Positions 1 to 64,000 of a DNA stretch of 64,000 bases are shown here, piece by piece; position 1 is the first letter of the stretch; each line of letters opens with the position of its first letter. The stretch is taken from positions 124,001 to 188,000 of IMG/VR virus record IMGVR_UViG_3300025133_000022. The stretch is one strand, 5' to 3'. Below the pieces are notes generated by a model. It was not told the origin of the DNA, searched no databases, and saw only the letters and a list, made by a program, of their open reading frames with translations. The position numbers were made by a program, and so were the translations under genes. This DNA comes from a virus.

Positions 1-1
1 C

Positions 2-526
2 TGCAACTTAGACACCAAATATCTGGTTGGCCAACAGCAACAACTGGTTAACCGTACAACCCTGTGGCTTGATGAATTCTTGAAGCTATTTAAAGCAAAC
101 ATCTACTATCCAGTAACAGGACCTCTGCCTTGGCGAAAAACAATAAGTCGAACAACTATTGATCTAAAAATCAGCGGCATCTTCAGAACAACAAAGAATC
201 AAACGCTCCATGTAATTTCCTTCAGTCCGTTTAGCGACAGGCAGTCACAAGTAAATGATCCAATTCTACATCTCAAAACACAAGCACTGCAGAACTTTGT
301 AAAGAACCACCCATCGCGCCCACGAACAACAGTGCATATGTTATGGGTGCAAAGAAATGGAACACTTGGTCATGATTTTATTACTAGCAAATCAATAAAC
401 CCAGACTATGCAGATGCAATCACAAGAAAAATAAAACAAGCAGAACAAGGAGACTACATACCTTTGCTTCCCTGCCCTTACCAATGCGCCTTCAAAAGCA
501 AGTGCTACCCAGGAGAAAACAAGTGA
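2..526 (+). CDS. RecB/Cas4-like PD-(D/E)XK family protein, C-terminal part (5' end outside window)
   Basis: The frame is open to the left edge, so 174 residues of a longer protein are visible. The last 17 residues carry a C-x3-C-x5-C cluster (CPYQCAFKSKC) like the C-terminal cysteines that hold a 4Fe-4S cluster in Cas4, AddB and related RecB-family exonucleases. The strand pattern before it (ISGIFRTT, LHVISFSP, then a long helix) fits the PD-(D/E)XK core, but the expected Asp and the D/E-x-K lysine are not at their usual places, so this part could be inactive. Role is inferred: DNA end processing or recombination. The stop codon overlaps the GTG start of the next gene (GTGA), implying translational coupling. 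Family placement is moderate, activity uncertain. Confidence 0.5.
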   Translation, partial: CNLDTKYLVGQQQQLVNRTTLWLDEFLKLFKANIYYPVTGPLPWRKTISRTTIDLKISGIFRTTKNQTLHVISFSPFSDRQSQVNDPILHLKTQALQNFVKNHPSRPRTTVHMLWVQRNGTLGHDFITSKSINPDYADAITRKIKQAEQGDYIPLLPCPYQCAFKSKCYPGENK

Positions 527-825
527 ATACCTTTGGTACTAAATTTATTATCATATCCGATATTGTCCAACCAGTCCCAGGCCTGGCTATAGGCAACCCA
601 CCTGAACGAGTCATTCACCATGCTACAATTAAGCGTGGGTTCCAAGAATATGTAGTTCTGGCTTCAGCAACATCTGAAAAACTATACCTAAACAAAGTTG
701 AACGCAACAGAGCTACCTTCGTGCTTCAAGCCATTGAAGACGATGAAGAATACAAGGATCTTGTGGCGTTTCTGACAGCATCAGGAATCTTCAATATGGG
801 AGGTCCAAAAAAGTATGGCAATTAA
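523..825 (+). CDS. Hypothetical protein, 100 aa
   Basis: I do not recognise this protein. The start is the GTG at 523, which overlaps the upstream stop and has AGGAG at 511-515; an ATG at 484 in the same frame lies deep inside the previous gene and has no such site. The product begins MNTFGTKFIIISDIVQPVPG and looks like a small alpha/beta domain with an acidic helix (residues about 65-80). No signal peptide or membrane segment. It sits between two nuclease-like genes and overlaps the next gene by 11 nt, so it probably belongs to the same DNA-metabolism operon. Confidence 0.7.
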   Translation: MNTFGTKFIIISDIVQPVPGLAIGNPPERVIHHATIKRGFQEYVVLASATSEKLYLNKVERNRATFVLQAIEDDEEYKDLVAFLTASGIFNMGGPKKYGN

Positions 826-1237
826 AAGCAGATGGACAAACCAATTCAAGACTCTAACCAATCAATCCAAATTTCACGAAAAGGTACGCGCCATCCTGCA
901 AGCAGACACTCTTCTTCGAGGCTTCAGTTGCTACCAAGAAATCCCCGTAAAGGATCTCTGTGAAAACTACCCCGACAACCATTACTTTGATTGGTATATT
1001 GAAGAACTGGGCACCGTAGTTGAGCTCCACGGAGCTCAACATTATAAAGTAGTTAATCGTGGCAATGTCTCGTACGAGCAAGCTCAACAAGACTTTCGTG
1101 GTATCCAATCACGTGACAAAAAGAAAAAGGCTGCTGCATTAGCAGCAGGTCTTAAATACGTAGAAGTCTCCTATAAGGAGTACGCAAAAATAAATGCAAC
1201 CAGATTCAAAGAGTTGCTATTCGAGGTAACAGCATGA
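815..1237 (+). CDS. Vsr/DUF559-like PD-(D/E)XK endonuclease
   Basis: A 140-aa protein with the layout of very-short-patch-repair-type nucleases: an Asp in FDWY (D59), a strand with VVELHGAQHY (E70, H72, H76), a QSRDKKKK segment (residues 98-105), and a final strand GLKYVEVSYKEY. In Vsr/DUF559 proteins the equivalent residues bind metal and cut DNA, often at mismatches or branches. Substrate here is unknown. GGGAGG precedes the ATG by about 10 nt. The stop overlaps the next start (ATGA). With two other nuclease-like genes close by, repair, recombination or host-DNA degradation are all plausible. Fold inferred from motifs only. Confidence 0.6.
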   Translation: MAIKSRWTNQFKTLTNQSKFHEKVRAILQADTLLRGFSCYQEIPVKDLCENYPDNHYFDWYIEELGTVVELHGAQHYKVVNRGNVSYEQAQQDFRGIQSRDKKKKAAALAAGLKYVEVSYKEYAKINATRFKELLFEVTA

Positions 1238-1899
1238 AGCTCACATCAATTCTATCGAACGATACACCAGAAGAAATGGAAGATGGAGATGTTCTGTCAG
1301 CCCTGTTCGGCAGCACATCTCCTGGTTTCTGGCCAGGCGTTCCATCATTCTATGGCGTAGAAAATCGCGCAGTGCTAATCGCTGGAGAAATCAACGAAGT
1401 AGTAGCCAATAGTGTCATCGCCCAACTGCAACAACTACAAGCAGAAGATCCAGAAGCCCCTATTAGGGTATATGTCAACACTGTCGGAGGCGACGCGGCC
1501 AGTGGCTTCGCTCTGTATGACTGGATGCGTTGCTTAAGTACGCCAATTGTCGGAATTGCATATGGGCGCTGCAGCTCTGCAGGACTACCCATCTTTATGG
1601 GAGCTGACTTGCGATTCAGCACTCCTCGCTGTCGTTTCTTCTACCATGAAGTAGTTGGAGGCATGGGGGTAGCTTCTAGTGCTGAACTTGAAGAAGCATC
1701 CCAAAACTATACCTGGTGTCAAGAAACCATGAAAGATATCTTGATGACCAGATGCAAGAAAATCAACAAAACTTCATGGAAGAAACACTTTGCAGGCAAA
1801 ACCAGCTTCCATTTTGGTACTAAGTTTGCTTTAGAAATGGGCATTATTCATGACCAACTTATAGAAATTAAAAAGAAGGTCACCCTCGAGAAGGAGTGA
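1234..1899 (+). CDS. ClpP-like serine protease
   Basis: A 221-aa protein with the ClpP/crotonase-type core. APIRVYVNTVGGDAASG (75-91) matches the ClpP segment that forms the oxyanion region. YGRCSSAG (110-117) places the nucleophile at about S115, and FYHEVVGG (136-143) places the catalytic His at H138. The third ClpP residue (Asp) is not obvious; the matching stretch near 182-190 reads WKKHFAGKT. ClpP forms tetradecamers that degrade proteins fed by a Clp ATPase, but no ATPase is visible here, so it may use the host unfoldase or act alone. Its location in an early-type operon rather than beside the capsid genes argues against a prohead protease, which is encoded at 59069-61129. Confidence 0.83.
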   Translation: MKLTSILSNDTPEEMEDGDVLSALFGSTSPGFWPGVPSFYGVENRAVLIAGEINEVVANSVIAQLQQLQAEDPEAPIRVYVNTVGGDAASGFALYDWMRCLSTPIVGIAYGRCSSAGLPIFMGADLRFSTPRCRFFYHEVVGGMGVASSAELEEASQNYTWCQETMKDILMTRCKKINKTSWKKHFAGKTSFHFGTKFALEMGIIHDQLIEIKKKVTLEKE

Positions 1900-1902
1900 A
1901 GA

Positions 1903-2277
1903 ATGGCTAGTAGAGGAAGAGGAGCCCGAACAAAGGGCTTCCAATTTGAAAGAGACATTGCTAAAGCCTTCTCCGATACAACAGGAGAAGAATTCAAACG
2001 AGGACTTGGTCAAACAAGAGGGGGTGGGGCTGATGTGCCCGATGTGCTTCCGGCTTGTGGCGTACTCGCTGATCTCATTCATATCGAATGCAAAAGACAA
2101 AAACTATGTAGTATCAAGGGGGCAATGAAACAGGCCGTCGCTGATATCGGCGAATTTACCAAAGTCCCCATAGTGGTAACAAAAGACGATCGCAAGGAAA
2201 CGCTTGTAACAATGAAGTTTCAAGATTTCTTACCAATGTTCAACGCCTGGTTGCAGAACCAAAAACGAGAAACGTAA
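1903..2277 (+). CDS. PD-(D/E)XK nuclease, resolvase-like
   Basis: A 124-aa basic protein. The N-terminal helix has FQFERDIAKAF (E17-E19 region), followed by GADVPDV (D44, D47) and IHIECKRQ (E62, K64): together the E...D...ExK pattern of PD-(D/E)XK nucleases such as archaeal-type Holliday junction resolvases and VRR-NUC-like phage enzymes. The N-terminus is Arg/Gly rich, suiting DNA contact. AAGGAG precedes the ATG. The stop overlaps the next start as TAATG. The likely role is cutting branched DNA during replication or packaging; actual substrate is inferred. Confidence 0.7.
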   Translation: MASRGRGARTKGFQFERDIAKAFSDTTGEEFKRGLGQTRGGGADVPDVLPACGVLADLIHIECKRQKLCSIKGAMKQAVADIGEFTKVPIVVTKDDRKETLVTMKFQDFLPMFNAWLQNQKRET

Positions 2278-2957
2278 TGTTGTACAGGATTCTACCTACT
2301 GATTCTAGAGCTATGCCACTGGACTGTACATCTAGAGATTTCGCAATGGAATACCTTGCTTGTAGATTGAATCCAAAACAATCAACAAACAAACTACATG
2401 CATTAGTTATGCCATTTTTTGACCACTGGGTACGCATGCTGGTAGAGCCAGCGTACCCAAAAGATCTTAACTACATCGCCCTATGTCGCAGACTATGCTA
2501 CAAAAGCGAAGACCCGACAGAATTGCTACATTATTATATTAATTGGGCAAACAGAACAAGTTCTGTAAAAGAAGAACTTGTTTTTCTATTCTTTGAAAGG
2601 CTTCGTAACCTTAAATATTATCCAAAACTCGCAAGTCCAAAAATGGCCGAATACGTCATCGCAATGGACTTTCGCAACTATCTAAAAGATAGAATCGTCA
2701 GTAGTGTTAGGCACCCCATTGACATTCCCAACCCTGAGCTTACATTCAACTCGTTAAGAGTTGAAGACACACATCCAGATTACCTACTTCTAAAAACTTT
2801 AGGATTAGATGCCTGGGAAAGCTATGTGCTTGAATTATTGAAGCTGGGCATGAACACAATGGAAATCAGTGTGCTAACAAGACTGCCTAGAAAAACTTTT
2901 GCCAAAGAGGAAAATCAAATATGGCTCAAACTAAAACACAGATGGCAGGAAGCGTAA
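2277..2957 (+). CDS. Sigma-factor-like transcription regulator
   Basis: A 226-aa protein resembling a reduced sigma-70-family factor. The middle (about 125-160) has a helical region-2-like stretch (MAEYVIAMDFRNYLKDRI). The C-terminus (about 178-222) has a region-4-like helix-turn-helix: LGLDAWESYVLELLKLGMNT, then EISVLTRLPRKTF and a basic tail. Many large phages encode such factors to send RNA polymerase to late promoters. The obvious target would be the late structural genes beside it, but that is inference. An AT-rich perfect inverted repeat followed by TTTTT (2555-2587) lies inside this gene. It overlaps genes on both sides, so expression is probably coupled. Confidence 0.55.
   Translation: MLYRILPTDSRAMPLDCTSRDFAMEYLACRLNPKQSTNKLHALVMPFFDHWVRMLVEPAYPKDLNYIALCRRLCYKSEDPTELLHYYINWANRTSSVKEELVFLFFERLRNLKYYPKLASPKMAEYVIAMDFRNYLKDRIVSSVRHPIDIPNPELTFNSLRVEDTHPDYLLLKTLGLDAWESYVLELLKLGMNTMEISVLTRLPRKTFAKEENQIWLKLKHRWQEA
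2555..2587 (+). repeat. Intragenic terminator-like hairpin
   Basis: AACAAGTTCT (2555-2564) is perfectly complementary to AGAACTTGTT (2573-2582) across an 8-nt loop. The second arm runs into TTTTTCTATT, giving the plus-strand RNA the form of an intrinsic terminator within the sigma-like gene. The stem is AT-rich, so strength is uncertain. Confidence 0.5.
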
Positions 2958-3421
2958 GTAACCAACAAGCGCTAGTGAAACGCCTGCTCGGAAACAACAA
3001 ACCTAAACCTACCAAAACAATTATTCCAGGTGGGCAAAACATCCTAGATGAAATCAGCCAAAGCATGCTTGAGCGCGCATTGTTAACCTATTTGCGACGT
3101 CATCGTTACTTTGAAAACTTTAAACTTTCTTTTGCTAAGGACCCAAAAGAATTAGATCTACAGGTTGAGAAAATCCAAAGTTTCCCTTATGACGGCAAGT
3201 ACGCCATTTGGGAATTGCCAGCTCAAGGCAAGAGATGGCTTGCTGAACAACTCGCAAAGATCCTAGTATCTCAAAAACTCGTATATATCGAAGCCCGATA
3301 TGACGGCCTATACGTAGCAACTGAAAAAGCCGAAACCAAATTTGGTCCCGGCACTGAGCAATGGGAACCTTTCTATGAAATGCTCCCAGCACGCATTAGT
3401 GAATACGCAATAGCACGATAA
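2921..3421 (+). CDS. Hypothetical protein, 166 aa
   Basis: I cannot assign a family. The chosen ATG at 2921 overlaps the sigma-like gene by 37 nt and has AGAGG about 12 nt upstream; an in-frame ATG at 2942 is an alternative. The protein has a basic Lys/Pro-rich N-terminus (NNKPKPTKT), a helical middle (ILDEISQSMLERALLTYLRR) and a mixed C-terminus with several aromatics. No membrane segment. It is the last gene of the plus-strand operon, directly before the shared terminator. Being coupled to the sigma-like gene, it might be a partner of that regulator, but nothing in the sequence proves it. Confidence 0.7.
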   Translation: MAQTKTQMAGSVSNQQALVKRLLGNNKPKPTKTIIPGGQNILDEISQSMLERALLTYLRRHRYFENFKLSFAKDPKELDLQVEKIQSFPYDGKYAIWELPAQGKRWLAEQLAKILVSQKLVYIEARYDGLYVATEKAETKFGPGTEQWEPFYEMLPARISEYAIAR

Positions 3422-3426
3422 GTTTA

Positions 3427-3453
3427 AAAAGACCTCCTTTACGGAGGTCTTTT
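3427..3453. terminator. Bidirectional intrinsic terminator between convergent operons
   Basis: GACCTCC (3431-3437) pairs with GGAGGTC (3443-3449) around a 5-nt loop, flanked by AAAA before and TTTT after. Read on either strand it is a GC-rich hairpin followed by a U run. It sits exactly between the last plus-strand gene (ends 3421) and the last minus-strand gene (ends 3452), so it can stop both operons. Confidence 0.88.
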
Positions 3454-3670
3454 AAGTTAAGGGTTCTTCCTCAATAGACTCCACCCTAGACTCCAGTGAG
3501 CTAACTGTACTCCTGACATCTGCCATCTCAGTTTGTTGAATTGTTGTCAATTGATGCATTTGACTCATAGTCAAATAGTGCTCAGCTGCTACCAGCATAT
3601 CATTAATTGTTTCTTCAATCTTGGTCAGCCTAGCTAAAAGCCGATTGTATTGTTCGCTACTTACTGCCAT
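3452..3670 (-). CDS. Small coiled-coil protein
   Basis: A 72-aa protein with heptad-like Leu/Ile/Val spacing for most of its length (YNRLLARLTKIEETINDML, then VRSTVSSLESRVESIEEE), so it probably forms a coiled coil. The ATG at 3670 is chosen because GGGAGGAG lies 6 nt upstream; a longer frame to 3697 would use an unlikely start well inside the upstream gene. No membrane segment, so it is not an evident holin or Rz-type lysis protein. It is the last gene of the 60-kb minus-strand cluster. Function unknown. Confidence 0.75.
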   Translation of the reverse strand: MAVSSEQYNRLLARLTKIEETINDMLVAAEHYLTMSQMHQLTTIQQTEMADVRSTVSSLESRVESIEEEPLT

Positions 3671-4020
3671 TGTTGCTCCTCCCAGTGTTGTTCCCAAAAC
3701 GCTAAAGCAGACATCCCTTTGTCATCTACATAAAGCTCAGCGCTAGGTTTCCCAAAATAAATTTCATCGAACTCAAAGCCCCAAGCCCCAAGCTGCTCAA
3801 ATGTAATTGCAGCCACCTTGGCTTGCGCTGCACCCACATTACCATGAGCACTACCCATGCCGCGAGCCGTTTGGATAATAACAGTATGTCCTTGCTTTCG
3901 CATACTGCTTAGTATGTTGGCCGCTCCAGGAAGCGGCTGACACCTGGTGTAATCTGTACCCGCAGGGCCAGGCACATCGCCATCACATAGCGTACCGTCT
4001 AAATCAAAACAAATTCTCAC
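3661..4020 (-). CDS. HAD-superfamily phosphatase
   Basis: A 119-aa protein opening with FDLDGTLCD, the HAD motif I in which D6 is the nucleophile and D8 the acid/base. Motif II is the Thr in VIIQTARG (about 48-55) and the late DDKG (about 98-101) fits motif IV. The size suits the small sugar/nucleotide phosphatases found in capsule and polysaccharide loci. The GTG start overlaps the upstream stop (GTGA) and has GGGAG about 9 nt before it. Following two glycosyltransferases, a methyltransferase and a sulfotransferase, it probably dephosphorylates a sugar or PAP-type by-product; that substrate is inference. Confidence 0.8.
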   Translation of the reverse strand: MRICFDLDGTLCDGDVPGPAGTDYTRCQPLPGAANILSSMRKQGHTVIIQTARGMGSAHGNVGAAQAKVAAITFEQLGAWGFEFDEIYFGKPSAELYVDDKGMSALAFWEQHWEEQQWQ

Positions 4021-4586
4021 AGTCGAATTCTCCCATACCCACCAAGCTCAATCTCTTCTCTATAAGCAGAAGCAACAAGACCCCAGCTTGCAGGGTTGTA
4101 CAGCTCCTTGTACCCGCGTCCCGGTCTCTCCGAATTGGTTTTTAGCACAGATTTTATTTCTATTGGAAGTCCAACACGTTCAAAAATTTCAGGCCATGCA
4201 GTCTTAAAATCTTCGTATCGATAGATCTTGTCTACACCACGAACAATATGCGCGCTCTTGACCACCATTAAATTATCAACATCTTGTACCCATTCTCCAA
4301 ACGGCATGATTCCACGATAAGGAAAAAGGTGTGTGTGCCACCAGTGATAATAACTTGCTACCTGATCCCATGGATTCCTTAAAAAGCCAACGGCCCAATA
4401 ATCACTAGCCTGTGGGTAAGTAAGTAATGCTTCACGATACGAGCTATGCTTACTTAGATCTACCCCCTGCATTCGATTGCAAAAGTCTCCTTGCCCAAGT
4501 AAGGGGCTCACTGCAAATTCAATACTAGTAGTGGCTGTCCTAGGGGAAGCCACATATACAAACTTATATTTATGACTAACGATCAT
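4017..4586 (-). CDS. Sulfotransferase family protein
   Basis: A 189-aa protein with the two PAPS-binding elements of sulfotransferases: a 5'-phosphosulfate loop VYVASPRTATTSIE near the N-terminus (about 10-23) and the 3'-phosphate segment VGFLRNPWDQVASYYHWW (about 66-83). The later RYEDF (about 123-127) is also typical of sugar-type sulfotransferases, where it follows the last core strand. Such enzymes move sulfate from PAPS to a sugar, lipid or protein. It is shorter than many family members (250-300 aa). Stops and starts overlap with both neighbours (ATGA type). Sulfation of a glycan on the virion or host surface is the simplest inference. Confidence 0.82.
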   Translation of the reverse strand: MIVSHKYKFVYVASPRTATTSIEFAVSPLLGQGDFCNRMQGVDLSKHSSYREALLTYPQASDYWAVGFLRNPWDQVASYYHWWHTHLFPYRGIMPFGEWVQDVDNLMVVKSAHIVRGVDKIYRYEDFKTAWPEIFERVGLPIEIKSVLKTNSERPGRGYKELYNPASWGLVASAYREEIELGGYGRIRL

Positions 4587-5182
4587 TTTAGTTTCCTTAC
4601 CACCACTTCGATAGAATACTCTCCGCCACTATGAACGTGAGGTGGGCTGTCTGGCCTCTCTTGCAAGGTTCTAGCACTCAGAACCTTGTAGTTCATGCCT
4701 GGAGCAAGGGGGGCGAGCTGCTGTCCAAGCCAATGGACCAGCCCTATCGTATGAGGTAGCTCATAAAAATCTAACAAATAAAACCGCTTATGGTCACCAT
4801 TCCAACGACTTGGTAATGCCCGCTTCTTTTCATACAAATCTCGCTCAGGTACCATAATAATCATGTAACCACCTGGCTTAAGAATGCGCCACCAATTTTT
4901 CATTGCTGTTTCAGCATCTTCAATATGCTCAAGAAGATGACTTGCATGCACGTAGTCAAACTGCTCATCAGCAACATTTCTCATGAGAGTTGCGTCGCCC
5001 TGACCATGAATCATATCAAACATATATACTTCACCACCAGAATCAACAGGGTCAAAGCCACAGCCAATATCAATGCCCAAGCCTTGGCAATAGCTCTTAA
5101 AGAAGCCTTCGCGCTCTCTACGTGCATGAGCTTTTGTAGTTTCGTGCGGTTCCCGATTAAAATGAAAGTTGTATTGGGTCAT
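4583..5182 (-). CDS. Class I SAM-dependent methyltransferase
   Basis: A 199-aa protein with a SAM-binding motif I, GIDIGCGFDP (about 36-45), an acidic residue after the next strand (YMFDMI), and the segment DYVHASHLLEHIED followed by WWRILKPGGYMIIMVPE, which is characteristic of Methyltransf_11-type enzymes. These methylate small molecules, lipids or sugars rather than DNA bases; the DNA methylase motif NPPY/DPPY is absent. It overlaps the GT9 gene upstream and the sulfotransferase gene downstream, so it likely modifies the same product. Confidence 0.85.
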   Translation of the reverse strand: MTQYNFHFNREPHETTKAHARREREGFFKSYCQGLGIDIGCGFDPVDSGGEVYMFDMIHGQGDATLMRNVADEQFDYVHASHLLEHIEDAETAMKNWWRILKPGGYMIIMVPERDLYEKKRALPSRWNGDHKRFYLLDFYELPHTIGLVHWLGQQLAPLAPGMNYKVLSARTLQERPDSPPHVHSGGEYSIEVVVRKLK

Positions 5183-6159
5183 AATAGTCTCGTGTACTGA
5201 TTAAAAATATCGTCTACCCTGATGTCCTTTAAGCATTTGAGCCCAAAAGGGCAAACTCTATACCAGCAAGGACAACAGTCTAAATGTAGACTCTGAATAG
5301 GTACGTGTGTTGGGTAATGTTGTGTGCGCGCCTGGTGTGGAATAGGTCCAAAGATAATAACACTCTTCGCACCTACGGCAGCAGCCACATGCATAGGCCC
5401 GCTATCCGGACCAACATACACATTGGCTTGCCTAATCAAAGAAGCCATCTGCCTTACTGTCGTTTTACTATAGTTGACTACATTTGGATGATCCTTCCAG
5501 GTTTTGATTCGCTGATTGAAATCAAAAACCCAGAAGATGGTTTGCTGCTGTTTTTCAGCAGCCATCTGCACAAGCTCAATATACTTTTCAGGAGGCCAAG
5601 ACCTCCTGTGTTCTTCACTGTCTACATGTAAAGCTACGACAGGGCCTGCATGCCCTGCACGAACCGCACCAGCCCAAGTAGCTTCAGCAGCCACTTCGTG
5701 ATAGCAAGGTACTGGGTGCTGCAAGTAGGGGATACCTAGACGTTGCTTAAACCAGTCGATACGTCCCTGGGTGCCATGCACTTCAACATTCATGATGTTT
5801 TTGTTGGCATTGCCAACGTAATCATATCTGCTCTCAGTCAACTGACTGATATTCACATGCTCATCGATCCAAGGACAATGCCTAACAATATCATAATAGA
5901 TGTCACCAGATTTACCCTTGCCTTTTCGATAGTAAGCTAAAGCTAAATGACAGTTGGGGAAAGTCTCTTTGATCTGTCGCAGAGACGGCAAAATCATAAT
6001 CTGATCCCCCAGACCGCAAAGTTCCTGGACAACGCATATCCGTCCTTCTGGATGCTTACGTAAATAAGCCCACAAGTGTGGAGTGCGTTTAGGAACAGAA
6101 ACAGCCTTGATGTCTCTACCCTTCCTTACCTTCTGCTTCTTAAGCAATGCGCGTCTCAT
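5179..6159 (-). CDS. Glycosyltransferase family 9 (heptosyltransferase-like), copy B
   Basis: A 326-aa protein. The start is placed at ATG 6159, which follows an excellent AGGAGGG site; a longer reading frame to 6198 lies inside the neighbouring gene. The N-terminal domain has GRICVVQELCGLGDQIMILPSL (nucleotide-sugar transferase GT-B fold) and the C-terminal domain has YVGPDSGPMHVAAAVGAKSV near residue 250, the GT9 signature. A terminal cysteine array CCPCWYRVCPFGLKC is also typical of this family. GT9 enzymes usually add ADP-heptose to LPS core; donor and acceptor here are unknown. It is about the same length and layout as the adjacent copy A, suggesting duplication. Confidence 0.88.
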   Translation of the reverse strand: MRRALLKKQKVRKGRDIKAVSVPKRTPHLWAYLRKHPEGRICVVQELCGLGDQIMILPSLRQIKETFPNCHLALAYYRKGKGKSGDIYYDIVRHCPWIDEHVNISQLTESRYDYVGNANKNIMNVEVHGTQGRIDWFKQRLGIPYLQHPVPCYHEVAAEATWAGAVRAGHAGPVVALHVDSEEHRRSWPPEKYIELVQMAAEKQQQTIFWVFDFNQRIKTWKDHPNVVNYSKTTVRQMASLIRQANVYVGPDSGPMHVAAAVGAKSVIIFGPIPHQARTQHYPTHVPIQSLHLDCCPCWYRVCPFGLKCLKDIRVDDIFNQYTRLL

Positions 6160-7111
6160 AAGCCCTCCTGATCTCTGCAGCAACTGACTGAACTTCAATA
6201 TTCTTCATGCACTTAATATCGTAGGGACACTTACTATACCAACAAGGTGCACAAGCTGCTCCAGAAGTAATAGCCTTATGAGAAGGGTAGTAGTTGATAC
6301 GCGAACCAGGAGGAATGCTGCCAAACAGCACTACACTCTTGGTGCCCAGGGCACCAGCAATATGCATAGGTCCGCTATCCGGACCAACAAATATATCTGC
6401 ACGCTGAATCCAAGCACCAAGCTCTCGAATCGAACAGCAACTGATATCTTTACAACTGTCAAATCTGTTCCATCTCTGATATTTTTGATTAAAATCAGCA
6501 ATCAAAAATTTAATAGGAAGATCAGACAATTGCTCAACAAGCTCCAAATATTTAGCTATAGGCCAACATCGTTTCTCTTCGTTGGATGCTGTGTGAAGAA
6601 GTACATAAAAGACCCCATTGTGAGGAACTGCTTCGCTAGATTCTACCTGGTAGAACGGACGCTTGGACTTGAGGCTTGAGAAACCAGCAGCCCTGGCAAA
6701 TAAATCAATTCTGTTCAACTCGGGCAATCCAGAATGCTCATATCTTAGACATACAGAACTAACATTAAGAACAAAATCATAGCTGCCGCGCTGAACATAT
6801 CTAGCGTCAACGATACTGTCAACAAAGGGTGCATTTCTTACTAGCTGGTGGTAAACACCACCACCAGTCGTATGCATATCAATTGCAAAAGTTAAACTCA
6901 CCTTCGGAAAAGATTTTTTGATCTCACGCAGGACGGGAGTCAACATCAATACGTCACCAATCCCTCCAACCTTCCTAACAATACAAACTTTTGCATTAGG
7001 TTTCTTAAGCAAGAACTGAGCAAGACGAATCTTGCCTCCAGGACCTTGGGCCCGAGGTGTAGGCCTGGCAGTCCTTTTACTCAACAGTGATCGTCGAGCA
7101 ATGGAACGCAT
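6140..7111 (-). CDS. Glycosyltransferase family 9 (heptosyltransferase-like), copy A
   Basis: A 323-aa protein with the start set at ATG 7111, where TGATG overlaps the upstream stop; an in-frame TTG at 7123 is less likely. It carries KVCIVRKVGGIGDVLMLTPVL at the N-terminal GT-B domain, FVGPDSGPMHIAGALGTKSV in the C-terminal domain and the CAPCWYSKCPYDIKC cysteine array. All are shared position by position with copy B downstream, with clear divergence elsewhere. A basic N-terminus (RRSLLSKRTARPTPR) is common to both. Two GT9 enzymes in series suggest successive sugar additions or different acceptors. Confidence 0.87.
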   Translation of the reverse strand: MRSIARRSLLSKRTARPTPRAQGPGGKIRLAQFLLKKPNAKVCIVRKVGGIGDVLMLTPVLREIKKSFPKVSLTFAIDMHTTGGGVYHQLVRNAPFVDSIVDARYVQRGSYDFVLNVSSVCLRYEHSGLPELNRIDLFARAAGFSSLKSKRPFYQVESSEAVPHNGVFYVLLHTASNEEKRCWPIAKYLELVEQLSDLPIKFLIADFNQKYQRWNRFDSCKDISCCSIRELGAWIQRADIFVGPDSGPMHIAGALGTKSVVLFGSIPPGSRINYYPSHKAITSGAACAPCWYSKCPYDIKCMKNIEVQSVAAEIRRAYETRIA

Positions 7112-8829
7112 CAGCGATACCAAACAACTTGAAGTGCAACAAGCCCAACGTCATCAGCCCAATCATCATCAGCATGAGCTACATCTCTGCTAACTTTAAT
7201 ATTAAGAAGACCTAGCGAACTACCAGTCAAAACAATTACTGGCCATTCGAGCACAATTATATTATCAATATGAGCTATGTTGAGAAGTGTTGCGGTCTGG
7301 ACCAGGGCAGCATCCCAACCTGGATCAATGAGTTGTTTATGAGCAATAGTAGAGGGAGTGCCAGTGCCAGTGCCCACTTGAACATTTATGGCAACCCCAG
7401 CCCCGCCTGGGTATGCACCGCCATTGGGGCCTAAAAGAAAAGAAGCAATAATTTTAACACGCCGTGGCGTGTCGTTGTTCTCGTCCAGCGGGATGGGTAC
7501 GGTTGTATACGCGTTCTCTTGCACCTGATTGTCAAAGTTGCGCATCTGCACAACATAATCGCTCATCTCATATGTATCAAGAGAAGGTCCGCTATCAGCT
7601 GCAAACTTTAAAAATTCAGCAGCTCGAACAGTAGTATGCCCAACCTCAAGTTCTTTAACAATACCATCTCTAGTGATTTGAGCATTGCCATCAGAGCCAT
7701 CACTATTCTGATAATACAGCTCCACATCTGCACTAGTGCCATCTGGACGAGTGTTAAGACGCCCTACACCAGCAGACGCAGCAGGACCAACAGTACTAAC
7801 TGCCATCTCAAGCCAAGTATCAGCTGCAAGAGAAGCTCCAGTAGAAGTCAGTTGTCCAGCAACCGTCGAGGTGCTATCAATCCACTCAAGCAAAGTGCCT
7901 AGAGGAGTGCTGGTATCATCTTTAACTCGAATGGCACCAAACGAATTTGTAAGTTGTAAGTTCCCGGCAGTGCCAACAGCGCCACCGTCATAGCCATCCT
8001 GAAGCGTATCAACCAAAGTGCGTTGATCAAGCTTCCAGATAGCCTCTTCTAAGGAATCGCTATCTGCAATATCTGCGAGAGTACCACCATAAGCACTGTA
8101 ATCTGGACTACTGTCAACTGAGCTATCCATACCAGTGAAGGTTTGAATAGCTGTCAGATCGGCAGGCAGGCCATCAACAACAGTCTGGTCAAGTGTAGTG
8201 TCAATAGTAATCTCACTAAGAGCGACAATCAAAGATAAAGCAGGGTACGAATTGGCATATGTGTTGCCTGTGCTAGGGAAGCCACTAAAGAATGCCCCAA
8301 CAGCATCCAGGGCCTGACTTACTGAATAAGATAGGTTGGGTAACCCATCGCCATCAAGAGTGTAGTTGGGCCCCATAGTGTCATACGCAATCTGCTTCAA
8401 ATCTAAAACATTGCTCTGAATTAAAGACCGAAGTTCAGTATCATCATATTCATCAGAATCTAATGCTTGTTGGATTTCATTCTCCAACCTGGCAATCTCA
8501 GCAAGGAGGACATCAATAGTCTCCTTGACCGTGCGAGCGCGCGCCTGATCTTCTGTCCAATATGCTTCAGCATCTGCTGCTGTCGCATGAATGCTTGTAT
8601 AGATAACATTGCCAGACAAACCGTAATCAAGCGCATTAAGGTCTTGCTCGCTGCTTAAAACCTGGACTAATTCCTTGTAGACTGTATTGAGCTGATATAC
8701 AATCGCAGCAATATCTTTTCTCACATTGTCTGCAAAGGCTGCTCGCTCAACTTCAGTACGCATGCGCCCAGTGTTTGTACCACTGCGTTGAACAAGAGAT
8801 TGGAGTTCGTCAGTTAGTTTACCGGCCAT
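7111..8829 (-). CDS. Virion appendage / tail fibre-like protein, 572 aa
   Basis: Residues 1-130 are helical and acidic with heptad-like spacing, resembling a coiled-coil stalk (VLLAEIARLENEIQQAL). The rest is rich in Ser, Thr, Asp and Gly in short beta-type strands, ending with a compact domain (RRVKIIASFLLGPNGG, then QVGTGTGTPSTIAH). Last of the beta-rich tail genes and next to the glycan cassette, it is a candidate for a distal fibre or tip. No enzyme motif seen. GAGAGT precedes the ATG. Function rests on position and composition. Confidence 0.55.
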   Translation of the reverse strand: MAGKLTDELQSLVQRSGTNTGRMRTEVERAAFADNVRKDIAAIVYQLNTVYKELVQVLSSEQDLNALDYGLSGNVIYTSIHATAADAEAYWTEDQARARTVKETIDVLLAEIARLENEIQQALDSDEYDDTELRSLIQSNVLDLKQIAYDTMGPNYTLDGDGLPNLSYSVSQALDAVGAFFSGFPSTGNTYANSYPALSLIVALSEITIDTTLDQTVVDGLPADLTAIQTFTGMDSSVDSSPDYSAYGGTLADIADSDSLEEAIWKLDQRTLVDTLQDGYDGGAVGTAGNLQLTNSFGAIRVKDDTSTPLGTLLEWIDSTSTVAGQLTSTGASLAADTWLEMAVSTVGPAASAGVGRLNTRPDGTSADVELYYQNSDGSDGNAQITRDGIVKELEVGHTTVRAAEFLKFAADSGPSLDTYEMSDYVVQMRNFDNQVQENAYTTVPIPLDENNDTPRRVKIIASFLLGPNGGAYPGGAGVAINVQVGTGTGTPSTIAHKQLIDPGWDAALVQTATLLNIAHIDNIIVLEWPVIVLTGSSLGLLNIKVSRDVAHADDDWADDVGLVALQVVWYR

Positions 8830-10838
8830 TAAATTACTCTCACTTTAAAAGAATCGATTCGTGGAGTCTGTCCCTCATCACTTGTACTAAGCAGGGCCTT
8901 CACGTATAGCTGATTGGTTTCACTAGACTGCACAGTCCAACTTGGACTATATTGCTCATCCAACCAAGAAGCATCGGTTTTGTCAACCTTAACTTTAATG
9001 TACCAGTTCTCGTCTCCATCTTCAACAGTGAACATTCCGTAATACAAAGAGTCACCTGGCTCCGAATAAGCAAATTCCTCAGGAGATCTGTAAACCATCA
9101 ATTTGCCAAAATACTGATCTGCCCCTTGGTATATTTCCTCACCAGAGAAGCTATCAGGATACACATAGCCTTCAACAAGATATCTGTGATTGTATGGATA
9201 AAGTGGGTCAGCTCGCTCTAAGGCATCAACAGAGGTGAGACCTGCGCTCACCTCTGCCCAGTTGCTATCTGAAGTAGCAAAAACCGTATAGCCAGACGGC
9301 AAAAACACAAGCCCACTCACGAGGGAGCCATTAATATGCGCACTGGTGTCACCAAGATCCAAGTACCTGCCATCAGGATCGTCAACATATAAAGTTGTGC
9401 TGTACTGCTGAGTGCTCTCTTCAAAGACCCAGCCAGCCGCAACACCAAGAACCTCTGCGTACCGATCGACAGGTACGTTGCGCTTAATTACAAAGCTGTT
9501 AACAGGGACATAGTTGGTCCAGTCAGCTAATACATAGGTATTGAGCACTGCTTCCGTTTGAAAATCTACATCCTCCATACCATCTACTGCTTCAAGAATA
9601 GCTCCGCTAGCAATAGAATCGTCTATAAAGCTTAAACTTTGGTCAGATGTTCCGTCACCAAAAGAAATAAAATTACCAGAATCGGCATCATGCGAAACGC
9701 CTACCCAATCTTCACCATCTTGAGAAAGGTAAAAACTTACAGAAGTGTTATCAGGTTCCGCTACACACGCACTCATAGTTGCCTTAGTGAAAAATACCGG
9801 ATTGCCTGTATCATCAATGACATCATAAGGACCGCAAACAAGAGTGCTGCGACGACTAGGTTTAAAACCATCAGCATACATCTTGATAGAATCTAATGAA
9901 AAGATATACATGTAGCTGTTCTTGTTAGGACTTGTACTATCGGCAGCATCCTTAGAAAAAGTCAACTGAATTTTCCTAACACCATCAAGTCCAATTTGGT
10001 ACGACATCTCAGAAGTAGCCTGTTGTTCAACAGGCTCAAGAGCTGACCAGCTACTACCATCAAGACTATAAAAACAGCTACTAGTCATTTTCTTATTGAC
10101 AGACACTGGCAAGCCATTAATTCTTAAATCACCCACATAGGTGGGTTCAGGCAGTTCGAGCGTTATTACCAACGTTACGCGTGCCTGCTGTTCCTTAGTA
10201 TAAACGATGTACTCCCAAAGAGTACCATCGTCTTTCTTGAGAGAGCTGATTGGGCTGCTCGCTCGCACGCCAACTATATTGGCAGTACCAGCACTAGTAG
10301 CATTCAGTTTCAATTTGTCCAAATCTACAGGAGTGTAGCCTGTTCGACCTAATGTAGTGTACCCAGCCTCAACCGTAGCATTGCTTAGACTATGATTGAC
10401 ATAAACTTGAGTATCGAAAGTCTCCTCAACGCCAACTGTGAAAGCATCAGCAGCACCATTCAAAAGCAAAAGGTTATCAAGTCTCGACTCTGTTTGATCA
10501 AGCAATCGACCAACCCGACGAGCAGTGCCGTAAAAACCCTTATGCGAATCTTCAAGCTGCTGAATGAGATTATCAAGACGCTCACTAAGAGTTGTGGCGT
10601 CATCCCACATAGCAATTCTATTGGTGTTCTCAACACCAGCACTGCTTATGCCTTTAAACCTGGGTCTTTCTAAATCAAACCCACTTACGCCAACAATGTC
10701 TACAGTTGGGTAAGCTTGCTTTTCCTTAAAGAAAAGCTGGTTAAGCTCAGCGTCAGTGGGGCTGCGTTGGTTTTCGCTTATAAAGCGCTGTACTGCACGA
10801 CGCCTAAGCGTCTTGCTGTAAGATTCTGAAATTGGCAT
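8829..10838 (-). CDS. Large tail appendage protein with coiled coil and beta-sandwich domains
   Basis: A 669-aa protein starting at ATG 10838, which overlaps the upstream stop as TGATG. Residues about 1-125 are helical (RLDNLIQQLEDSHKGFYGT, RRVGRLLDQTESRLDNLLLL). Next comes a stretch resembling discoidin-type sandwiches (LVITLELPEPTYVGDLRING, then the Trp-containing YSLDGSSWSALEPV). This layout is repeated in the two genes upstream (10838-13807 and 13797-15917), implying a paralogous set. The C-terminal third is beta-rich and acidic. Probable baseplate or tail-side adhesin; no catalytic motif. Confidence 0.55.
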   Translation of the reverse strand: MPISESYSKTLRRRAVQRFISENQRSPTDAELNQLFFKEKQAYPTVDIVGVSGFDLERPRFKGISSAGVENTNRIAMWDDATTLSERLDNLIQQLEDSHKGFYGTARRVGRLLDQTESRLDNLLLLNGAADAFTVGVEETFDTQVYVNHSLSNATVEAGYTTLGRTGYTPVDLDKLKLNATSAGTANIVGVRASSPISSLKKDDGTLWEYIVYTKEQQARVTLVITLELPEPTYVGDLRINGLPVSVNKKMTSSCFYSLDGSSWSALEPVEQQATSEMSYQIGLDGVRKIQLTFSKDAADSTSPNKNSYMYIFSLDSIKMYADGFKPSRRSTLVCGPYDVIDDTGNPVFFTKATMSACVAEPDNTSVSFYLSQDGEDWVGVSHDADSGNFISFGDGTSDQSLSFIDDSIASGAILEAVDGMEDVDFQTEAVLNTYVLADWTNYVPVNSFVIKRNVPVDRYAEVLGVAAGWVFEESTQQYSTTLYVDDPDGRYLDLGDTSAHINGSLVSGLVFLPSGYTVFATSDSNWAEVSAGLTSVDALERADPLYPYNHRYLVEGYVYPDSFSGEEIYQGADQYFGKLMVYRSPEEFAYSEPGDSLYYGMFTVEDGDENWYIKVKVDKTDASWLDEQYSPSWTVQSSETNQLYVKALLSTSDEGQTPRIDSFKVRVI
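9230..9256. repeat. Perfect 10-bp intragenic inverted repeat
   Basis: CAGAGGTGAG (9230-9239) and CTCACCTCTG (9247-9256), 7-nt loop, no U run. Lies inside the 669-aa appendage gene. Confidence 0.85.
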
Positions 10839-13807
10839 CAAGTAAACCTAAAAGCAAAAAGGTTGAACAGGGGAGTAAAATAATCTCGAAGGCTTTGCAA
10901 ACTGGTTTCACCATCTTGTTTTGCCCAAATGACTTTTACTAATCTATTGATCTGCTTTAAGCCCTCTGTTCGGACTTCCACAGAATTAGTCGAGCGATCA
11001 TATGAATATCTTTTGATTTCACGACCTATATTATACGCCACTTTATGAGAGCTTGCTTTGTATTGCACTGTCGCGTTTGACTGAAGATCACTACCACCAT
11101 AAAAAACTCCATTGCGATAGTCTACAGAATATTTGTTTTGAGGTTCAAATTCGGGATCTTGATAATAGTAATAGATACTAATACCTCCATCAAGAACGCC
11201 ACCAACACCTACCCAGACAGTTACACTACCATCTGAATCGACATGATAGTCGCCGGTACTAACAACAGCACTGGCCAAAGACTTCTTATTGGAAAAGAAT
11301 GCAGTATCACTAAACAGTACTTCAAACCCTTCATACCAGAGAGCACCTGCCGCAAGCTTGAAAGTAACAATGCCAGCAGTGTCCTCGGTTAAAGCCGTAA
11401 CTTCCTTATCCATAGTGACTAGACCAAGAAACTCAGTTTTCCCATCTTGGAAAACAACTTCCTCAGGATCTCCATCAGCATCAAACATACTGTCAGACAC
11501 AAGCAAACTGCCCTTGACAACGTAATCATAAGACAAAGTTAATGCATCAGAAGCGGTACCAATACTCGCGTTGCGAGTTTCGAATACGCCAGTCAGCGGA
11601 TTTATCCGCTTAGATAAACTGCCACCCACAGTGTCGGTAGCTTCTTTGGCTTGAAAAGCCGATGAAGATATACGAAGCCCCCATGGACGTACGCTTTCTT
11701 CAGAATAAACAATATCAAAATTATCCTGAGATAATTCCTGGCCCGCCTGATGTGGAAAGGTTGCACGCACAGTATCGGAATCAAATTCGCTATTTAACCA
11801 CAAAATGCCATTCACGCTATCTAACATGTAGCCATTAGAAGTAATAAGCAAGTCCGTTCTGCTAGTCACTTCAACGTAAGTCACTCCATTAGAACTTGTC
11901 AAACTAAAGGAATCGTCCTCAATATTTGTTACGCCAAGGTCAATAACCTTTTTGTCCCTGGGTAGTAGTTTAGTTATACGCCCACTAGACCGAGGGTGGT
12001 AGGTAATATCAATATTGTCCTTGTCAGGATCAAACAGCAATTCCATCCGATGGTAAAAACCATCAGCCCTCTCCTCAAACAACATACGCTCTTCTTCGAA
12101 AACAGCTGCAACCCGAGCGCCATCAGCAAGATCGCTGCTGAAAATCAATTCAGTAAAATCATCAGAAAAGCTCCACTCATTAGCGCCAACAACACTGTCG
12201 TCCTCTTGGTAAGTGTATTCAACTCGATTGACATACACAAACATTTGGTTTGGTCTCAAACCACTTTCAACCACAGGGAAAGGCAACTCAATTCGACTAG
12301 TTGTACCTGTACCAGTACCAAGAAGAACTCTACGTAATTTACCACCACGCCTCGCAATGCGTGGCTGCATAACAAAGACATCGCCACGAGCAGGCGTTTC
12401 AGGTAAAGCAAATGTAGCAGGACTCTTAAAGCGACTAGCAGGTCTCATGAAATGATTCACTTCTCTCAAGCCACTAGCAACGGGAAGAAAGCTAGCAGCA
12501 TTTGCTAATGCGTCGTCATCCCTAGAAAGCGCAAGACGCCACAACGCAGTAGTCTCAGTTCCCTCCATAAGGACACTTTGACCAATCCCGTCATCAACAT
12601 TTTCTAATTGTACCCAACTCTCACCACCATCAAAACTCATTTCTACAAGCGCATCAAAAAGTTCAGGAGCCGGCGGCCAAACACTGACAACAGGAATCGC
12701 TGCATACAGGCCATTGCGAATATCGCGCTCAACAGAATTGATGCCACCCTGACTGCTATATTTAAACTTATTAACTGCAATGTTCTCTAACCCCACAGCA
12801 TACCTGCGACGACTAGTAGCACTACCATTGTTGCTAGCAACTTTAATCAAGTAGTTGTAACTTTGCTTAAGTTTAATAGTAATAGTTTTTGTCTGAACAG
12901 GAAGAAAACTCAAACTCCATTCGCTATCGTTTCCTGCAGACTTAACTGCCAAACGATCAGGGTCCAAACTACCAGCAAGATCTCTAATGCCAACAGTACT
13001 ACCCGCACTTGTAAAGATAATGTCCTCAACAGCAAAGCTGTAGGACTGTCCAATATTCAGAGGAGTCAATGTGATGTTGTTCACAACATCAACCTTGCTC
13101 AACTCAAGAACAAGACTCAATTCAAGCGGACCACTATCTAATCTTTCGTATTCAAACCAATTGTTAACATCGCCATTTATTGCATACTCAGGAGAAATGT
13201 TGTTCGTAGTCACAGCCTCGTCAGAATTGCCTGACTGACCATTGGACCCACTGCCGATAGCAATGCTTTTTACAGACAGACTCTGCCTGCTCGAGACAGG
13301 CAGAGTTAGCACCCCCTGAGCAGTGTCAGCATAGCAACTATCAGTGCTGGTGAATTTAGTGTCTAAATTATCTAAATTCAAGAAGTGCTCGCTCAAAACA
13401 AACCTAGCTTCCTCTCCATTCCAGAGAGCGAGAGTTGCTCGCTTCTGTCTAATGCGTTTCATTTTCCCTAGCAAATCCGTCAAAACGTATTGTTCGCTAT
13501 TGTAATGATCAACAAAAAGCTGAGTAAGTTTTCGAAGTTTAGAAAGCGACACCTTCATCTGGTAAACGTACTGACTGTAAAACTCGTCATAGTTATCATA
13601 TTCTGGATAATCTCCAGGACGCAGTTCTTGAAGTTTGTAATCAAGATCAAGAAGACGCTCAAGCAATACAACTGCCCTAGCCTCAATAAGAAGTTTGTCT
13701 TCGTGAGTTTGTGCTGCTCTTCTCAGAACGATAAACTCGCCAAGAAAATCTTTCAAAGCCTCCACTTCGGCAAGATAGCTTTGACTGACAGTTGAATTAA
13801 TTGACAT
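10838..13807 (-). CDS. Large tail appendage protein, 989 aa
   Basis: The chosen ATG (13807) has AAAGG 9 nt upstream; an in-frame GTG at 13813 would leave only 3 nt. The N-terminal 130 residues are strongly helical (VYQMKVSLSKLRKLTQLFVDHY). A discoidin-like sandwich follows near residues 190-340 (LSLVLELSKVDVVNNITLTP, then VQTKTITIKLKQSYNYLIKV). Residues about 340-990 hold several beta domains of phage type, including LLGTGTGTTSRIELPFPV and repeated VYVNRVEYT/EWSFSDDFT-like strands. Likely a multi-domain spoke or fibre of the baseplate. No hydrolase motif is evident. Confidence 0.55.
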   Translation of the reverse strand: MSINSTVSQSYLAEVEALKDFLGEFIVLRRAAQTHEDKLLIEARAVVLLERLLDLDYKLQELRPGDYPEYDNYDEFYSQYVYQMKVSLSKLRKLTQLFVDHYNSEQYVLTDLLGKMKRIRQKRATLALWNGEEARFVLSEHFLNLDNLDTKFTSTDSCYADTAQGVLTLPVSSRQSLSVKSIAIGSGSNGQSGNSDEAVTTNNISPEYAINGDVNNWFEYERLDSGPLELSLVLELSKVDVVNNITLTPLNIGQSYSFAVEDIIFTSAGSTVGIRDLAGSLDPDRLAVKSAGNDSEWSLSFLPVQTKTITIKLKQSYNYLIKVASNNGSATSRRRYAVGLENIAVNKFKYSSQGGINSVERDIRNGLYAAIPVVSVWPPAPELFDALVEMSFDGGESWVQLENVDDGIGQSVLMEGTETTALWRLALSRDDDALANAASFLPVASGLREVNHFMRPASRFKSPATFALPETPARGDVFVMQPRIARRGGKLRRVLLGTGTGTTSRIELPFPVVESGLRPNQMFVYVNRVEYTYQEDDSVVGANEWSFSDDFTELIFSSDLADGARVAAVFEEERMLFEERADGFYHRMELLFDPDKDNIDITYHPRSSGRITKLLPRDKKVIDLGVTNIEDDSFSLTSSNGVTYVEVTSRTDLLITSNGYMLDSVNGILWLNSEFDSDTVRATFPHQAGQELSQDNFDIVYSEESVRPWGLRISSSAFQAKEATDTVGGSLSKRINPLTGVFETRNASIGTASDALTLSYDYVVKGSLLVSDSMFDADGDPEEVVFQDGKTEFLGLVTMDKEVTALTEDTAGIVTFKLAAGALWYEGFEVLFSDTAFFSNKKSLASAVVSTGDYHVDSDGSVTVWVGVGGVLDGGISIYYYYQDPEFEPQNKYSVDYRNGVFYGGSDLQSNATVQYKASSHKVAYNIGREIKRYSYDRSTNSVEVRTEGLKQINRLVKVIWAKQDGETSLQSLRDYFTPLFNLFAFRFT
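13280..13306. repeat. Perfect 10-bp intragenic inverted repeat
   Basis: ACTCTGCCTG (13280-13289) and CAGGCAGAGT (13297-13306), 7-nt loop CTCGAGA. Inside the 989-aa appendage gene; no U run on either strand. Confidence 0.85.
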
Positions 13808-15917
13808 GTTCACGAACCTTTAGGAAGTAAGACAGCAGAACGGGTGTCAGATACGGATTTACACTGTCTGCACGGCTAACAATCACTGTCTGAATCGTAC
13901 CAGAAGCAGCCTTAAGCCTTCTGCCAAACACTACTCTGCCACGCTTCAAATTCACCCCAGGCCTTCTGCTGAGTTGCTGATTCCTTAACACCCTGTAGTC
14001 TACATAGTAGATTTTTGTACTATCAAGATTCGTAAAGCGAATCTTAAAGAGACCAGCTTTGGCCTTAGTATACAATGTATTCCATTGTCGATCACGCGGC
14101 CACTCTGTTAGCCAAGTCGCACCACGATTAAGAGAAACTTCATAATCAATACCAAGGGTAAGTAAGTCAGATTCTTTGTAGACACTGAGAGGCGCATCCT
14201 GTTCTGCCTCTAAGTACACATATGGGGCAACCTTAAAATCATTAGAGTGTAGAAGCGAATAGCCATCTACATCCAAAGGCTTAAGAATCAAATTCTGACT
14301 GTCAGCGACATACCACTCTTCTGAAGAAAAGCTATTAAGCATCCCGTCCTTGCCTGGACCAGCAATGCTAACAATCCTATCAGTATTCTTGACGGCCACA
14401 CCTCTGTCGTCAAACCCATGACCGTCTTCAAAATACATAAAATGCCAATAACCAATCCAGTTTCCTGCTGTCCAGTTGGTTTTGTTCTTGACATTCCATC
14501 GCAAATCCGGAAACAGTTTAACTTTGGCTTCATTGTCAAAGAGAGGTAAAAACTCTCTTTGTGTTCGTCTGGCGTCAGGAATGGGAATCAAATCATAAAG
14601 CGCCCGGCCACCTTCAGGGGTTGTTAAATTAATACCAAGGTATCGTTCCAACAAAACCTCTCCCTCATTTAAGAAGAAAGTAGTACCATAGGTTTTGCGC
14701 TCATTAGAAATCTGAATAGTTTCAACCTGATCACTAAAACTACAGCCAACAGGTCCTGTAGTTTTGACAGGCTGACTGCGAAAAACTCCAAGATTCTCAT
14801 ACTGGCGCAAAGCGCAACGCACACTCTCCAAAGAAAAGTCATATACTCTGCCTTGAATTTCAGAATTGTTTTCAGTTAGTAACTGACTCCATCCGGCACC
14901 ACGTAAAATCTTATTTAACTCACGAACACGAAGGTCGCCAGTATCGTAGTGGGTTCGTGTCACAGGGGCATACTGCGTAAACTTCACCTTCATATATTTA
15001 GTTCGAATAGGCTCAAACAGCACAGTAAGCTCAACTTCATTAGCAAGCTCAACTTCAGTGAGCTCAACTTCTTCGCCGGCTTCGTTAAGGTAAGTAATAG
15101 CCTGAATGTACACAGTGCTGTGTCCCAGCGGACGTACATTCAGCATATTAACAAGCTGCATGCTTGCAAATTCTAACAACAAAGTGCAGTAGCTAGAAGT
15201 GTGATTGTATTTACGACTAGTCTTATCATAATCAGTCCTCACAACCACATGACGAAAAACCCTGTCTTCTCGAAGAAGATTGTTTGGAGAGTTACTAACA
15301 ACAGGTTTTGTGGTGTCACCCACATCAGTTTCTTCTCCAACGAGAACAACATTAATAATTGGAACCTGAACCTCAGTTCTTAATGGCAGAGTTACACCAG
15401 TGCCAGAAATTACATCTGCAATGTTATCTGCCTGAAATGGCAAGCCGGTTTTGTAATCAACAAGCCAGTCTTGATTGTCATATGCCAAACCAGCGTCTTG
15501 AACACGCACAAATGAATTGTAATGAACCTGACTGTACCTACCATTAATCTTAACTTCCTCTTCTGTTGTGTAGGCGTCAAGCGCCAGTGCCTCGCGTTGC
15601 AAATCATCTAGAATAGCAAAATTCTTTCTACTGCTGAGCTTGATCTCTGCTTCAAGTCCTTCACCAGTACTAGCCGCAGCACTAATCTGCATTTTTGTAT
15701 CACGAATGTAATCCGCCCAAATTCTAGCATCAAGAGGAGAGCCAGGGTTAACAGGCGGGAAAGCAGGCTCAAGTCCACGCAAAGCCAGCACCGCTTTAGT
15801 GCGACGCTGAGCTTCAGCTTGGCTAAATTGAACATGTTGCTCATCAAGAGCGCGGCGTTCAGCCGCAGCACGTACATACTTACCAGAATCAAATGCTTCT
15901 TTTACTTGGATGGGCAT
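13797..15917 (-). CDS. Large tail appendage protein, 706 aa
   Basis: TTGGAG precedes the ATG. The N-terminal 130 residues are helical (AERRALDEQHVQFSQAEAQR), then comes a beta-sandwich with TLLLEFASMQLVNMLNVRPL and ELTVLFEPIRTKYMKVKFTQ, matching the layout of the next two genes downstream. The C-terminal part (about 480-706) has Trp-rich beta strands (WTAGNWIGYWHFMYF) and a basic ending. No membrane span or enzyme motif. Presumed baseplate or fibre component and paralogue of its neighbours. Confidence 0.55.
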   Translation of the reverse strand: MPIQVKEAFDSGKYVRAAAERRALDEQHVQFSQAEAQRRTKAVLALRGLEPAFPPVNPGSPLDARIWADYIRDTKMQISAAASTGEGLEAEIKLSSRKNFAILDDLQREALALDAYTTEEEVKINGRYSQVHYNSFVRVQDAGLAYDNQDWLVDYKTGLPFQADNIADVISGTGVTLPLRTEVQVPIINVVLVGEETDVGDTTKPVVSNSPNNLLREDRVFRHVVVRTDYDKTSRKYNHTSSYCTLLLEFASMQLVNMLNVRPLGHSTVYIQAITYLNEAGEEVELTEVELANEVELTVLFEPIRTKYMKVKFTQYAPVTRTHYDTGDLRVRELNKILRGAGWSQLLTENNSEIQGRVYDFSLESVRCALRQYENLGVFRSQPVKTTGPVGCSFSDQVETIQISNERKTYGTTFFLNEGEVLLERYLGINLTTPEGGRALYDLIPIPDARRTQREFLPLFDNEAKVKLFPDLRWNVKNKTNWTAGNWIGYWHFMYFEDGHGFDDRGVAVKNTDRIVSIAGPGKDGMLNSFSSEEWYVADSQNLILKPLDVDGYSLLHSNDFKVAPYVYLEAEQDAPLSVYKESDLLTLGIDYEVSLNRGATWLTEWPRDRQWNTLYTKAKAGLFKIRFTNLDSTKIYYVDYRVLRNQQLSRRPGVNLKRGRVVFGRRLKAASGTIQTVIVSRADSVNPYLTPVLLSYFLKVREHVN

Positions 15918-15919
15918 AC

Positions 15920-16372
15920 TTACTCCAATTTAAGATCAATAAAAAACCTACGAGCAAGCGCACCGGGTGGAGTCTCGAACTCCACAGTAAACGTAGCACT
16001 ATCACCAGCATTAAGATCAATAAATGGAATCTTGGTTCTGTAAGTACCACCAGCGCTTCTAGTAACATATCCAATAAAGGTACTATCGTTTTGGGGAAGA
16101 GTTAATTTTAGCCCACCCTGAGCAACAAGACCCAGATCAGTTTTACTACCCCAAGTCATAAGATCTTGATAATCAGTATGAGGTGGATAATCTGCAGGAT
16201 TATCTACATCTCCAACACTAGTTGCCGGAACAATATACATCCCAAGACCAGTGAGATCACTGTCGCCTAGATTAGTGACAGTGATCTGGACCACAGTTCC
16301 ATTTAGAACCTCTGGATCATAAATAGTTTCACCATCAGAGGTGCGAACGAAAATCAAATCTTGAGCACTCAT
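15920..16372 (-). CDS. Small beta-sandwich virion protein, 150 aa
   Basis: A 150-aa protein built of regular beta strands: VVQITVTNLGDSDLTGLGMY at about 28-47 and DSATFTVEFETPPGA near 125-139. This strand pattern is like CARDB/Ig-type sandwiches that cap or decorate larger assemblies. AAAGGTGG precedes the ATG. It lies between two 706-aa appendage genes, 2 nt upstream of one and overlapping the other, so it may be a linker or tip subunit. No specific family assigned. Confidence 0.6.
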   Translation of the reverse strand: MSAQDLIFVRTSDGETIYDPEVLNGTVVQITVTNLGDSDLTGLGMYIVPATSVGDVDNPADYPPHTDYQDLMTWGSKTDLGLVAQGGLKLTLPQNDSTFIGYVTRSAGGTYRTKIPFIDLNAGDSATFTVEFETPPGALARRFFIDLKLE

Positions 16373-18489
16373 GATGCCACCTTTACTGCAATACTGTGAG
16401 TTCGAGGGTACAGGATAGTTTGACCTCGAACTTGTTCTTCAACTCGTACGGTGTAGTATACCACTTCACCAGCAACAATGTCTTGATCAGCGTAGCTCAT
16501 GGTAGCTGGCGTTGAAGAGCCAGCTACGCTGTAGACCTCCACCCACTCACCTACAGGATTGGTGCGTTTGTAAAGCCTGTAGGTGAGGTTCCTTCCTTCC
16601 CAGGTCCACTCAAGGTCTACGCGTTGCGTTACCGTACTCCACCCACTCAGGTCCACTTTAGGACACTGCCACTCAATGACAGGAAGACAACTACTGTCTA
16701 AGTGTTGGACAAGTAGTTTTTCTGCTTTTGATTTTGGCAATACTCCTCCGTAGTCATTTCGAAGGCTCAGGGGAGCCTTCAGCACAACGACTTTGTTTTT
16801 TGGAACCTCTTGCCCTTCCTCTCCGTACATGACTGCGCTTTGTAAAATGCGCGGGTTCGCCAGTAAAGCTTCTTTAAGTGTGTCTGGGCGCAAAGAACCA
16901 CCTTTAGCTCTTACGTCATAGAGGGTCATGTCTTCCTTATCGTCTAGATTCAAAAGAACTACTTCAGCCAAGATTCCATATGCTTTGCTATTGCTGTAGC
17001 CAGCAACATAATTATCCACAAATGTCTCAGTTTCAACATCAGAAATATATTTAGAACCAATTATACTATTTGCATTATAATTACCATCAGCATCTAAAAG
17101 TTGTAAATTTTCATGACCAAACCCTAGGGCTTGACTGCATTCTAAAATCACACCGTTCTGATCTACTACAAGATGATGAATTGCCTGATCGTCTGGATCG
17201 ACATCGGGAACCATATAGAAAACGATCATCTTGCCTAACACACTCTTATTAAAGAGAGGATTGAGATTGTACCCAACGTATTCGTAATCGTCTGCTTTGT
17301 AATAGTATTGAGCAGCAAGCTGATAGCTTGGGTGCATTTTTGTAGATAGGGCTACAAATCCACCCTCATTATCCCAGCTTCGAATCTGGTCTGATTCATA
17401 AAATACATCAGTGTCACTATAGCGTGTGCCACCAAGAGCACTGTCAGTAGTAAGCACGCGCAGCAAATTGTTTTCAAAGTCACTAATAAACAACACAAGA
17501 TGCAGTCCAGTGTCAGGGTCAATTGCAAGACCTCGACGCGTACTCGAAAGCACACGTTCATTTACCCAAAGCATCCTTTCGTAAGGACTGTATATATATG
17601 GCTTATAAGGAGCATAGTTCTGTTGGTCATACTCAGGCACATAGTATCTTCGTACCGCGCCATTGGTGACAGTAGTAATGTCACCTGCACTAAATCTTAA
17701 ATACCATGGATCTTCAGGGTCTCGGCCGCTAGGCAGACGAGGCTGAATCAACGAATGTTCAGTTGGGCGGCTATACCAAGTACTACCGCTATTCAAATAG
17801 AAAGTGTAGCCGCTGGTGTTTCTCTCTTTGCTATACACAGGATAGTCAAGAGTAAGGCGACCAGTGTCAAGATCAATATCTTGCCAGTCGGCCTCTTTGG
17901 TTACCACAACGGGTCCAAGTAAATTATGACTACTGTTGCCATCACTGTCAGTACAGGTGATGAAAAACAATGTGTACGCTCCAGTATCAGGGTCAAAGAA
18001 ATTCCTAAAATTGGTATACAAATTACCACTTTCTAAATCTAACAAATACCCACTATCAACTTTTTGCAAGTTGCCACGACTAACGACTTCTACCTGACAG
18101 CTAACAACACCTGCAGGTAATATATGCCGCCAAAACAATGGTCGCTTTTTTCCTCGAACATCAACACCAAGCTTATTAGTAATAAGAATCTCAGAGTATT
18201 CGCTGGCCACAGCCGTAGCTGTCGTGGCAGCCCACTCTTTTCGAACCTCAGCGTTCTTGTCACTGTTTGCGACAATGCCATAGGTGCGGTTGGCGACCTG
18301 CAAGTGCCGCCAACTATCTAATTCAGGATTCTCAAGATAGTCAAGAGCAACTGCCACTGGCTTGATGTCATCCAAGTACCGGAAACGTTCGACACGCTGG
18401 TGGACATGGCTAACCAATTCAAGAACAATGGTCTGAGCCTGATCGTAAGAACCGCCACTTGCAATCAACTCAAGTGTAATCTCAGCCAT
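16369..18489 (-). CDS. Tail appendage protein with C-terminal fibronectin III-like domain, 706 aa
   Basis: AAGGAG lies 6 nt before the ATG. The last 95 residues form an FN3-like domain: VDLEWTWEGRNLTYRLYKRT, then GEVVYYTVRVEEQ. The central region (about 250-520) has repeated strand pairs, including RGLAIDPDTGLHLVLFISDF and the motif GILAEVVLLNLDD, which recurs in the 532-aa protein at 24053-25651 (EILAEVVLLDSSG). Probably an adhesin or baseplate spoke. Function is inferred from composition and position. Confidence 0.55.
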   Translation of the reverse strand: MAEITLELIASGGSYDQAQTIVLELVSHVHQRVERFRYLDDIKPVAVALDYLENPELDSWRHLQVANRTYGIVANSDKNAEVRKEWAATTATAVASEYSEILITNKLGVDVRGKKRPLFWRHILPAGVVSCQVEVVSRGNLQKVDSGYLLDLESGNLYTNFRNFFDPDTGAYTLFFITCTDSDGNSSHNLLGPVVVTKEADWQDIDLDTGRLTLDYPVYSKERNTSGYTFYLNSGSTWYSRPTEHSLIQPRLPSGRDPEDPWYLRFSAGDITTVTNGAVRRYYVPEYDQQNYAPYKPYIYSPYERMLWVNERVLSSTRRGLAIDPDTGLHLVLFISDFENNLLRVLTTDSALGGTRYSDTDVFYESDQIRSWDNEGGFVALSTKMHPSYQLAAQYYYKADDYEYVGYNLNPLFNKSVLGKMIVFYMVPDVDPDDQAIHHLVVDQNGVILECSQALGFGHENLQLLDADGNYNANSIIGSKYISDVETETFVDNYVAGYSNSKAYGILAEVVLLNLDDKEDMTLYDVRAKGGSLRPDTLKEALLANPRILQSAVMYGEEGQEVPKNKVVVLKAPLSLRNDYGGVLPKSKAEKLLVQHLDSSCLPVIEWQCPKVDLSGWSTVTQRVDLEWTWEGRNLTYRLYKRTNPVGEWVEVYSVAGSSTPATMSYADQDIVAGEVVYYTVRVEEQVRGQTILYPRTHSIAVKVAS
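16546..16587. repeat. Perfect 12-bp intragenic inverted repeat
   Basis: CTCACCTACAGG (16546-16557) and CCTGTAGGTGAG (16576-16587) with an 18-nt loop, inside the FN3-containing gene. A second repeat, GTAGCTGGC/GCCAGCTAC (16502-16510/16519-16527), lies 19 nt away. Confidence 0.85.
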
Positions 18490-18499
18490 TTAAAACTCC

Positions 18500-20731
18500 T
18501 TAAGGATTAATATCATATCCAGCAGTGCCAGCCGAAGCCACAATAAGCAAGATCTTGACATCAACAGCTATGCTGTCGACAGGGTCACCACTAGTAAAGA
18601 ACCTTTCCCAATGGAACGCTTGTGATGCATTGCCTTCTGCAGAAATACAAATATGAATCTGATTGCCACTAGTAGTTCCGTCATCTCTTTGCAGGTAAGC
18701 TATAATTTTCTCACCTCCGCCATCTTCAGTACCAAAGCGCCCGGCGCCGCAAGTATACCACTTGTTAAGAAAACTAGCATGACTGCTTTTAACCTGAATC
18801 GTATAGCCTAGAATTGCATTCACTCCTTTCTCGTCAACGTACTGATTGACTAAATAAGAAGGAATATCAATGTTTTGTTGCCAATGTTGCACATCGTCAA
18901 TTTGAGACATTGCTGCATCAGCAGTAGCCTCAAAGGTCACGTCTTGTTGTGAAAAGTACAGGAACTGAACATTTGGACAAACCCAAGCATCGTTATCAAC
19001 AGATCCGGTTGAAGTAGTTGTAGCATAAGCATAAGAATGACTACCATCAGTATCGCCATTTTGATGAGAACCATTCTCTTCAATAGACCAAATTGGAAGC
19101 TGATCAGTGCTATAGGCACTCGCAAGAGGGCCAGCTATGACACTGTCTTGAGCAATAGCACTATTAATAGCATCAACATGTCCAGCAAGAGCCTCAATCG
19201 ACACAGCCGGCTTATTAATAACCCCAGTGCCAGCAGCATGTGGATCACCAGTACTATACTCAACAAGTAAGCCGCCACGAATGGTTACATCTCCACCATC
19301 TGCGTCCAAGACAATGTCATCAGCAGCGACAATGTTAACAGAACCTCCAGTAGACTCGAGGTTTAGCGAACCGGGAGCCTTGAGGTATCCGGCAGTACTT
19401 TGGTTGTAGAGTCTTGGACCAAGCAAATCACCAAAATAAAGACTATAGCTAAGCCCACTACTGTCATAATATCCACCTGGACTAGCGCCAGACTTGCCAA
19501 TTACCAAATGACCTCGTAAGACGTTCTCATCATTCCAGTCGTTTTCACTAGCATGATAACCATACCTGTGCAGATACTGAGGAGCATAGTTGCCTTCGAT
19601 GTTAGATTTGGTAAAACCGCCCTGACTTCCCCAAGGGCCAACAGTCCAGTCAGTAATACTAGTTGCAGGAACCATTGGTTCTCCAAAGTTCCTATCATGT
19701 GCATGACGACTCTTTCTGCGAAGATCGTCAATAGCGGTTGTGATGTCAGTACCTACAGTAATAATACAAAAGATATCACCGCGATCAACTTCGGTAGTGA
19801 TATCAACACTACCGATAGTTAAACTTGTCGGACTATCATAAATGTATTCTGCACTGTCATAAACCTCACCAGTAGTCCAATTCTTCAGAAGAACAAACCC
19901 TTCCGGGATGAGCTCTCCAGAAGTATAAGTTGTAGTGATTACTTGAGGAAGTGTAAGCTGTTCACCATAATTAGGGTCTGCGTCACTCAAAGATGTAGAA
20001 CTCATATCAACATCAAACTGCGCATGAGTAACTGTAGGAAGACTGATAGTTCTTCGACCTTGAGCATCTGGCGGAGAACTTATGGTACAGCCAGTCCCAC
20101 CAGCAGATAGCTGATTGGGACCAGGAATGACATTAAAACGCCCCCCTTCGTAATTTGGCCCACCAAACCAGCTGTCGCGACTAATGGCATATGTGACAGT
20201 GCCAGGATCAATAGTATCAGTAGCTTGAGTAGTGTAAACACGCCCAAGACCATCTACGTAATAGTCACCCACAGTAATCATAGCGCCAACAGCCTTGAGG
20301 TTCTCAAAGGCTTCTCCAGTACCGCTTTTAGTAAAGCTCACACTTGCAGTGCTCCTCGGAGGGTATCTAAGAGAAAATTCAGTAACATTTGAAGGTACCG
20401 GTTCGGTAATTTCCAAATCATTACCAACAATCATTGGGTTAAGCGCACTAGCAGGTCCAACAAGCCTTGCTAAATTCACAATATCTAGAGAGCGCGTTTC
20501 AGCATTGCTGAGAACACTGCCACCAGAACGACCGTACGCCATAGACAGCCGTGCACTTGTTGCACTGCTGTAAGGATAGGATTGACCATGAATATCGCCA
20601 ACAGCTCTTTCAAGCTGTTGGCTTGCATTCTTTAATTGAGCAACAATACTATTTAGTTTTGCTGCTGAAGGAGTTTCACCTTCAACGAAGGTCGTAAATA
20701 CGTTGACCCCTTGCTGTAATTTGTCAGCCAT
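18500..20731 (-). CDS. Tail fibre-like protein with beta-helix region, 743 aa
   Basis: Start at ATG 20731 (TGATG overlap, AAGGAG upstream). The N-terminal helix pair (LNSIVAQLKNASQQLERAVG) suggests an anchoring coil. Residues about 445-485 carry a repeating pattern, LNLESTGGSVNIVAADDIVL then DADGGDVTIRGG, as in the intertwined triple-stranded beta-helix of gp5/VgrG-type and fibre proteins. The C-terminal 200 residues look like a separate globular tip with aromatics and a Cys-Gly pair (WYTCGAGRFG), a plausible receptor-binding end. No endosialidase or lyase motif recognised. Confidence 0.6.
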   Translation of the reverse strand: MADKLQQGVNVFTTFVEGETPSAAKLNSIVAQLKNASQQLERAVGDIHGQSYPYSSATSARLSMAYGRSGGSVLSNAETRSLDIVNLARLVGPASALNPMIVGNDLEITEPVPSNVTEFSLRYPPRSTASVSFTKSGTGEAFENLKAVGAMITVGDYYVDGLGRVYTTQATDTIDPGTVTYAISRDSWFGGPNYEGGRFNVIPGPNQLSAGGTGCTISSPPDAQGRRTISLPTVTHAQFDVDMSSTSLSDADPNYGEQLTLPQVITTTYTSGELIPEGFVLLKNWTTGEVYDSAEYIYDSPTSLTIGSVDITTEVDRGDIFCIITVGTDITTAIDDLRRKSRHAHDRNFGEPMVPATSITDWTVGPWGSQGGFTKSNIEGNYAPQYLHRYGYHASENDWNDENVLRGHLVIGKSGASPGGYYDSSGLSYSLYFGDLLGPRLYNQSTAGYLKAPGSLNLESTGGSVNIVAADDIVLDADGGDVTIRGGLLVEYSTGDPHAAGTGVINKPAVSIEALAGHVDAINSAIAQDSVIAGPLASAYSTDQLPIWSIEENGSHQNGDTDGSHSYAYATTTSTGSVDNDAWVCPNVQFLYFSQQDVTFEATADAAMSQIDDVQHWQQNIDIPSYLVNQYVDEKGVNAILGYTIQVKSSHASFLNKWYTCGAGRFGTEDGGGEKIIAYLQRDDGTTSGNQIHICISAEGNASQAFHWERFFTSGDPVDSIAVDVKILLIVASAGTAGYDINP
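20597..20622. repeat. Perfect 10-bp intragenic inverted repeat
   Basis: GCCAACAGCT (20597-20606) and AGCTGTTGGC (20613-20622), 6-nt loop, near the 5' end of the fibre-like gene. No U run. Confidence 0.85.
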
Positions 20732-23181
20732 CAAACGGCTCCTTGTAAGCTAAACTGGTTAATTCCAGATGCTGCGGGATTAATTGTAATGAAATTTGCA
20801 CCATCAAGCCCAGCACCTATATTGAAATCTTCAGTAATAAAAGTCCATCCATACGGAATTGGCAAAGCACCACTGCTGTCTACGCCAGTCAGAGTGTTTG
20901 GTAATTGCAAACGCAAACGCACATCATTTGACGTGATGAGTCTACCCGTATATGGATCACGACCGTAAGCACCACAACGTACCTCGCTTGGTGCAATGAT
21001 AACATAAGCACCTAGATTTGTTTCATCATCCGCTGGATCTGGAACTCCCAACAGCCTGTTTTCAAAAACAAGGGTGTTGCCTTGCACAGCAGTGGGCCGC
21101 ACAGGCATATAAGCTCCAGCATTACCAGTAATAGGATGCTGAGCATCAAGTGTATATTCATAAAGAATTACACGAGCACCTCTCTTAAGAGCACTATCCC
21201 ACTCTACGGCTTCTTGTTGAAACAACCAAGCAGGTTGAGTGCCAGAAATCCAACTAGCACTAGGGTTAACCTCAAGAAAGAAACGCACGTAAGGTTCACT
21301 ATTGCCATCGTACTGTAGTTCTGCCCACCTGACAGGAAGGCTTCTACGAACTCCAGAAGAATCCTGCAAAAGCAAAGTCCCTTTATTGTAGTCATCAGTA
21401 TGCTTCATGTACACATCAGCATAACCCAAGCCATGAGGTTCTGTTGCGCTTCCAAGCGCAACCACATCAACCCTATTGCCAACAGTTCCCAGCACAGGAT
21501 CATGCTTCAGAATTTGAAACACCCACACTTCGCTTGGCACAACAGTAGTAGTAAAGTTCACAGTCATATGCGTGTCTGCACCGACATGTTCTGTTTTCGT
21601 AACTTCCATAATGGCGTCATCATTGCTATATGGAGCATTGTAAAAACAACTAACTTGTCCAGCAGTATTACTTTCGGCAGTATAGCTGCTTAAGCTTCCA
21701 TTCAGCTGTCCAGTCCCACTCTTGATGTAAATAGTCAAATCAACATCTTCTACAGGGTTTCCAGCAGCATCGAAACCAGTGGCAGTCAGTTTGCTAACAT
21801 CTGTTCCATAATAAACAGGTCCAAATAGATTTGCGCCAATAAGCGGACTATCACTGGTAAGAATAACTTCAGCTAAATTCGAATCTTGACTAACTATCTG
21901 TACGATATTATTGGCTTTAGTATTGCGTAGAGCACGAACATCAAGCCAAGTGCTATGATTAGCTGTGCGCAAATTATAGTCGGTGACCTCGTAGTCAACA
22001 CGGGGGACTGCTTTGTATTTTACATACCAGGCATCAGTAGTGTGCAGACCATGCTGTCTGTCACTAACAATAGTACCCTTGGTGTGGTCTTGAGCAATTG
22101 TGTTATTGAACCCACGCACACAATTAGTAAAAGCATCGCGTGTTTTGCCAAGGTAATAAATTTCTTCACTACCAATAACAACAACACCCTGCTCGGGGTA
22201 ACTGTCTAAATTTTCACTAATGGTAATTCGAATTTCAACATCATAAGCTTCTACCGTTTCCGCAAGCACAAGCGAAGGAGCTTGGTATCCTCCGGTGTTT
22301 ATAGTACCTAAATCATAGTTGACGCTAAAATGCTTATCAACAGGAGAGCTAAAGTTCAAAGAAGGCTGCTCTTCCCATGTGGTTATGTTTCCAGACGAAT
22401 CGATAGAAACCAATTCAACAGAGCCTTGAGATAAAGGGAAATACTGAAGAAAAAGCGGACGACCCTCACGAAGACCATCATATTGATGCTCCCAGCTTTC
22501 CAAAATATCATCCACGGTACTATATTCTGCCCCCACCTGAATGCTCATGTCTTGGTTAAAATACAAGACTCCATCTTCAACAAGCATCTCTCGTTTACGT
22601 ATTTCGACCTGACTCCAATCAGCAGGCAAGCCGTCATTTAATTCAAGTCGGGCACCATTGGTAAGAGCACCGGTAAAAGCAGACACAAGTCTGGCTTCTC
22701 TAATACTAGAGATTTCATAAGTATCTAAGCGCTTGTAAAGTGCTGCACTGACGCTGTTGTGCACAGCGTCAGTGCGCAAGCGCAATGCAGTTCTACCATT
22801 CACGTCCCAATCTGCTGATTCTGAATAGGAGTAGTCTGAATAGAGATTTCGATAATCCCAATAGACACTAAAACCACCAACCGAATATCGAGGCGTCCAG
22901 CTAAGATCGTCGCCTAGAGGCATATGAACAATGCTGTCATACTGAATGCCATCAAGCACGCCGCTTTGCCAATGCGTCAATTTAGTACCATCAAGAAGAC
23001 CAACTGCGTGACCTCCTACGTGCGTCAAGTATCTGGTGTTGTTGCGAGTGCTAGATGAACTTGTTCTTCTGTTCCATACCCAGCCTTCAATATTTTCTGA
23101 CTGAATGCCAGTCAGAGGGACTGCTTTGTCAGAAGTAGACACATAGTTGTCAACCTCAAGCACAATCTCTTGATAATCCAT
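20731..23181 (-). CDS. Baseplate/fibre protein with Big_1-like domain, 816 aa
   Basis: A beta-rich 816-aa protein. Residues about 335-385 contain VVVIGSEEIYYLGKTRDAF then CVRGFNNTIAQDHTKGTIV, a segment common in phage baseplate-attached proteins (short turn-rich domain ending in a H-x2-G). An Ig-like Big_1 (invasin-type) domain follows at about 465-545: LTATGFDAAGNPVEDVDLTI, GQVSCFYNAPYSNDD. These domains act as spacers or weak glycan binders. TAATG couples it to the upstream gene. Likely structural. Confidence 0.6.
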   Translation of the reverse strand: MDYQEIVLEVDNYVSTSDKAVPLTGIQSENIEGWVWNRRTSSSSTRNNTRYLTHVGGHAVGLLDGTKLTHWQSGVLDGIQYDSIVHMPLGDDLSWTPRYSVGGFSVYWDYRNLYSDYSYSESADWDVNGRTALRLRTDAVHNSVSAALYKRLDTYEISSIREARLVSAFTGALTNGARLELNDGLPADWSQVEIRKREMLVEDGVLYFNQDMSIQVGAEYSTVDDILESWEHQYDGLREGRPLFLQYFPLSQGSVELVSIDSSGNITTWEEQPSLNFSSPVDKHFSVNYDLGTINTGGYQAPSLVLAETVEAYDVEIRITISENLDSYPEQGVVVIGSEEIYYLGKTRDAFTNCVRGFNNTIAQDHTKGTIVSDRQHGLHTTDAWYVKYKAVPRVDYEVTDYNLRTANHSTWLDVRALRNTKANNIVQIVSQDSNLAEVILTSDSPLIGANLFGPVYYGTDVSKLTATGFDAAGNPVEDVDLTIYIKSGTGQLNGSLSSYTAESNTAGQVSCFYNAPYSNDDAIMEVTKTEHVGADTHMTVNFTTTVVPSEVWVFQILKHDPVLGTVGNRVDVVALGSATEPHGLGYADVYMKHTDDYNKGTLLLQDSSGVRRSLPVRWAELQYDGNSEPYVRFFLEVNPSASWISGTQPAWLFQQEAVEWDSALKRGARVILYEYTLDAQHPITGNAGAYMPVRPTAVQGNTLVFENRLLGVPDPADDETNLGAYVIIAPSEVRCGAYGRDPYTGRLITSNDVRLRLQLPNTLTGVDSSGALPIPYGWTFITEDFNIGAGLDGANFITINPAASGINQFSLQGAV
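22745..22775. repeat. Perfect 12-bp intragenic inverted repeat
   Basis: GCACTGACGCTG (22745-22756) and CAGCGTCAGTGC (22764-22775) with a 7-nt loop. GC-rich and fully paired, inside the 816-aa gene and far from any gene boundary; no U run follows on either strand. Confidence 0.9.
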
Positions 23182-24053
23182 TACTCACCCCAGCCAAGCG
23201 GGTGTGCAGCAAGAACTTGATTCCACAGCAACCCCCCATTGCTATTTAGCAGCAAAGGCTCGAGCTCGCCAGTTTCATCAGAAACTAAAAAGTTTTTGGT
23301 TTCGTAATCCAAATCAACATCATTAGCAAACTGCACACGTATTGGTTGCCAATAAACTCTATGCGGAAACTCACCATAACGATAATATGCAGTGCCAGCT
23401 TGAACATCGTAGCTAATGACAACGCCTTCGTCATAGTCAATCCAATAGTCACCAGATTCAGTAACCTGACCTTTAGTATCCTTCAAATCTTGGAATACAG
23501 AAAGGTTACTAAACCACATCTCCTTAATGTGTTTATCAGGCATAGCGTTTTGAAAGCTACCAAAAAGCTGCCTCGCGCTATGCATTTTAGTTGTGTTTCC
23601 AATTCTAAGATGATTCGATTTCAAATATTCATCATAGTCATCAAGCAAAGTTAAACTAAAATACAGGCTGCCAGTAAAGGCAGCCACTATATCCTCAAGC
23701 CACTTGTTTTCTAAAAGAGAGACCTCGAAATCAAGCGCTTCGCTCTCATGATCATGATAGGCTCGCAGCCAGGTGCTAGTAACCTCCACATGCGGATCTA
23801 GAGCCACGGGTAAGTCTTCTGAATCAAGCACAAGTTCGATATCAAAAACAGGAAGTTCAAACTCTCCTGCCTTTCTGTTCGTATGTCTAATTAAGCTCTG
23901 CCCAGAAGGATCAGAGGGGTCTCGCGCCTCAAGCAACAAGCGTCGTCTATAATCAGACAAAAGTTCCTCGGGGAACCTCTCCAAACCATGCCTGAGGCCC
24001 AGCTCATCAAGACCCACAGGCATCAAAGTCTCTTCAGGTGTATATGTACCCAT
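23181..24053 (-). CDS. Baseplate-associated protein, 290 aa
   Basis: GGAGG precedes the ATG and the gene overlaps both neighbours by a nucleotide or more. The N-terminal 60 residues are charged and helical (LERFPEELLSDYRRRLLLEA) and similar in style to adaptor segments of baseplate proteins; a beta-rich region follows with WIDYDEGVVISYDVQAGTAY. I cannot name a family. Position between baseplate J and the fibre genes suggests an adaptor that carries the next appendage. Confidence 0.55.
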   Translation of the reverse strand: MGTYTPEETLMPVGLDELGLRHGLERFPEELLSDYRRRLLLEARDPSDPSGQSLIRHTNRKAGEFELPVFDIELVLDSEDLPVALDPHVEVTSTWLRAYHDHESEALDFEVSLLENKWLEDIVAAFTGSLYFSLTLLDDYDEYLKSNHLRIGNTTKMHSARQLFGSFQNAMPDKHIKEMWFSNLSVFQDLKDTKGQVTESGDYWIDYDEGVVISYDVQAGTAYYRYGEFPHRVYWQPIRVQFANDVDLDYETKNFLVSDETGELEPLLLNSNGGLLWNQVLAAHPLGWGE

Positions 24054-25651
24054 CAGTAACTAACCTCCACTTGGCTATACTGAGAACGCAACAGCACTTG
24101 ACCAAGCCGTACATCTGCAAGCCAGACATCTGCCACTTCTTCAAATAAATATACCTTGGTTGCGTCAGCTACTGCAACATATCCTTCTTTACTGAAAGAC
24201 ATACCTATTGGGTTCAACACAGTCGTATCAATTGTTCTTTGAGCAACCAAACGACTAGCCAGTACGGCAGTCGTACTTGTAGTAGTGTCTCTGGAAGTGA
24301 CGGTTGTGCAACTGTACTCCCATTGACCCACCTGATCGTACTCAGTACTAAATCTAAAATCATTCCAGGTATTCTCAGCACGCTGAGCGTCTGGGTTGGG
24401 TGCAACGATCCAGGCTGCAGTTGTGCCCCAAGTGGTCTTATCTGTCTGCAAGTATTCAATCGTTGCGTCAGGTGCTAGACGCTTGATCTGGATCTTGACA
24501 ATACCATTCCTATTGCGAACAAAATCAGTATAAACGAATTCAGCATCTCCGAACTTTACTCGATGACGAAGAGGTACCAGCTCCAAATGGGTTCTCGGCG
24601 TTTCAACATCAGCGCTCTCTACATAGTCAAACGTCGAGAGCTCATGATCATAAACGTGCAACCTCCCCTGGGCATCCAAGACATACAGCTTGGATGTCTC
24701 ATGATTGATCGCCAAATCAATTGCTGTGTACGGGTCTCCAGAAGAGTCCAAAAGGACTACTTCAGCCAGGATCTCAGTGTTGTCCGGAGCTACAATCGAC
24801 GGCCGACGGTATTCTTCGCCAAGCTTCAACCGCTCTGAACTATATTCGACGTAAGAATACGTAATGCTATCAACTACCTGAGTAGATAGTGACAGTCTGA
24901 GCTGACCCTCAAAATCATCAAAAACAGCAGATCTGTAAGGATCTGTTTCAAAAGCGTTTTGCTGAGCAAACCAACTAACTATAGTGTCACCATCGAAACC
25001 TTCAAGAACAATCTCGGTAACAGTTTTAAAAATATTACGTGTATAAAACACGCCATCATCAAGTATCCGAATGTACTCTCTGCACTTCCTGTCGTTTTCG
25101 TCAGTGCCAGCAACCTGTACAACATGCCTGCCAGTGTACTCTCTGTCTTGAGTAGCATTAGATCGGCTATAAAAAGTACTGTTTTCTACTACAATGCAAA
25201 GCCTTTCTGGCTTTGGTGGATCAGTTGTGACGTGCGGAGAATTGCTGTTCCAAACTTGAAAAGTTGAGTAAGAGAAATCTGTCACCTCAAGAAGACGATC
25301 TGGTGGCGCATGCAGAAATTCAACAACTTCTGCAACTCGACTACAAGTATAATCAACATTACTATCGGTCCCAACTACAGTTGGATACGAATATTTAGAC
25401 ACGCCAGGACTTGTGCTGGTTTTCGGATATAAATCTTCATCACTCAAACCAAAAGCCCAAATTCTACCTACACCCAGATATTTCTTAAGGAGTCTAAAGT
25501 CTTGAGAAACATTAACACTGGTAATGGTTTGCTCTTCAAGCATCTCTGAGAAAGTACCAAAAAACCTTTGAGCTACGCTACTGGGGTCTCGTCTAGCCTT
25601 AGTCCAGAGAGGAAAGCTATTGGCAATTTGCTGTGTTCTAAAACCACTCAC
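24053..25651 (-). CDS. Baseplate/appendage protein with propeller-like repeats, 532 aa
   Basis: Starts at GTG 25651 with AGG about 6 nt upstream. The first 60 residues are helical and resemble a tail-protein anchoring segment (SVAQRFFGTFSEMLEEQTIT). Residues about 290-360 hold short propeller-like strands (ETSKLYVLDAQGRLHVYDHE) and the motif EILAEVVLLDSSG, repeated in the 706-aa protein at 16369-18489. The C-terminus again resembles a propeller blade (EGYVAVADATKVYLFEEV). It follows the baseplate J gene, so an outer wedge or spoke is likely. No catalytic residues evident. Confidence 0.55.
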   Translation of the reverse strand: MSGFRTQQIANSFPLWTKARRDPSSVAQRFFGTFSEMLEEQTITSVNVSQDFRLLKKYLGVGRIWAFGLSDEDLYPKTSTSPGVSKYSYPTVVGTDSNVDYTCSRVAEVVEFLHAPPDRLLEVTDFSYSTFQVWNSNSPHVTTDPPKPERLCIVVENSTFYSRSNATQDREYTGRHVVQVAGTDENDRKCREYIRILDDGVFYTRNIFKTVTEIVLEGFDGDTIVSWFAQQNAFETDPYRSAVFDDFEGQLRLSLSTQVVDSITYSYVEYSSERLKLGEEYRRPSIVAPDNTEILAEVVLLDSSGDPYTAIDLAINHETSKLYVLDAQGRLHVYDHELSTFDYVESADVETPRTHLELVPLRHRVKFGDAEFVYTDFVRNRNGIVKIQIKRLAPDATIEYLQTDKTTWGTTAAWIVAPNPDAQRAENTWNDFRFSTEYDQVGQWEYSCTTVTSRDTTTSTTAVLASRLVAQRTIDTTVLNPIGMSFSKEGYVAVADATKVYLFEEVADVWLADVRLGQVLLRSQYSQVEVSY

Positions 25652-25658
25652 TTAAACC

Positions 25659-26882
25659 TCACGTATAACGAATACTAAGAGTTCCTAAATCAGCATACTC
25701 ATCTTCATCCATTGAGTAATACGAATTCTCTAAGATATCTCTCTCTGTAGTAAGCCCACTGCTAGGACCTTTTCGAATATAAACAGTTTCAAAAACCTGC
25801 TCAGGCTTGCCAAGATTAGTAAACCTAATGGTTCCACCAGCATAAACACTGAGTTCACGAGTGGCAGCTTTCAAATCTATAGTTCCGCCAATACCTTGAC
25901 TGCGAAAATGGTTTCTAAGACCACGACGTACGCTGAGCTCAAACTGACGTTTTTGAGAAGTAGTAAGAGAACTAGTGGTCGCGACTTCCATCTCGATATC
26001 TAAAAATACACTAGTTGGTGCAACTGCACGAAGCAGTGCACCTGGACCTTGAATCTCATTCAAACGAGCCTGCACACCTCTAATCGTATTGTTGTTACTT
26101 TGATTCTCAGGACCAACAACAACAACACCTACAGTGCCAACACCAAAATAACCATTTATAATTCTTGTATCCAGCACCCCTGGTACACGTAAACTTTGTA
26201 AATGTAGTTTAGAATTGTTAGAACTAGCCAAAGTATCATATCTTCGGCTTAGTCTAAAACGATAATTTCTGTCATGCTCTCTTGGGCGTCCATTCAAGAT
26301 AGAATAAAAATTGGTCACCAAAAGGCCAGTGCCAGCACTATAGCTAGAAAAGCTATGGTTGATTAGCATGCCACCACCAAGATTGCTATTGTTACCAGAA
26401 GCAACGGCTCGCACAGGTACAAAGCCTACAGACCTGCTAGCAAAGAGGGTAACATCTGCAGTGGTTCTGTATCTGATAGAAGCACCAAGGTCATTTTCAT
26501 TCTCATTGGAAAAGATTTCGGTACCAGCAGGAATCGAAATATCAGCACTAGCGTTCACACTGCCAAAATCACCACTACTAACGTAGAAAGCTACATTCTG
26601 ATCTCTTTTCTCCGAAAAAGAATAGGTTTCTGCAAATCTAGGCAACCCCATATCTTGTCCAAGCTGATCAAGTTGCTGGCCTTTTGCAGTACTGATCTGA
26701 TTAGCATAAAAAGCTTTGTTTGCATCATTCCGTGCAGCAAGAACTTGATCAACAAATACGCTAATAAGCGTATCTGTTTTGCTGTCAGCATCAAAATCAG
26801 TAATGCCAGTACGACGAGTAAGCTTGTCTCGGAAATCTCTAGCCAGCACTAAGCTGTTGGTTCTCTCAGGTAATATTGCCAT
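25659..26882 (-). CDS. Baseplate J-like wedge protein (Mu gp47 family)
   Basis: A 407-aa protein with the family layout. The N-terminus has the helical segment TLISVFVDQVLAARNDANKA followed by QQLDQLGQDMGLPR (about 62-75), the conserved J signature in which a mini-domain begins. Then come the strand ISIPAGTEIFSN (about 115-126) and the long beta domain up to VGVVVVG (about 240-247), followed by a C-terminal helical/strand region. Baseplate J proteins form the wedge that links hub to fibres. TGATG couples it to the gp25-like gene immediately upstream, the usual pairing in myoviruses. Confidence 0.88.
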   Translation of the reverse strand: MAILPERTNSLVLARDFRDKLTRRTGITDFDADSKTDTLISVFVDQVLAARNDANKAFYANQISTAKGQQLDQLGQDMGLPRFAETYSFSEKRDQNVAFYVSSGDFGSVNASADISIPAGTEIFSNENENDLGASIRYRTTADVTLFASRSVGFVPVRAVASGNNSNLGGGMLINHSFSSYSAGTGLLVTNFYSILNGRPREHDRNYRFRLSRRYDTLASSNNSKLHLQSLRVPGVLDTRIINGYFGVGTVGVVVVGPENQSNNNTIRGVQARLNEIQGPGALLRAVAPTSVFLDIEMEVATTSSLTTSQKRQFELSVRRGLRNHFRSQGIGGTIDLKAATRELSVYAGGTIRFTNLGKPEQVFETVYIRKGPSSGLTTERDILENSYYSMDEDEYADLGTLSIRYT

Positions 26883-27313
26883 CAGTTTCTCAAACTCACT
26901 TTGTTGTCTGTAAGGCTGTAACTGATAACCAGTTGAGTTGCCTCTCTAGTACCCGTGGGTTGGACTTGTACAAATGCCGCAAGTTGCGTTTTGCTAATTG
27001 GAAACACTTGAACTGTAAGCTCGTTAGGAGAAAACAACCCTCCTCGGACGAGCTCGTTAATAATAACAGTCTCCATTTCAGCTCCAACTTCAGGAGTGTT
27101 TGGACGTCCAGCAAATTGTTTTAAATCTGCCCCTAACTGAGAATTATTTTTCCAATCGCCTTTCGTGCTTTGTAATTTGGCTTCAATCTTCTGCAAGGCA
27201 GACTGCAAATTCTCTTCAGAAGTATCTTTAAGATCTGTGTCACGAGAATCAAGCATAAAATCACCAGAATCAATCCAGCGAAAATCATTCATACGCCGTA
27301 GTTTAGTACTCAT
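26882..27313 (-). CDS. Probable gp25/gp46-like baseplate wedge protein
   Basis: A 143-aa protein encoded just before baseplate J. It begins with FRWIDSGDFMLDSRDTDLKD, then a long helix (ENLQSALQKIEAKLQST), and ends in three beta strands (TVQVFPISKTQLAAFVQV, QLVISYSLTDNKVSL). Size, strand order and gene order fit the T4 gp25/Mu gp46 group, though the classic EPR core motif of gp25 is not visible. It would connect hub and wedge. Identification leans on context. Confidence 0.5.
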   Translation of the reverse strand: MSTKLRRMNDFRWIDSGDFMLDSRDTDLKDTSEENLQSALQKIEAKLQSTKGDWKNNSQLGADLKQFAGRPNTPEVGAEMETVIINELVRGGLFSPNELTVQVFPISKTQLAAFVQVQPTGTREATQLVISYSLTDNKVSLRN

Positions 27314-27681
27314 TAGAAACCTGCCATGCTGGTAGCAATAGCGGCTACCTGCTGAATGGTAGGGAGCTGCTCAAGGAGCGGAGGGACAATGATTTGATTT
27401 GGAAATGGTGTAGCCACAGTGCTTGGAATCATAGTCAGAGGCCAAGGAAGGTCTTGAATCATGCCGGCGTATTTCATATTGTGACTTAAGCCTTGAATAT
27501 TTATTCTAGAAGGAGTGCCGCCAGACAGGGTTAAGCTATCTTCCTTAACTCCAATAAAGCTTTTACCACCTACACCAATGCGCACTTCACCAGGGTCCCC
27601 AAGCAAACTGATGTGAGCTTCCACATCCCCAGTTTCGCTCCAATAACTCATGCGCCATGTTTTTTGCGGTCTCGTACTCAT
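27313..27681 (-). CDS. Small baseplate/spike-like protein, 122 aa
   Basis: I do not recognise a family. The middle consists of short Gly-rich beta strands (VRIGVGGKSFIGVKEDSLTL), like the repeats of spike proteins of the gp5C/gp45 type; the C-terminus is Pro-rich then hydrophobic (PLLEQLPTIQQVAAIATSMA). It lies between the hub and the gp25-like gene, where myoviruses encode the central spike and its accessory proteins, so a spike-related role is a reasonable guess. Overlaps both neighbours. Confidence 0.45.
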   Translation of the reverse strand: MSTRPQKTWRMSYWSETGDVEAHISLLGDPGEVRIGVGGKSFIGVKEDSLTLSGGTPSRINIQGLSHNMKYAGMIQDLPWPLTMIPSTVATPFPNQIIVPPLLEQLPTIQQVAAIATSMAGF

Positions 27682-28106
27682 ATAAAACTCACTACGTCAA
27701 AGACACCAGTACCACTGCTATTTCGCAGCGGCTTAGTAGGCTCACCTAACAGCACAAGGCGTCCCTCTTCCGGTCGAAGTCCATTATACATGATTGTACC
27801 TCGAACACCTTCTAAAAGAACAGCATTTCCATGAGTCTTTAAAATCTCAGCTTCACTAGCCATAAAGGGGACATAGAATTTCCTTTTAGATCTTAAAGCT
27901 TGGACCTTAGCCACCATAGTGCCAGGCTCTCTTTTGACAAGATGTGCAATTTCTGCAGGAACTCCATCCTTATCAAGTGCATCTGCATCATAAACCTGCA
28001 GTACCACTACCTCAATAACAGTACGCCCAAGTGCTTGAGGGCGCTTGGATAGCAATCTGTTTTGTCGAATTCGCTCCTGTAAGGCATTCCCTGGAATAAC
28101 TGACAT
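27678..28106 (-). CDS. Small baseplate hub/spike protein, 142 aa
   Basis: A 142-aa, mostly beta protein. GTMVAKVQALRSKRKFYVPF and RGTIMYNGLRPEEGRLVLLG suggest an OB-fold-like barrel as found in the N-terminal domain of spike proteins (gp5, Mu gp45). The first 25 residues are basic and helical (LQERIRQNRLLSKRPQALGR). GGGAG precedes the ATG, which overlaps the stop of the giant hub gene. Gene order favours the hub/spike interface; no tip motif is visible. Confidence 0.45.
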   Translation of the reverse strand: MSVIPGNALQERIRQNRLLSKRPQALGRTVIEVVVLQVYDADALDKDGVPAEIAHLVKREPGTMVAKVQALRSKRKFYVPFMASEAEILKTHGNAVLLEGVRGTIMYNGLRPEEGRLVLLGEPTKPLRNSSGTGVFDVVSFI

Positions 28107-31100
28107 TAGCTCTCCCCTGTTAATTCAGCATAAAGCTGTTTGTTTTGATTCCAGACATCACTGTTTGCATCAAAAGTTCTTTTCAAATGTTCGTTTCTGC
28201 GCCAAGCGTGCTTGCCGTAGAGTCTCCAAATATCTGTAAGATCTCTAGTGCCGTCTAAAGTATCTTCAACCCAGCGACCAAGATCGCCCTTGAAGTTATT
28301 CCAAATCATACTAGGGTCAGTTAAATTCACACCACTAACAATTGGGTTCCCATTCTTCATAAGAGGGACAAGCATAATGGAGTCACCACGAAGAGCCTGC
28401 AAGAAGAGAATTGGACTGCCTAAAAGCCAAGTGAGTGATGGAGTAAGCCTGTTTCCAGCGAAAACAGCTCCACCGGCACCCAATATACCCATGACCCCCA
28501 TGGCTGTGCCACTTTGCATGCGCAAGAACTTAGGAACAGTTTTCCCAGCAGCTCCAAATACCCAAGGAATACCCTTGAGAGCAAGAGCACCTGTAGCAAC
28601 ACCGAGAGCGCCGCCAGTAAACTGGGTCAAGCCCCTTTTGACACTTCCAAGCTCATCCTCAATCTCCCGAATCTCTTCTAAATCACTTTTTCCAGTCTTC
28701 GGATTAGCAAATGGATCAAATGGTCGCAATTCAGCAGCTCTTTCTTCCAGATATTTGCGATATTCTGTAGCTGCATGTGGGGTTCCTAAATCTAAGGCTC
28801 CTTGCAAGCTACTTGAATCGTTTCCAGCACCAAATCCAAGAACCCAGTCCAAGAACCGAAAGCGTGCACCTGGATCTGTAGCACCAAGACCTTCATACTG
28901 ATCCTCAACATCTCTAACAGCCAGTGCAGCAACCTTGATGGCTTCTAGAACTGGCCACGAACTAGTTTCATTAGCTATTACCATTGCAGATGGTTTTATC
29001 TCACTGATAAAACCAGTCTCATGACTGAACTGATGTACAATCTGTTCGACTTCGAAAGGTCCTACCATGTCATTGTAACTATCAGACAAGATTCCAACAT
29101 CCCAAGGACGAATTCTTGGATTACCAAGAATTACAATCTCACCTCGATACATTTCTCGCATGGTGTGAAGCAAGGAACCAACACCATAACGCATAGCCAT
29201 TTGGTATCCTCGCACATTGTAGCTTGGCTGTAATGGAAGGACCCTTAAGTCATGCTCCGGTATGAAAGCATGTGCTTTAAACATGGCGCTAGACGCCGGC
29301 GAATCTCCAAACTTTGCGTTTTCTTCAAAGTAAGTGACATCAACAGCATTATGCACAGCATTTTCGCTACTCATTAAGCCATTCCAAACAATATCATGCT
29401 CACTAGTTACGCTATGGTAGCGTCTAAAAGGTTTGAAACGCAGGTTCAATGCTCTTAGATACTCCTTCATCGCTCTAGGTGTATATGTCAGCTGAGACAA
29501 GCTGCTTTTTATTTTGTCAACATCAACAGGATCTGTCTCGTAAACTGTTCCCGTTGTGATTTCAACGGGAACAGACTGCTGTGTGGCAGGATCATTTACA
29601 TAAACGGTATTTGTTACCATATCATTAGCGCTGTTGCGATCAACACTAGCAGCAACAATAGCCTCTTCATCTAGGTTCGCATCAAAATCTTCAAGAAGCA
29701 GACTTGTATAACCATCGTCAACAACATCACCATACAGTCTGCGATATTCATTCATGTCAACAGAGCTATTTCCAAGAACCTCATTTAAATCATTTGCTCT
29801 GCGAACAAACTCATTATCTCCTGGCTGACTCCAGTAGCGCTGACTTGGAACTCCAAAGAACATCGTATACCTAAACGCATGACCATAAGGTCTTGCAGCG
29901 TAAATCCAGCCTGGGTGCCGTAAGCTCATTTCATGAAAAACGTCCCAAATGGTTGTACTAATCAATCGAAAACTACAGGAAGCTGGCGCAACTCGCTTAT
30001 CCAGTGCAGGTTTGTTGCCAAACCAACGTGCAGCTTGGTAGCCAAGTTCGTCATCTGTGACAAATGCACTAACACCAGTTTTTACCACCCACATCTTCAT
30101 ATCTTCCCAGACTTTTGTCCAAGACTTATCATAAATTTCCATATAGTCTTTTGGGTGTGGGGGAAACAGATTGTCATCTTGAGGACTGAGAAATAGCGAA
30201 ACTTGCTTTTGTCGAAAATAAGCTTTAATCCTACCAACAGAGGCATCGTAAAGCTCACTAAATGCCCAATCAAGACCAGCAAGAGGCAGGGCTGAAATAG
30301 AAACGCCACCAACCAGCAAAGGCGCGCGATACCAAATACCACCCCAGACTCTAGAGATAGGTTTGATACCAACAGAACGCAACAATCCAACGCTTTGGCC
30401 AGCAATTTGTTGCATTGGGTGACTCATCCACTGACCTTTAAGTACTAAGTTCGCTATTTCAGCATCTGCTTTAGCAAGAGCACGAGCTGCATCGTCAATA
30501 GAACCTACTGCAGCTCTTCGAATCGCATTTGCCTGAATTCGCTGACTCTCTCTAACTAGCGCTCGACCGGCAGTGCCACCAGCATCACGCAAAGCCATTC
30601 CGCGTAAAGCCTGCTGGTTCTTAACAAGTCGACTAACAGCCCTAATGTCTGCTTGCACAACTTTGTTTGCAACAGTAGTAGCAACACCAATACGCTTGCC
30701 AACAATATTGGTAAGGGCACTGCGATAAAACGCAGTGCCAGGCCCATTGACCCCAAGCGTACCAAGCCACTTGGATACCCAGCTGAAATTTTTCACACCT
30801 CTGGTAGCAACAGCTCCAGTTCTTGCCAGACCTGCAGCAGGACGCAGAAGGCGACCAACACCTGGAATCCTACCAAGAACTGCAGCACCACCAATAGCAA
30901 GAGTCGCCGTGATGATCGGATTGTTTAACATCCAGTCAGTGACCCTGTTCGTCGCTTTGAATGCGCCTAAGAAACCTTTGCGACTGTAATCAACGAAATC
31001 CAATCGAGCATCCTGACCCTCACCAACTTGATACAGTTGGCCAAACTCCCATCGCCCAAAATGCTGAAGTTCTGGCTCCAACATCATGGCTCCTAGGAGC

Positions 31101-34100
31101 TGGTGAGTAGTCGCAAATGCACGACTGTCGTTAGCCGCACTGGTTCCCTTTATGGCTTGCTGCAATTCGGTACCAAAGCTTTGAACAAGAATTTCTGCTC
31201 TATCTCCACCCTGATTCCAAGTGACGTCTACGACACGGCCGTTAATCAAAACTTCTAGCAGATCAGGATCATTGCTATAGCCAACTCTTAGCTGTACATT
31301 TAGTCCTGGTCGAAGAACCAAAGCGCCAAAAGGTTGGTCAAGAGCACTTCCCTCATTGACAGAATCTCCACTAAGCTTACTAGCTTCCCCTGGAATATTA
31401 ATTTTGCTGGAATCTGAAAAATAGTCCAAATCTACAACAGCATCACGCTTGGTGCCATCCAGAGTGCCAGCTACGTTTAGTAAACTAACGACAGCATGAT
31501 CAGCAGGACTTTTTCTATTCTGCTCAACAGTAAAACTAGTTACGCCATTATAGCTGAAGAAATCATCAAAGTTGAGAAGCCGACTCTCAAACTCATCTTC
31601 TTCAACAAAGAAAAGCTTAAAGGTAGGATAAGCCCGAGACATTCTGCGCTTGCGACCGAAAATATCATTAGCACTATTCAAAGCCAGCTTGTTTAGCGAC
31701 TCTTTATTGAACCTATGAGAAGGGTCGGATTCTCGCTCAACAAGTGTACCCCTTAACCTGTCTGCTAAATTCTCAGGAATTTCTTTCTGGTCAAGATAGC
31801 CACTACGACTACCAAACATCTGATCTACAGATGCTACTGCATCCTGAAGCTCATTATATTGAGCCGCAGTAACACGACGCGGATACTGTACCCCGCCACC
31901 CTGACCAAAAGCACCTTCAAAATTACTTAAACGTACATCTTCTACATGGACACTGGACAGAGCTTTGGCTTCTTCTATTGAGATTGACAATTCTGGTTTG
32001 GTTGAATCCTTCTCAGTCCCCATGCGTGCTTCTTCAGCTTCACTCTGCAATGCATCAACAGCATTAGTGATATTGCCAATATGCTCTGAAATCGCTTCGG
32101 TACTTTCAGGATTGGGATAAAACGGAAACCCTGTTGCGCCTTTTTTTCCAGTGTCCGTAGCCTCAGCATTGTAATACTGAGGTAAACTAATGCGATCGTC
32201 CGTAGCTGGCTCCTGTACGTACCTGTCACCACTAGGCTCATAGGAACCACCGCTCTCAATCTTCTTCATGGAGTTGTAGCAATTGCTAACAATATCACCC
32301 ATAACATCTTGAATAGCAGTAATTACAGTTCTGTTGTGCGCATCTCCATCTTCATACATGTTCCACATATAAAAATCAGGAGGGCAAGCAGCAATATCTC
32401 CGTAATACGGATGATGCGGTAAGTCCATATCAGGTAATGCGGGAGAGCCCTGAATGCGCGCTCGCTTGTTCACACGACTGAGCCCCTGAAGGCCAAACGC
32501 CTTCAGGACGTCATAATCATTAAGCAAATCACAAGCGTAGCGTGCAAACAAGCTTTTGAAATATTCAATCTTTTTACTTTCTAAACTGGCTTCTGCGTGC
32601 CAAATAAATGGTCCTCCAGGAGGCCAAATGCCCTCCTGCTTATTAAAAAAGAACCAATCCCAAGACGCTCCATCTGGTAGTAAGATAGGAACAGCAATCT
32701 GCCCTTTGGGAATGTCAGATGGCTGAGCAATACCGATATCTTGGTTTTCCTTACTAGCCTCACGAATATTGTCGCTTGTAGTACCACGCTCAGTCATAAC
32801 GTACTTTGGCATATCGAAAAATCTATCAAACTGAAAATCACCACAACTTGCAGCTGTTTTCTTAAGCTGCTCAGTCGTACTTGCAAAGACTGGAGAGCCA
32901 CCCTCTCCAGCAACAGTACCAAGTATATCGCCAAAGATAGTGCTACTCACATAGGACTTGAAACGCTCTTCTACAAGATCTCTAACTGGCAATTGCCACA
33001 TATAATTGTTAGCAATATCAGTTAGAACGTCATCATGCATCTCAGCCCAAAAATCAGCGTAGATACCACGATCACTATCATTCCATTGGCCAAACTTAGT
33101 TTTTAACGCCTTGTCACCACCATTGACAACAGTTGCCCATATAAAACTTACAGGGCGCTCGACAATAGTGCCAAGAGCACCCCAGCCAACCAAACCACCA
33201 GCATAGCCTGCTCCAAAACCTGTCTGTAGTTTTTTCAAATCAACAGATGTCAAACCGTTCTGCGGATGCCACTGTAGCCAATTTTGATTTTCTACCAAGT
33301 GTTCTACAACAGCACCAGTCGCAAGCGACTCTTCTAGAGGTTTTGTTTGATTAGAAGAACTGGGTCCAGGATATGGATTAACAGCAGCAACAGTAGCTAA
33401 GTAGAGCTGATAGCCCTTGAAAAGATTTGGCTGCACAGGTAGCTCGTAGAGTTCGTCCTGCACAAAATCAATAGTATTCCCGCCTGCCTGCACTGTGCCA
33501 TAAGCAAGTTGGTCGTCAGACTCAGCAAGAATAGCACTAGCAGTCTGAATTGTCTTATGAATCATTGTCCAATAGTCAAGAATCTTCTCCATCGGAACTT
33601 TACCAAGAACTTGCGTATCTTGGCTTGCCTGAAGAAGAGCACTAATGTCAAATTCCTTAGGGGTAATGTTTTCATCCGGAACTGAAGAAGCTGTAGGGGC
33701 AGCTACAGGTCTGCCCTCCTTGGCCACTTGGGCGTAAGCTGCTCTCCAAGCATCGCCTTGATGCCCACCGGCACCACCGCTTTGCGGAACACCACCAAAC
33801 ACCTGGTCTAAGGGAACTGCGTTCAAATTAGAAAAGATAGAGGATTCTGGCAAAGATGTGCCAGCACCAACAATATTGCCAATACTGTCTGGGCCATTAG
33901 CCAAAGAACTGAAGTCATCGCCAAAAATAATCCAGTCATTATCACTCTTGTCTCTGTAAAGAGCCACATTATCATCTTCTACCAAGAGTGGCGATGTGAC
34001 GTACGACAATTCGAACTGACCAAATTCATCCGACTCTTGGCGATATGTGTTAGCACCAGCAAGCTGAGCAATGAGTACTTGCTGAAGTAACTCAGCTGCC

Positions 34101-37100
34101 TCATCTTTGAAAGCTAATTTGTAAACTGCATTTAAAACTTTAGAATATGCAACTTCTAAATCCTCTACTGCAGGAGCTGTACCATTAATAGCCTCACCAA
34201 CGTAAGGGTTAGTTTCAGACAGTTCAATAGTATGACAACTCATGCCAGGATGTCCTTGCACAGTCATACTGTTACTACGAGTAACCATAGCACGCCTAAG
34301 GACTTCGATATCTGCAATTACTGGCTCTTCACCAGCTTCCGTGACGTTGTTGTACGTAGCAATCTGAATGTCATCAGGAGAGAAAGTACCCAAGAGCCTA
34401 GTAACAAAACTATCCACAGCGACACACCAACTATCCGTAATGCCACGAAAGTTACGTGCATTCGCATGCAGCAACCCTCGCATCGCAAGCAGCACTTCAG
34501 TCTGCTTGCTGACACCTGCAAGTCTTTGTGTGCCACTACCCTCGAAATCCACAGAGCAAAATTCGAAACTGTAAAACGGCTCAATGCTACCCAAATGCTG
34601 TTGGGTAGGAAACTCATACCCAAGAATAGGAATATTTGCCACTATGTGACGAAGACCGCCAGCAACAGCAGTGAGAACAGTAGGGTCAGAATAAAAGCCT
34701 TTTTCAAGTTGTTCTTCGTTTCCAGGCCCAACTAAAAGCTTGTGGTGCTTCCACCACACATTAGTAATCTTGCTGTCACGATCATAATACAGCCAACCGT
34801 CTCTCCAAAGATTGTCTAAGATCTGACCAACAGACTGAAGCTCTTCGTTGCTGATATTGCCTTCTTTTGCTTCTTCTGCAATGTCTTCCTTGACAGTTGT
34901 TTGAGTAGGAGTTGTGAAAGAAGGGCTGGCAGTTAGTTCATAACTTCCAGCAACACTGGTCTCCAAAGGACCACTTAAGTCCACGGGGACCATGCGACTA
35001 GAACGTTTCCAATCCTCTTTTAAAGCTGGAGTACCAGTCCATGGCGGATCAATACCTACTCCAAGATCTTCACTTTCCCAATATTCAAAATGAAGATGAG
35101 TTTGGTAATGCCAAACACTACTTCTCTCTCCACTTGGATTGTCCCAGAAATTCTGATTAGAAGTTCTGGATATGTACTGATATCCATTAGAGCCAGAGGT
35201 CAGATATTCTTTTCTAGCTTCTACTATAGCATTGGCTTTAAATGCTTCATTCATAGGGCCACTACCACTCATCCAGCCAATGAGTGTTCCGGCAGGAATC
35301 TCCTCTGTGGCGTTAAGTGAATTCATTGCGGCTTCAGAAACACCACCAAGATGCATATACATACTCAGGTTGTTCCCATGAGACATTTGTATATAATTGC
35401 CCGCACTAGGAGCTTCGACATAATACCAAGCATTACGATACTTGATAGATTTAACAAACGAGCCAACGGGGAACGTTTCCCCAAATTCTCTAGTGACATT
35501 CGCTCCTCGAAAATTAACTTCTGGAACGATAGCCTTGATGCTGACTTCAAAATCTTCCTGATCGAAAGGCAACGAAGTAAGCTCTGTGTCATTCAAGTAC
35601 GCAAGTTTCCAACTCCCACCACTAGAAGAATCCGTCAATTGAATATGACTGACAGTACCTGCCTCAACAGCATAAATAGGCACTAAGACGTCTGGCTTAT
35701 TTCGATCACGATCACCTGCACCAATGTCAGTACCCCAGTGCATACTTCCACCAGTTGGGCGGCCTGCCAAACGAGATCGAGTAGCTGCAGAACGCCAATG
35801 GACAGTATCTGTAACGCGCACTTCATCAACAGGCATGGGTACATCTTCGTTAGAGTAGCCTACTGGTGACACACGAGGACTGCCATCTTTACCGAGAGCG
35901 CTACTGAAACGTCTACGTACTTTAACTCTGTCTACATGAAAAGTGTCAGTGGGATCAAAACGCAATTCCCAACCATCTACCTCAGTACCACCTGCGGACG
36001 GTAGCTTGTCCTTGGCAACACGTAACGTCTCTTTGTGCGCATCACTAATCATACCGGTCCACTCCGCTGGAAGCCTAACTTCCTTGTACGCAAAGAAGTG
36101 AAACAGTGCACCACCATGAACACTGTTCATCTTTGCAACAATGCCATTTCTAAGGAGCTTCCATTCGCGATACAACTCTTCAGTACTTGCTGGAGGTCCA
36201 GAATGCAAACCAAAGGTATGTCTGTCATTGCGATACAAAACGGCACTAAACAGCGCTCCCCAAAGAGTGCTGGTTAGAATCTCTTTCTCAACATCAATAG
36301 AGAAAGCTTTCATAAGGGCATCTCGTTGCAACAGGTTGATATACCTAGTATAGATGCGTGATTGCGCTGGACGTTGAACAAATTCTGATTGAGCCATTTT
36401 GTCAGGCAAGGGGAGAAGATCAAAAATCTCCCCTTGGTGAAACTCTTCCATCTGTTCAATAGTCAATTCTTGACGATCTTGATACTGACCTTGAACAGCA
36501 CTCCAAGAACGGATCTCATTATCAGAATTACCAAGCTTCGGCAGAATAGTGTGTTTTTGTTTTTTTTGACCAGCCTTCGCATCCCATCCAATAGTGGTTT
36601 CAATACCACTGCCTTTTGTATGCGAAGTCTCACCTGTAACTGGAAGCGTATGCCAATCTTTACGATAGAGCCAATTGTGAACATATGGAAAATAATTAAA
36701 CCAAGTAAGATCTAATTGCATAATCCATGTGTCGCTGCTGCCCTGCATGGGCGCAACATTCAAACCAGTCATAGTAAACGCCATGGCCTGGCTGTAGGGC
36801 CAGTGTGGCACAATCGTTTCTCTAAGGAAACGATTTTCAACATAACAGAAAGGACTGTGTCTAAATTCAACAACCAGTCTATGCATATCTAAAACCATAG
36901 GACCTGTGAAGGGAATGGTGATGCTTACAGCCACCTGCCCATGTCCGCTTGGAACTTTGGTTGTCGCGCGCTGACGCAGTGCTCTCCACTGCCAAACCAA
37001 ATCTTCAATCTGAATATCAATGTTCGTTGGCGGAACTACGAGGTCAATGTCATTGATAACAAAAACATTCTTACGGTATCCGTAAGTCGGCTCGAATTGG

Positions 37101-37120
37101 TCCATGGTCTTGGTTGGCAT
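28106..37120 (-). CDS. Giant baseplate hub protein with M23 peptidase and hydrophobic segments, 3004 aa
   Basis: The start is ATG 37120 (TGATG, GGGAGAG upstream). Residues 1-230 look like a beta domain of tail proteins. An M23 zinc endopeptidase lies at about 430-690: MHWGTDIGAGD (H about 461, Asp four residues on), SHGNNLSMYMHLGG (about 580-595) and HLHFEYW (about 675); M23 enzymes cut peptidoglycan cross-links. Hub-like domains (gp27/XkdQ type) occur near 1830-1990 (LRPGLNVQLRVGYSNDPDLL, LINGRVVDVTW) and 2400-2710 (ILGNPRIRPWDVGILSD). Hydrophobic stretches near 2065, 2270, 2845 and 2885 could enter a membrane. Most likely the central hub that opens the cell wall at injection. Confidence 0.82.
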   Translation of the reverse strand: MPTKTMDQFEPTYGYRKNVFVINDIDLVVPPTNIDIQIEDLVWQWRALRQRATTKVPSGHGQVAVSITIPFTGPMVLDMHRLVVEFRHSPFCYVENRFLRETIVPHWPYSQAMAFTMTGLNVAPMQGSSDTWIMQLDLTWFNYFPYVHNWLYRKDWHTLPVTGETSHTKGSGIETTIGWDAKAGQKKQKHTILPKLGNSDNEIRSWSAVQGQYQDRQELTIEQMEEFHQGEIFDLLPLPDKMAQSEFVQRPAQSRIYTRYINLLQRDALMKAFSIDVEKEILTSTLWGALFSAVLYRNDRHTFGLHSGPPASTEELYREWKLLRNGIVAKMNSVHGGALFHFFAYKEVRLPAEWTGMISDAHKETLRVAKDKLPSAGGTEVDGWELRFDPTDTFHVDRVKVRRRFSSALGKDGSPRVSPVGYSNEDVPMPVDEVRVTDTVHWRSAATRSRLAGRPTGGSMHWGTDIGAGDRDRNKPDVLVPIYAVEAGTVSHIQLTDSSSGGSWKLAYLNDTELTSLPFDQEDFEVSIKAIVPEVNFRGANVTREFGETFPVGSFVKSIKYRNAWYYVEAPSAGNYIQMSHGNNLSMYMHLGGVSEAAMNSLNATEEIPAGTLIGWMSGSGPMNEAFKANAIVEARKEYLTSGSNGYQYISRTSNQNFWDNPSGERSSVWHYQTHLHFEYWESEDLGVGIDPPWTGTPALKEDWKRSSRMVPVDLSGPLETSVAGSYELTASPSFTTPTQTTVKEDIAEEAKEGNISNEELQSVGQILDNLWRDGWLYYDRDSKITNVWWKHHKLLVGPGNEEQLEKGFYSDPTVLTAVAGGLRHIVANIPILGYEFPTQQHLGSIEPFYSFEFCSVDFEGSGTQRLAGVSKQTEVLLAMRGLLHANARNFRGITDSWCVAVDSFVTRLLGTFSPDDIQIATYNNVTEAGEEPVIADIEVLRRAMVTRSNSMTVQGHPGMSCHTIELSETNPYVGEAINGTAPAVEDLEVAYSKVLNAVYKLAFKDEAAELLQQVLIAQLAGANTYRQESDEFGQFELSYVTSPLLVEDDNVALYRDKSDNDWIIFGDDFSSLANGPDSIGNIVGAGTSLPESSIFSNLNAVPLDQVFGGVPQSGGAGGHQGDAWRAAYAQVAKEGRPVAAPTASSVPDENITPKEFDISALLQASQDTQVLGKVPMEKILDYWTMIHKTIQTASAILAESDDQLAYGTVQAGGNTIDFVQDELYELPVQPNLFKGYQLYLATVAAVNPYPGPSSSNQTKPLEESLATGAVVEHLVENQNWLQWHPQNGLTSVDLKKLQTGFGAGYAGGLVGWGALGTIVERPVSFIWATVVNGGDKALKTKFGQWNDSDRGIYADFWAEMHDDVLTDIANNYMWQLPVRDLVEERFKSYVSSTIFGDILGTVAGEGGSPVFASTTEQLKKTAASCGDFQFDRFFDMPKYVMTERGTTSDNIREASKENQDIGIAQPSDIPKGQIAVPILLPDGASWDWFFFNKQEGIWPPGGPFIWHAEASLESKKIEYFKSLFARYACDLLNDYDVLKAFGLQGLSRVNKRARIQGSPALPDMDLPHHPYYGDIAACPPDFYMWNMYEDGDAHNRTVITAIQDVMGDIVSNCYNSMKKIESGGSYEPSGDRYVQEPATDDRISLPQYYNAEATDTGKKGATGFPFYPNPESTEAISEHIGNITNAVDALQSEAEEARMGTEKDSTKPELSISIEEAKALSSVHVEDVRLSNFEGAFGQGGGVQYPRRVTAAQYNELQDAVASVDQMFGSRSGYLDQKEIPENLADRLRGTLVERESDPSHRFNKESLNKLALNSANDIFGRKRRMSRAYPTFKLFFVEEDEFESRLLNFDDFFSYNGVTSFTVEQNRKSPADHAVVSLLNVAGTLDGTKRDAVVDLDYFSDSSKINIPGEASKLSGDSVNEGSALDQPFGALVLRPGLNVQLRVGYSNDPDLLEVLINGRVVDVTWNQGGDRAEILVQSFGTELQQAIKGTSAANDSRAFATTHQLLGAMMLEPELQHFGRWEFGQLYQVGEGQDARLDFVDYSRKGFLGAFKATNRVTDWMLNNPIITATLAIGGAAVLGRIPGVGRLLRPAAGLARTGAVATRGVKNFSWVSKWLGTLGVNGPGTAFYRSALTNIVGKRIGVATTVANKVVQADIRAVSRLVKNQQALRGMALRDAGGTAGRALVRESQRIQANAIRRAAVGSIDDAARALAKADAEIANLVLKGQWMSHPMQQIAGQSVGLLRSVGIKPISRVWGGIWYRAPLLVGGVSISALPLAGLDWAFSELYDASVGRIKAYFRQKQVSLFLSPQDDNLFPPHPKDYMEIYDKSWTKVWEDMKMWVVKTGVSAFVTDDELGYQAARWFGNKPALDKRVAPASCSFRLISTTIWDVFHEMSLRHPGWIYAARPYGHAFRYTMFFGVPSQRYWSQPGDNEFVRRANDLNEVLGNSSVDMNEYRRLYGDVVDDGYTSLLLEDFDANLDEEAIVAASVDRNSANDMVTNTVYVNDPATQQSVPVEITTGTVYETDPVDVDKIKSSLSQLTYTPRAMKEYLRALNLRFKPFRRYHSVTSEHDIVWNGLMSSENAVHNAVDVTYFEENAKFGDSPASSAMFKAHAFIPEHDLRVLPLQPSYNVRGYQMAMRYGVGSLLHTMREMYRGEIVILGNPRIRPWDVGILSDSYNDMVGPFEVEQIVHQFSHETGFISEIKPSAMVIANETSSWPVLEAIKVAALAVRDVEDQYEGLGATDPGARFRFLDWVLGFGAGNDSSSLQGALDLGTPHAATEYRKYLEERAAELRPFDPFANPKTGKSDLEEIREIEDELGSVKRGLTQFTGGALGVATGALALKGIPWVFGAAGKTVPKFLRMQSGTAMGVMGILGAGGAVFAGNRLTPSLTWLLGSPILFLQALRGDSIMLVPLMKNGNPIVSGVNLTDPSMIWNNFKGDLGRWVEDTLDGTRDLTDIWRLYGKHAWRRNEHLKRTFDANSDVWNQNKQLYAELTGES
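29545..29574. repeat. Perfect 12-bp intragenic inverted repeat
   Basis: CTGTTCCCGTTG (29545-29556) and CAACGGGAACAG (29563-29574), 6-nt loop TGATTT, inside the giant hub gene, encoding the stretch around PVEITTGTVYE. No U run. Confidence 0.9.
36407..36436. repeat. Perfect 10-bp intragenic inverted repeat
   Basis: CAAGGGGAGA (36407-36416) and TCTCCCCTTG (36427-36436), 10-nt A-rich loop, near the 5' part of the giant hub gene. Confidence 0.85.
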
Positions 37121-40100
37121 CAATACTCTCCCATTAGTCGATCAGTATAAGATCTCGTGATTGGACGTCTAGTGTCATTAATTCTAACTGACCCAGCAGC
37201 ATTACCTCCAGTCATCGCCCCTACGTACTTCATAGCTCCGTTGAGCCCGAATCCGTTTGGCAACACACCTTTGATTTGATAACTGCTTGGGCGCGACATA
37301 TACGCACCACCACTATTGATTGGCCTGTCTATCATACCATAATCACTTGACGGCCTGCCAAGACTTTCTGGCGCTATGTGACCTCCACTGTTTTTAAATA
37401 AACTTCCTTGAGCAATAGCATTGCTAACTTGAGGAGAGGTGTACTCTCCGGGTGCTGAAAGAGGAGTGGCAGCATAGCCTGGCGTGCCAATCGCACCCAT
37501 TGCAAACATACTTGCAGCTGCACCCATTGCGATGGGCGCAGCCATCCTTTTGTCAAGCTTGTCTATGAGGTTGGTGATTTGCCCAAGCCCTTTAGAAAAA
37601 CCAGCCATACCATGTTGAGGAGAATCACTAAACGCAGCCATACCAGCAGTTTCCATATTGGAGCCTGCTAGAGCTTGGATAAACATATTGGGACCAGCAG
37701 AAAAAGCATGCGACATAGCCTTAGCAGTGCCAGGCATATTGGTTCCGGCAGCTACAGCAGAGTTGGCCACCTTCAGAGACGCATCTACAAAATTGTCAAT
37801 ATTGACGCTAAGCGTCCTACCCTTCGTAATTTCAGCAGCCCACTGGCCGGTCCTGCCCTCCCCTACAATATCACCAACTTTAAAGCTGGTGTTCTGGTTA
37901 TGAAAAATCTTATTCTTTAGAACATTGCGAAGCTCCTCAGCAGAATCTTGAGAAGGACTGGACATTAGCCGCTCAACGGCTCCACCCACCTCTTCGGCAA
38001 GAGGTACAAATACTTTCAGCTTCTTAGCCTTGAGAAGTACGTTCTCCTCAAGGGCACCAAGGATATCTCGATGCGCACGAATCTGATCAATATTGGCTCC
38101 ATAGTTGCCAAGAGCCTCGTGCAACCCACGAAGACGAACGTCCATCGCACCAGTTTGCTGCGAAATACCCATCTCCTTCATCATGTCTTGCACAATTTTA
38201 TCATCTAGGCCCCCACCAAGAGTATCTCCATAAGAAACCATACCCTTCTTGATAGCAGTACCCACACCGCCTTTAAGCACACGACTTTGAAGCTCCATAG
38301 CTAAACGCGCAGGATCCCCGACTTGTGCAGCAAGTCTCCTTCTCACTATTGCGCTAGTCTTGGGATCAAGCATCATGCTAAGTGCTGTATCACCATCCAT
38401 ATCCATGAATGCTTGAGGCGCAAGTCCAATGTCACCAGCTGCAGTAAGTACACGAGGCACAATCATGCGACCACCACCCTGCCCACCGGTAAATTGATCA
38501 ATATTGTCAATCAGAGTGCGAAAAAACTTGCGATTAGCATCATTGCCTTTGTCACCAGTAGCTGCTGCAATATCGGCGAAGCTTTTAATATCTTTGCGAA
38601 AGATACTTTTCATGAACTCTTCACCTCGCATCTGCTTAAACTGCTGATCGCCAGCAGCATCCAAACCACTAAAAACCTGGAGTTGCGCTCCTTTGATTTT
38701 ATTAAAAAAAGCATCAGTACCTTGAAGAGCACTAACTTCTCGTAGATCACGGAACACTTGGGACATAAAAACATTACCTGCAGAAATAAGAGGATGTCGT
38801 CCACTCACGCGAATAAGACCGCTGCCAAGCCTTTTGTTTCCTGCTTTATGTTCCATTCCTGTAAAGAACATGCGAGCACTCTCAGCCAATTGCTTACTGC
38901 TAGTGCCACCAGCTTTCTGACCATGAAGTTCGCTTAGCATCATGGTCGCGTCAGCAAATACAGCAGTGCCACCAGTACTTCTAAAAAGTTGGTTAGCTAC
39001 ACGACCCTGCTGGCGGCTAGTAAAGCCAGCGCCAGTAGTAAGGTTATAAGAACTAACTCTAGGAGAACTACTGCCCCGAACCTTGCCACGAGCAAGGTTC
39101 GCAATACTGGTACTCATAAGATCCAAAGCATTACTGCGCCAAGTCTTGAGACTTTCACGCAGAGGGTCACCACCTGTAGTAGCATGATCGGCCAAACGCT
39201 TTTGCAAACCACTCACAAGCTGACCATACGCAGCACTGACCTCTTTGCTTTGCCCTCCAGCAATTCGCACACTAGTCCCACTGCCAGCCTCATAGGCTTC
39301 CATGCCTGGCATATACATACTGCTAGATCCAAAAACATCCTGAACGGCTCTGCCAATGTGCGCAGGAGCGTCACTAAAATCTAAAATGGCTCCTTGCTTC
39401 TGAGTACGCAACCAATCTGTCATCTGTCCAGTTGACCTGCCACCCTCAGTGAAAGCGTCACCAAACTGACTGTACTTGAGGCGCGTAGCACCTCTTTCGG
39501 TGAAAGCGTCTACAGCATTACGATGCCCAGTGACACTGCGCCCCATACCCATCATTTGCTCAGCGAGAGCATAGTGACGACCAAAGCCAATTTTATTAGT
39601 ATAGATGCCAGCAACTGCGTCAACAGACTGCTCTTTGCTCATACCTAGCTGAAGCATGCGTTCGTATGCTGTCTGAGCGAATCTGCGTTCAAGACCAACA
39701 CGCGCAGCACCCCAGTCTCCGGCGGATGGGCCAACTTGAACCGTGTCAATAAAACTAACAAGTCCGCGTCTCATCGCCGCAAGAGCATCAGCGCTTCCAG
39801 CACCAAGTCCACGAACCATCTTCTGAAGTTTCGCCTGGTCAATTCCGCCTTTACCAACACCTCCGCCCTCTGCCCCATGGTATACGCCAGCAAGCATCAT
39901 TCCAATATTCTTAGCACCAACACCACGCTGCTGCATTAATTCAAATGCAGCTTGAGCGTAAATCTGATGTCCCTGCTTGCCTAGCATACCTCCACCAGCA
40001 TCTGAAAGAGCCTGCGCTCGAGCACGCAATGTTTTGTGGTTTACGCCAAACATTTTTGCGGTTCCCGCTATTTGGTGTGTAAAACCAAAAGTACCTTTGC

Positions 40101-42243
40101 TAAACATGTCACTACTAATGTACGCAGCACCATACTTCATGTCTCCCAATCCAGAAAGTTCTGAAGCAAGCTCACCCAGCCTTTTGTCTTGTCTGTACAG
40201 ACGGTCAATACCTGCTTGCCCGATATTCTCCATGTTGCCTTTAAAGCTAGCGCTAAACATTTTAAGAAAATCCATCTTTCTAATCTGTTGGCCACGAAAA
40301 TAAATCATGTCTTTCTTGTAACTGATGCCAGTACGATCTAAAGCAATATCAAGAGCTTCAGTAGCTGGATCCCGAGGTAAGTACTTTCTGCCGGAACCAG
40401 TCTCTCCAACATACAAATTCTGAGCCAATTCTTCTGGAGTGAATTTACCATTGCCTGCAAGAATGCGTGTCAATGTTTCACTAGCCGCATAAGCGTGTTT
40501 CTCTGGATTGAGAACAGAGAATTGAATAGGCTTACTTACTCTGTGAGACACTCCAGTGACCCCCATGCCAGAATCACCATAAGACTTACTTAAATGACCA
40601 GCATTAGAAAAATCAACAACCATCATCTTGTTTAAACCACCAGACGCATGAGAACCCCAACCCTGAGACACTTCACTAATGGCACGGTGTCGAAGCACTC
40701 CCGGACTGAGTTTACTCTCTCCAGGGCGAGTAAACTTATTTCGAAGACGATCTAAAGAAACATCAGAAGCCTGCCCAACACCACCTAGGTAAGCACCCCC
40801 AAACGTACGAAGAGAATCAAGAGAGTAGCTACTTCGACCAAGGACTTGCGCTTCACGCGCAGTGATAGGAAGCTGGTGTCTGTCGACAGCAAACTTGCCA
40901 TACGCACTCTGAAGAGCGCTAAAGCCACTTTTCGCTCTAAGGCCTAGTACAGATCTACGCTCCTGCCCAAAGCCAGTAACAAGGCGCTTAGCGCCTACAG
41001 CACCACCCTCAAAATCACCTCCAGAACCAAGCTGAGCAATAAAACGCATCGCCTCACCAGAGTCCATTGCTCCAAAAGTATGCCCAAACACTGCATTCGC
41101 ACCAAGTGCTATTTGTCGACGTATATGTCTTCCGATATACCCAGAAGTCATAGCTGCACGATCAACGTGTTGAGTAGCCATGCCCATATTTTCCCTAAAC
41201 GCCTTCCAGTCAACGCGTCCTTTCGCTGCACGAGAACCAATGTCTTGAATAAGATAATCAGAAAAACTAGTCAATGCTCCGCCAGCCCTAAGCTGTCCAA
41301 CCGTCATGTTTGCAGCATCAAGTCCTTGTTGCCTAACAAGCTGGTGTGCGTTTTGAACATTCATGGCATGTTTTGGAGTCGAGTAAAGAGTGTTGAAACT
41401 CTGACCACTGCGAAACAATCCATGCTCGTGTAAGGGTACGCTAGCTACCCATTGTCCACGATTCAAAATTTGTGCTTGCCTAAACTGCCTGCCGCCTTCA
41501 GTAAAAGAGGCAACACGCATTTTGTAATCACCTTGAGACAGGTGGGCATTCAGACGCAAAGCCCTTCGTTCCCAAGGTTTGAGAGCTTCTTTAGCTTGCC
41601 TCCTGCTAAGTAAGGTTCCAACATCAATAGAATTGTAAGCAACACCGCCTTTTGGGATTGAAAAATTAGGAGACTGAAGCTGACCGCTGATGTTTCTAAA
41701 TTCACTTAAATTCTCTTCCCATTTTAAAAGAGTCTCGGCAGAACCACTATCAAGAAGAGATCTAGTAACTTTCTCGGCAAACTCTTCTACAGAGTTTGGA
41801 CTAGCCTCACTAAGCAAACGGCTAATCTCTCCTTTCAGAGAGCTAACGGCAGAAGCATTAAGACCACTAGCAGGATCTTCAAGTGTTACGGAAAGTGTCT
41901 GAAGAAGTGCATTGTGTTGCTCTACGGTGCCAATGATTTTGCGTAACTCATCAGAATCACCAAGCCCTCTTTTAATTTTATCAACAACTTTGGCTGCACG
42001 CTCACTTCTGGCTTGTTGAGACTTTCGAGCTGCAAGGCCTTTGGCCTTGCCAATAGCCTGAGAAGGCGTAGCTTTAGAAAGAGGGTTGTTTAACGCCTCG
42101 TTTCTTTTAAGGTGTCTTTGCCCATGCCAAATACCAACAGCTACAGGGCTTAACCCTACGGCAGTCTTAAGTAGCGAAACACCACTTTGAACAGTGGTGT
42201 CAGCATCTTCGTGAAACTGGTTAAAGCGATCATTAGTAGCCAC
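37120..42243 (-). CDS. Giant virion protein with RNA-polymerase-like DxDGD motif (or tape measure), 1707 aa
   Basis: GTG start with GGAGAG about 9 nt upstream; it overlaps the preceding gene by 11 nt. Position between the chaperone-like genes and the hub is that of a tape measure protein. However, residues 1281-1285 read DMDGD (38389-38403), within APQAFMDMDGDTALSMML, and GRHPLIS (R about 1149) lies upstream; two-barrel RNA polymerases have RxP followed by D-x-D-G-D, the latter holding catalytic magnesium. YGDSGMGVTG (D about 557) might belong to a first barrel, but its paired lysines are not evident. A hydrophobic segment lies near 1567-1585. The C-terminus resembles that of the next giant protein. 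Virion location likely; polymerase function is a hypothesis. Confidence 0.5.
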   Translation of the reverse strand: MATNDRFNQFHEDADTTVQSGVSLLKTAVGLSPVAVGIWHGQRHLKRNEALNNPLSKATPSQAIGKAKGLAARKSQQARSERAAKVVDKIKRGLGDSDELRKIIGTVEQHNALLQTLSVTLEDPASGLNASAVSSLKGEISRLLSEASPNSVEEFAEKVTRSLLDSGSAETLLKWEENLSEFRNISGQLQSPNFSIPKGGVAYNSIDVGTLLSRRQAKEALKPWERRALRLNAHLSQGDYKMRVASFTEGGRQFRQAQILNRGQWVASVPLHEHGLFRSGQSFNTLYSTPKHAMNVQNAHQLVRQQGLDAANMTVGQLRAGGALTSFSDYLIQDIGSRAAKGRVDWKAFRENMGMATQHVDRAAMTSGYIGRHIRRQIALGANAVFGHTFGAMDSGEAMRFIAQLGSGGDFEGGAVGAKRLVTGFGQERRSVLGLRAKSGFSALQSAYGKFAVDRHQLPITAREAQVLGRSSYSLDSLRTFGGAYLGGVGQASDVSLDRLRNKFTRPGESKLSPGVLRHRAISEVSQGWGSHASGGLNKMMVVDFSNAGHLSKSYGDSGMGVTGVSHRVSKPIQFSVLNPEKHAYAASETLTRILAGNGKFTPEELAQNLYVGETGSGRKYLPRDPATEALDIALDRTGISYKKDMIYFRGQQIRKMDFLKMFSASFKGNMENIGQAGIDRLYRQDKRLGELASELSGLGDMKYGAAYISSDMFSKGTFGFTHQIAGTAKMFGVNHKTLRARAQALSDAGGGMLGKQGHQIYAQAAFELMQQRGVGAKNIGMMLAGVYHGAEGGGVGKGGIDQAKLQKMVRGLGAGSADALAAMRRGLVSFIDTVQVGPSAGDWGAARVGLERRFAQTAYERMLQLGMSKEQSVDAVAGIYTNKIGFGRHYALAEQMMGMGRSVTGHRNAVDAFTERGATRLKYSQFGDAFTEGGRSTGQMTDWLRTQKQGAILDFSDAPAHIGRAVQDVFGSSSMYMPGMEAYEAGSGTSVRIAGGQSKEVSAAYGQLVSGLQKRLADHATTGGDPLRESLKTWRSNALDLMSTSIANLARGKVRGSSSPRVSSYNLTTGAGFTSRQQGRVANQLFRSTGGTAVFADATMMLSELHGQKAGGTSSKQLAESARMFFTGMEHKAGNKRLGSGLIRVSGRHPLISAGNVFMSQVFRDLREVSALQGTDAFFNKIKGAQLQVFSGLDAAGDQQFKQMRGEEFMKSIFRKDIKSFADIAAATGDKGNDANRKFFRTLIDNIDQFTGGQGGGRMIVPRVLTAAGDIGLAPQAFMDMDGDTALSMMLDPKTSAIVRRRLAAQVGDPARLAMELQSRVLKGGVGTAIKKGMVSYGDTLGGGLDDKIVQDMMKEMGISQQTGAMDVRLRGLHEALGNYGANIDQIRAHRDILGALEENVLLKAKKLKVFVPLAEEVGGAVERLMSSPSQDSAEELRNVLKNKIFHNQNTSFKVGDIVGEGRTGQWAAEITKGRTLSVNIDNFVDASLKVANSAVAAGTNMPGTAKAMSHAFSAGPNMFIQALAGSNMETAGMAAFSDSPQHGMAGFSKGLGQITNLIDKLDKRMAAPIAMGAAASMFAMGAIGTPGYAATPLSAPGEYTSPQVSNAIAQGSLFKNSGGHIAPESLGRPSSDYGMIDRPINSGGAYMSRPSSYQIKGVLPNGFGLNGAMKYVGAMTGGNAAGSVRINDTRRPITRSYTDRLMGEY
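39077..39101. repeat. Perfect 10-bp intragenic inverted repeat
   Basis: CGAACCTTGC (39077-39086) and GCAAGGTTCG (39092-39101), 5-nt loop CACGA, within the 1707-aa gene. Confidence 0.85.
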
Positions 42244-45200
42244 TTAAGTATCTCTCCATTGCTGTGCCAATATCAATGGCACGGTTATCATTGTAATCAA
42301 CTTGTACAGTACTCATCATACCTTTCCATGGTGCTACATGCCAACTGCCACGACTTCCTGCAGTGCCAGTCATTTGAGTAAGTCCTCTACTCATAGCAGA
42401 ACCTATCGGAACCCCAGGTTTGTTTTGTTGTAAGAAATCTGTACTCCCGTCTAGCATAGGTTGTTGCATGCTTTTCTTGAGCTGTTTTTCCCATAAGCCG
42501 TAATCCGACAGCTCTGCACCCATCCTGTCGACATATCTAACCTGAATATCACTCATGTCGACATCCTCATGCCAACCCACCCAATCTTCGGAAGGCATTG
42601 GCCCTTCTAGAGATCCAGCAACACGTGCTTCTTGAGCAGCTAAATGCGAATCGCTAATAGCGTTATCAGCACCAGCCCAAAGATTCTCATCTCCAGAATC
42701 CATTCGGCTCCAAATTGCCTTGTAAAGGTGTTGTTGGTCGGCGGGAACCATCTCCATAATACGATGACGATCTTTACCAGAAGCATGAGCGAAAGCATTG
42801 AAGAATTTTCTTTCACTATCAGGAAGTGTCCAGTACATACTTAGAGAGCTCCCTTGAGGATTCACACCAGCACGAGTATTGGCTTGAGCCCAGCGGTACT
42901 GTGCTGCTGCACGAGAATCTCCAGAAAGTTCTGCCTGTTCGCGCAACCTTGCCCATTTTAGAAATTCTAATTTATCAAAGTACTCGTTTGCACTATCAGC
43001 CTTGTGTCTCCACAGAGGCTTACCTTCCCATCCCATCATATTTAAAGTGCTGTTCATGGCTGGTCGAAACCAATCGCGCCATGGCTTATCCCAAAAAGCC
43101 ATAGGTGTACCATATAGACGCTCGTACTCATACTGCTCAATAGCATCTCTGTCACTCATGAGTTTTTGCACGGGACGAAAGCCCATAGGTACGAGATATT
43201 CTCCTGGTGCTGTTACCCGACGTGCTGCTCGCTGTCCCGCAGCCCAAGCAGCTCGGGTTAATCCCGAGCCTGGTAGCCTGATAGCATTCTTGTGTAGTCT
43301 GTCATCACTAAATCCACTAACTTGCTCTGAGTGATTGCGATCCACTGCCTCCATGAAAGCAATTTGCTTCTCATTGTAAGCTCCCTCCATGCGCTGCTTG
43401 TACACAGCTTGCTTGTAAAGAGTGTATTCCTGAGAAAGTGGCGCTACGTCACTAAGGATGGCAAATCTAAATAAGGCGGGGTAAGCCTCTGGATCTACCC
43501 CTCGTAGTTCAGGGTGTAAGCCTGCATAGCCTGCACCTGGCAAGCGTCCTTCTCCCCATTCTATTGAGCGATATGGGTCTCCCCATTTGAACTTGTCTGG
43601 CAGCCAGCTAGGCATATTGTTGGCAAGCGGATTGCGACGATCTATCTCGCTACGCATTCTAGGAAAGACGCGACGCAAAAATTCATTTGAAAACAATGCA
43701 CCACCCATGTTCATCTCCCAGAAACGAACACGGCTGCTAGTCATCAAACTAGCATCTGCCAGCTGTTGGCTGTCAGCCGCCCAAACATCATCTCCAGTTA
43801 AGCCCTGCTGGATAACATTCTTAGCCCAGCCAGTCATACCTTCCAGCTCTCTGAATTGGTAAGACAAAAAACTCAATTGATTGGTAGCACTGTAAGGACT
43901 TGTCGGCACACCGTGATGAGCTCCCAAAGCTGTGGCTGGCTCAAAGCGCGACCCTTTGTACACATTTCCATACTCAAGCCCACCATCTTGTCCAGGACGA
44001 ATCCATTCGCCTGCATGCATAACTCTTGCAGGCTTGATTAGCCTGCCAATAGTACTTGAGAGCACACCGCCAATTATTGGCACGTCTGAAAACGCAGCAT
44101 TACTTATGGGATAAGGTCTATCCCAATACTGCTGTGTTTCTAATTCATAAGTAAAGTTTTGACGAATCCACTTGCCTAGGGGACTTATCTTGTCCTCATC
44201 TGCACCCCAAACACCTTTCTCGCGCACTCTGTTCATCATGAGAGAATACTGATGTGGTCTGTAATAGTCTGTTTCACCACCCTCGAATGGAGTGCCACCT
44301 GCTTCCCACCACCTACTTGATTTAACGGCAACCATTTTTCTGCCAGAATAGATGTCACGCAGATCGTCTGCAGTTTCCTTACTGCCTAACAGGCCACCAG
44401 TGAGAAGCTGATGTGTGCCAAAAATAGCAGCTCCGACACTTGCCCACTTGCCCAGCCGGCCTGCTGAACTGAATCCCATATCGCCAATTCGACGACGCAA
44501 AGCTTTGTCTGCACCGACATCTGCACCAAAGAAACTATAGTAGGCTTGAGTACCAAAACCTTTGGCTTCCTTCTTAAGGCGAGCAACCAGGTTGGGGGTG
44601 TCTCCATACTTGGCGCTAATGTCGCGCAACCTACGCTCTAGCGCTTCGTTCATAGGGTTGCCTTGCCTGTAGGTGTCCAGCTGCTCTTCAGCCCTGTAGA
44701 ATGCAGTATTGAGGTCTTGCATCATCTCTAAACGCTTGTTGTCATACACACTGGTGCGCAAGTGTTTCATCAAATCGCGTCGTTGCCGAAACCCTTCATG
44801 AGGTAGGTTGTTAGCCAAACCGCTAACATTTTTATAATAGAGATCTCGCACATTGCTGTTTGCCAATTGTACCTGACGGACTTTGTCTGCCTGTAAATCT
44901 AATTTCAAGCGCCTAGGTCCAGCAGACTCAAGCATCGTCTGGGCTAGACTCATATTGCGACCAGGCAAACTAACACTGGTGGCCATAATGCCACCAGTTG
45001 CTAACAGCGCACCAGTTTCCCAATCGGTACTTCCAGGAGCGAAACCCTCAAGGGTCCGACGCAAATAATTGAAAGGGTTCAGTGCATTGGCACGAGCGAC
45101 ATCCATGCTGACAGCACCGGTTGCAACCCCTTGCATAACGCCTTGATCAAACCCAGGAAGAATCATTTGGCCAAAGAAACTTGCAGCTGCAGCAAACATA

Positions 45201-46333
45201 GCCGTGCGCGGCTGCTTGGCCATCTTGCCAACAGCATACCCGACACCGGCGCTTACCGCCCCACTAGCAAGAATTTGCCCAGGCATTCCATATTGTCTTC
45301 GTACCCAATCTGCTTGGCTTGCCGCAAGTACAGTACTTCCAGCAAGTGCAGCCCTGCCTCCAAAACGCATAAACATTGAGGAAGCTGGACCTGGACGAAC
45401 GCCAGGAGATACACCCAAAATACTTTTGAATGCCTTTCCACCAGACTCACCAAGGAACTGATCTGCCACACCTGAGACAAGACGATTAAATCTACCCATT
45501 TCAAATGCAGCCACACCTCGAATCATCGTAGTACGTCGAGCCAAATCACTTAAGTCTTTAAGGTCTCCAACCGAACTAGGAACTGGCATGAAGCTAGCTT
45601 GTTTTCTAACCCACTTTCCAGCAGCATCTTGCTTTGAGCCGAGAAGTACTTCTTTTTCATTGAAAGCATCATCAGCATACATATCTGCAGCAGCAAACAT
45701 GCCAGTAGCAATTCTATTGACACCGCGCTCTTTAGTGAGTGGGTTGACAACTTCATGACTCATAGCCTGCAAAGATATGCTGTCACTTAATAATTTTCTA
45801 TTGCCTCCAAGCCAATGCCCAGTACTTTCGTCTAGTCTTCCACCTAGCACGCTGTACAAGTTCCCACTGGAGCCACGTGGCTCAAACACCATGGCGTCAG
45901 CCAAGTGCTGAGAAGCTCCAAGCATGCCTTCAGTGATTCCAGCTGCTGTCATGCCGGCACGATCAAGCCCAGTGGCGTACTTAAGCCAATTGTAAGTACT
46001 ACTAGACTCAAGAGCTTCACGTCCCCAGACAGTAACGCCTTCCGTGCTGCCAGAACCAACCTTATACCCCATGGATGTAAATGGACTTAAGATCTCAGGA
46101 ACACGAAAAGTATTTAAAATTTGGAACGGGCTCAGATTCCCGCTAAGCCGAGAACGAGCCGCAATGTAGTCAATTGGACGCCGGCCATTCGACATAGGCT
46201 TAGTAGCTGCATACATAGCACCCGCACCAGCTGCAACCGCAACCGCAAGCTTTGTCATCTGACTGCCAGCACTATTGTAAGGTTCTGTGGAGTCACCATT
46301 CCAGGTGACCCCACCATAAGACTTAAGGGCCAT
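42233..46333 (-). CDS. Giant tail protein, candidate tape measure component, 1366 aa
   Basis: TAATG couples the ATG to the upstream gene. An N-terminal hydrophobic helix (MTKLAVAVAAGAGAMYAA, about 26-43) and a hydrophobic block near 350-400 (AAAASFFGQMILPG) suggest membrane contact after ejection. The middle (about 480-640) is helical and charged. A conspicuous motif near 915-940, MPSWLP then GDPYRSI and RLPGAGY, looks conserved in style, but I cannot place it. The protein ends AMERYLSGY, similar to DRLMGEY at the end of the 1707-aa protein. It is the first large gene after the chaperone-like pair, so a tape measure or ejected protein is the best guess. Confidence 0.55.
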   Translation of the reverse strand: MALKSYGGVTWNGDSTEPYNSAGSQMTKLAVAVAAGAGAMYAATKPMSNGRRPIDYIAARSRLSGNLSPFQILNTFRVPEILSPFTSMGYKVGSGSTEGVTVWGREALESSSTYNWLKYATGLDRAGMTAAGITEGMLGASQHLADAMVFEPRGSSGNLYSVLGGRLDESTGHWLGGNRKLLSDSISLQAMSHEVVNPLTKERGVNRIATGMFAAADMYADDAFNEKEVLLGSKQDAAGKWVRKQASFMPVPSSVGDLKDLSDLARRTTMIRGVAAFEMGRFNRLVSGVADQFLGESGGKAFKSILGVSPGVRPGPASSMFMRFGGRAALAGSTVLAASQADWVRRQYGMPGQILASGAVSAGVGYAVGKMAKQPRTAMFAAAASFFGQMILPGFDQGVMQGVATGAVSMDVARANALNPFNYLRRTLEGFAPGSTDWETGALLATGGIMATSVSLPGRNMSLAQTMLESAGPRRLKLDLQADKVRQVQLANSNVRDLYYKNVSGLANNLPHEGFRQRRDLMKHLRTSVYDNKRLEMMQDLNTAFYRAEEQLDTYRQGNPMNEALERRLRDISAKYGDTPNLVARLKKEAKGFGTQAYYSFFGADVGADKALRRRIGDMGFSSAGRLGKWASVGAAIFGTHQLLTGGLLGSKETADDLRDIYSGRKMVAVKSSRWWEAGGTPFEGGETDYYRPHQYSLMMNRVREKGVWGADEDKISPLGKWIRQNFTYELETQQYWDRPYPISNAAFSDVPIIGGVLSSTIGRLIKPARVMHAGEWIRPGQDGGLEYGNVYKGSRFEPATALGAHHGVPTSPYSATNQLSFLSYQFRELEGMTGWAKNVIQQGLTGDDVWAADSQQLADASLMTSSRVRFWEMNMGGALFSNEFLRRVFPRMRSEIDRRNPLANNMPSWLPDKFKWGDPYRSIEWGEGRLPGAGYAGLHPELRGVDPEAYPALFRFAILSDVAPLSQEYTLYKQAVYKQRMEGAYNEKQIAFMEAVDRNHSEQVSGFSDDRLHKNAIRLPGSGLTRAAWAAGQRAARRVTAPGEYLVPMGFRPVQKLMSDRDAIEQYEYERLYGTPMAFWDKPWRDWFRPAMNSTLNMMGWEGKPLWRHKADSANEYFDKLEFLKWARLREQAELSGDSRAAAQYRWAQANTRAGVNPQGSSLSMYWTLPDSERKFFNAFAHASGKDRHRIMEMVPADQQHLYKAIWSRMDSGDENLWAGADNAISDSHLAAQEARVAGSLEGPMPSEDWVGWHEDVDMSDIQVRYVDRMGAELSDYGLWEKQLKKSMQQPMLDGSTDFLQQNKPGVPIGSAMSRGLTQMTGTAGSRGSWHVAPWKGMMSTVQVDYNDNRAIDIGTAMERYLSGY

Positions 46334-47061
46334 TAGCGCCGCCTGTGTGGTCTTCTATTTGATTTGGCCTCGCTATCCATACTTTTCTGAATTTGTCTTA
46401 ATTGAATATCTTTCAACTTCTTAGTTTGACGAGACTTCTTTTCCAACTCTGCGGGATGCATATCTAGCGCATGCTTTCTATCACCAAATTCATCTCGAAG
46501 TTCCATATTCTCGCGCTTCATCGCATCCACACTAGTAGACTTCTTCGTTTGAGCTGCTGCTTCTTCTGCGCTCATAATCTTACTGGTGTCAAGAGGTTGA
46601 TACTCTCCTCTGTTTTGAAGGACAGCTTCAGCCTCTACAAAGGTTCTCATTAGCTTTCTACGTGTCCAGCGCTCCAGTTCGTCAGGCTTGTAAGAAAAAG
46701 CCATAAGAACTACACGTTTAACAACCTCAAGAACCCCTGACTGATTGTATTGCGACCTAGCTGCCTCGATTTCATCACGCTCCTCTCCAGAACAATCTCC
46801 TGACAAGTACATAATCAAACGACCAATACTCATAAAGATACCTGCAGGAAGATTGCCATTGATGGCACGAGAATCACCTACATAGCAACGGTCAAACACC
46901 TTGTCCCACAATTGATACTCATGCCATACACCTTGGTCGCGAAGCGTGCTGAACACTCGGTATTCTTTCATCGTGAGTAAACGCCACGTGAATGACTGTC
47001 CCTCTGGAAGGGACGTCATGTACATGTCATCGCTGTCAACAAGAAGGTCAATGTCCAGCAT
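46333..47061 (-). CDS. Possible tail assembly chaperone, 242 aa
   Basis: AAGGAGG precedes the ATG. The N-terminal two-thirds are helical with aromatic residues (FTWRLLTMKEYRVFSTLRDQ, VVKRVVLMAFSYKPDELERW); the last 80 residues are very charged and end in RRPHRRR. In contractile and flexible-tail phages two chaperone genes lie directly before the tape measure, and this gene and the one upstream occupy that place. They are separate genes with a 9-nt gap, so the classical frameshift fusion is not seen. Role from position only. Confidence 0.45.
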   Translation of the reverse strand: MLDIDLLVDSDDMYMTSLPEGQSFTWRLLTMKEYRVFSTLRDQGVWHEYQLWDKVFDRCYVGDSRAINGNLPAGIFMSIGRLIMYLSGDCSGEERDEIEAARSQYNQSGVLEVVKRVVLMAFSYKPDELERWTRRKLMRTFVEAEAVLQNRGEYQPLDTSKIMSAEEAAAQTKKSTSVDAMKRENMELRDEFGDRKHALDMHPAELEKKSRQTKKLKDIQLRQIQKSMDSEAKSNRRPHRRR

Positions 47062-47070
47062 ACAACCTCC

Positions 47071-47802
47071 TTAGAGCTGAGCAGTAATTACCATAGCTTG
47101 TTGTGGGGTGAGATGATAGCTGTGCAACATGACACTACCGTAAAGAGTTGGGATCACACCACTGCGACTATTATAAAAGAATTCAATTTTCAGTTTGGGC
47201 CACAGTATGCATTGTTTGAGCACCTGCTCCATCATAAATTCTTCAGGATCTTTGTTCATGCCCTCTAGCTGTGCTTGCTTTGCCATAGCTTGTTGGATTT
47301 TCTGGAATGCAGCACGACGGAGATAGGTGAAAACATAAACATCACCACGACCCAGAGCCACAACTTGTACTCCATCCTGACCAAAGTCTCGTTTCCATCG
47401 AGCAATAGCAGCTTCAGATGGGGCACCCTTCTGATCAAAAAGCATTTGCCGAACATGATCTTCAATAGCTATTTCTTCAGCAGGCGGGTCTTGTTCAGGA
47501 GCACGCTCAGCTTCTTGAGCAGCACGTTCAGCGGCAGCTGCACGCTGAATTGCAAGTTTCTCATCCATCTCTCTGTTAATACGATCGATTTCGTCTTCCA
47601 CTTCTTGCTCCTCCATCTCGGTTCTTTCAGGAACCTCGCCTGCAAGCTTAATGCCCTTGGCTTCGGCTTGCTCAACGATTTCTTCGTTAAGGTCATCTAT
47701 GTTTGCCAGAATCTGATCTGGAGTTGGTCCTGCTGTCTTTAAGCGACTAATCGCTCTAGCGTCTAGAGAAGGGGGATTTCCCCTAATGCGTCTACCTGCC
47801 AT
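47071..47802 (-). CDS. Possible tail assembly chaperone, 243 aa
   Basis: A basic N-terminus (MAGRRIRGNPP) is followed by a long acidic coiled-coil stretch (about 35-115, EMEEQEVEDEIDRINREMDE), then a compact C-terminal domain with VVALGRGDVYVFTYLRRAAF and LKIEFFYNSRSGVIP. AAGGAG before the ATG. The C-terminal domain pattern, uptake-type aromatic residues and the position just after the tube-like genes fit a tail chaperone or connector, but I recognise no family signature. Confidence 0.42.
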   Translation of the reverse strand: MAGRRIRGNPPSLDARAISRLKTAGPTPDQILANIDDLNEEIVEQAEAKGIKLAGEVPERTEMEEQEVEDEIDRINREMDEKLAIQRAAAAERAAQEAERAPEQDPPAEEIAIEDHVRQMLFDQKGAPSEAAIARWKRDFGQDGVQVVALGRGDVYVFTYLRRAAFQKIQQAMAKQAQLEGMNKDPEEFMMEQVLKQCILWPKLKIEFFYNSRSGVIPTLYGSVMLHSYHLTPQQAMVITAQL

Positions 47803-47814
47803 ATTGTTTGCTCC

Positions 47815-48483
47815 TTAAAAGCTAATTGGTGAATTTGGGTCCTCGGGGTCAACGGGAAGACCCGAAGGACGGTTTCTAAGCGAGAATACATCTCGCGCAA
47901 AGAAGTCGTAAGCTTCTACGACAACATCTTCGTCAATTCTAATCGCCTTTGACCTTCCTGTGAAGTGCACATCTACAAGAAGTACTGCAGTTTTACCCGC
48001 AGGACGCCCTGCGCTTTGCTGACCAAAAGCAATAGTTAAATCTACACCACCTGAAATATCAAATGGATTATGTGAATTAACAATCGGACTGAAAGTATTT
48101 TGTGTAAGTCCTGAGTTCCAATATTGAGATTTCATACTCTCTACGAATGCTTGAGACTGTGCATAGTCACTCACCATTCCGGTTAAATCTGCACCAACTC
48201 CTGAAACGGGATCAGAGGCAACATCATCTGCTGCAGAACCGCCAGTGCTCAATTCAATAGCTCTGAAAAGGTAATCTTGATGAACGTAATTAACCAGAAG
48301 GGTTCCAGATACAATTACCTGACCAGCAGCTACAGCATCGTAATGCCTACTGCTGTAGCCATAGATTGGCATCTTGCTATCTCTTGCTTCGTAGCTAATA
48401 CCAGCAGCTTCTAAAATTGGCATACTATTAACAGAAACAATAACATTTGCTCCACAAAAATATTCAAAACCAAATGCTGCCAT
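47815..48483 (-). CDS. Tail tube-like protein, copy 3, 222 aa
   Basis: One of three tandem related genes. Shared elements: a strand before ISYEARDSKMPIYGYSS (about 29-45), then GQVIVSGTLLVNYVHQDYL (about 54-72), and a C-terminal part with VDVHFTGRSKAIRIDEDVVV ending in an aromatic-acidic segment. The same skeleton occurs in the next two genes upstream (compare AISYAVQREKAPIYVMGR and RGIAGTIITLMLDQHILFD in copy 1). Tube proteins form the hexameric inner tube of the tail. Whether this copy builds the main tube or a terminal ring is not determined. Confidence 0.62.
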   Translation of the reverse strand: MAAFGFEYFCGANVIVSVNSMPILEAAGISYEARDSKMPIYGYSSRHYDAVAAGQVIVSGTLLVNYVHQDYLFRAIELSTGGSAADDVASDPVSGVGADLTGMVSDYAQSQAFVESMKSQYWNSGLTQNTFSPIVNSHNPFDISGGVDLTIAFGQQSAGRPAGKTAVLLVDVHFTGRSKAIRIDEDVVVEAYDFFARDVFSLRNRPSGLPVDPEDPNSPISF

Positions 48484-49274
48484 CAGAATCCTCTCCCAGT
48501 GCCAGAATTAATTTGCGCTTGTGACGCTGGCACCCAAGCGTCACCAGCCTGAACGTGAAATCGATCTTCTTTGGGAATTAAAGCTTCATAAAGCTTCCTT
48601 TCTGATCGAAGATTGTCAAGGTAGGCCATCTCCTCTGCAGAAATGCCTCGATTTGTATATAAGCTGAAAGGCTTAAAATCACAAGCGATAAAACTGAAAG
48701 TCATTTCAGTCACAATATCATTAACACTAGTGACTTGACCTTCATCAATAAATTCCACACCTTGAAGCATCCATCCTGCACCATCAGGAGTTTCCCCTTT
48801 GCTCTCATCATACAAAGGAGATACCTCACTAACATACTGAATGGCTAAATTAAAAGGCCGAAGAAGAACGGCAAGACGATTTGTATAATCATAGTTGTTA
48901 AGGAAGCTACCAGTGCCAACCATATGTCGATCAATAGACCAGCCAAGTGGGTCTTGAGTTCCGTATATCGACGCATAAGCATTCATCAACTCTCGAAGAG
49001 GGTGATCGTTTATAACTGTCATAATAATACTTCCAGCAATAGTGCGAACGCCACGCGCAAGACCTTTTATGCCTCTGTGCCCAAGAGCTCTTACCTGACC
49101 TTTGGCTTCATGAACAGAAACACTTACAGTGTGCACAGATTGAAGATGAATCAACTCTTCGGGTGCGTCAGGGAACCAAGCAAACGTATCTGCATCTGCA
49201 CCAGAGTAACTGTACAGATATTTACTGTTCCGTCCTGGAGGATTGTAGCTAGGCAATGGACTAGAAAGGGACAT
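48483..49274 (-). CDS. Tail tube-like protein, copy 2, 263 aa
   Basis: Contains the same core as its neighbours: VSVSVHEAKGQVRALGHRG (about 50-68), GVRTIAGSIIMTVINDHPL (about 74-92), and a C-terminal GVEFIDEGQVTSVNDIVTE that matches GVEILNEGSGFSIDDMVIE in copy 1. AAGGAG precedes the ATG, and the leader is the terminator hairpin after copy 1. The N-terminus is unusually Pro/Tyr rich and the C-terminus longer than in the other two, so it may be a tube-initiator or completion variant. Paralogy is clear; role inferred. Confidence 0.62.
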   Translation of the reverse strand: MSLSSPLPSYNPPGRNSKYLYSYSGADADTFAWFPDAPEELIHLQSVHTVSVSVHEAKGQVRALGHRGIKGLARGVRTIAGSIIMTVINDHPLRELMNAYASIYGTQDPLGWSIDRHMVGTGSFLNNYDYTNRLAVLLRPFNLAIQYVSEVSPLYDESKGETPDGAGWMLQGVEFIDEGQVTSVNDIVTEMTFSFIACDFKPFSLYTNRGISAEEMAYLDNLRSERKLYEALIPKEDRFHVQAGDAWVPASQAQINSGTGRGF

Positions 49275-49288
49275 ATAGTGATCTCCTT

Positions 49289-49329
49289 AAAAAGAAAGTG
49301 GCCAGGCCTCCCCGATGAGACCTGACCAC
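49289..49329 (-). terminator. Strong intrinsic terminator/attenuator between tube-like genes 1 and 2
   Basis: On the minus-strand RNA, GUGGUCAGGUCUC pairs with GAGGCCUGGCCAC (arms 49317-49329 and 49298-49310; 13 bp including two G-U pairs) around a 6-nt loop, followed by UUUCUUUUU. On the plus strand the two wobble sites become C/A mismatches, so it is built for minus-strand transcription. It lies directly before the SD of tube-like copy 2 and would lower transcription past copy 1. Confidence 0.85.
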
Positions 49330-49338
49330 AGTATAGCA
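49330..49338 (-). promoter_or_regulatory. Weak candidate extended -10 element
   Basis: Minus strand reads TGCTATACT, close to an extended -10 (TGnTATAAT), 56 nt upstream of tube-like copy 2. No good -35 at the right distance. A transcript from here would begin at the terminator stem. Speculative. Confidence 0.18.
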
Positions 49339-49359
49339 GGTAGGTGCTATATTGAGCTA

Positions 49360-50034
49360 TCAAGTACCATCGGCACTTGAGAAAGCATTACTAAGGTGAC
49401 CGTCAGAACCAATGTCCCAGCTGCCCATTCTCTGCCAAGGCAGAATAGTACGACAGACATAAGTCATTTGGTTCTCGATTACCATATCATCAATACTGAA
49501 ACCGGAACCTTCGTTCAGAATCTCAACGCCATAAATGCGCATTTGAGCAGCATTTCCATACTCGTTTGCTGCCACAATCACCACATCGAATGGAGGTAGT
49601 TGATCAACATACCAGGCTTGATTAGCCGTGTATGAAGCAGAAACATCACTTGCGCTAAACGCAGTGGAGTCTAGTTCGTCAAGATTTAAATCAGTGATAT
49701 TGTCATTCAAAGCGCCGCCATTGGCGACGTTGCTAACGCTTGGGTAGATCTCATCATTATCTAGAATGACGCGCATAGCCGAAAACGGTCCATCCGTATC
49801 AAAAAGAATATGTTGGTCTAGCATGAGGGTGATTATGGTACCTGCGATACCGCGCTTGCCACGGGAAAACGAGAGAGGGTCAACTCGGCCCATCACGTAG
49901 ATGGGCGCCTTCTCACGCTGAACAGCGTAAGAAATTGCCTGAAGCTGACCTATCGACACGCCTCCGATAACTGCACGGATATCCACTCCAGAAAAACTGG
50001 TGTAGGTACGACTAAGCTCTAGTGATGTAGCCAT
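49360..50034 (-). CDS. Tail tube-like protein, copy 1 (probable major tube), 224 aa
   Basis: This copy follows the sheath gene directly and precedes a strong terminator, as expected for the abundant major tube subunit. Core elements: DIRAVIGGVSIGQLQAISYA (about 18-37), REKAPIYVMGR, RGIAGTIITLMLDQHILFD, and GVEILNEGSGFSIDDMVIE near 170-190. These recur in copies 2 and 3. AGGAG lies before the ATG. The Cys in MTYVCRTILPW is not shared. Assignment as tube rests on context and on repeated strand patterns. Confidence 0.68.
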   Translation of the reverse strand: MATSLELSRTYTSFSGVDIRAVIGGVSIGQLQAISYAVQREKAPIYVMGRVDPLSFSRGKRGIAGTIITLMLDQHILFDTDGPFSAMRVILDNDEIYPSVSNVANGGALNDNITDLNLDELDSTAFSASDVSASYTANQAWYVDQLPPFDVVIVAANEYGNAAQMRIYGVEILNEGSGFSIDDMVIENQMTYVCRTILPWQRMGSWDIGSDGHLSNAFSSADGT

Positions 50035-50053
50035 TATTGTCTCCTAATTGGAA

Positions 50054-52441
50054 TCAGAGTTCGCTCTCATCCGCCGCGAGAGAAGTCTCTACGGTAATGG
50101 ATTCGATGCTGAACGGTGGAACCATGCGCAGCTTGATAGTCAAGCGACCCATAATTCTATCTTCTCTGGTGTACTCAATCCTACTGGTAGCACCTTGATG
50201 CATGCCAGCTGTACGTTCCGAAACAATAAACCCATCAATCGCCGCCTGAAGAGAAGCAAGATTTTGCGCACTGAATGCCTTGCCAATATAAGGCCTTGCA
50301 AGCGCACGAATGCCAGTAAGCATTCGGTTTACAGATCGAATAGTACTAAGACGAGTATAGTCAGAGTCTGGATGAGCAACGTTCTTCGCAGTAGTGAAGA
50401 TCAGAGTCCCAGAAGTATCACGACGAATGCCAATGATACGTACTTGTGCCAGATCATTAATCTGGGTGCTGTGAACACGAGTAGGTTTCTGAACTTTTAC
50501 AACCGTACCGTTCAAGCCAATTGGCTCTTCGTTTTCCGGCATGCCAGCAACTTTACCCAAAAAGGTAGCTGCGACAGAACCACGGTAAGAAGTTCCACCA
50601 TCATATCCGTTAGTCAAAATAGGCCAGTCGTAAGTAACAAAGAGGTGACGACCGATATCAACTACCGCTCCACCACTATCTTCGCGCTCATCAGCATCAT
50701 TGATGCCATATGGCCAGTCGTTGCCATTCGGAAGGCTCGCGCCTTCAGTAAGGATGAAACCACCATATGCGTAACCGTCAGTAGTGTTGCCATTGTCTAC
50801 CTGACCAGAACGATAACCATCACTAGTTACGCTCTCGCCAGAAATTAGGCGATGACCTAAAACACCAGAACCATTCTCTGAAGGGCTGTCAATGTAGACA
50901 TCTGTGCCGTCATCAGTAAATTCAGGAAGAACGCCAATCCAGTTCGCAATCTTTGCACGGGAATAGCCACTTGATGGCTCCTTAAAAGAAATTGCGCTGA
51001 TGATTTGTGCCCAGTTGGTGCTAGCCACATGACAGAAAGTTGCAAGCTGATGTCCAAAGTTATCTTCACGAAGTTCAGAATCTTCACCTGCGGTAAATGC
51101 GGTGCTAACTGCAGTTGGAATACTGTCACCAGTAAGGTCCGCATGAGTCAAAATCGCACCACCTGTGCCACTAGCAAGATTGGCCTTTGCAACAGTAACG
51201 ATCGCAGTAGCTGCATCACCACCAGAAGCTAAAAGCAGTGTGCTTGCAAGCACACCAGAACGAAGAGTTTTCAGTGCTAGCGCTGCATTGATTTGAATGA
51301 CTGCTTCATCAGTAAACTCAGTACCATCATCGGTAACAAGAATATCAATTCCAAAGTCAGTCTCAGTAATTGTGACGGTCGGCCCAGCCGAACCAGTAGC
51401 ATCAATCTCAACAGTTACACCATTGCCACCCTTGCCAGTCTTAAGAGCAGTAACGACAAGATCGGTATTCAGGGTTAAAGTTGCCGCAACTGGTGTTGCT
51501 GTAACACCAGTGAAGTAATCTTCACAATCAGACATGTAGGTGTAGATGCTGCCTTTGTGGCGCAATTGCCAAACATAACCAAGTGCATCTTCAGCAGATC
51601 CTGCCTCGGGAATACCTTTCCAGTAGTAACCATACTTTTCAGCATCAGTACTACCAGTGCCCGCATAGGTTTTGTTAGTGTCATCACGAATATTATCATC
51701 GTCAACGAATACGTCAGTAGGAATAATCATATCCCCATCGCGATAATCAAGAAGATGATAAGTGCTAGAAAGAGCAGCATAGCGTTCAGCGCGACTAACG
51801 GTCTGACCATCAGTGCCTTCAGTTGCAACAGCAGTGCTTGCAGTGGCAGTTCCGTCTTCAGACAGATCACCATCAGTGATTAAGCCGGCAAGATCAGCAG
51901 TTTCAACAGAGTCAAGTGTGCTAGCGTTTGTAAGATCATCCTTGTCAAACAAAGTGAATAGATCGATACCAGAATCTTCAACAGTAACAACACCCTCATC
52001 AAGGACAAGGATTTCGCTAGAGTCATAGACCCAAGCTTCATCAGTTGAATCGTAAACCATATATCGATTGTTAGAACTGTCATTCTCAATGAACAGCTTA
52101 TAGCGACCAAGAATATCGTCATCACGATATTCAGGTGTAATGGTCAGCGTGGCAGAATTGGAATCAGTAAAGACCCAAACTCCTTGCTGTCCACCACTGC
52201 GAATAATAGCCAGGTTGTCAGCGCCCTGGGCAACAGCCTCGTGTACAAACTTCAGAACTTCAGTACTAGTACCAAATTCTGCTTCTGCAAGAGCTACATT
52301 GGTAATAGTAAATACTTCGTTGGTGAGACCAGACTCGGCTGGACCAACAACTAAAATTCTGGGCTGCGAAGATGCATTCGGAATCTTGAACGCACCGTCG
52401 AGGTATGTCGCCTTGACGCCAGGAATACTCTCGTAAGGCAT
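50054..52441 (-). CDS. Tail sheath protein, 795 aa
   Basis: The N-terminus PGVKATYLDGAFKIPN then PRILVVGPAESGLTNEVFTI is typical of sheath proteins, and the C-terminus has the conserved core: IRSVNRMLTGIRALARPYIG, FIVSERTAGMHQGATSR and a final beta strand TIKLRMVPPFSIESITVE, which makes the arm linking neighbouring subunits. The central part (about 130-500) is a large Ala/Thr/Asp-rich insertion that would sit on the outside of the tail. At 795 aa it is longer than typical sheaths (about 450-660). AGGAGG lies before the ATG. It shows the tail is contractile. Confidence 0.92.
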   Translation of the reverse strand: MPYESIPGVKATYLDGAFKIPNASSQPRILVVGPAESGLTNEVFTITNVALAEAEFGTSTEVLKFVHEAVAQGADNLAIIRSGGQQGVWVFTDSNSATLTITPEYRDDDILGRYKLFIENDSSNNRYMVYDSTDEAWVYDSSEILVLDEGVVTVEDSGIDLFTLFDKDDLTNASTLDSVETADLAGLITDGDLSEDGTATASTAVATEGTDGQTVSRAERYAALSSTYHLLDYRDGDMIIPTDVFVDDDNIRDDTNKTYAGTGSTDAEKYGYYWKGIPEAGSAEDALGYVWQLRHKGSIYTYMSDCEDYFTGVTATPVAATLTLNTDLVVTALKTGKGGNGVTVEIDATGSAGPTVTITETDFGIDILVTDDGTEFTDEAVIQINAALALKTLRSGVLASTLLLASGGDAATAIVTVAKANLASGTGGAILTHADLTGDSIPTAVSTAFTAGEDSELREDNFGHQLATFCHVASTNWAQIISAISFKEPSSGYSRAKIANWIGVLPEFTDDGTDVYIDSPSENGSGVLGHRLISGESVTSDGYRSGQVDNGNTTDGYAYGGFILTEGASLPNGNDWPYGINDADEREDSGGAVVDIGRHLFVTYDWPILTNGYDGGTSYRGSVAATFLGKVAGMPENEEPIGLNGTVVKVQKPTRVHSTQINDLAQVRIIGIRRDTSGTLIFTTAKNVAHPDSDYTRLSTIRSVNRMLTGIRALARPYIGKAFSAQNLASLQAAIDGFIVSERTAGMHQGATSRIEYTREDRIMGRLTIKLRMVPPFSIESITVETSLAADESEL

Positions 52442-52462
52442 TGGAAAACCTCCTGTTAGGGT

Positions 52463-53239
52463 TTAGTAGTTATTCAATTGGCTGGAAGATACACTTCCAG
52501 CATTAAGGGTAATGTGTTTAATCACAGATTCTGCCTTTACTCTGAACTCGTAAGTTCTGACAAAGACTCTAATTGGTCGAACATAAAGATGCTGTCCACT
52601 CGGGTTAGTGTACCAGTCAGACATGCGTTCTTGAAAGCGGAAACGGTCGGTTCCCTGCGCCAAAAAAGCCCAACTGTGGTTTACAAAAAGCCTTTCCAGC
52701 CAGATGGCTCTGCGATTTGCAAGCCGTGCACTCTTAGACCAGCATTGAAATTCAACAACATGATCAAGAGGGCGTGACTCTACTTCTAAAAATTTATTTG
52801 GATGTTTTGGAGAGCGGATCTGGTAGTAGTGAGTAAAACCTTGCTGTTGTCGACCAGTAGCCTTAGCATTCATGGAACCTGGTTTTCGACTAATCAACTT
52901 CCAAGCAACGACCTCTTCACCAAATCTATCTATTCTCTCAGCTGGATAGTCTTCGATAAGAGCGACTTGCTGAGTAGATATAACACCTTCTCTATGCTGT
53001 GCGTCTTCAATTAGTTCTGCGGCAATTCTAATGAATTTATCTAAATCCATTAGAGAGTTGTTAGGCAGGAACCTGCGCACATCAAAGCCAAACGGGTTGT
53101 CAAGCTTGGTGGGAGTTTCGTAACCATCAGGATCGCTAGATCCATAATCCAATGACACAACGGTACTGAACCCACTCTCTTCCAAAAGAGCAGAACTCAC
53201 TTCTTCTACGATTCTACTGGTAGTGCTACTAAGGCTCAT
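52463..53239 (-). CDS. Probable tail terminator / head-tail connector, 258 aa
   Basis: A 258-aa protein just before the sheath gene. It opens with a helix (SSTTSRIVEEVSSALLEESG) and has mixed strands with RFLPNNSLMDLDKFIRIAAE and a Trp-rich segment (WLERLFVNHSWAFL). The order neck gene, terminator, sheath, tube is conserved in myoviruses, which suggests the tail terminator or completion protein. No family motif is certain. ATGA couples it to the gene upstream. Confidence 0.5.
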   Translation of the reverse strand: MSLSSTTSRIVEEVSSALLEESGFSTVVSLDYGSSDPDGYETPTKLDNPFGFDVRRFLPNNSLMDLDKFIRIAAELIEDAQHREGVISTQQVALIEDYPAERIDRFGEEVVAWKLISRKPGSMNAKATGRQQQGFTHYYQIRSPKHPNKFLEVESRPLDHVVEFQCWSKSARLANRRAIWLERLFVNHSWAFLAQGTDRFRFQERMSDWYTNPSGQHLYVRPIRVFVRTYEFRVKAESVIKHITLNAGSVSSSQLNNY

Positions 53240-53835
53240 TGTGGGTTGTCCGTTCTGATCGCATCGGCTTCTTTACAAAAAGCAGCAATAAACTCTACGC
53301 GACCATTATCAGATCGACGCTTAGCAAGCGTTTGCGGTTTGTAAATTGCTTCTCGAACATATGGTAGCTCAACCTCACCTTCTGTATCAAGTACAACTTC
53401 TACAATCTTGTCTCCATACTGTATGTTTGTGTCATACCGAAAGAAAAAGATTTTGTAATCTGTTCTCATCTCACCTGGCGGCATGCGGAGAAATCTTTTT
53501 ACAAATCCTCCATCAGAGCCAGCGTACATCCAGAAGGCCCAAGCCCAGCTTTCATCCCAAAGATAGCCTTCACCATAACAGTAGCTGCAATCAGGGTCAG
53601 CTTCAACAGTTGTTTGATTGTCAGAACATTTGCAGCGAGTTGGATATCCATCGCTATTTCGGCGCATATTGCGAATAAGTAAAAGATTCCCATGACGTGG
53701 GCCACCATCCTCCCCATAGAGGATGGCATCCATCTCTTCTCGAAGGTCAACCTCAGTACCAAGAGTGCTGAGGCTATGCACTGAACGCACAGTAGTGTTT
53801 CTGGTGTTACCAAACATTGAAGGTCGTCTACTCAT
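53236..53835 (-). CDS. Neck/completion protein with zinc-binding cysteines, 199 aa
   Basis: Two Cys pairs, C68-x-C70 and C83-x2-C86, sit in RCKCSDNQ and DPDCSYCYGEG. The second has the CxxCxGxG form of DnaJ-type zinc ribbons, so one zinc is likely bound. The rest has helical and beta segments (ELPYVREAIYKPQTLAKRRS). Position between the connector protein and the tail terminator suggests head-tail joining. Function inferred. Confidence 0.55.
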   Translation of the reverse strand: MSRRPSMFGNTRNTTVRSVHSLSTLGTEVDLREEMDAILYGEDGGPRHGNLLLIRNMRRNSDGYPTRCKCSDNQTTVEADPDCSYCYGEGYLWDESWAWAFWMYAGSDGGFVKRFLRMPPGEMRTDYKIFFFRYDTNIQYGDKIVEVVLDTEGEVELPYVREAIYKPQTLAKRRSDNGRVEFIAAFCKEADAIRTDNPQ

Positions 53836-54905
53836 GTATTGCCTCTGAATGGCTGCCTATATCCAAGGCCGCGAAGTCGACCTGTATGAAAACCAAAACG
53901 GCCTCGTCGCCTACTAGAGCTTCTGACTTTCTTATTCGCACCTGGTTGTGGATACGAGTAACAATCGGGATTTTCCCACAGGCGACCAGTAATTCGTCTA
54001 TCCGGATCATATGTGCCCTTTACAGCCATCGTAGGAGCAAAGCCTTGTCCAGGGACAATATTGCCACCAGCATTTACGACCCTCCACCACTCTTCTCTTT
54101 TTTCTCGAACATAATCGTAAATTCCATCTGGAATTTCATCATTGCTTTTACCATCAGTTATTTTCAGGTCACCAAGAGCTTTTTTCTTTCCAGTAGTTGC
54201 ACCAGCCTGAGATCCGTGACCTGGAATGTTGATGCAACGCCAAACCGTATCAAAGACCACAAACTTAGTACGAGCAAGCTGAATGTTGCCCCAACTGCGA
54301 GTGTCAGCGCCATGAACAAAATCAGCTTCTTTGCTGCTGATGTGTGCCATCAGCGCCAAGGTACTATCTGGAATGTAATCAATCCATCGCCCCATCTCTA
54401 GTCGAATCAAATCTGGAGAAGCATAAAGCGGAGCATACGTAGTTGCATACCCTAGTGTTGTGGCAGCAAGATACTCATCGCCATCCAAATTAGTAATACT
54501 GTCATCAAGCTGGATAACAACAAGCTGGTTGTTACTTAAATTCTGAGCAGTAGCGTTAAATCCTCGAGTAACATCAAATTCAAAAACTTCATAATCATCA
54601 GCACTGTTGATGGCACCTACCCAAAGATCATGCCATCTACCAGCGTCTGCAGCGTCGGGAACAGTGTAAGTGTAGGTGTAATAGCCTGTGGACAACTGTG
54701 TGGCCGTTAGAGGCCCAGCTAGAGCGCTTGTGTACACCTGCGCGTCAGCTTCTTCTTCAATATCTGAAGATTCCACATCTTCATCATAGATGTAAATTAC
54801 AGGAGTGCTATCTGGGTTAACCAAGCACCCTGCATCATCAGTAAAAACGGCGCGCAGAATAATCTGACTGCCAGCTACAACTGCGCCTCTATGTTGATAA
54901 GACAT
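53832..54905 (-). CDS. Head-tail adaptor/neck protein with N-terminal beta domain, 357 aa
   Basis: Residues 1-120 form a beta-sandwich-like domain (TPVIYIYDEDVESSDIEEEA, TGYYTYTYTVPDAADAGRWH) similar to decoration-type domains. A helical adaptor-like region follows (SPDLIRLEMGRWIDYIPD, then LALMAHISSKEADFV), and the C-terminus is a basic tail (KKVRSSSRRRGRFGF) suited to DNA in the portal channel. GAGG before the ATG. The combination fits a gp6-like adaptor with an extra external domain. Confidence 0.5.
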   Translation of the reverse strand: MSYQHRGAVVAGSQIILRAVFTDDAGCLVNPDSTPVIYIYDEDVESSDIEEEADAQVYTSALAGPLTATQLSTGYYTYTYTVPDAADAGRWHDLWVGAINSADDYEVFEFDVTRGFNATAQNLSNNQLVVIQLDDSITNLDGDEYLAATTLGYATTYAPLYASPDLIRLEMGRWIDYIPDSTLALMAHISSKEADFVHGADTRSWGNIQLARTKFVVFDTVWRCINIPGHGSQAGATTGKKKALGDLKITDGKSNDEIPDGIYDYVREKREEWWRVVNAGGNIVPGQGFAPTMAVKGTYDPDRRITGRLWENPDCYSYPQPGANKKVRSSSRRRGRFGFHTGRLRGLGYRQPFRGNT

Positions 54906-54912
54906 CTATACC

Positions 54913-56031
54913 TCAGTATCTAATAGTCAATGTATCACCTGAAACCGTCAGGCTTTTCTCAAGCTCTAGCGGCTCAAACGTGCCGCCGTAGTAGCCTTCT
55001 ACAGGATACTTCCATATGGTAACAGAATCATCGGTTATTGTAGCTGGATCCAAATCATCAGTAAAAACAACTGTAATGACTCTTTTGTCTGGATTTACAT
55101 TGTACGATCCATCCAGCGGTGTCATGTAATCAACTTGGAAAGGAGTGCTCACGCTAGGCAGAACAGTAGAGGGAGGGCTGCTACTGGCTGGTGTACTAGG
55201 GCTGTCCGGTGCCTCTGTATAGCTACCATCATTCGTAGTAAAAGTTACAGAAGTGCTGGTAGCCATCCTTTCAATAGGCTCTACATTGACTGTCCAGCTA
55301 TCACCAACCTGGAAATCAGATCCAGTAAACCGAACCTGAAGGCCTTCATCTAGAGTTCTGTATCTACGATTAGTAATGCGACCAGTAACAGCACTACCAG
55401 AGCCGGCGCTATCCCAATACCACTTGTACTCTGCAGTGCCAATATTGCCTGCAGTAGTGATCTCAACAACCATAATGTCAGCAGAAACACCTTCGTAGGT
55501 CCCGTACAGTGCAACAGCACCAGAGCCGACATTGCCTACATCCGCTTCCACATCGAAAAGCGTTCGAGCACTGACTCCAGTGTCAGTACTATCAGGGTCT
55601 CCATTGACATAAAGAATGTACTCTGTGTCAGCAGCTAAAGTAGCTGCAAATTTTGGATCAACAGTTATCTTAACTTTATGTCCGTAACTGCCAGAAGTTT
55701 CGTCAGTTTCAGATGTAACGGTTCCGGCGTCAACTTCTGCATACGTGACAGTGTCGGTAGTATCCCAGTAAACTAATTCAAACTTGACGGGCACCAAGCC
55801 TTTGAAGCCTGGAGAACTAAGAAAATATTTGTTATTGCCGGTATCCTCATCAATCCAGATAGCGTTATCAGGACCGCTGGTTTGGTCACTGTCACTTCCG
55901 AAAAGAACAATAGAATCAGAAACAGATTTCAGGTCAACACCCCGGTCGAAATAAACCTCAAGGGTTTCACCAACAGGAATTCCAGAATCTCCATCAGCAG
56001 GATAAACCCGCACAATAGAAGGGGTAGACAT
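54913..56031 (-). CDS. Ig-like (Big_5-type) head or neck decoration protein, 372 aa
   Basis: The protein has two or more Ig-like domains. The first begins PSIVRVYPADGDSGIPVGET and continues LEVYFDRGVDLKSVSDSIVL, the Big_5 pattern (Pro-x-Asn/Asp-Gly, then a fused strand). The last begins DYMTPLDGSYNVNPDKRVIT with VVFTDDLDPATITDDSVTIW, a second copy of the same pattern. Such domains decorate capsids and may bind carbohydrates. It sits between a small protein and the neck proteins. GAGAG precedes the ATG. Confidence 0.68.
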   Translation of the reverse strand: MSTPSIVRVYPADGDSGIPVGETLEVYFDRGVDLKSVSDSIVLFGSDSDQTSGPDNAIWIDEDTGNNKYFLSSPGFKGLVPVKFELVYWDTTDTVTYAEVDAGTVTSETDETSGSYGHKVKITVDPKFAATLAADTEYILYVNGDPDSTDTGVSARTLFDVEADVGNVGSGAVALYGTYEGVSADIMVVEITTAGNIGTAEYKWYWDSAGSGSAVTGRITNRRYRTLDEGLQVRFTGSDFQVGDSWTVNVEPIERMATSTSVTFTTNDGSYTEAPDSPSTPASSSPPSTVLPSVSTPFQVDYMTPLDGSYNVNPDKRVITVVFTDDLDPATITDDSVTIWKYPVEGYYGGTFEPLELEKSLTVSGDTLTIRY

Positions 56032-56034
56032 GTA

Positions 56035-56256
56035 TCACTCTCCAGACAGTATTAGTGCAGTTTCTGCTTTTAGCTTCTCTAGCTGCATGACATTTGGATC
56101 ACGGCTAGCTGCAAGATCTATATATCCTAAAGAAACAGCAACCTGCTCCTCTCCTTCTTCGTCTTTTGCATTTGCCCACTCTGCTGAAGGTGGCATAGGC
56201 GCAACGGTTCTGCCCACCATATCCCAATCTTCAACAACATCCTTAAACCAACTCAT
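56035..56256 (-). CDS. Small acidic protein downstream of capsid gene, 73 aa
   Basis: AAAGGAG lies before the ATG. The 73-aa product is acidic (VVEDWDMVGRTVAPMPPSAE, NAKDEEGEEQVAVSLGYIDL) with a C-terminal helix. No membrane segment or motif. It follows the hairpin after the major capsid gene and could be a small capsid or neck accessory. Function unknown. Confidence 0.6.
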   Translation of the reverse strand: MSWFKDVVEDWDMVGRTVAPMPPSAEWANAKDEEGEEQVAVSLGYIDLAASRDPNVMQLEKLKAETALILSGE

Positions 56257-56300
56257 AGAAAATCTCCTTTGAGTCTATTGTACACGACTATACGAACGAA

Positions 56301-56326
56301 GGGGAGTCCTCATAAGAGGACTCCCC
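56301..56326 (-). terminator. Strong hairpin downstream of the major capsid gene
   Basis: GGGGAGTCCTC (56301-56311) and GAGGACTCCCC (56316-56326) form a perfect 11-bp stem with a 4-nt loop in the 102-nt gap after the capsid gene. No U run follows (minus strand reads CCUUCGUUCG), so it may protect or process the 3' end of the capsid message, or act as a partial terminator. The remainder of the gap shows only an SD for the next gene and a weak TACAAT sequence. Confidence 0.65.
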
Positions 56327-56358
56327 AAATTTAGTCGTTTAGAACTCTAAGCAGTCGC

Positions 56359-57663
56359 TCAGAGTACGTCTGCGGTTGGAGAGATCTCGCTATCTACATC
56401 CATAGAATGTACAGATACGGTTCCATCCCAATAGTTGCGTGCAAGTTTGACGTTCTTCATTACGCCTACACCCTGACCTTCATGAGCAACAGCAAAGCCA
56501 TAACGTTCACGAAGCTTGATCTTCACAACATCTACATTTTCATCACGCCATTCCACTTGAGTGAGTTCTTCATCAACAAGATGGAAACCAATGTTGCCAC
56601 TGCTAAGAAGATAAATATCACCAAGTTGGGTAGCTGCATCAAACGGTACAAGTGGGCTGACGATAACACGGAACGGCCATGGGAAATACCCTGGAACACT
56701 CATTGCGGAAGTCATACCATGTTCGCGACCGGAAATACCGGTTGCAGTAGCGCCAGCAGCATTTCCACTAGCATTGATCTTGTTGCCAAGAGATGGGCCT
56801 TGAGCACCCATGGAGCCATTAGACCATGGGTCTAGTGGGCCAGGATTACCAGAGAACTTCTCAAAGTAACTTCCACCACCATGCGCAAGCATCATGTTGC
56901 GCATAACTGGATCTTGTAAGAATTGATAGAAGAAGAGTGGGTTAACTAGAAGTATGTCAGGCTGGAATCCCTCTTCAGCCATGTGTGCCAGAGCCTTAAA
57001 GAGGTCATCTACAGCAAGCGAACCGTTAGGTTGCATATCTAGACCGCGACCGGTACAAACACCAAACATGCTGGTAGTAGGCGAACTGTTGTTGAACAGT
57101 TCGGTGCCAAGCTCCCGAAGGAAACTCATGGCTTTTTGTTCTTTGTGTCGCACGAGTGCAGCACCCATCAGACGAAGATTCATCGCCATGATGTCCCAGG
57201 TGCTGTAGCGAAGCGCTTCGTCAGTAAACGAAGCTGCAAGACCGGACTTGCCGATCCATGCAGTTTGCAGTGCGCCACCGAGCTGGAACATATTTTCTGG
57301 GTACGTACCGTGCTCTGCGATATCACCAGCGGTGATTGCGCCAACGGCACCAGCAAGAACTTGAGTGCTAAGGCCTTTGGCCATTACTCGGGTAAATAAC
57401 CCGGTAATAACCATAAGCGGCTCAACAGGCTCGCGAATCAGCACTTCCATAGAAGACTGAAGTATTGGTCGAATATTAGGAGTGCCCACAGCATCATTTT
57501 GATGACGCGGTGAAAGCATCTTGTACATATCTTCCCACTCCATCTCAACGCCTTCGTCTTCTACGCGACCTTGAGTACGAAACAGATCAGCAACAAAGCG
57601 AGTCTGAGCCTTCTTGCTAGAAGGAAGATCAATGCTACGGCCGTCTTTGAGTTCGAATTTCAT
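56359..57663 (-). CDS. Major capsid protein, HK97 fold, 434 aa
   Basis: AAAGGAG lies before the ATG. The segment NIRPILQSSMEVLIREPVEP followed by LTSQVLAG-like strands and ENMFQLGGALQTAWIGKSGL matches large-phage HK97-type capsid proteins; the spine-helix region is LRYSTWDIMAMNLRLMGAAL, and the A-domain region ends GFQPDILLVNPLFFYQFLQD. The Gly/Asn-rich loop near 275-310 (SMGAQGPSLGNKINASGNAA) is probably an exposed surface insertion. Next to protease/scaffold and portal genes, it is the obvious shell protein. Strong translation signals and the downstream hairpin agree with abundant expression. Confidence 0.87.
   Translation of the reverse strand: MKFELKDGRSIDLPSSKKAQTRFVADLFRTQGRVEDEGVEMEWEDMYKMLSPRHQNDAVGTPNIRPILQSSMEVLIREPVEPLMVITGLFTRVMAKGLSTQVLAGAVGAITAGDIAEHGTYPENMFQLGGALQTAWIGKSGLAASFTDEALRYSTWDIMAMNLRLMGAALVRHKEQKAMSFLRELGTELFNNSSPTTSMFGVCTGRGLDMQPNGSLAVDDLFKALAHMAEEGFQPDILLVNPLFFYQFLQDPVMRNMMLAHGGGSYFEKFSGNPGPLDPWSNGSMGAQGPSLGNKINASGNAAGATATGISGREHGMTSAMSVPGYFPWPFRVIVSPLVPFDAATQLGDIYLLSSGNIGFHLVDEELTQVEWRDENVDVVKIKLRERYGFAVAHEGQGVGVMKNVKLARNYWDGTVSVHSMDVDSEISPTADVL
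57082..57103. repeat. Perfect 9-bp inverted repeat inside the capsid gene
   Basis: CGAACTGTT (57082-57090) and AACAGTTCG (57095-57103) with tetraloop GTTG. Encodes the stretch around GTELFNNSS. No U run. Confidence 0.85.
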
Positions 57664-57677
57664 CGTTGACTCCTTTT

Positions 57678-59069
57678 TCAGTTGACCTTGAGATTGATGA
57701 TCGCGAGCTGATCTGCAACTTGTTCAGAAGTTGCAAGAGTAATTGCATCGCTATAACCGGCAGTTGCAGAACCGGGCATCTGAGAAACTGCACTCATGCC
57801 AGTAAGCTGGAATGCGGTTTTGACTTGCGCCAACAGATCTTTTGGTTCCACATCGACGTCAATAAGACGACCAATGCTGCGGGTGTTACTAGTACCAAGT
57901 GCATCCTGGCTAGATGCCATTGCAACAAAGTTGGAATGCTCATCATAGGAGAGGAAACTGCCTGGGTTTGGTTCGCCATCTAAGAAGACGTAACGGTCAG
58001 AAGCTGCGCCACCGGAAGCTGCTACTGCGTAGTAGTAGTATGTGACAATAAAGTCACCAGCGCCAGCCGATGCAGTTTCAAGAGCATCTTGGGTATCCCA
58101 AGCATCACCATGGATGAAAAGAGTACCAGTGCGAGTATCTACATAGAAATCACCAGCAGAACTAATGAGACCAATGCTAGACTTTTCGGTTTCTAGAATG
58201 CCACTGACATCACAGCTAATTACAGTGCGTGTAGTGTTTTTCGCGATAAAGTCGTTGTCAAGCTGAATTGCATAAACATCCTTACCGTTTACAGCACTTG
58301 CCCAACGAGTTACATCGTCGAGTGCAGTCTCATGCCATACTTGACCAGCTGTCGGCATCAGACCATCATTTGCCTGTGCGGTCACAACAGTGATTGCACT
58401 AAGGTCAAAAGTAGTAGTGTCAGAGCCAAGAGTACGGTGCGGAACTTTCATCTGAAGTTCAGTAAGGAACTGAATGAGATGCTGCTTGCTGTAGTTAGTG
58501 AATACTTGGTCGCCATCTTCAGGACGACCAGACCATACGAATACATCGTATGCAGTAACACCCACTGCCTCAGAAATGAAGTACTCAATGACTTCACTGA
58601 CGTCACCATCAGTTTGAGGATAGGTATTGCTGCTTGTAACCATGGCAGAAGCAGGCACAAGTCCACGATCGCAAAGAGCGATGGCAATCTCAGAAGCTTC
58701 ATAAGCTGCACCAGCGCTACTGGCAACTGGTGCACCAGTAACAAGGTCTGTAACACCATAATCGTAATCGGTTGAAGTGTAAGTTAATACGTTCGTAGCA
58801 GAAGCAAAAGTATCAACAAGTGCAGCACGCAGACCAGCAGGAACAACCCTGTTCTGGCTATCAAGTGCAACAACTTTGCCAGAGCTGATGACAAAACCAT
58901 CTTCGCCGGCATGCATATCAGTCTTAGTAAAAATAATAGGGAGCCAAGCCGCAGGCTTCCACTCACCATATGGTGCGCTGACATCTCGTTGAACAACATT
59001 GTTTGGCGTAATACTGCCAAACACGTCCTCTCTGGTACGGAACGAAGCGGAATGTCTATTGACAGTCAT
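57678..59069 (-). CDS. Capsid accessory/decoration protein, 463 aa
   Basis: A mostly beta 463-aa protein encoded between the protease/scaffold gene and the major capsid gene. Segments such as DGFVISSGKVVALDSQNRVV (about 58-77) and TRTGTLFIHGDAWDTQDALE resemble the head proteins found at this place in SPO1-like and other large myoviruses. No enzyme motif. It is probably a capsid stabilisation or decoration protein present in many copies. The ATG overlaps the upstream stop (TAATG) with AGGAG before it. Confidence 0.58.
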   Translation of the reverse strand: MTVNRHSASFRTREDVFGSITPNNVVQRDVSAPYGEWKPAAWLPIIFTKTDMHAGEDGFVISSGKVVALDSQNRVVPAGLRAALVDTFASATNVLTYTSTDYDYGVTDLVTGAPVASSAGAAYEASEIAIALCDRGLVPASAMVTSSNTYPQTDGDVSEVIEYFISEAVGVTAYDVFVWSGRPEDGDQVFTNYSKQHLIQFLTELQMKVPHRTLGSDTTTFDLSAITVVTAQANDGLMPTAGQVWHETALDDVTRWASAVNGKDVYAIQLDNDFIAKNTTRTVISCDVSGILETEKSSIGLISSAGDFYVDTRTGTLFIHGDAWDTQDALETASAGAGDFIVTYYYYAVAASGGAASDRYVFLDGEPNPGSFLSYDEHSNFVAMASSQDALGTSNTRSIGRLIDVDVEPKDLLAQVKTAFQLTGMSAVSQMPGSATAGYSDAITLATSEQVADQLAIINLKVN

Positions 59070-60298
59070 TATTCATTCTCCTGAATGTGTGGGGTAATAT
59101 CGAAGGTTCTTGGAACGTGTCCTCGTGCAATCTTTCCATGAAGGAAGCGTATTGCAGCAAGTTCACCTTCTTCGTCTCGCAGTTTCTTGAAACAGGCGAC
59201 AATCTTCTTTTCGTAGGCACCAAGCGTTTTGACAGAATCTGCAATAGATTGAGAACTGCTTGCGCTCTCATCTTCCACAGGTTTGATATCTTCTATCGAA
59301 GGTGCTTTATTAGTATTATCTTGACCTATCTTTTCAGACGTGTCAAGTGCGGTTAGCTTTTCTTTTAGCGAATCTACTTCAGCTTGCAAATTACTTGCAA
59401 CTTCAAGAGACTGTAAGTAATCAGCTTTGAGCGCAGTTAGCTCAGATTTAAGTTTATCATTTTGCAAGTCTTCTGCAGACTGCTGACTGATACTAAAAAT
59501 GTCAATGCGCTTAGCAAGTTCAGATTCAAATTCAGTTTTTTGATCTTCAGTAAGCCGTGCACGTTCTAAAACGTGACGTGCTGCCGTGAGATGATCTAAA
59601 TCTGCAACCGGAAATGTTCGATCAGGACCAACAAATGCTTTTTCATCAAGTGCATCGGTTGCCTCAGAACTTAATGCCAAGTCGCCAAGTTCATGAGCAA
59701 AAGCTAATGTAAGCAAATACCAATCGAAATGTTGCAAACTGTCAGCTTCCTCAGAATCGTCTTGAGTTCCTGGATCTGGGACATCTGCATCTTCAGCCTC
59801 TTCAACAACCTCTTCTTCATCACTTGTGAGTGCGGTTTTAAGAGCTGTCAAAGCATCTGTATCTGAAAGCAAATGCTGAATAAGTTCTGCAGAAGTAAGT
59901 GCTTGAACTTTAGCATCTGGTTCCATGTTGTCTTGACTGCGCATGGCTTTGAATTCTTCAGAAGCCTCGCCTTTTTTGTCAAAACCATCTAGTGCACCGT
60001 TCACTATAGAGTCACGGAAACCTTTACTAGTAGAGAGATCGTGAAGATCTCCATGAAAAGCAAAAACAGCTTCTGGAATCTTACTGTCATCACCATAGCG
60101 AATGCTCCAATCGTATTCACTATGAAGTGCATCATGAACGCGAATTAGCCAAGTAGTCTCAAAATGAGATTTAGCAGCAATCGCATCATTCTGCTCTGCG
60201 GTAAGGGTATTATTCCAAAGGCCGCGCGCAATATCGCGCGCATCCATTGACTTTAGAGATTCGATGGTTTTTTGCAGATCAATAGTCTGTGTTGCCAT
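59069..60298 (-). CDS. Nested scaffold protein from an internal start, 409 aa
   Basis: An in-frame ATG at 60298 is preceded 6 nt upstream by AGGAGACC (complement of 60301-60308), a much better site than chance would give inside a gene. The product begins MATQTIDLQKTIESLKSMDA and contains only the acidic and coiled-coil scaffold half of the protease-scaffold fusion. Phages such as lambda (C and Nu3) make scaffold this way, so prohead protease and free scaffold would be made from one gene at different levels. Inference, not measured. Confidence 0.6.
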   Translation of the reverse strand: MATQTIDLQKTIESLKSMDARDIARGLWNNTLTAEQNDAIAAKSHFETTWLIRVHDALHSEYDWSIRYGDDSKIPEAVFAFHGDLHDLSTSKGFRDSIVNGALDGFDKKGEASEEFKAMRSQDNMEPDAKVQALTSAELIQHLLSDTDALTALKTALTSDEEEVVEEAEDADVPDPGTQDDSEEADSLQHFDWYLLTLAFAHELGDLALSSEATDALDEKAFVGPDRTFPVADLDHLTAARHVLERARLTEDQKTEFESELAKRIDIFSISQQSAEDLQNDKLKSELTALKADYLQSLEVASNLQAEVDSLKEKLTALDTSEKIGQDNTNKAPSIEDIKPVEDESASSSQSIADSVKTLGAYEKKIVACFKKLRDEEGELAAIRFLHGKIARGHVPRTFDITPHIQENE

Positions 60299-61129
60299 AA
60301 GGTCTCCTATATCTACACTGGCATCAGTGAATGTAACTTGTGATTTGCTATAACGTGCTGCGTCCTTAACAGGCGCAGCAAGCTCAACACAATCCCCAAA
60401 CTCCATATTTGTTAACTGACTTAAATCATTTCCAGGCGTAGTTACGACAGAGGCTTCGCGTCCAGCGAAAACTCCAGTAAACATTACAACCGGTCGACCT
60501 TCGTCGTCAATAGAGCCGGGCAAATGGTCGCAAACATCGCCAGTAGCCCAATCGCTACCGCAAAGTCCACAACAATATTTATCAGTATGAGATCCAGCGG
60601 AAAAAGTTAAATATCTACCATCCAAGAACTTCTCAATAGCATCATTGTCACTAATGCGAGCCTTGGCGACCAGTTTGCCCATGCCGGGCCAACGATCGTT
60701 AGTAAGGAGATTGCGTTTGTACATCTCCTTGTAAATCTTTTGCACATTCCCACTGTCGAGAGTGCGTTTAAACGCCATGAAGTCCTGAGTACTATCGAAA
60801 AACTTCATAGCTTCTTGGTCATTGCTGACCCATTCGACAGAAAAGATACGACCGAGGGGGTCGCTGCTTGTGTCATGGTTGCGCAAAATGGGTTTTGGAT
60901 AAGGGACAGTCCATGTAGGAAGCCCAGCCACTTGTCCCTTCATACTGTAAAGACGATTATTAGTAAGACGATAAGAGCTACTGAGATCAAATGTAATGAT
61001 CAGCCCCTTTTTCTTGCCGGTCTTAGTAGAGGTGGCAGCATCAAGCAGTTCTGTTTTTTGGACAGCAGACATATCTGTAATCTGCTGTCCAGGACGAATT
61101 TCATAAATGTCAGTAAGTTTTGTATGCAT
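59069..61129 (-). CDS. Prohead protease with C-terminal scaffold domain, 686 aa
   Basis: Start placed at ATG 61129 (TAATG, AGGAA upstream); a longer frame to 61150 lies inside the portal gene. The protease domain has PILRNHD (H about 84) and TFSAGSH (Ser about 177-180), the His/Ser pair of phage prohead proteases, plus a cysteine cluster CCGLCGSDWATGDVCDH (about 186-202) that probably binds zinc, as in proteases of large myoviruses. From residue about 278 it turns into an acidic, coiled-coil scaffold (EEEVVEEAEDADVPDPG, SNLQAEVDSLKEKLTAL). An internal start inside this gene would yield free scaffold. Confidence 0.85.
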   Translation of the reverse strand: MHTKLTDIYEIRPGQQITDMSAVQKTELLDAATSTKTGKKKGLIITFDLSSSYRLTNNRLYSMKGQVAGLPTWTVPYPKPILRNHDTSSDPLGRIFSVEWVSNDQEAMKFFDSTQDFMAFKRTLDSGNVQKIYKEMYKRNLLTNDRWPGMGKLVAKARISDNDAIEKFLDGRYLTFSAGSHTDKYCCGLCGSDWATGDVCDHLPGSIDDEGRPVVMFTGVFAGREASVVTTPGNDLSQLTNMEFGDCVELAAPVKDAARYSKSQVTFTDASVDIGDLMATQTIDLQKTIESLKSMDARDIARGLWNNTLTAEQNDAIAAKSHFETTWLIRVHDALHSEYDWSIRYGDDSKIPEAVFAFHGDLHDLSTSKGFRDSIVNGALDGFDKKGEASEEFKAMRSQDNMEPDAKVQALTSAELIQHLLSDTDALTALKTALTSDEEEVVEEAEDADVPDPGTQDDSEEADSLQHFDWYLLTLAFAHELGDLALSSEATDALDEKAFVGPDRTFPVADLDHLTAARHVLERARLTEDQKTEFESELAKRIDIFSISQQSAEDLQNDKLKSELTALKADYLQSLEVASNLQAEVDSLKEKLTALDTSEKIGQDNTNKAPSIEDIKPVEDESASSSQSIADSVKTLGAYEKKIVACFKKLRDEEGELAAIRFLHGKIARGHVPRTFDITPHIQENE

Positions 61130-62889
61130 TATTTTCCTGTTAAGCGCCATGCCATCGTTTGGGCTAATGTTCCAAAATTAATTGCGTCATTGTTCAATTC
61201 GTCATAACGAGCCAAGACTTTGTCTTTCCATATCTGAACTGTAGCAGGGTCTACTTCAGAACCGCAAGCAATAGTATAGGCAACTCCATTCAAATCTTCA
61301 ATTAAAACATCTCTGTTAGTTTTAGTAGCTGATCTTGTTCCATGCTGATTGCTTGGTCTGCTTTTACTAGCGCTCGCCTTGCTAGCGCTCTTGCTTTTCG
61401 ACTTAGTGCTTGGCGCACCTTTTTGAACTTTAGAAGTTTCTTTAGCTTGCTTTTCTTGATATTGCTGTTCCTTGCGAACAGCCTCTGGAGAAACATTGCT
61501 TGCTGGATGACTTGCGAGAGTCTGCCCTGCAGCAGAGCCAGGACTCATAGCCTTAACTAAAGCTGTAGGCTCTTCAAACCTTTTGTAAAAAGTATCTTCG
61601 TAATCTGCTTCGGTAAATGGCCTGTCGCCCAAGGCATTGCGCGCCTCACCAAGAGTGCGCAAGTTGCCATGAAGCATTTGCAACTGTTGATTTTCATCAG
61701 CCCGACGCTCTTCCTTGTCGATAATGCCAAACTTAACATGAACCATCTGGTCTAGATCAAGGGGGTTAAATCCACCTTCAAGAAGCAATTCAGTAACAAC
61801 ATGAAATTCAAGGAATTGCTTAACTGCGCAGGTCATAGCTTCAACATCCATCATCATACCTTTAGACATGGTGCTAGCAGTGCTTCTATTGGCGCTGCCA
61901 CCTTCTCCCATGTCTACAGCACTGGTACCCAGCGCAGCTAGTGCGCGATTCTTAAAGTGACCTACGTAAAAATCAATTCGAAGTGCACGACCTTCAGAGC
62001 CAACAGCAGTAATCTCATGCCTGTGGTCCGAAACATAAATACCACCTGCAGGCATGTATTCAATGGTTTGTTTCACGATGTCAGATTCTTTAACGCCATC
62101 AGGACCATAACGCTCTGGAAATGCGTCATTCCCAACCTTGTAGTGGAAAACAGGAAAGAGGTTTGCCTCAATTAGATCTTCAACATTCTCTTCAATGCGG
62201 CGCAACAATGCAATGTCATCAAGAGCGGGAAATAACTCTGGAGTACCAACAGTAAAGCCCGGTTTCTTGTTGTGATAAAAATGAACTACGTCGCGAGGTT
62301 GAAATTCCTTTTTGTTTCCATCTGGCATTTTCTGCATGACTTTCTTAAATTCACCATTTGCCTTGGTTCTAAACTCTAAAGTTTCGAACGGGAGAATAAA
62401 GTATCCAGCAACAGGTTGAACTTCAGTGCCATTAATATCAATTCTAATCTTGCCCATACTGCGTTTAAGATCACGTTTCTTTACCCACATGCAGTTACTA
62501 AATCTAAAGAGATCGTGAAATGTATCCCAAATTAGTTGTTGATATGGTTTGCCGGTCGCAATACTTTGAAACAGCATACGCTGTTCAATATAGCGAACAG
62601 CATCTTCGTTAGCTCCAACAAAACTCATGCCAGCACACATTACGCGATGAACTTTTTTCTGAATTGACCTAAACATATACGAGTCAGTGTCTTGAGCAAT
62701 TTGAATTTCGTCAAAATCATACTCAGGCCTAAACCACTGGCCCCTATGTCGCTGAGAATATGAGTAGGTGCGATCAGTCACACGCTTAGGAGCAGGTGGA
62801 GTCATAGCTGCTTTCGCATCACTAATAGCTTTTGCATTAGGCTTCTTGTCAATGCGACCAAGGAGCCCATCAATTAGTTGTGAGTACAT
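61129..62889 (-). CDS. Portal protein, 586 aa
   Basis: Start ATG 62889 (TGATG, AGGG upstream). Typical portal segments: a long N-terminal region with FRSIQKKVHRVMCAGMSFVG and MLFQSIATGKPYQQLIWDTF; then GYFILPFETLEFRTKANGEF, VVHFYHNKKPGFTVGTPELF and the central helix region ending in DDIALLRRIEENVEDLIEAN. The clip/crown region is near 270-360 and the C-terminus is a basic Ser/Lys-rich tail (KSKSKSASKASASKS). It sits between the right-edge membrane-associated gene and the protease, the usual head-gene order. Confidence 0.9.
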   Translation of the reverse strand: MYSQLIDGLLGRIDKKPNAKAISDAKAAMTPPAPKRVTDRTYSYSQRHRGQWFRPEYDFDEIQIAQDTDSYMFRSIQKKVHRVMCAGMSFVGANEDAVRYIEQRMLFQSIATGKPYQQLIWDTFHDLFRFSNCMWVKKRDLKRSMGKIRIDINGTEVQPVAGYFILPFETLEFRTKANGEFKKVMQKMPDGNKKEFQPRDVVHFYHNKKPGFTVGTPELFPALDDIALLRRIEENVEDLIEANLFPVFHYKVGNDAFPERYGPDGVKESDIVKQTIEYMPAGGIYVSDHRHEITAVGSEGRALRIDFYVGHFKNRALAALGTSAVDMGEGGSANRSTASTMSKGMMMDVEAMTCAVKQFLEFHVVTELLLEGGFNPLDLDQMVHVKFGIIDKEERRADENQQLQMLHGNLRTLGEARNALGDRPFTEADYEDTFYKRFEEPTALVKAMSPGSAAGQTLASHPASNVSPEAVRKEQQYQEKQAKETSKVQKGAPSTKSKSKSASKASASKSRPSNQHGTRSATKTNRDVLIEDLNGVAYTIACGSEVDPATVQIWKDKVLARYDELNNDAINFGTLAQTMAWRLTGK

Positions 62890-64000
62890 CAAACATTCCC
62901 TGATCTTTTAAGATCTGTAATCCATTTTTTCATGAGTGTTGATTGTGCATTTGTTCGCCCGGTGGCGCAAGTGTTGATTTCAGCTACTACCTCAGGCCCA
63001 CGAGTAAGAACGATCTTATCTCTGTCACTATCGTATTCACTTTTTGTGTCTGGCACTAGTCCTTCTAAAATCTCTGGGTTATTTGCAAGATGCTCACACC
63101 AGTCTTCAACTGAGCCACCATACTGTGTGAAGAGCTTAATAATCATAATTACAAGAGTAATCATATCCTTGACGAATAAAATTAAACCCAAATTACTTAA
63201 CGACAACCCTAAACTACCAGAAACCAACCCTTCTAAAGAACGCAAGGCAATGATAATTTTTCGCACAAGATCCATAATATAATTCTTGGCTTCCAAAACA
63301 GAAAGTGCCATTTTTCTAAATGGATTTGCCAAATGGAAGTTTGGCATCTTAAGTGCATCCGGCAATTTAGTGTTTGATGTGATCTCGAAACCAGTAGGAA
63401 AGCTAAAGCTAGATTCTGCCGCCTGAGCTTCGCTGCCATCACGCTCTGATGTCGCGAGTGCTGGAATAGTCACACTGCCAATACCACTCTCCCCAACACC
63501 ATCTACTTCAAGAGAAGTGACGCTTACGTCTTTAAATCTGCTGTTTGTATTGGTTTTGACATCAGTGAATCCTGGGAACCCTTCACCAGTTGCTACACTC
63601 TTGACTGCTTTTGCTCGATCGGCAGTGCGCGCACCTACAGCCGCAGCCATAGCGGCTGTCTTAGCAAGCTCGTCTTGCAGGTTGGCGATACTGATCAACG
63701 CAGCATACGCGCAGTCCAGCGGGGCAACAATGATACCGGCAATTTGTTGAAGTAAGGTTACAATTGCATCAAGAATCAACTTAAGTAGAGGCCCCAAAAG
63801 CACTGTCCAATCCAGCCTAATACTCAATTGAAAAGTTAAGTAGCTTTTAAGAAGCATCTTCAAGGCCATCAATATGGCCATTAAATCAGGAATGCATAAG
63901 AAGTTGAGCCCATTCAAGAGATCGCACAAATTTTCCATAAGAGCATTGGGGTTAAACCAATGCTCAAACTGATCCAAGGCTGCATTGATGTCACCCAAGA
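62889..64000 (-). CDS. Membrane-associated protein, C-terminal part visible (5' end outside window)
   Basis: The frame is open to the right edge, so only the last 370 or so residues are visible. It is rich in hydrophobic stretches: about residues 38-62 (LMAILMALKMLLKSYLTFQL), 64-95 (LGPLLKLILDAIVTLLQQIA) and near 265-290 (LGLILFVKDMITLVIMIIKL), suggesting several membrane segments or amphipathic helices. Between them is a soluble, Ser-rich region. It precedes the portal gene, so it may be an inner head or ejected protein. I cannot name a family. Confidence 0.5.
   Translation of the reverse strand, partial: LGDINAALDQFEHWFNPNALMENLCDLLNGLNFLCIPDLMAILMALKMLLKSYLTFQLSIRLDWTVLLGPLLKLILDAIVTLLQQIAGIIVAPLDCAYAALISIANLQDELAKTAAMAAAVGARTADRAKAVKSVATGEGFPGFTDVKTNTNSRFKDVSVTSLEVDGVGESGIGSVTIPALATSERDGSEAQAAESSFSFPTGFEITSNTKLPDALKMPNFHLANPFRKMALSVLEAKNYIMDLVRKIIIALRSLEGLVSGSLGLSLSNLGLILFVKDMITLVIMIIKLFTQYGGSVEDWCEHLANNPEILEGLVPDTKSEYDSDRDKIVLTRGPEVVAEINTCATGRTNAQSTLMKKWITDLKRSGNV

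What the first reader, a model, noticed from the sequence alone, without database searches (positions are those of the whole stretch)
38389..38802. DxDGD plus upstream RxP in the 1707-aa giant protein: possible virion-borne RNA polymerase at the tape-measure locus
Residues 1281-1285 are DMDGD (38389-38403), within APQAFMDMDGDTALSMML. Upstream, near residue 1149, is GRHPLIS (38782-38802). In RNA polymerases with two double-psi beta barrels (bacterial beta', YonO, crAss-phage gp66), an RxP segment precedes D-x-D-G-D, which holds catalytic magnesium. Known: crAss-like phages carry such a giant polymerase in the virion. Against: spacing of about 132 residues is longer than in beta', the paired lysines of the first barrel are not clear, and position suggests tape measure. 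If correct, a tail-locus protein could be injected and transcribe early genes, an arrangement I do not know from myoviruses.
Basis: partly seen in the sequence, partly recalled or inferred. Interest (0 to 1): 0.85.

Follow-up and report, generated by a model that had tools for sequence, protein, structure and literature searches.

The report
Tail-locus phage RNA polymerase family
A giant protein encoded among the tail genes of a large contractile-tailed phage carries the conserved active-site signature, and in a better-modelled relative the predicted fold, of cellular-type RNA polymerase, so the phage probably delivers its own transcription enzyme along with its DNA.

Summary
The 1707-aa tail-locus protein (W1707) has DMDGD at 1281-1285 and RHP at 1149-1151. 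The motif alone is weak (2% of shuffled copies contain DxDGD); relatives decide. Phages sharing the ME3/KLEB27-3/0305phi8-36-type tail cluster have an equivalent second giant protein. In a 28-sequence alignment including W1707, D1281, D1283 and D1285 are three of only five invariant positions; R1149, P1151 and an upstream lysine pair (K661, K668) are nearly invariant. The Arg-to-Asp spacing is mostly 36-92 in relatives (38 in known enzymes); the 132 here is an insertion. The motif's Gly varies, as in crAss-phage gp66 (DFDID). An AlphaFold model of relative L012 (pLDDT 80) has bacterial RNA polymerase chains as all 50 listed PDB hits. W1707's own model was too poor to decide, but profile comparison places it in the family (E 4e-10). 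A second polymerase candidate lies elsewhere in the genome, suggesting a virion/non-virion pair as in Thermus phage P23-45. Activity and packaging are inferred. A polymerase at the tape-measure locus is known (P23-45 gp96); this is a separate, apparently undescribed family in contractile-tailed phages.

The parts
37120..42243 (-). giant2: 1707-aa candidate virion RNA polymerase (W1707)
   Evidence: homologous to the core family (hhalign E 4.2e-10 for W1707 alone; E 6.5e-25 for W1707+L008)
38389..38403 (-). DMDGD, residues 1281-1285: candidate Mg-binding aspartate triad of the second barrel
   Evidence: D1281, D1283, D1285 invariant in 28 of 28 sequences
38782..38802 (-). GRHPLIS, residues 1148-1154: RxP element of the second barrel
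   Evidence: R 25/28, P 27/28
38449..38751 (-). approximate lineage-specific insertion between RxP and DxDxD (about residues 1165-1265)
   Evidence: spacing 132 here, 114 in L008, 36-92 in the other aligned relatives
40240..40263 (-). K661-x-F-x4-K668: candidate paired lysines of the first barrel
   Evidence: K661 27/28, K668 25/28; equivalent lysines lie in a beta-rich region of the L012 model
38017..38049 (-). EENVLLKAKKL, residues 1399-1409, aligned with the family motif EQxPISxKH downstream of the active site
   Evidence: hhalign
37489..37545 (-). C-terminal hydrophobic segment, residues 1567-1585, with counterparts in L008, L012 and ME3_36
42233..46333 (-). giant1, 1366 aa: neighbouring structural protein (tape-measure candidate), related to ME3_35, MTATph1_CDS0026 and KLEB27-3 gp031/gp033
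   Evidence: tblastn E 4e-46, 9e-16 and 2e-11; blastp
28106..37123 (-). 3005-aa baseplate hub-like protein following giant2
   Evidence: phrog_20474 endolysin E 5e-47; same position as ME3_37 baseplate hub protein
50054..52441 (-). 795-aa tail sheath candidate upstream in the tail cluster
   Evidence: position relative to ME3_29; not tested by profile
61129..62892 (-). portal protein of the ME3/0305phi8-36 type
   Evidence: tblastn to MTATph1 2e-51, ME3 3e-46, KLEB27-3 6e-46 portals

Best explanation
W1707 is a single-chain RNA polymerase of the two-barrel (double-psi beta-barrel) superfamily, encoded in the tail operon between a tape-measure candidate and the baseplate hub. Shown by sequence: it belongs to a family with an invariant DxDxD triad, an RxP element before it, and a conserved upstream lysine pair. 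Shown by prediction, for a homologue only: a fold with local resemblance to RNA polymerase large subunits. Inferred: the protein is packaged in the virion (tail tube or head), enters the cell with the DNA, and transcribes the first phage genes. One of these may be the second polymerase candidate (genome 11957-15226), which would then take over, as gp64 follows gp96 in Thermus phage P23-45.
For: Family homology: W1707 alone against a 7-member profile, hhalign probability 96.7%, E 4.2e-10; with L008 against 21 members, 99.6%, E 6.5e-25. Invariant D1281/D1283/D1285 in 28 of 28; near-invariant R1149, P1151, K661, K668. RxP-to-DxDxD spacing mostly 36-92, against 38 in gp96 and gp64. Model of L012: pLDDT 79.7, pTM 0.79; all 50 listed Foldseek PDB hits are bacterial RNA polymerase chains, probability 0.91-1.00; BFVD hits with names are mostly viral RNA polymerases plus the ME3 orthologue. 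Family member KLEB27-3 gp034 has a sub-threshold Pfam RNA_pol_Rpb1_2 match at the motif (E 0.0044). Tail-operon position conserved. Second polymerase candidate in the same genome.
Against: W1707's own model is poor (pLDDT 55.7) and its Foldseek search had no hit at E<=0.001. TM-scores of the L012 PDB matches are low (0.12-0.15), so only part of the fold is matched. No sequence-level match to solved RNA polymerases or, by hhalign, to gp96, gp66 or gp64 (but gp96 and gp66 do not detect each other either). No virion proteomics and no activity data. A 40-member freshwater group (L038-L084) and Moorella phage MTATph1 lack the motif in the gene at this position, so the trait is not universal.
Confidence: 0.77

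Rival explanations
1. A two-barrel RNA polymerase that is not a virion protein: the gene merely sits in the tail operon and the enzyme transcribes late genes after synthesis.
For: No proteomics available here; position alone does not prove packaging.
Against: Encoded between a structural protein and the baseplate hub with conserved order in diverse phages; KLEB27-3 gp034 is annotated as structural protein; the genome has a separate polymerase candidate in another region; C-terminal hydrophobic segment.
Confidence: 0.12
2. A catalytically dead or repurposed polymerase fold used as a structural tail component, for example as part of the tape measure or an ejection channel.
For: The Gly of the motif is lost in many relatives; RxP is not kept in L102 or the L035 group; some related phages lack the domain.
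Against: The three aspartates are among the only five invariant positions, 28 of 28; gp66, annotated as the catalytic RNA polymerase subunit of phi14:2, also lacks the Gly.
Confidence: 0.06
3. A different two-barrel polymerase activity, such as a PolD-like DNA polymerase, a primer-making enzyme or an RNA-templated polymerase.
For: The superfamily includes PolD and RNAi polymerases (PMC7824862); one BFVD hit is named RNA dependent RNA polymerase.
Against: No PolD among the 50 listed PDB hits; precedent at this locus is DNA-templated RNA synthesis (PMC10770324).
Confidence: 0.03
4. Chance DxDGD, for example a calcium-binding loop, in an ordinary helical tape-measure protein.
For: DxDGD occurs in 2% of shuffled copies.
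Against: Invariant triad and neighbouring motifs across 28 homologues; predicted beta-rich fold and RNA polymerase matches for L012.
Confidence: 0.02

Closest known systems
Thermus phage P23-45 gp96 (tape-measure-fused virion RNA polymerase) with gp64 non-virion polymerase, PMC10770324
   Same: Single-chain two-barrel signature at the tape-measure locus; RxP-to-DxDGD spacing 38; second polymerase elsewhere in the genome.
   Different: gp96 is fused to a 5,002-aa tape measure of a phage with a very long, non-contractile tail; here the polymerase candidate is its own 1707-aa gene in a contractile-tail cluster. The L012 model has some 280 mostly helical residues between the inferred barrels, while the gp96 connector is short and disordered. 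No detectable sequence similarity.
crAss-like phage phi14:2 gp66 virion RNA polymerase
   Same: Giant single-chain protein; catalytic motif DxDxD without Gly (DFDID).
   Different: Different phage group and gene neighbourhood; no detectable sequence similarity.
Bacillus phage 0305phi8-36 tape-measure gene orf146 and polymerase orf99, PMC2147016
   Same: Same tail-cluster lineage by the ME3 annotation; orf146 occupies the position of giant2; orf99 is an RNAi-type polymerase, so that phage may have the same pair.
phiKZ/AR9-type virion RNA polymerases of jumbo myoviruses
   Same: Virion-packaged two-barrel polymerase in contractile-tailed phages (PMC7824862).
   Different: Multisubunit with split beta and beta-prime chains; not a single tail-operon protein.
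Phage N4 virion RNA polymerase
   Same: Giant virion protein delivered with the DNA (general knowledge).
   Different: Palm-fold polymerase related to T7, an unrelated family (PMC7824862).

Membership tests
Two-barrel (double-psi beta-barrel) RNA polymerases | DxDxD metal-binding triad | tested here: met
   D1281, D1283, D1285 invariant in 28 of 28
Two-barrel (double-psi beta-barrel) RNA polymerases | RxP element shortly before the triad | tested here: met
   R1149 25/28, P1151 27/28; spacing mostly 36-92, with an insertion in W1707
Two-barrel (double-psi beta-barrel) RNA polymerases | Two basic residues supplied by the first barrel | tested here: inconclusive
   K661 and K668 conserved 27/28 and 25/28, equivalents in a beta-rich region of L012; geometry not examined
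Two-barrel (double-psi beta-barrel) RNA polymerases | Double-psi barrel fold | tested here: inconclusive
   Homologue L012: consistent RNA polymerase matches but low TM-scores; W1707 model too poor
Two-barrel (double-psi beta-barrel) RNA polymerases | RNA synthesis | not testable with these tools
   needs biochemistry
P23-45 gp96-type tape-fused virion polymerase | Fusion to the tape-measure protein | tested here: inconclusive
   Separate 1707-aa ORF beside a separate giant1 gene; which of the two is the tape measure is not known
P23-45 gp96-type tape-fused virion polymerase | Sequence similarity to gp96 | tested here: not met
   hhalign probability 0.4% or less
P23-45 gp96-type tape-fused virion polymerase | Presence in virions | not testable with these tools
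   no proteomics for this phage
ME3/0305phi8-36-type tail cluster | Shared portal, giant1 and gene order | tested here: met
Pfam RNA_pol_Rpb1_2 (beta-prime domain 2) | Match above the curated cut-off | tested here: not met
   W1707 none; KLEB27-3 gp034 17.7 bits against a cut-off of 25.3

The most novel reading that the evidence does not exclude
The ME3/0305phi8-36 lineage of contractile-tailed phages carries a previously unrecognised, deeply diverged family of single-chain virion RNA polymerases, encoded between a tape-measure candidate and the baseplate hub, delivered with the DNA, and in this phage paired with a second, non-virion polymerase.
Probability: 0.62. Interest if true: 0.8.

Novelty: new variant of a known kind. 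Interest (0 to 1): 0.72.

Why it matters
It would show that carrying a single-chain cellular-type RNA polymerase with the tail proteins is not a peculiarity of Thermus phages but occurs widely in large contractile-tailed phages, including cultured ones infecting Acinetobacter (ME3) and Bacillus (KLEB27-3). It would give a function to large 'hypothetical' or 'structural' proteins in these genomes, a testable answer to how such phages start transcription, and a diverse new branch for studying the evolution of two-barrel polymerases.

Tried and rejected
Pfam, PHROG and PDB sequence searches with W1707 or the family profile gave nothing usable. tblastn of W1707, L008, L012 and the second polymerase against INPHARED found nothing. 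Direct profile comparison with gp96, gp66 and gp64 found nothing, but the known enzymes mostly do not find each other either. The model of W1707 itself was too poor for a meaningful fold search. A k-mer search for shared early promoters in intergenic regions returned mainly repeats that look like tRNA parts. The 0305phi8-36 record and its proteome paper were not held. PF05183 found nothing in the genome. Calcium-binding loop and chance explanations were rejected because of the conservation pattern.

Full report
What was checked. The 1707-aa ORF (W1707) is at 37120..42243 on the minus strand. DMDGD lies at residues 1281-1285 (38389-38403) and GRHPLIS begins at residue 1148 (38782-38802), as stated. 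On its own this is weak: 2.1% of shuffled copies of the protein contain DxDGD. The window is positions 124001-188000 of a 192,537-base virus record.

Which phage group. W1707 has no Pfam or PHROG match and no tblastn match in the phage collection. Its neighbours do. The portal and the 1366-aa giant1 match Acinetobacter phage ME3, Moorella phage MTATph1 and Bacillus phage KLEB27-3, and the ME3 annotation refers repeatedly to Bacillus phage 0305phi8-36. In ME3 the order is sheath, structural proteins, chaperone, giant1, giant2, baseplate hub, and W1707 sits at the giant2 position. In 0305phi8-36 the gene just before the hub, orf146, was assigned as tape measure mainly from tail length (PMC2147016).

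Relatives. A scan of IMG/VR with the conserved half of giant1 gave 79 loci, and the next gene in most is again a giant protein. Many carry DxDGD or another DxDxD, usually around residue 1000-1350. L008, from the same metagenome, is 26% identical to W1707 over most of its length and carries RYP and DFDSD. Further scans extended the core family to 21 members. W1707 alone matches a profile of seven core members with probability 96.7% and E 4.2e-10, with the RHP and DxDxD stretches aligned. Together with L008 it matches the 21-member profile along nearly its whole length with E 6.5e-25. The L021/L022/L029/L033 group, L019, and KLEB27-3 gp034 with L085 also match the core profile; the L035 group and ME3 match more weakly, over a shorter stretch that includes the motif region.

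The active-site signature. In a 28-sequence alignment the only invariant W1707 positions are P124, P270, D1281, D1283 and D1285. The Arg at 1149 is kept in 25, the Pro at 1151 in 27, K661 in 27 and K668 in 25. The fourth position of the motif varies among Gly, Ala, Phe, Leu, Ser, Lys and Asp. This is tolerable because phi14:2 gp66, the crAss-like phage polymerase, has DFDID. The Arg-to-Asp distance is 36 in L021, L022, L029 and L033, 40-92 in most others, 114 in L008 and 132 in W1707. ME3, L041, L050, KLEB27-3 and L085 have 36-45 to the start of the matched motif. P23-45 gp96 and gp64 both have 38. So W1707 carries an insertion between two otherwise normal elements. [quoted passage not shown]

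Predicted structure. AlphaFold on L012 residues 306-1295 with 21 sequences gave pLDDT 79.7 and pTM 0.79. RxP falls at the end of a strand, DxDxD lies between two strands in a beta-rich region, and long helices follow. All 50 listed Foldseek PDB hits are bacterial RNA polymerase chains, best E 6e-5, probability 0.91-1.00; by chain letter and length most look like beta-prime, but I did not verify each. TM-scores are 0.12-0.15, so only part of the fold is matched. In BFVD the second hit is A0A172Q021 of ME3, whose two pieces (801 and 802 residues) sum to the 1603 aa of ME3_36, and most named hits below are viral RNA polymerases or their subunits. The model of W1707 itself reached only pLDDT 55.7 and its search had no hit at E<=0.001; RNA polymerase chains were frequent among the weak hits, but the top ones were ABC transporters. 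The fold is therefore supported for a homologue, not shown for W1707. KLEB27-3 gp034 shows a sub-threshold Pfam RNA_pol_Rpb1_2 match covering its RxP and DxDGD (E 0.0044).

A second polymerase. Elsewhere in the same genome (11957-15226, plus strand) a 1090-aa protein has R500-F-P and, 46 residues on, D546-D-D-G-D. Apart from its own copy in an IMG/VR contig no relatives were found, but its spacing is typical. The genome thus appears to carry a virion and a non-virion candidate, the arrangement demonstrated for P23-45, where gp96 transcribes pre-early genes including the one for gp64 (PMC10770324).

How it most likely works. The tail operon makes the polymerase late; it is packaged, enters the cell with or ahead of the DNA, and transcribes early genes. 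The hydrophobic C-terminal segment with counterparts in L008, L012 and ME3_36 would fit a role in membrane passage. These steps are inference. A polymerase of about 1,000 residues inside a 1707-aa protein leaves little length for measuring a tail, so giant1 may be the likelier tape measure; this is also inference and runs against the orf146 assignment in 0305phi8-36.

What is known and what is new. P23-45 gp96 established the principle of a tape-measure-locus polymerase. Virion polymerases of phiKZ-type myoviruses are multisubunit. The 2021 jumbo-phage survey reports no polymerase beyond group 1 phages, 0305phi8-36 (a YonO-like enzyme) and c-st (PMC7824862). I found no paper describing polymerases at this locus in the ME3/0305phi8-36 lineage, but supplementary tables, including the P23-45 paper's survey of viral polymerases, could not be read, so priority is not certain.

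Limits. The trait is patchy: the freshwater group L038-L084 and MTATph1 lack the motif in the gene at this position, and those proteins show no profile similarity to the family's polymerase part. No proteomics, biochemistry or experimental structure of any member was available to me.

Noticed in passing
G000:C1:11957-15226 (+), locus L115, outside the window: 1090-aa protein with R500-F-P and D546-D-D-G-D, a second (non-virion) RNA polymerase candidate; identical copy in a 74,973-base IMG/VR contig that also holds W1707.
   Followed up: partly
G000:C1:2661-5609 (-), locus L115: 983-aa protein on the strand of the structural genes with an exonuclease-like N-terminus (phrog_192, E 0.0036) and a staphylococcal nuclease domain (PF00565, E 1e-16).
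   Followed up: partly
L038-L084, giant2 position: About 40 freshwater contigs have a related giant1 but a giant2 without the DxDxD site and without profile similarity to the polymerase part; they may have lost or never had it.
   Followed up: partly
L005 22100-29404 and L004 23285-27214: KLEB27-3 gp034 and MTATph1_CDS0027 share an RNase_T-like exonuclease domain; in KLEB27-3 it lies upstream of the polymerase motifs in the same protein.
   Followed up: partly
window 3661-7123 (-): Small cluster that by eye looks like a HAD phosphatase, a sulfotransferase, a methyltransferase and two glycosyltransferase-family-9 proteins next to the tail genes (sequences).
   Followed up: no
G000:C1:31366-32565 (+) and 55441-57021 (+): By eye, an elongation-factor-Tu-like protein and a Ro60/TROVE-like protein elsewhere in the phage genome.
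   Followed up: no
window 11468-11482 (-), inside ORF 10838..13813: The only other DxDGD codon match in the window, within a 991-aa ORF of the baseplate region; not examined.
   Followed up: no
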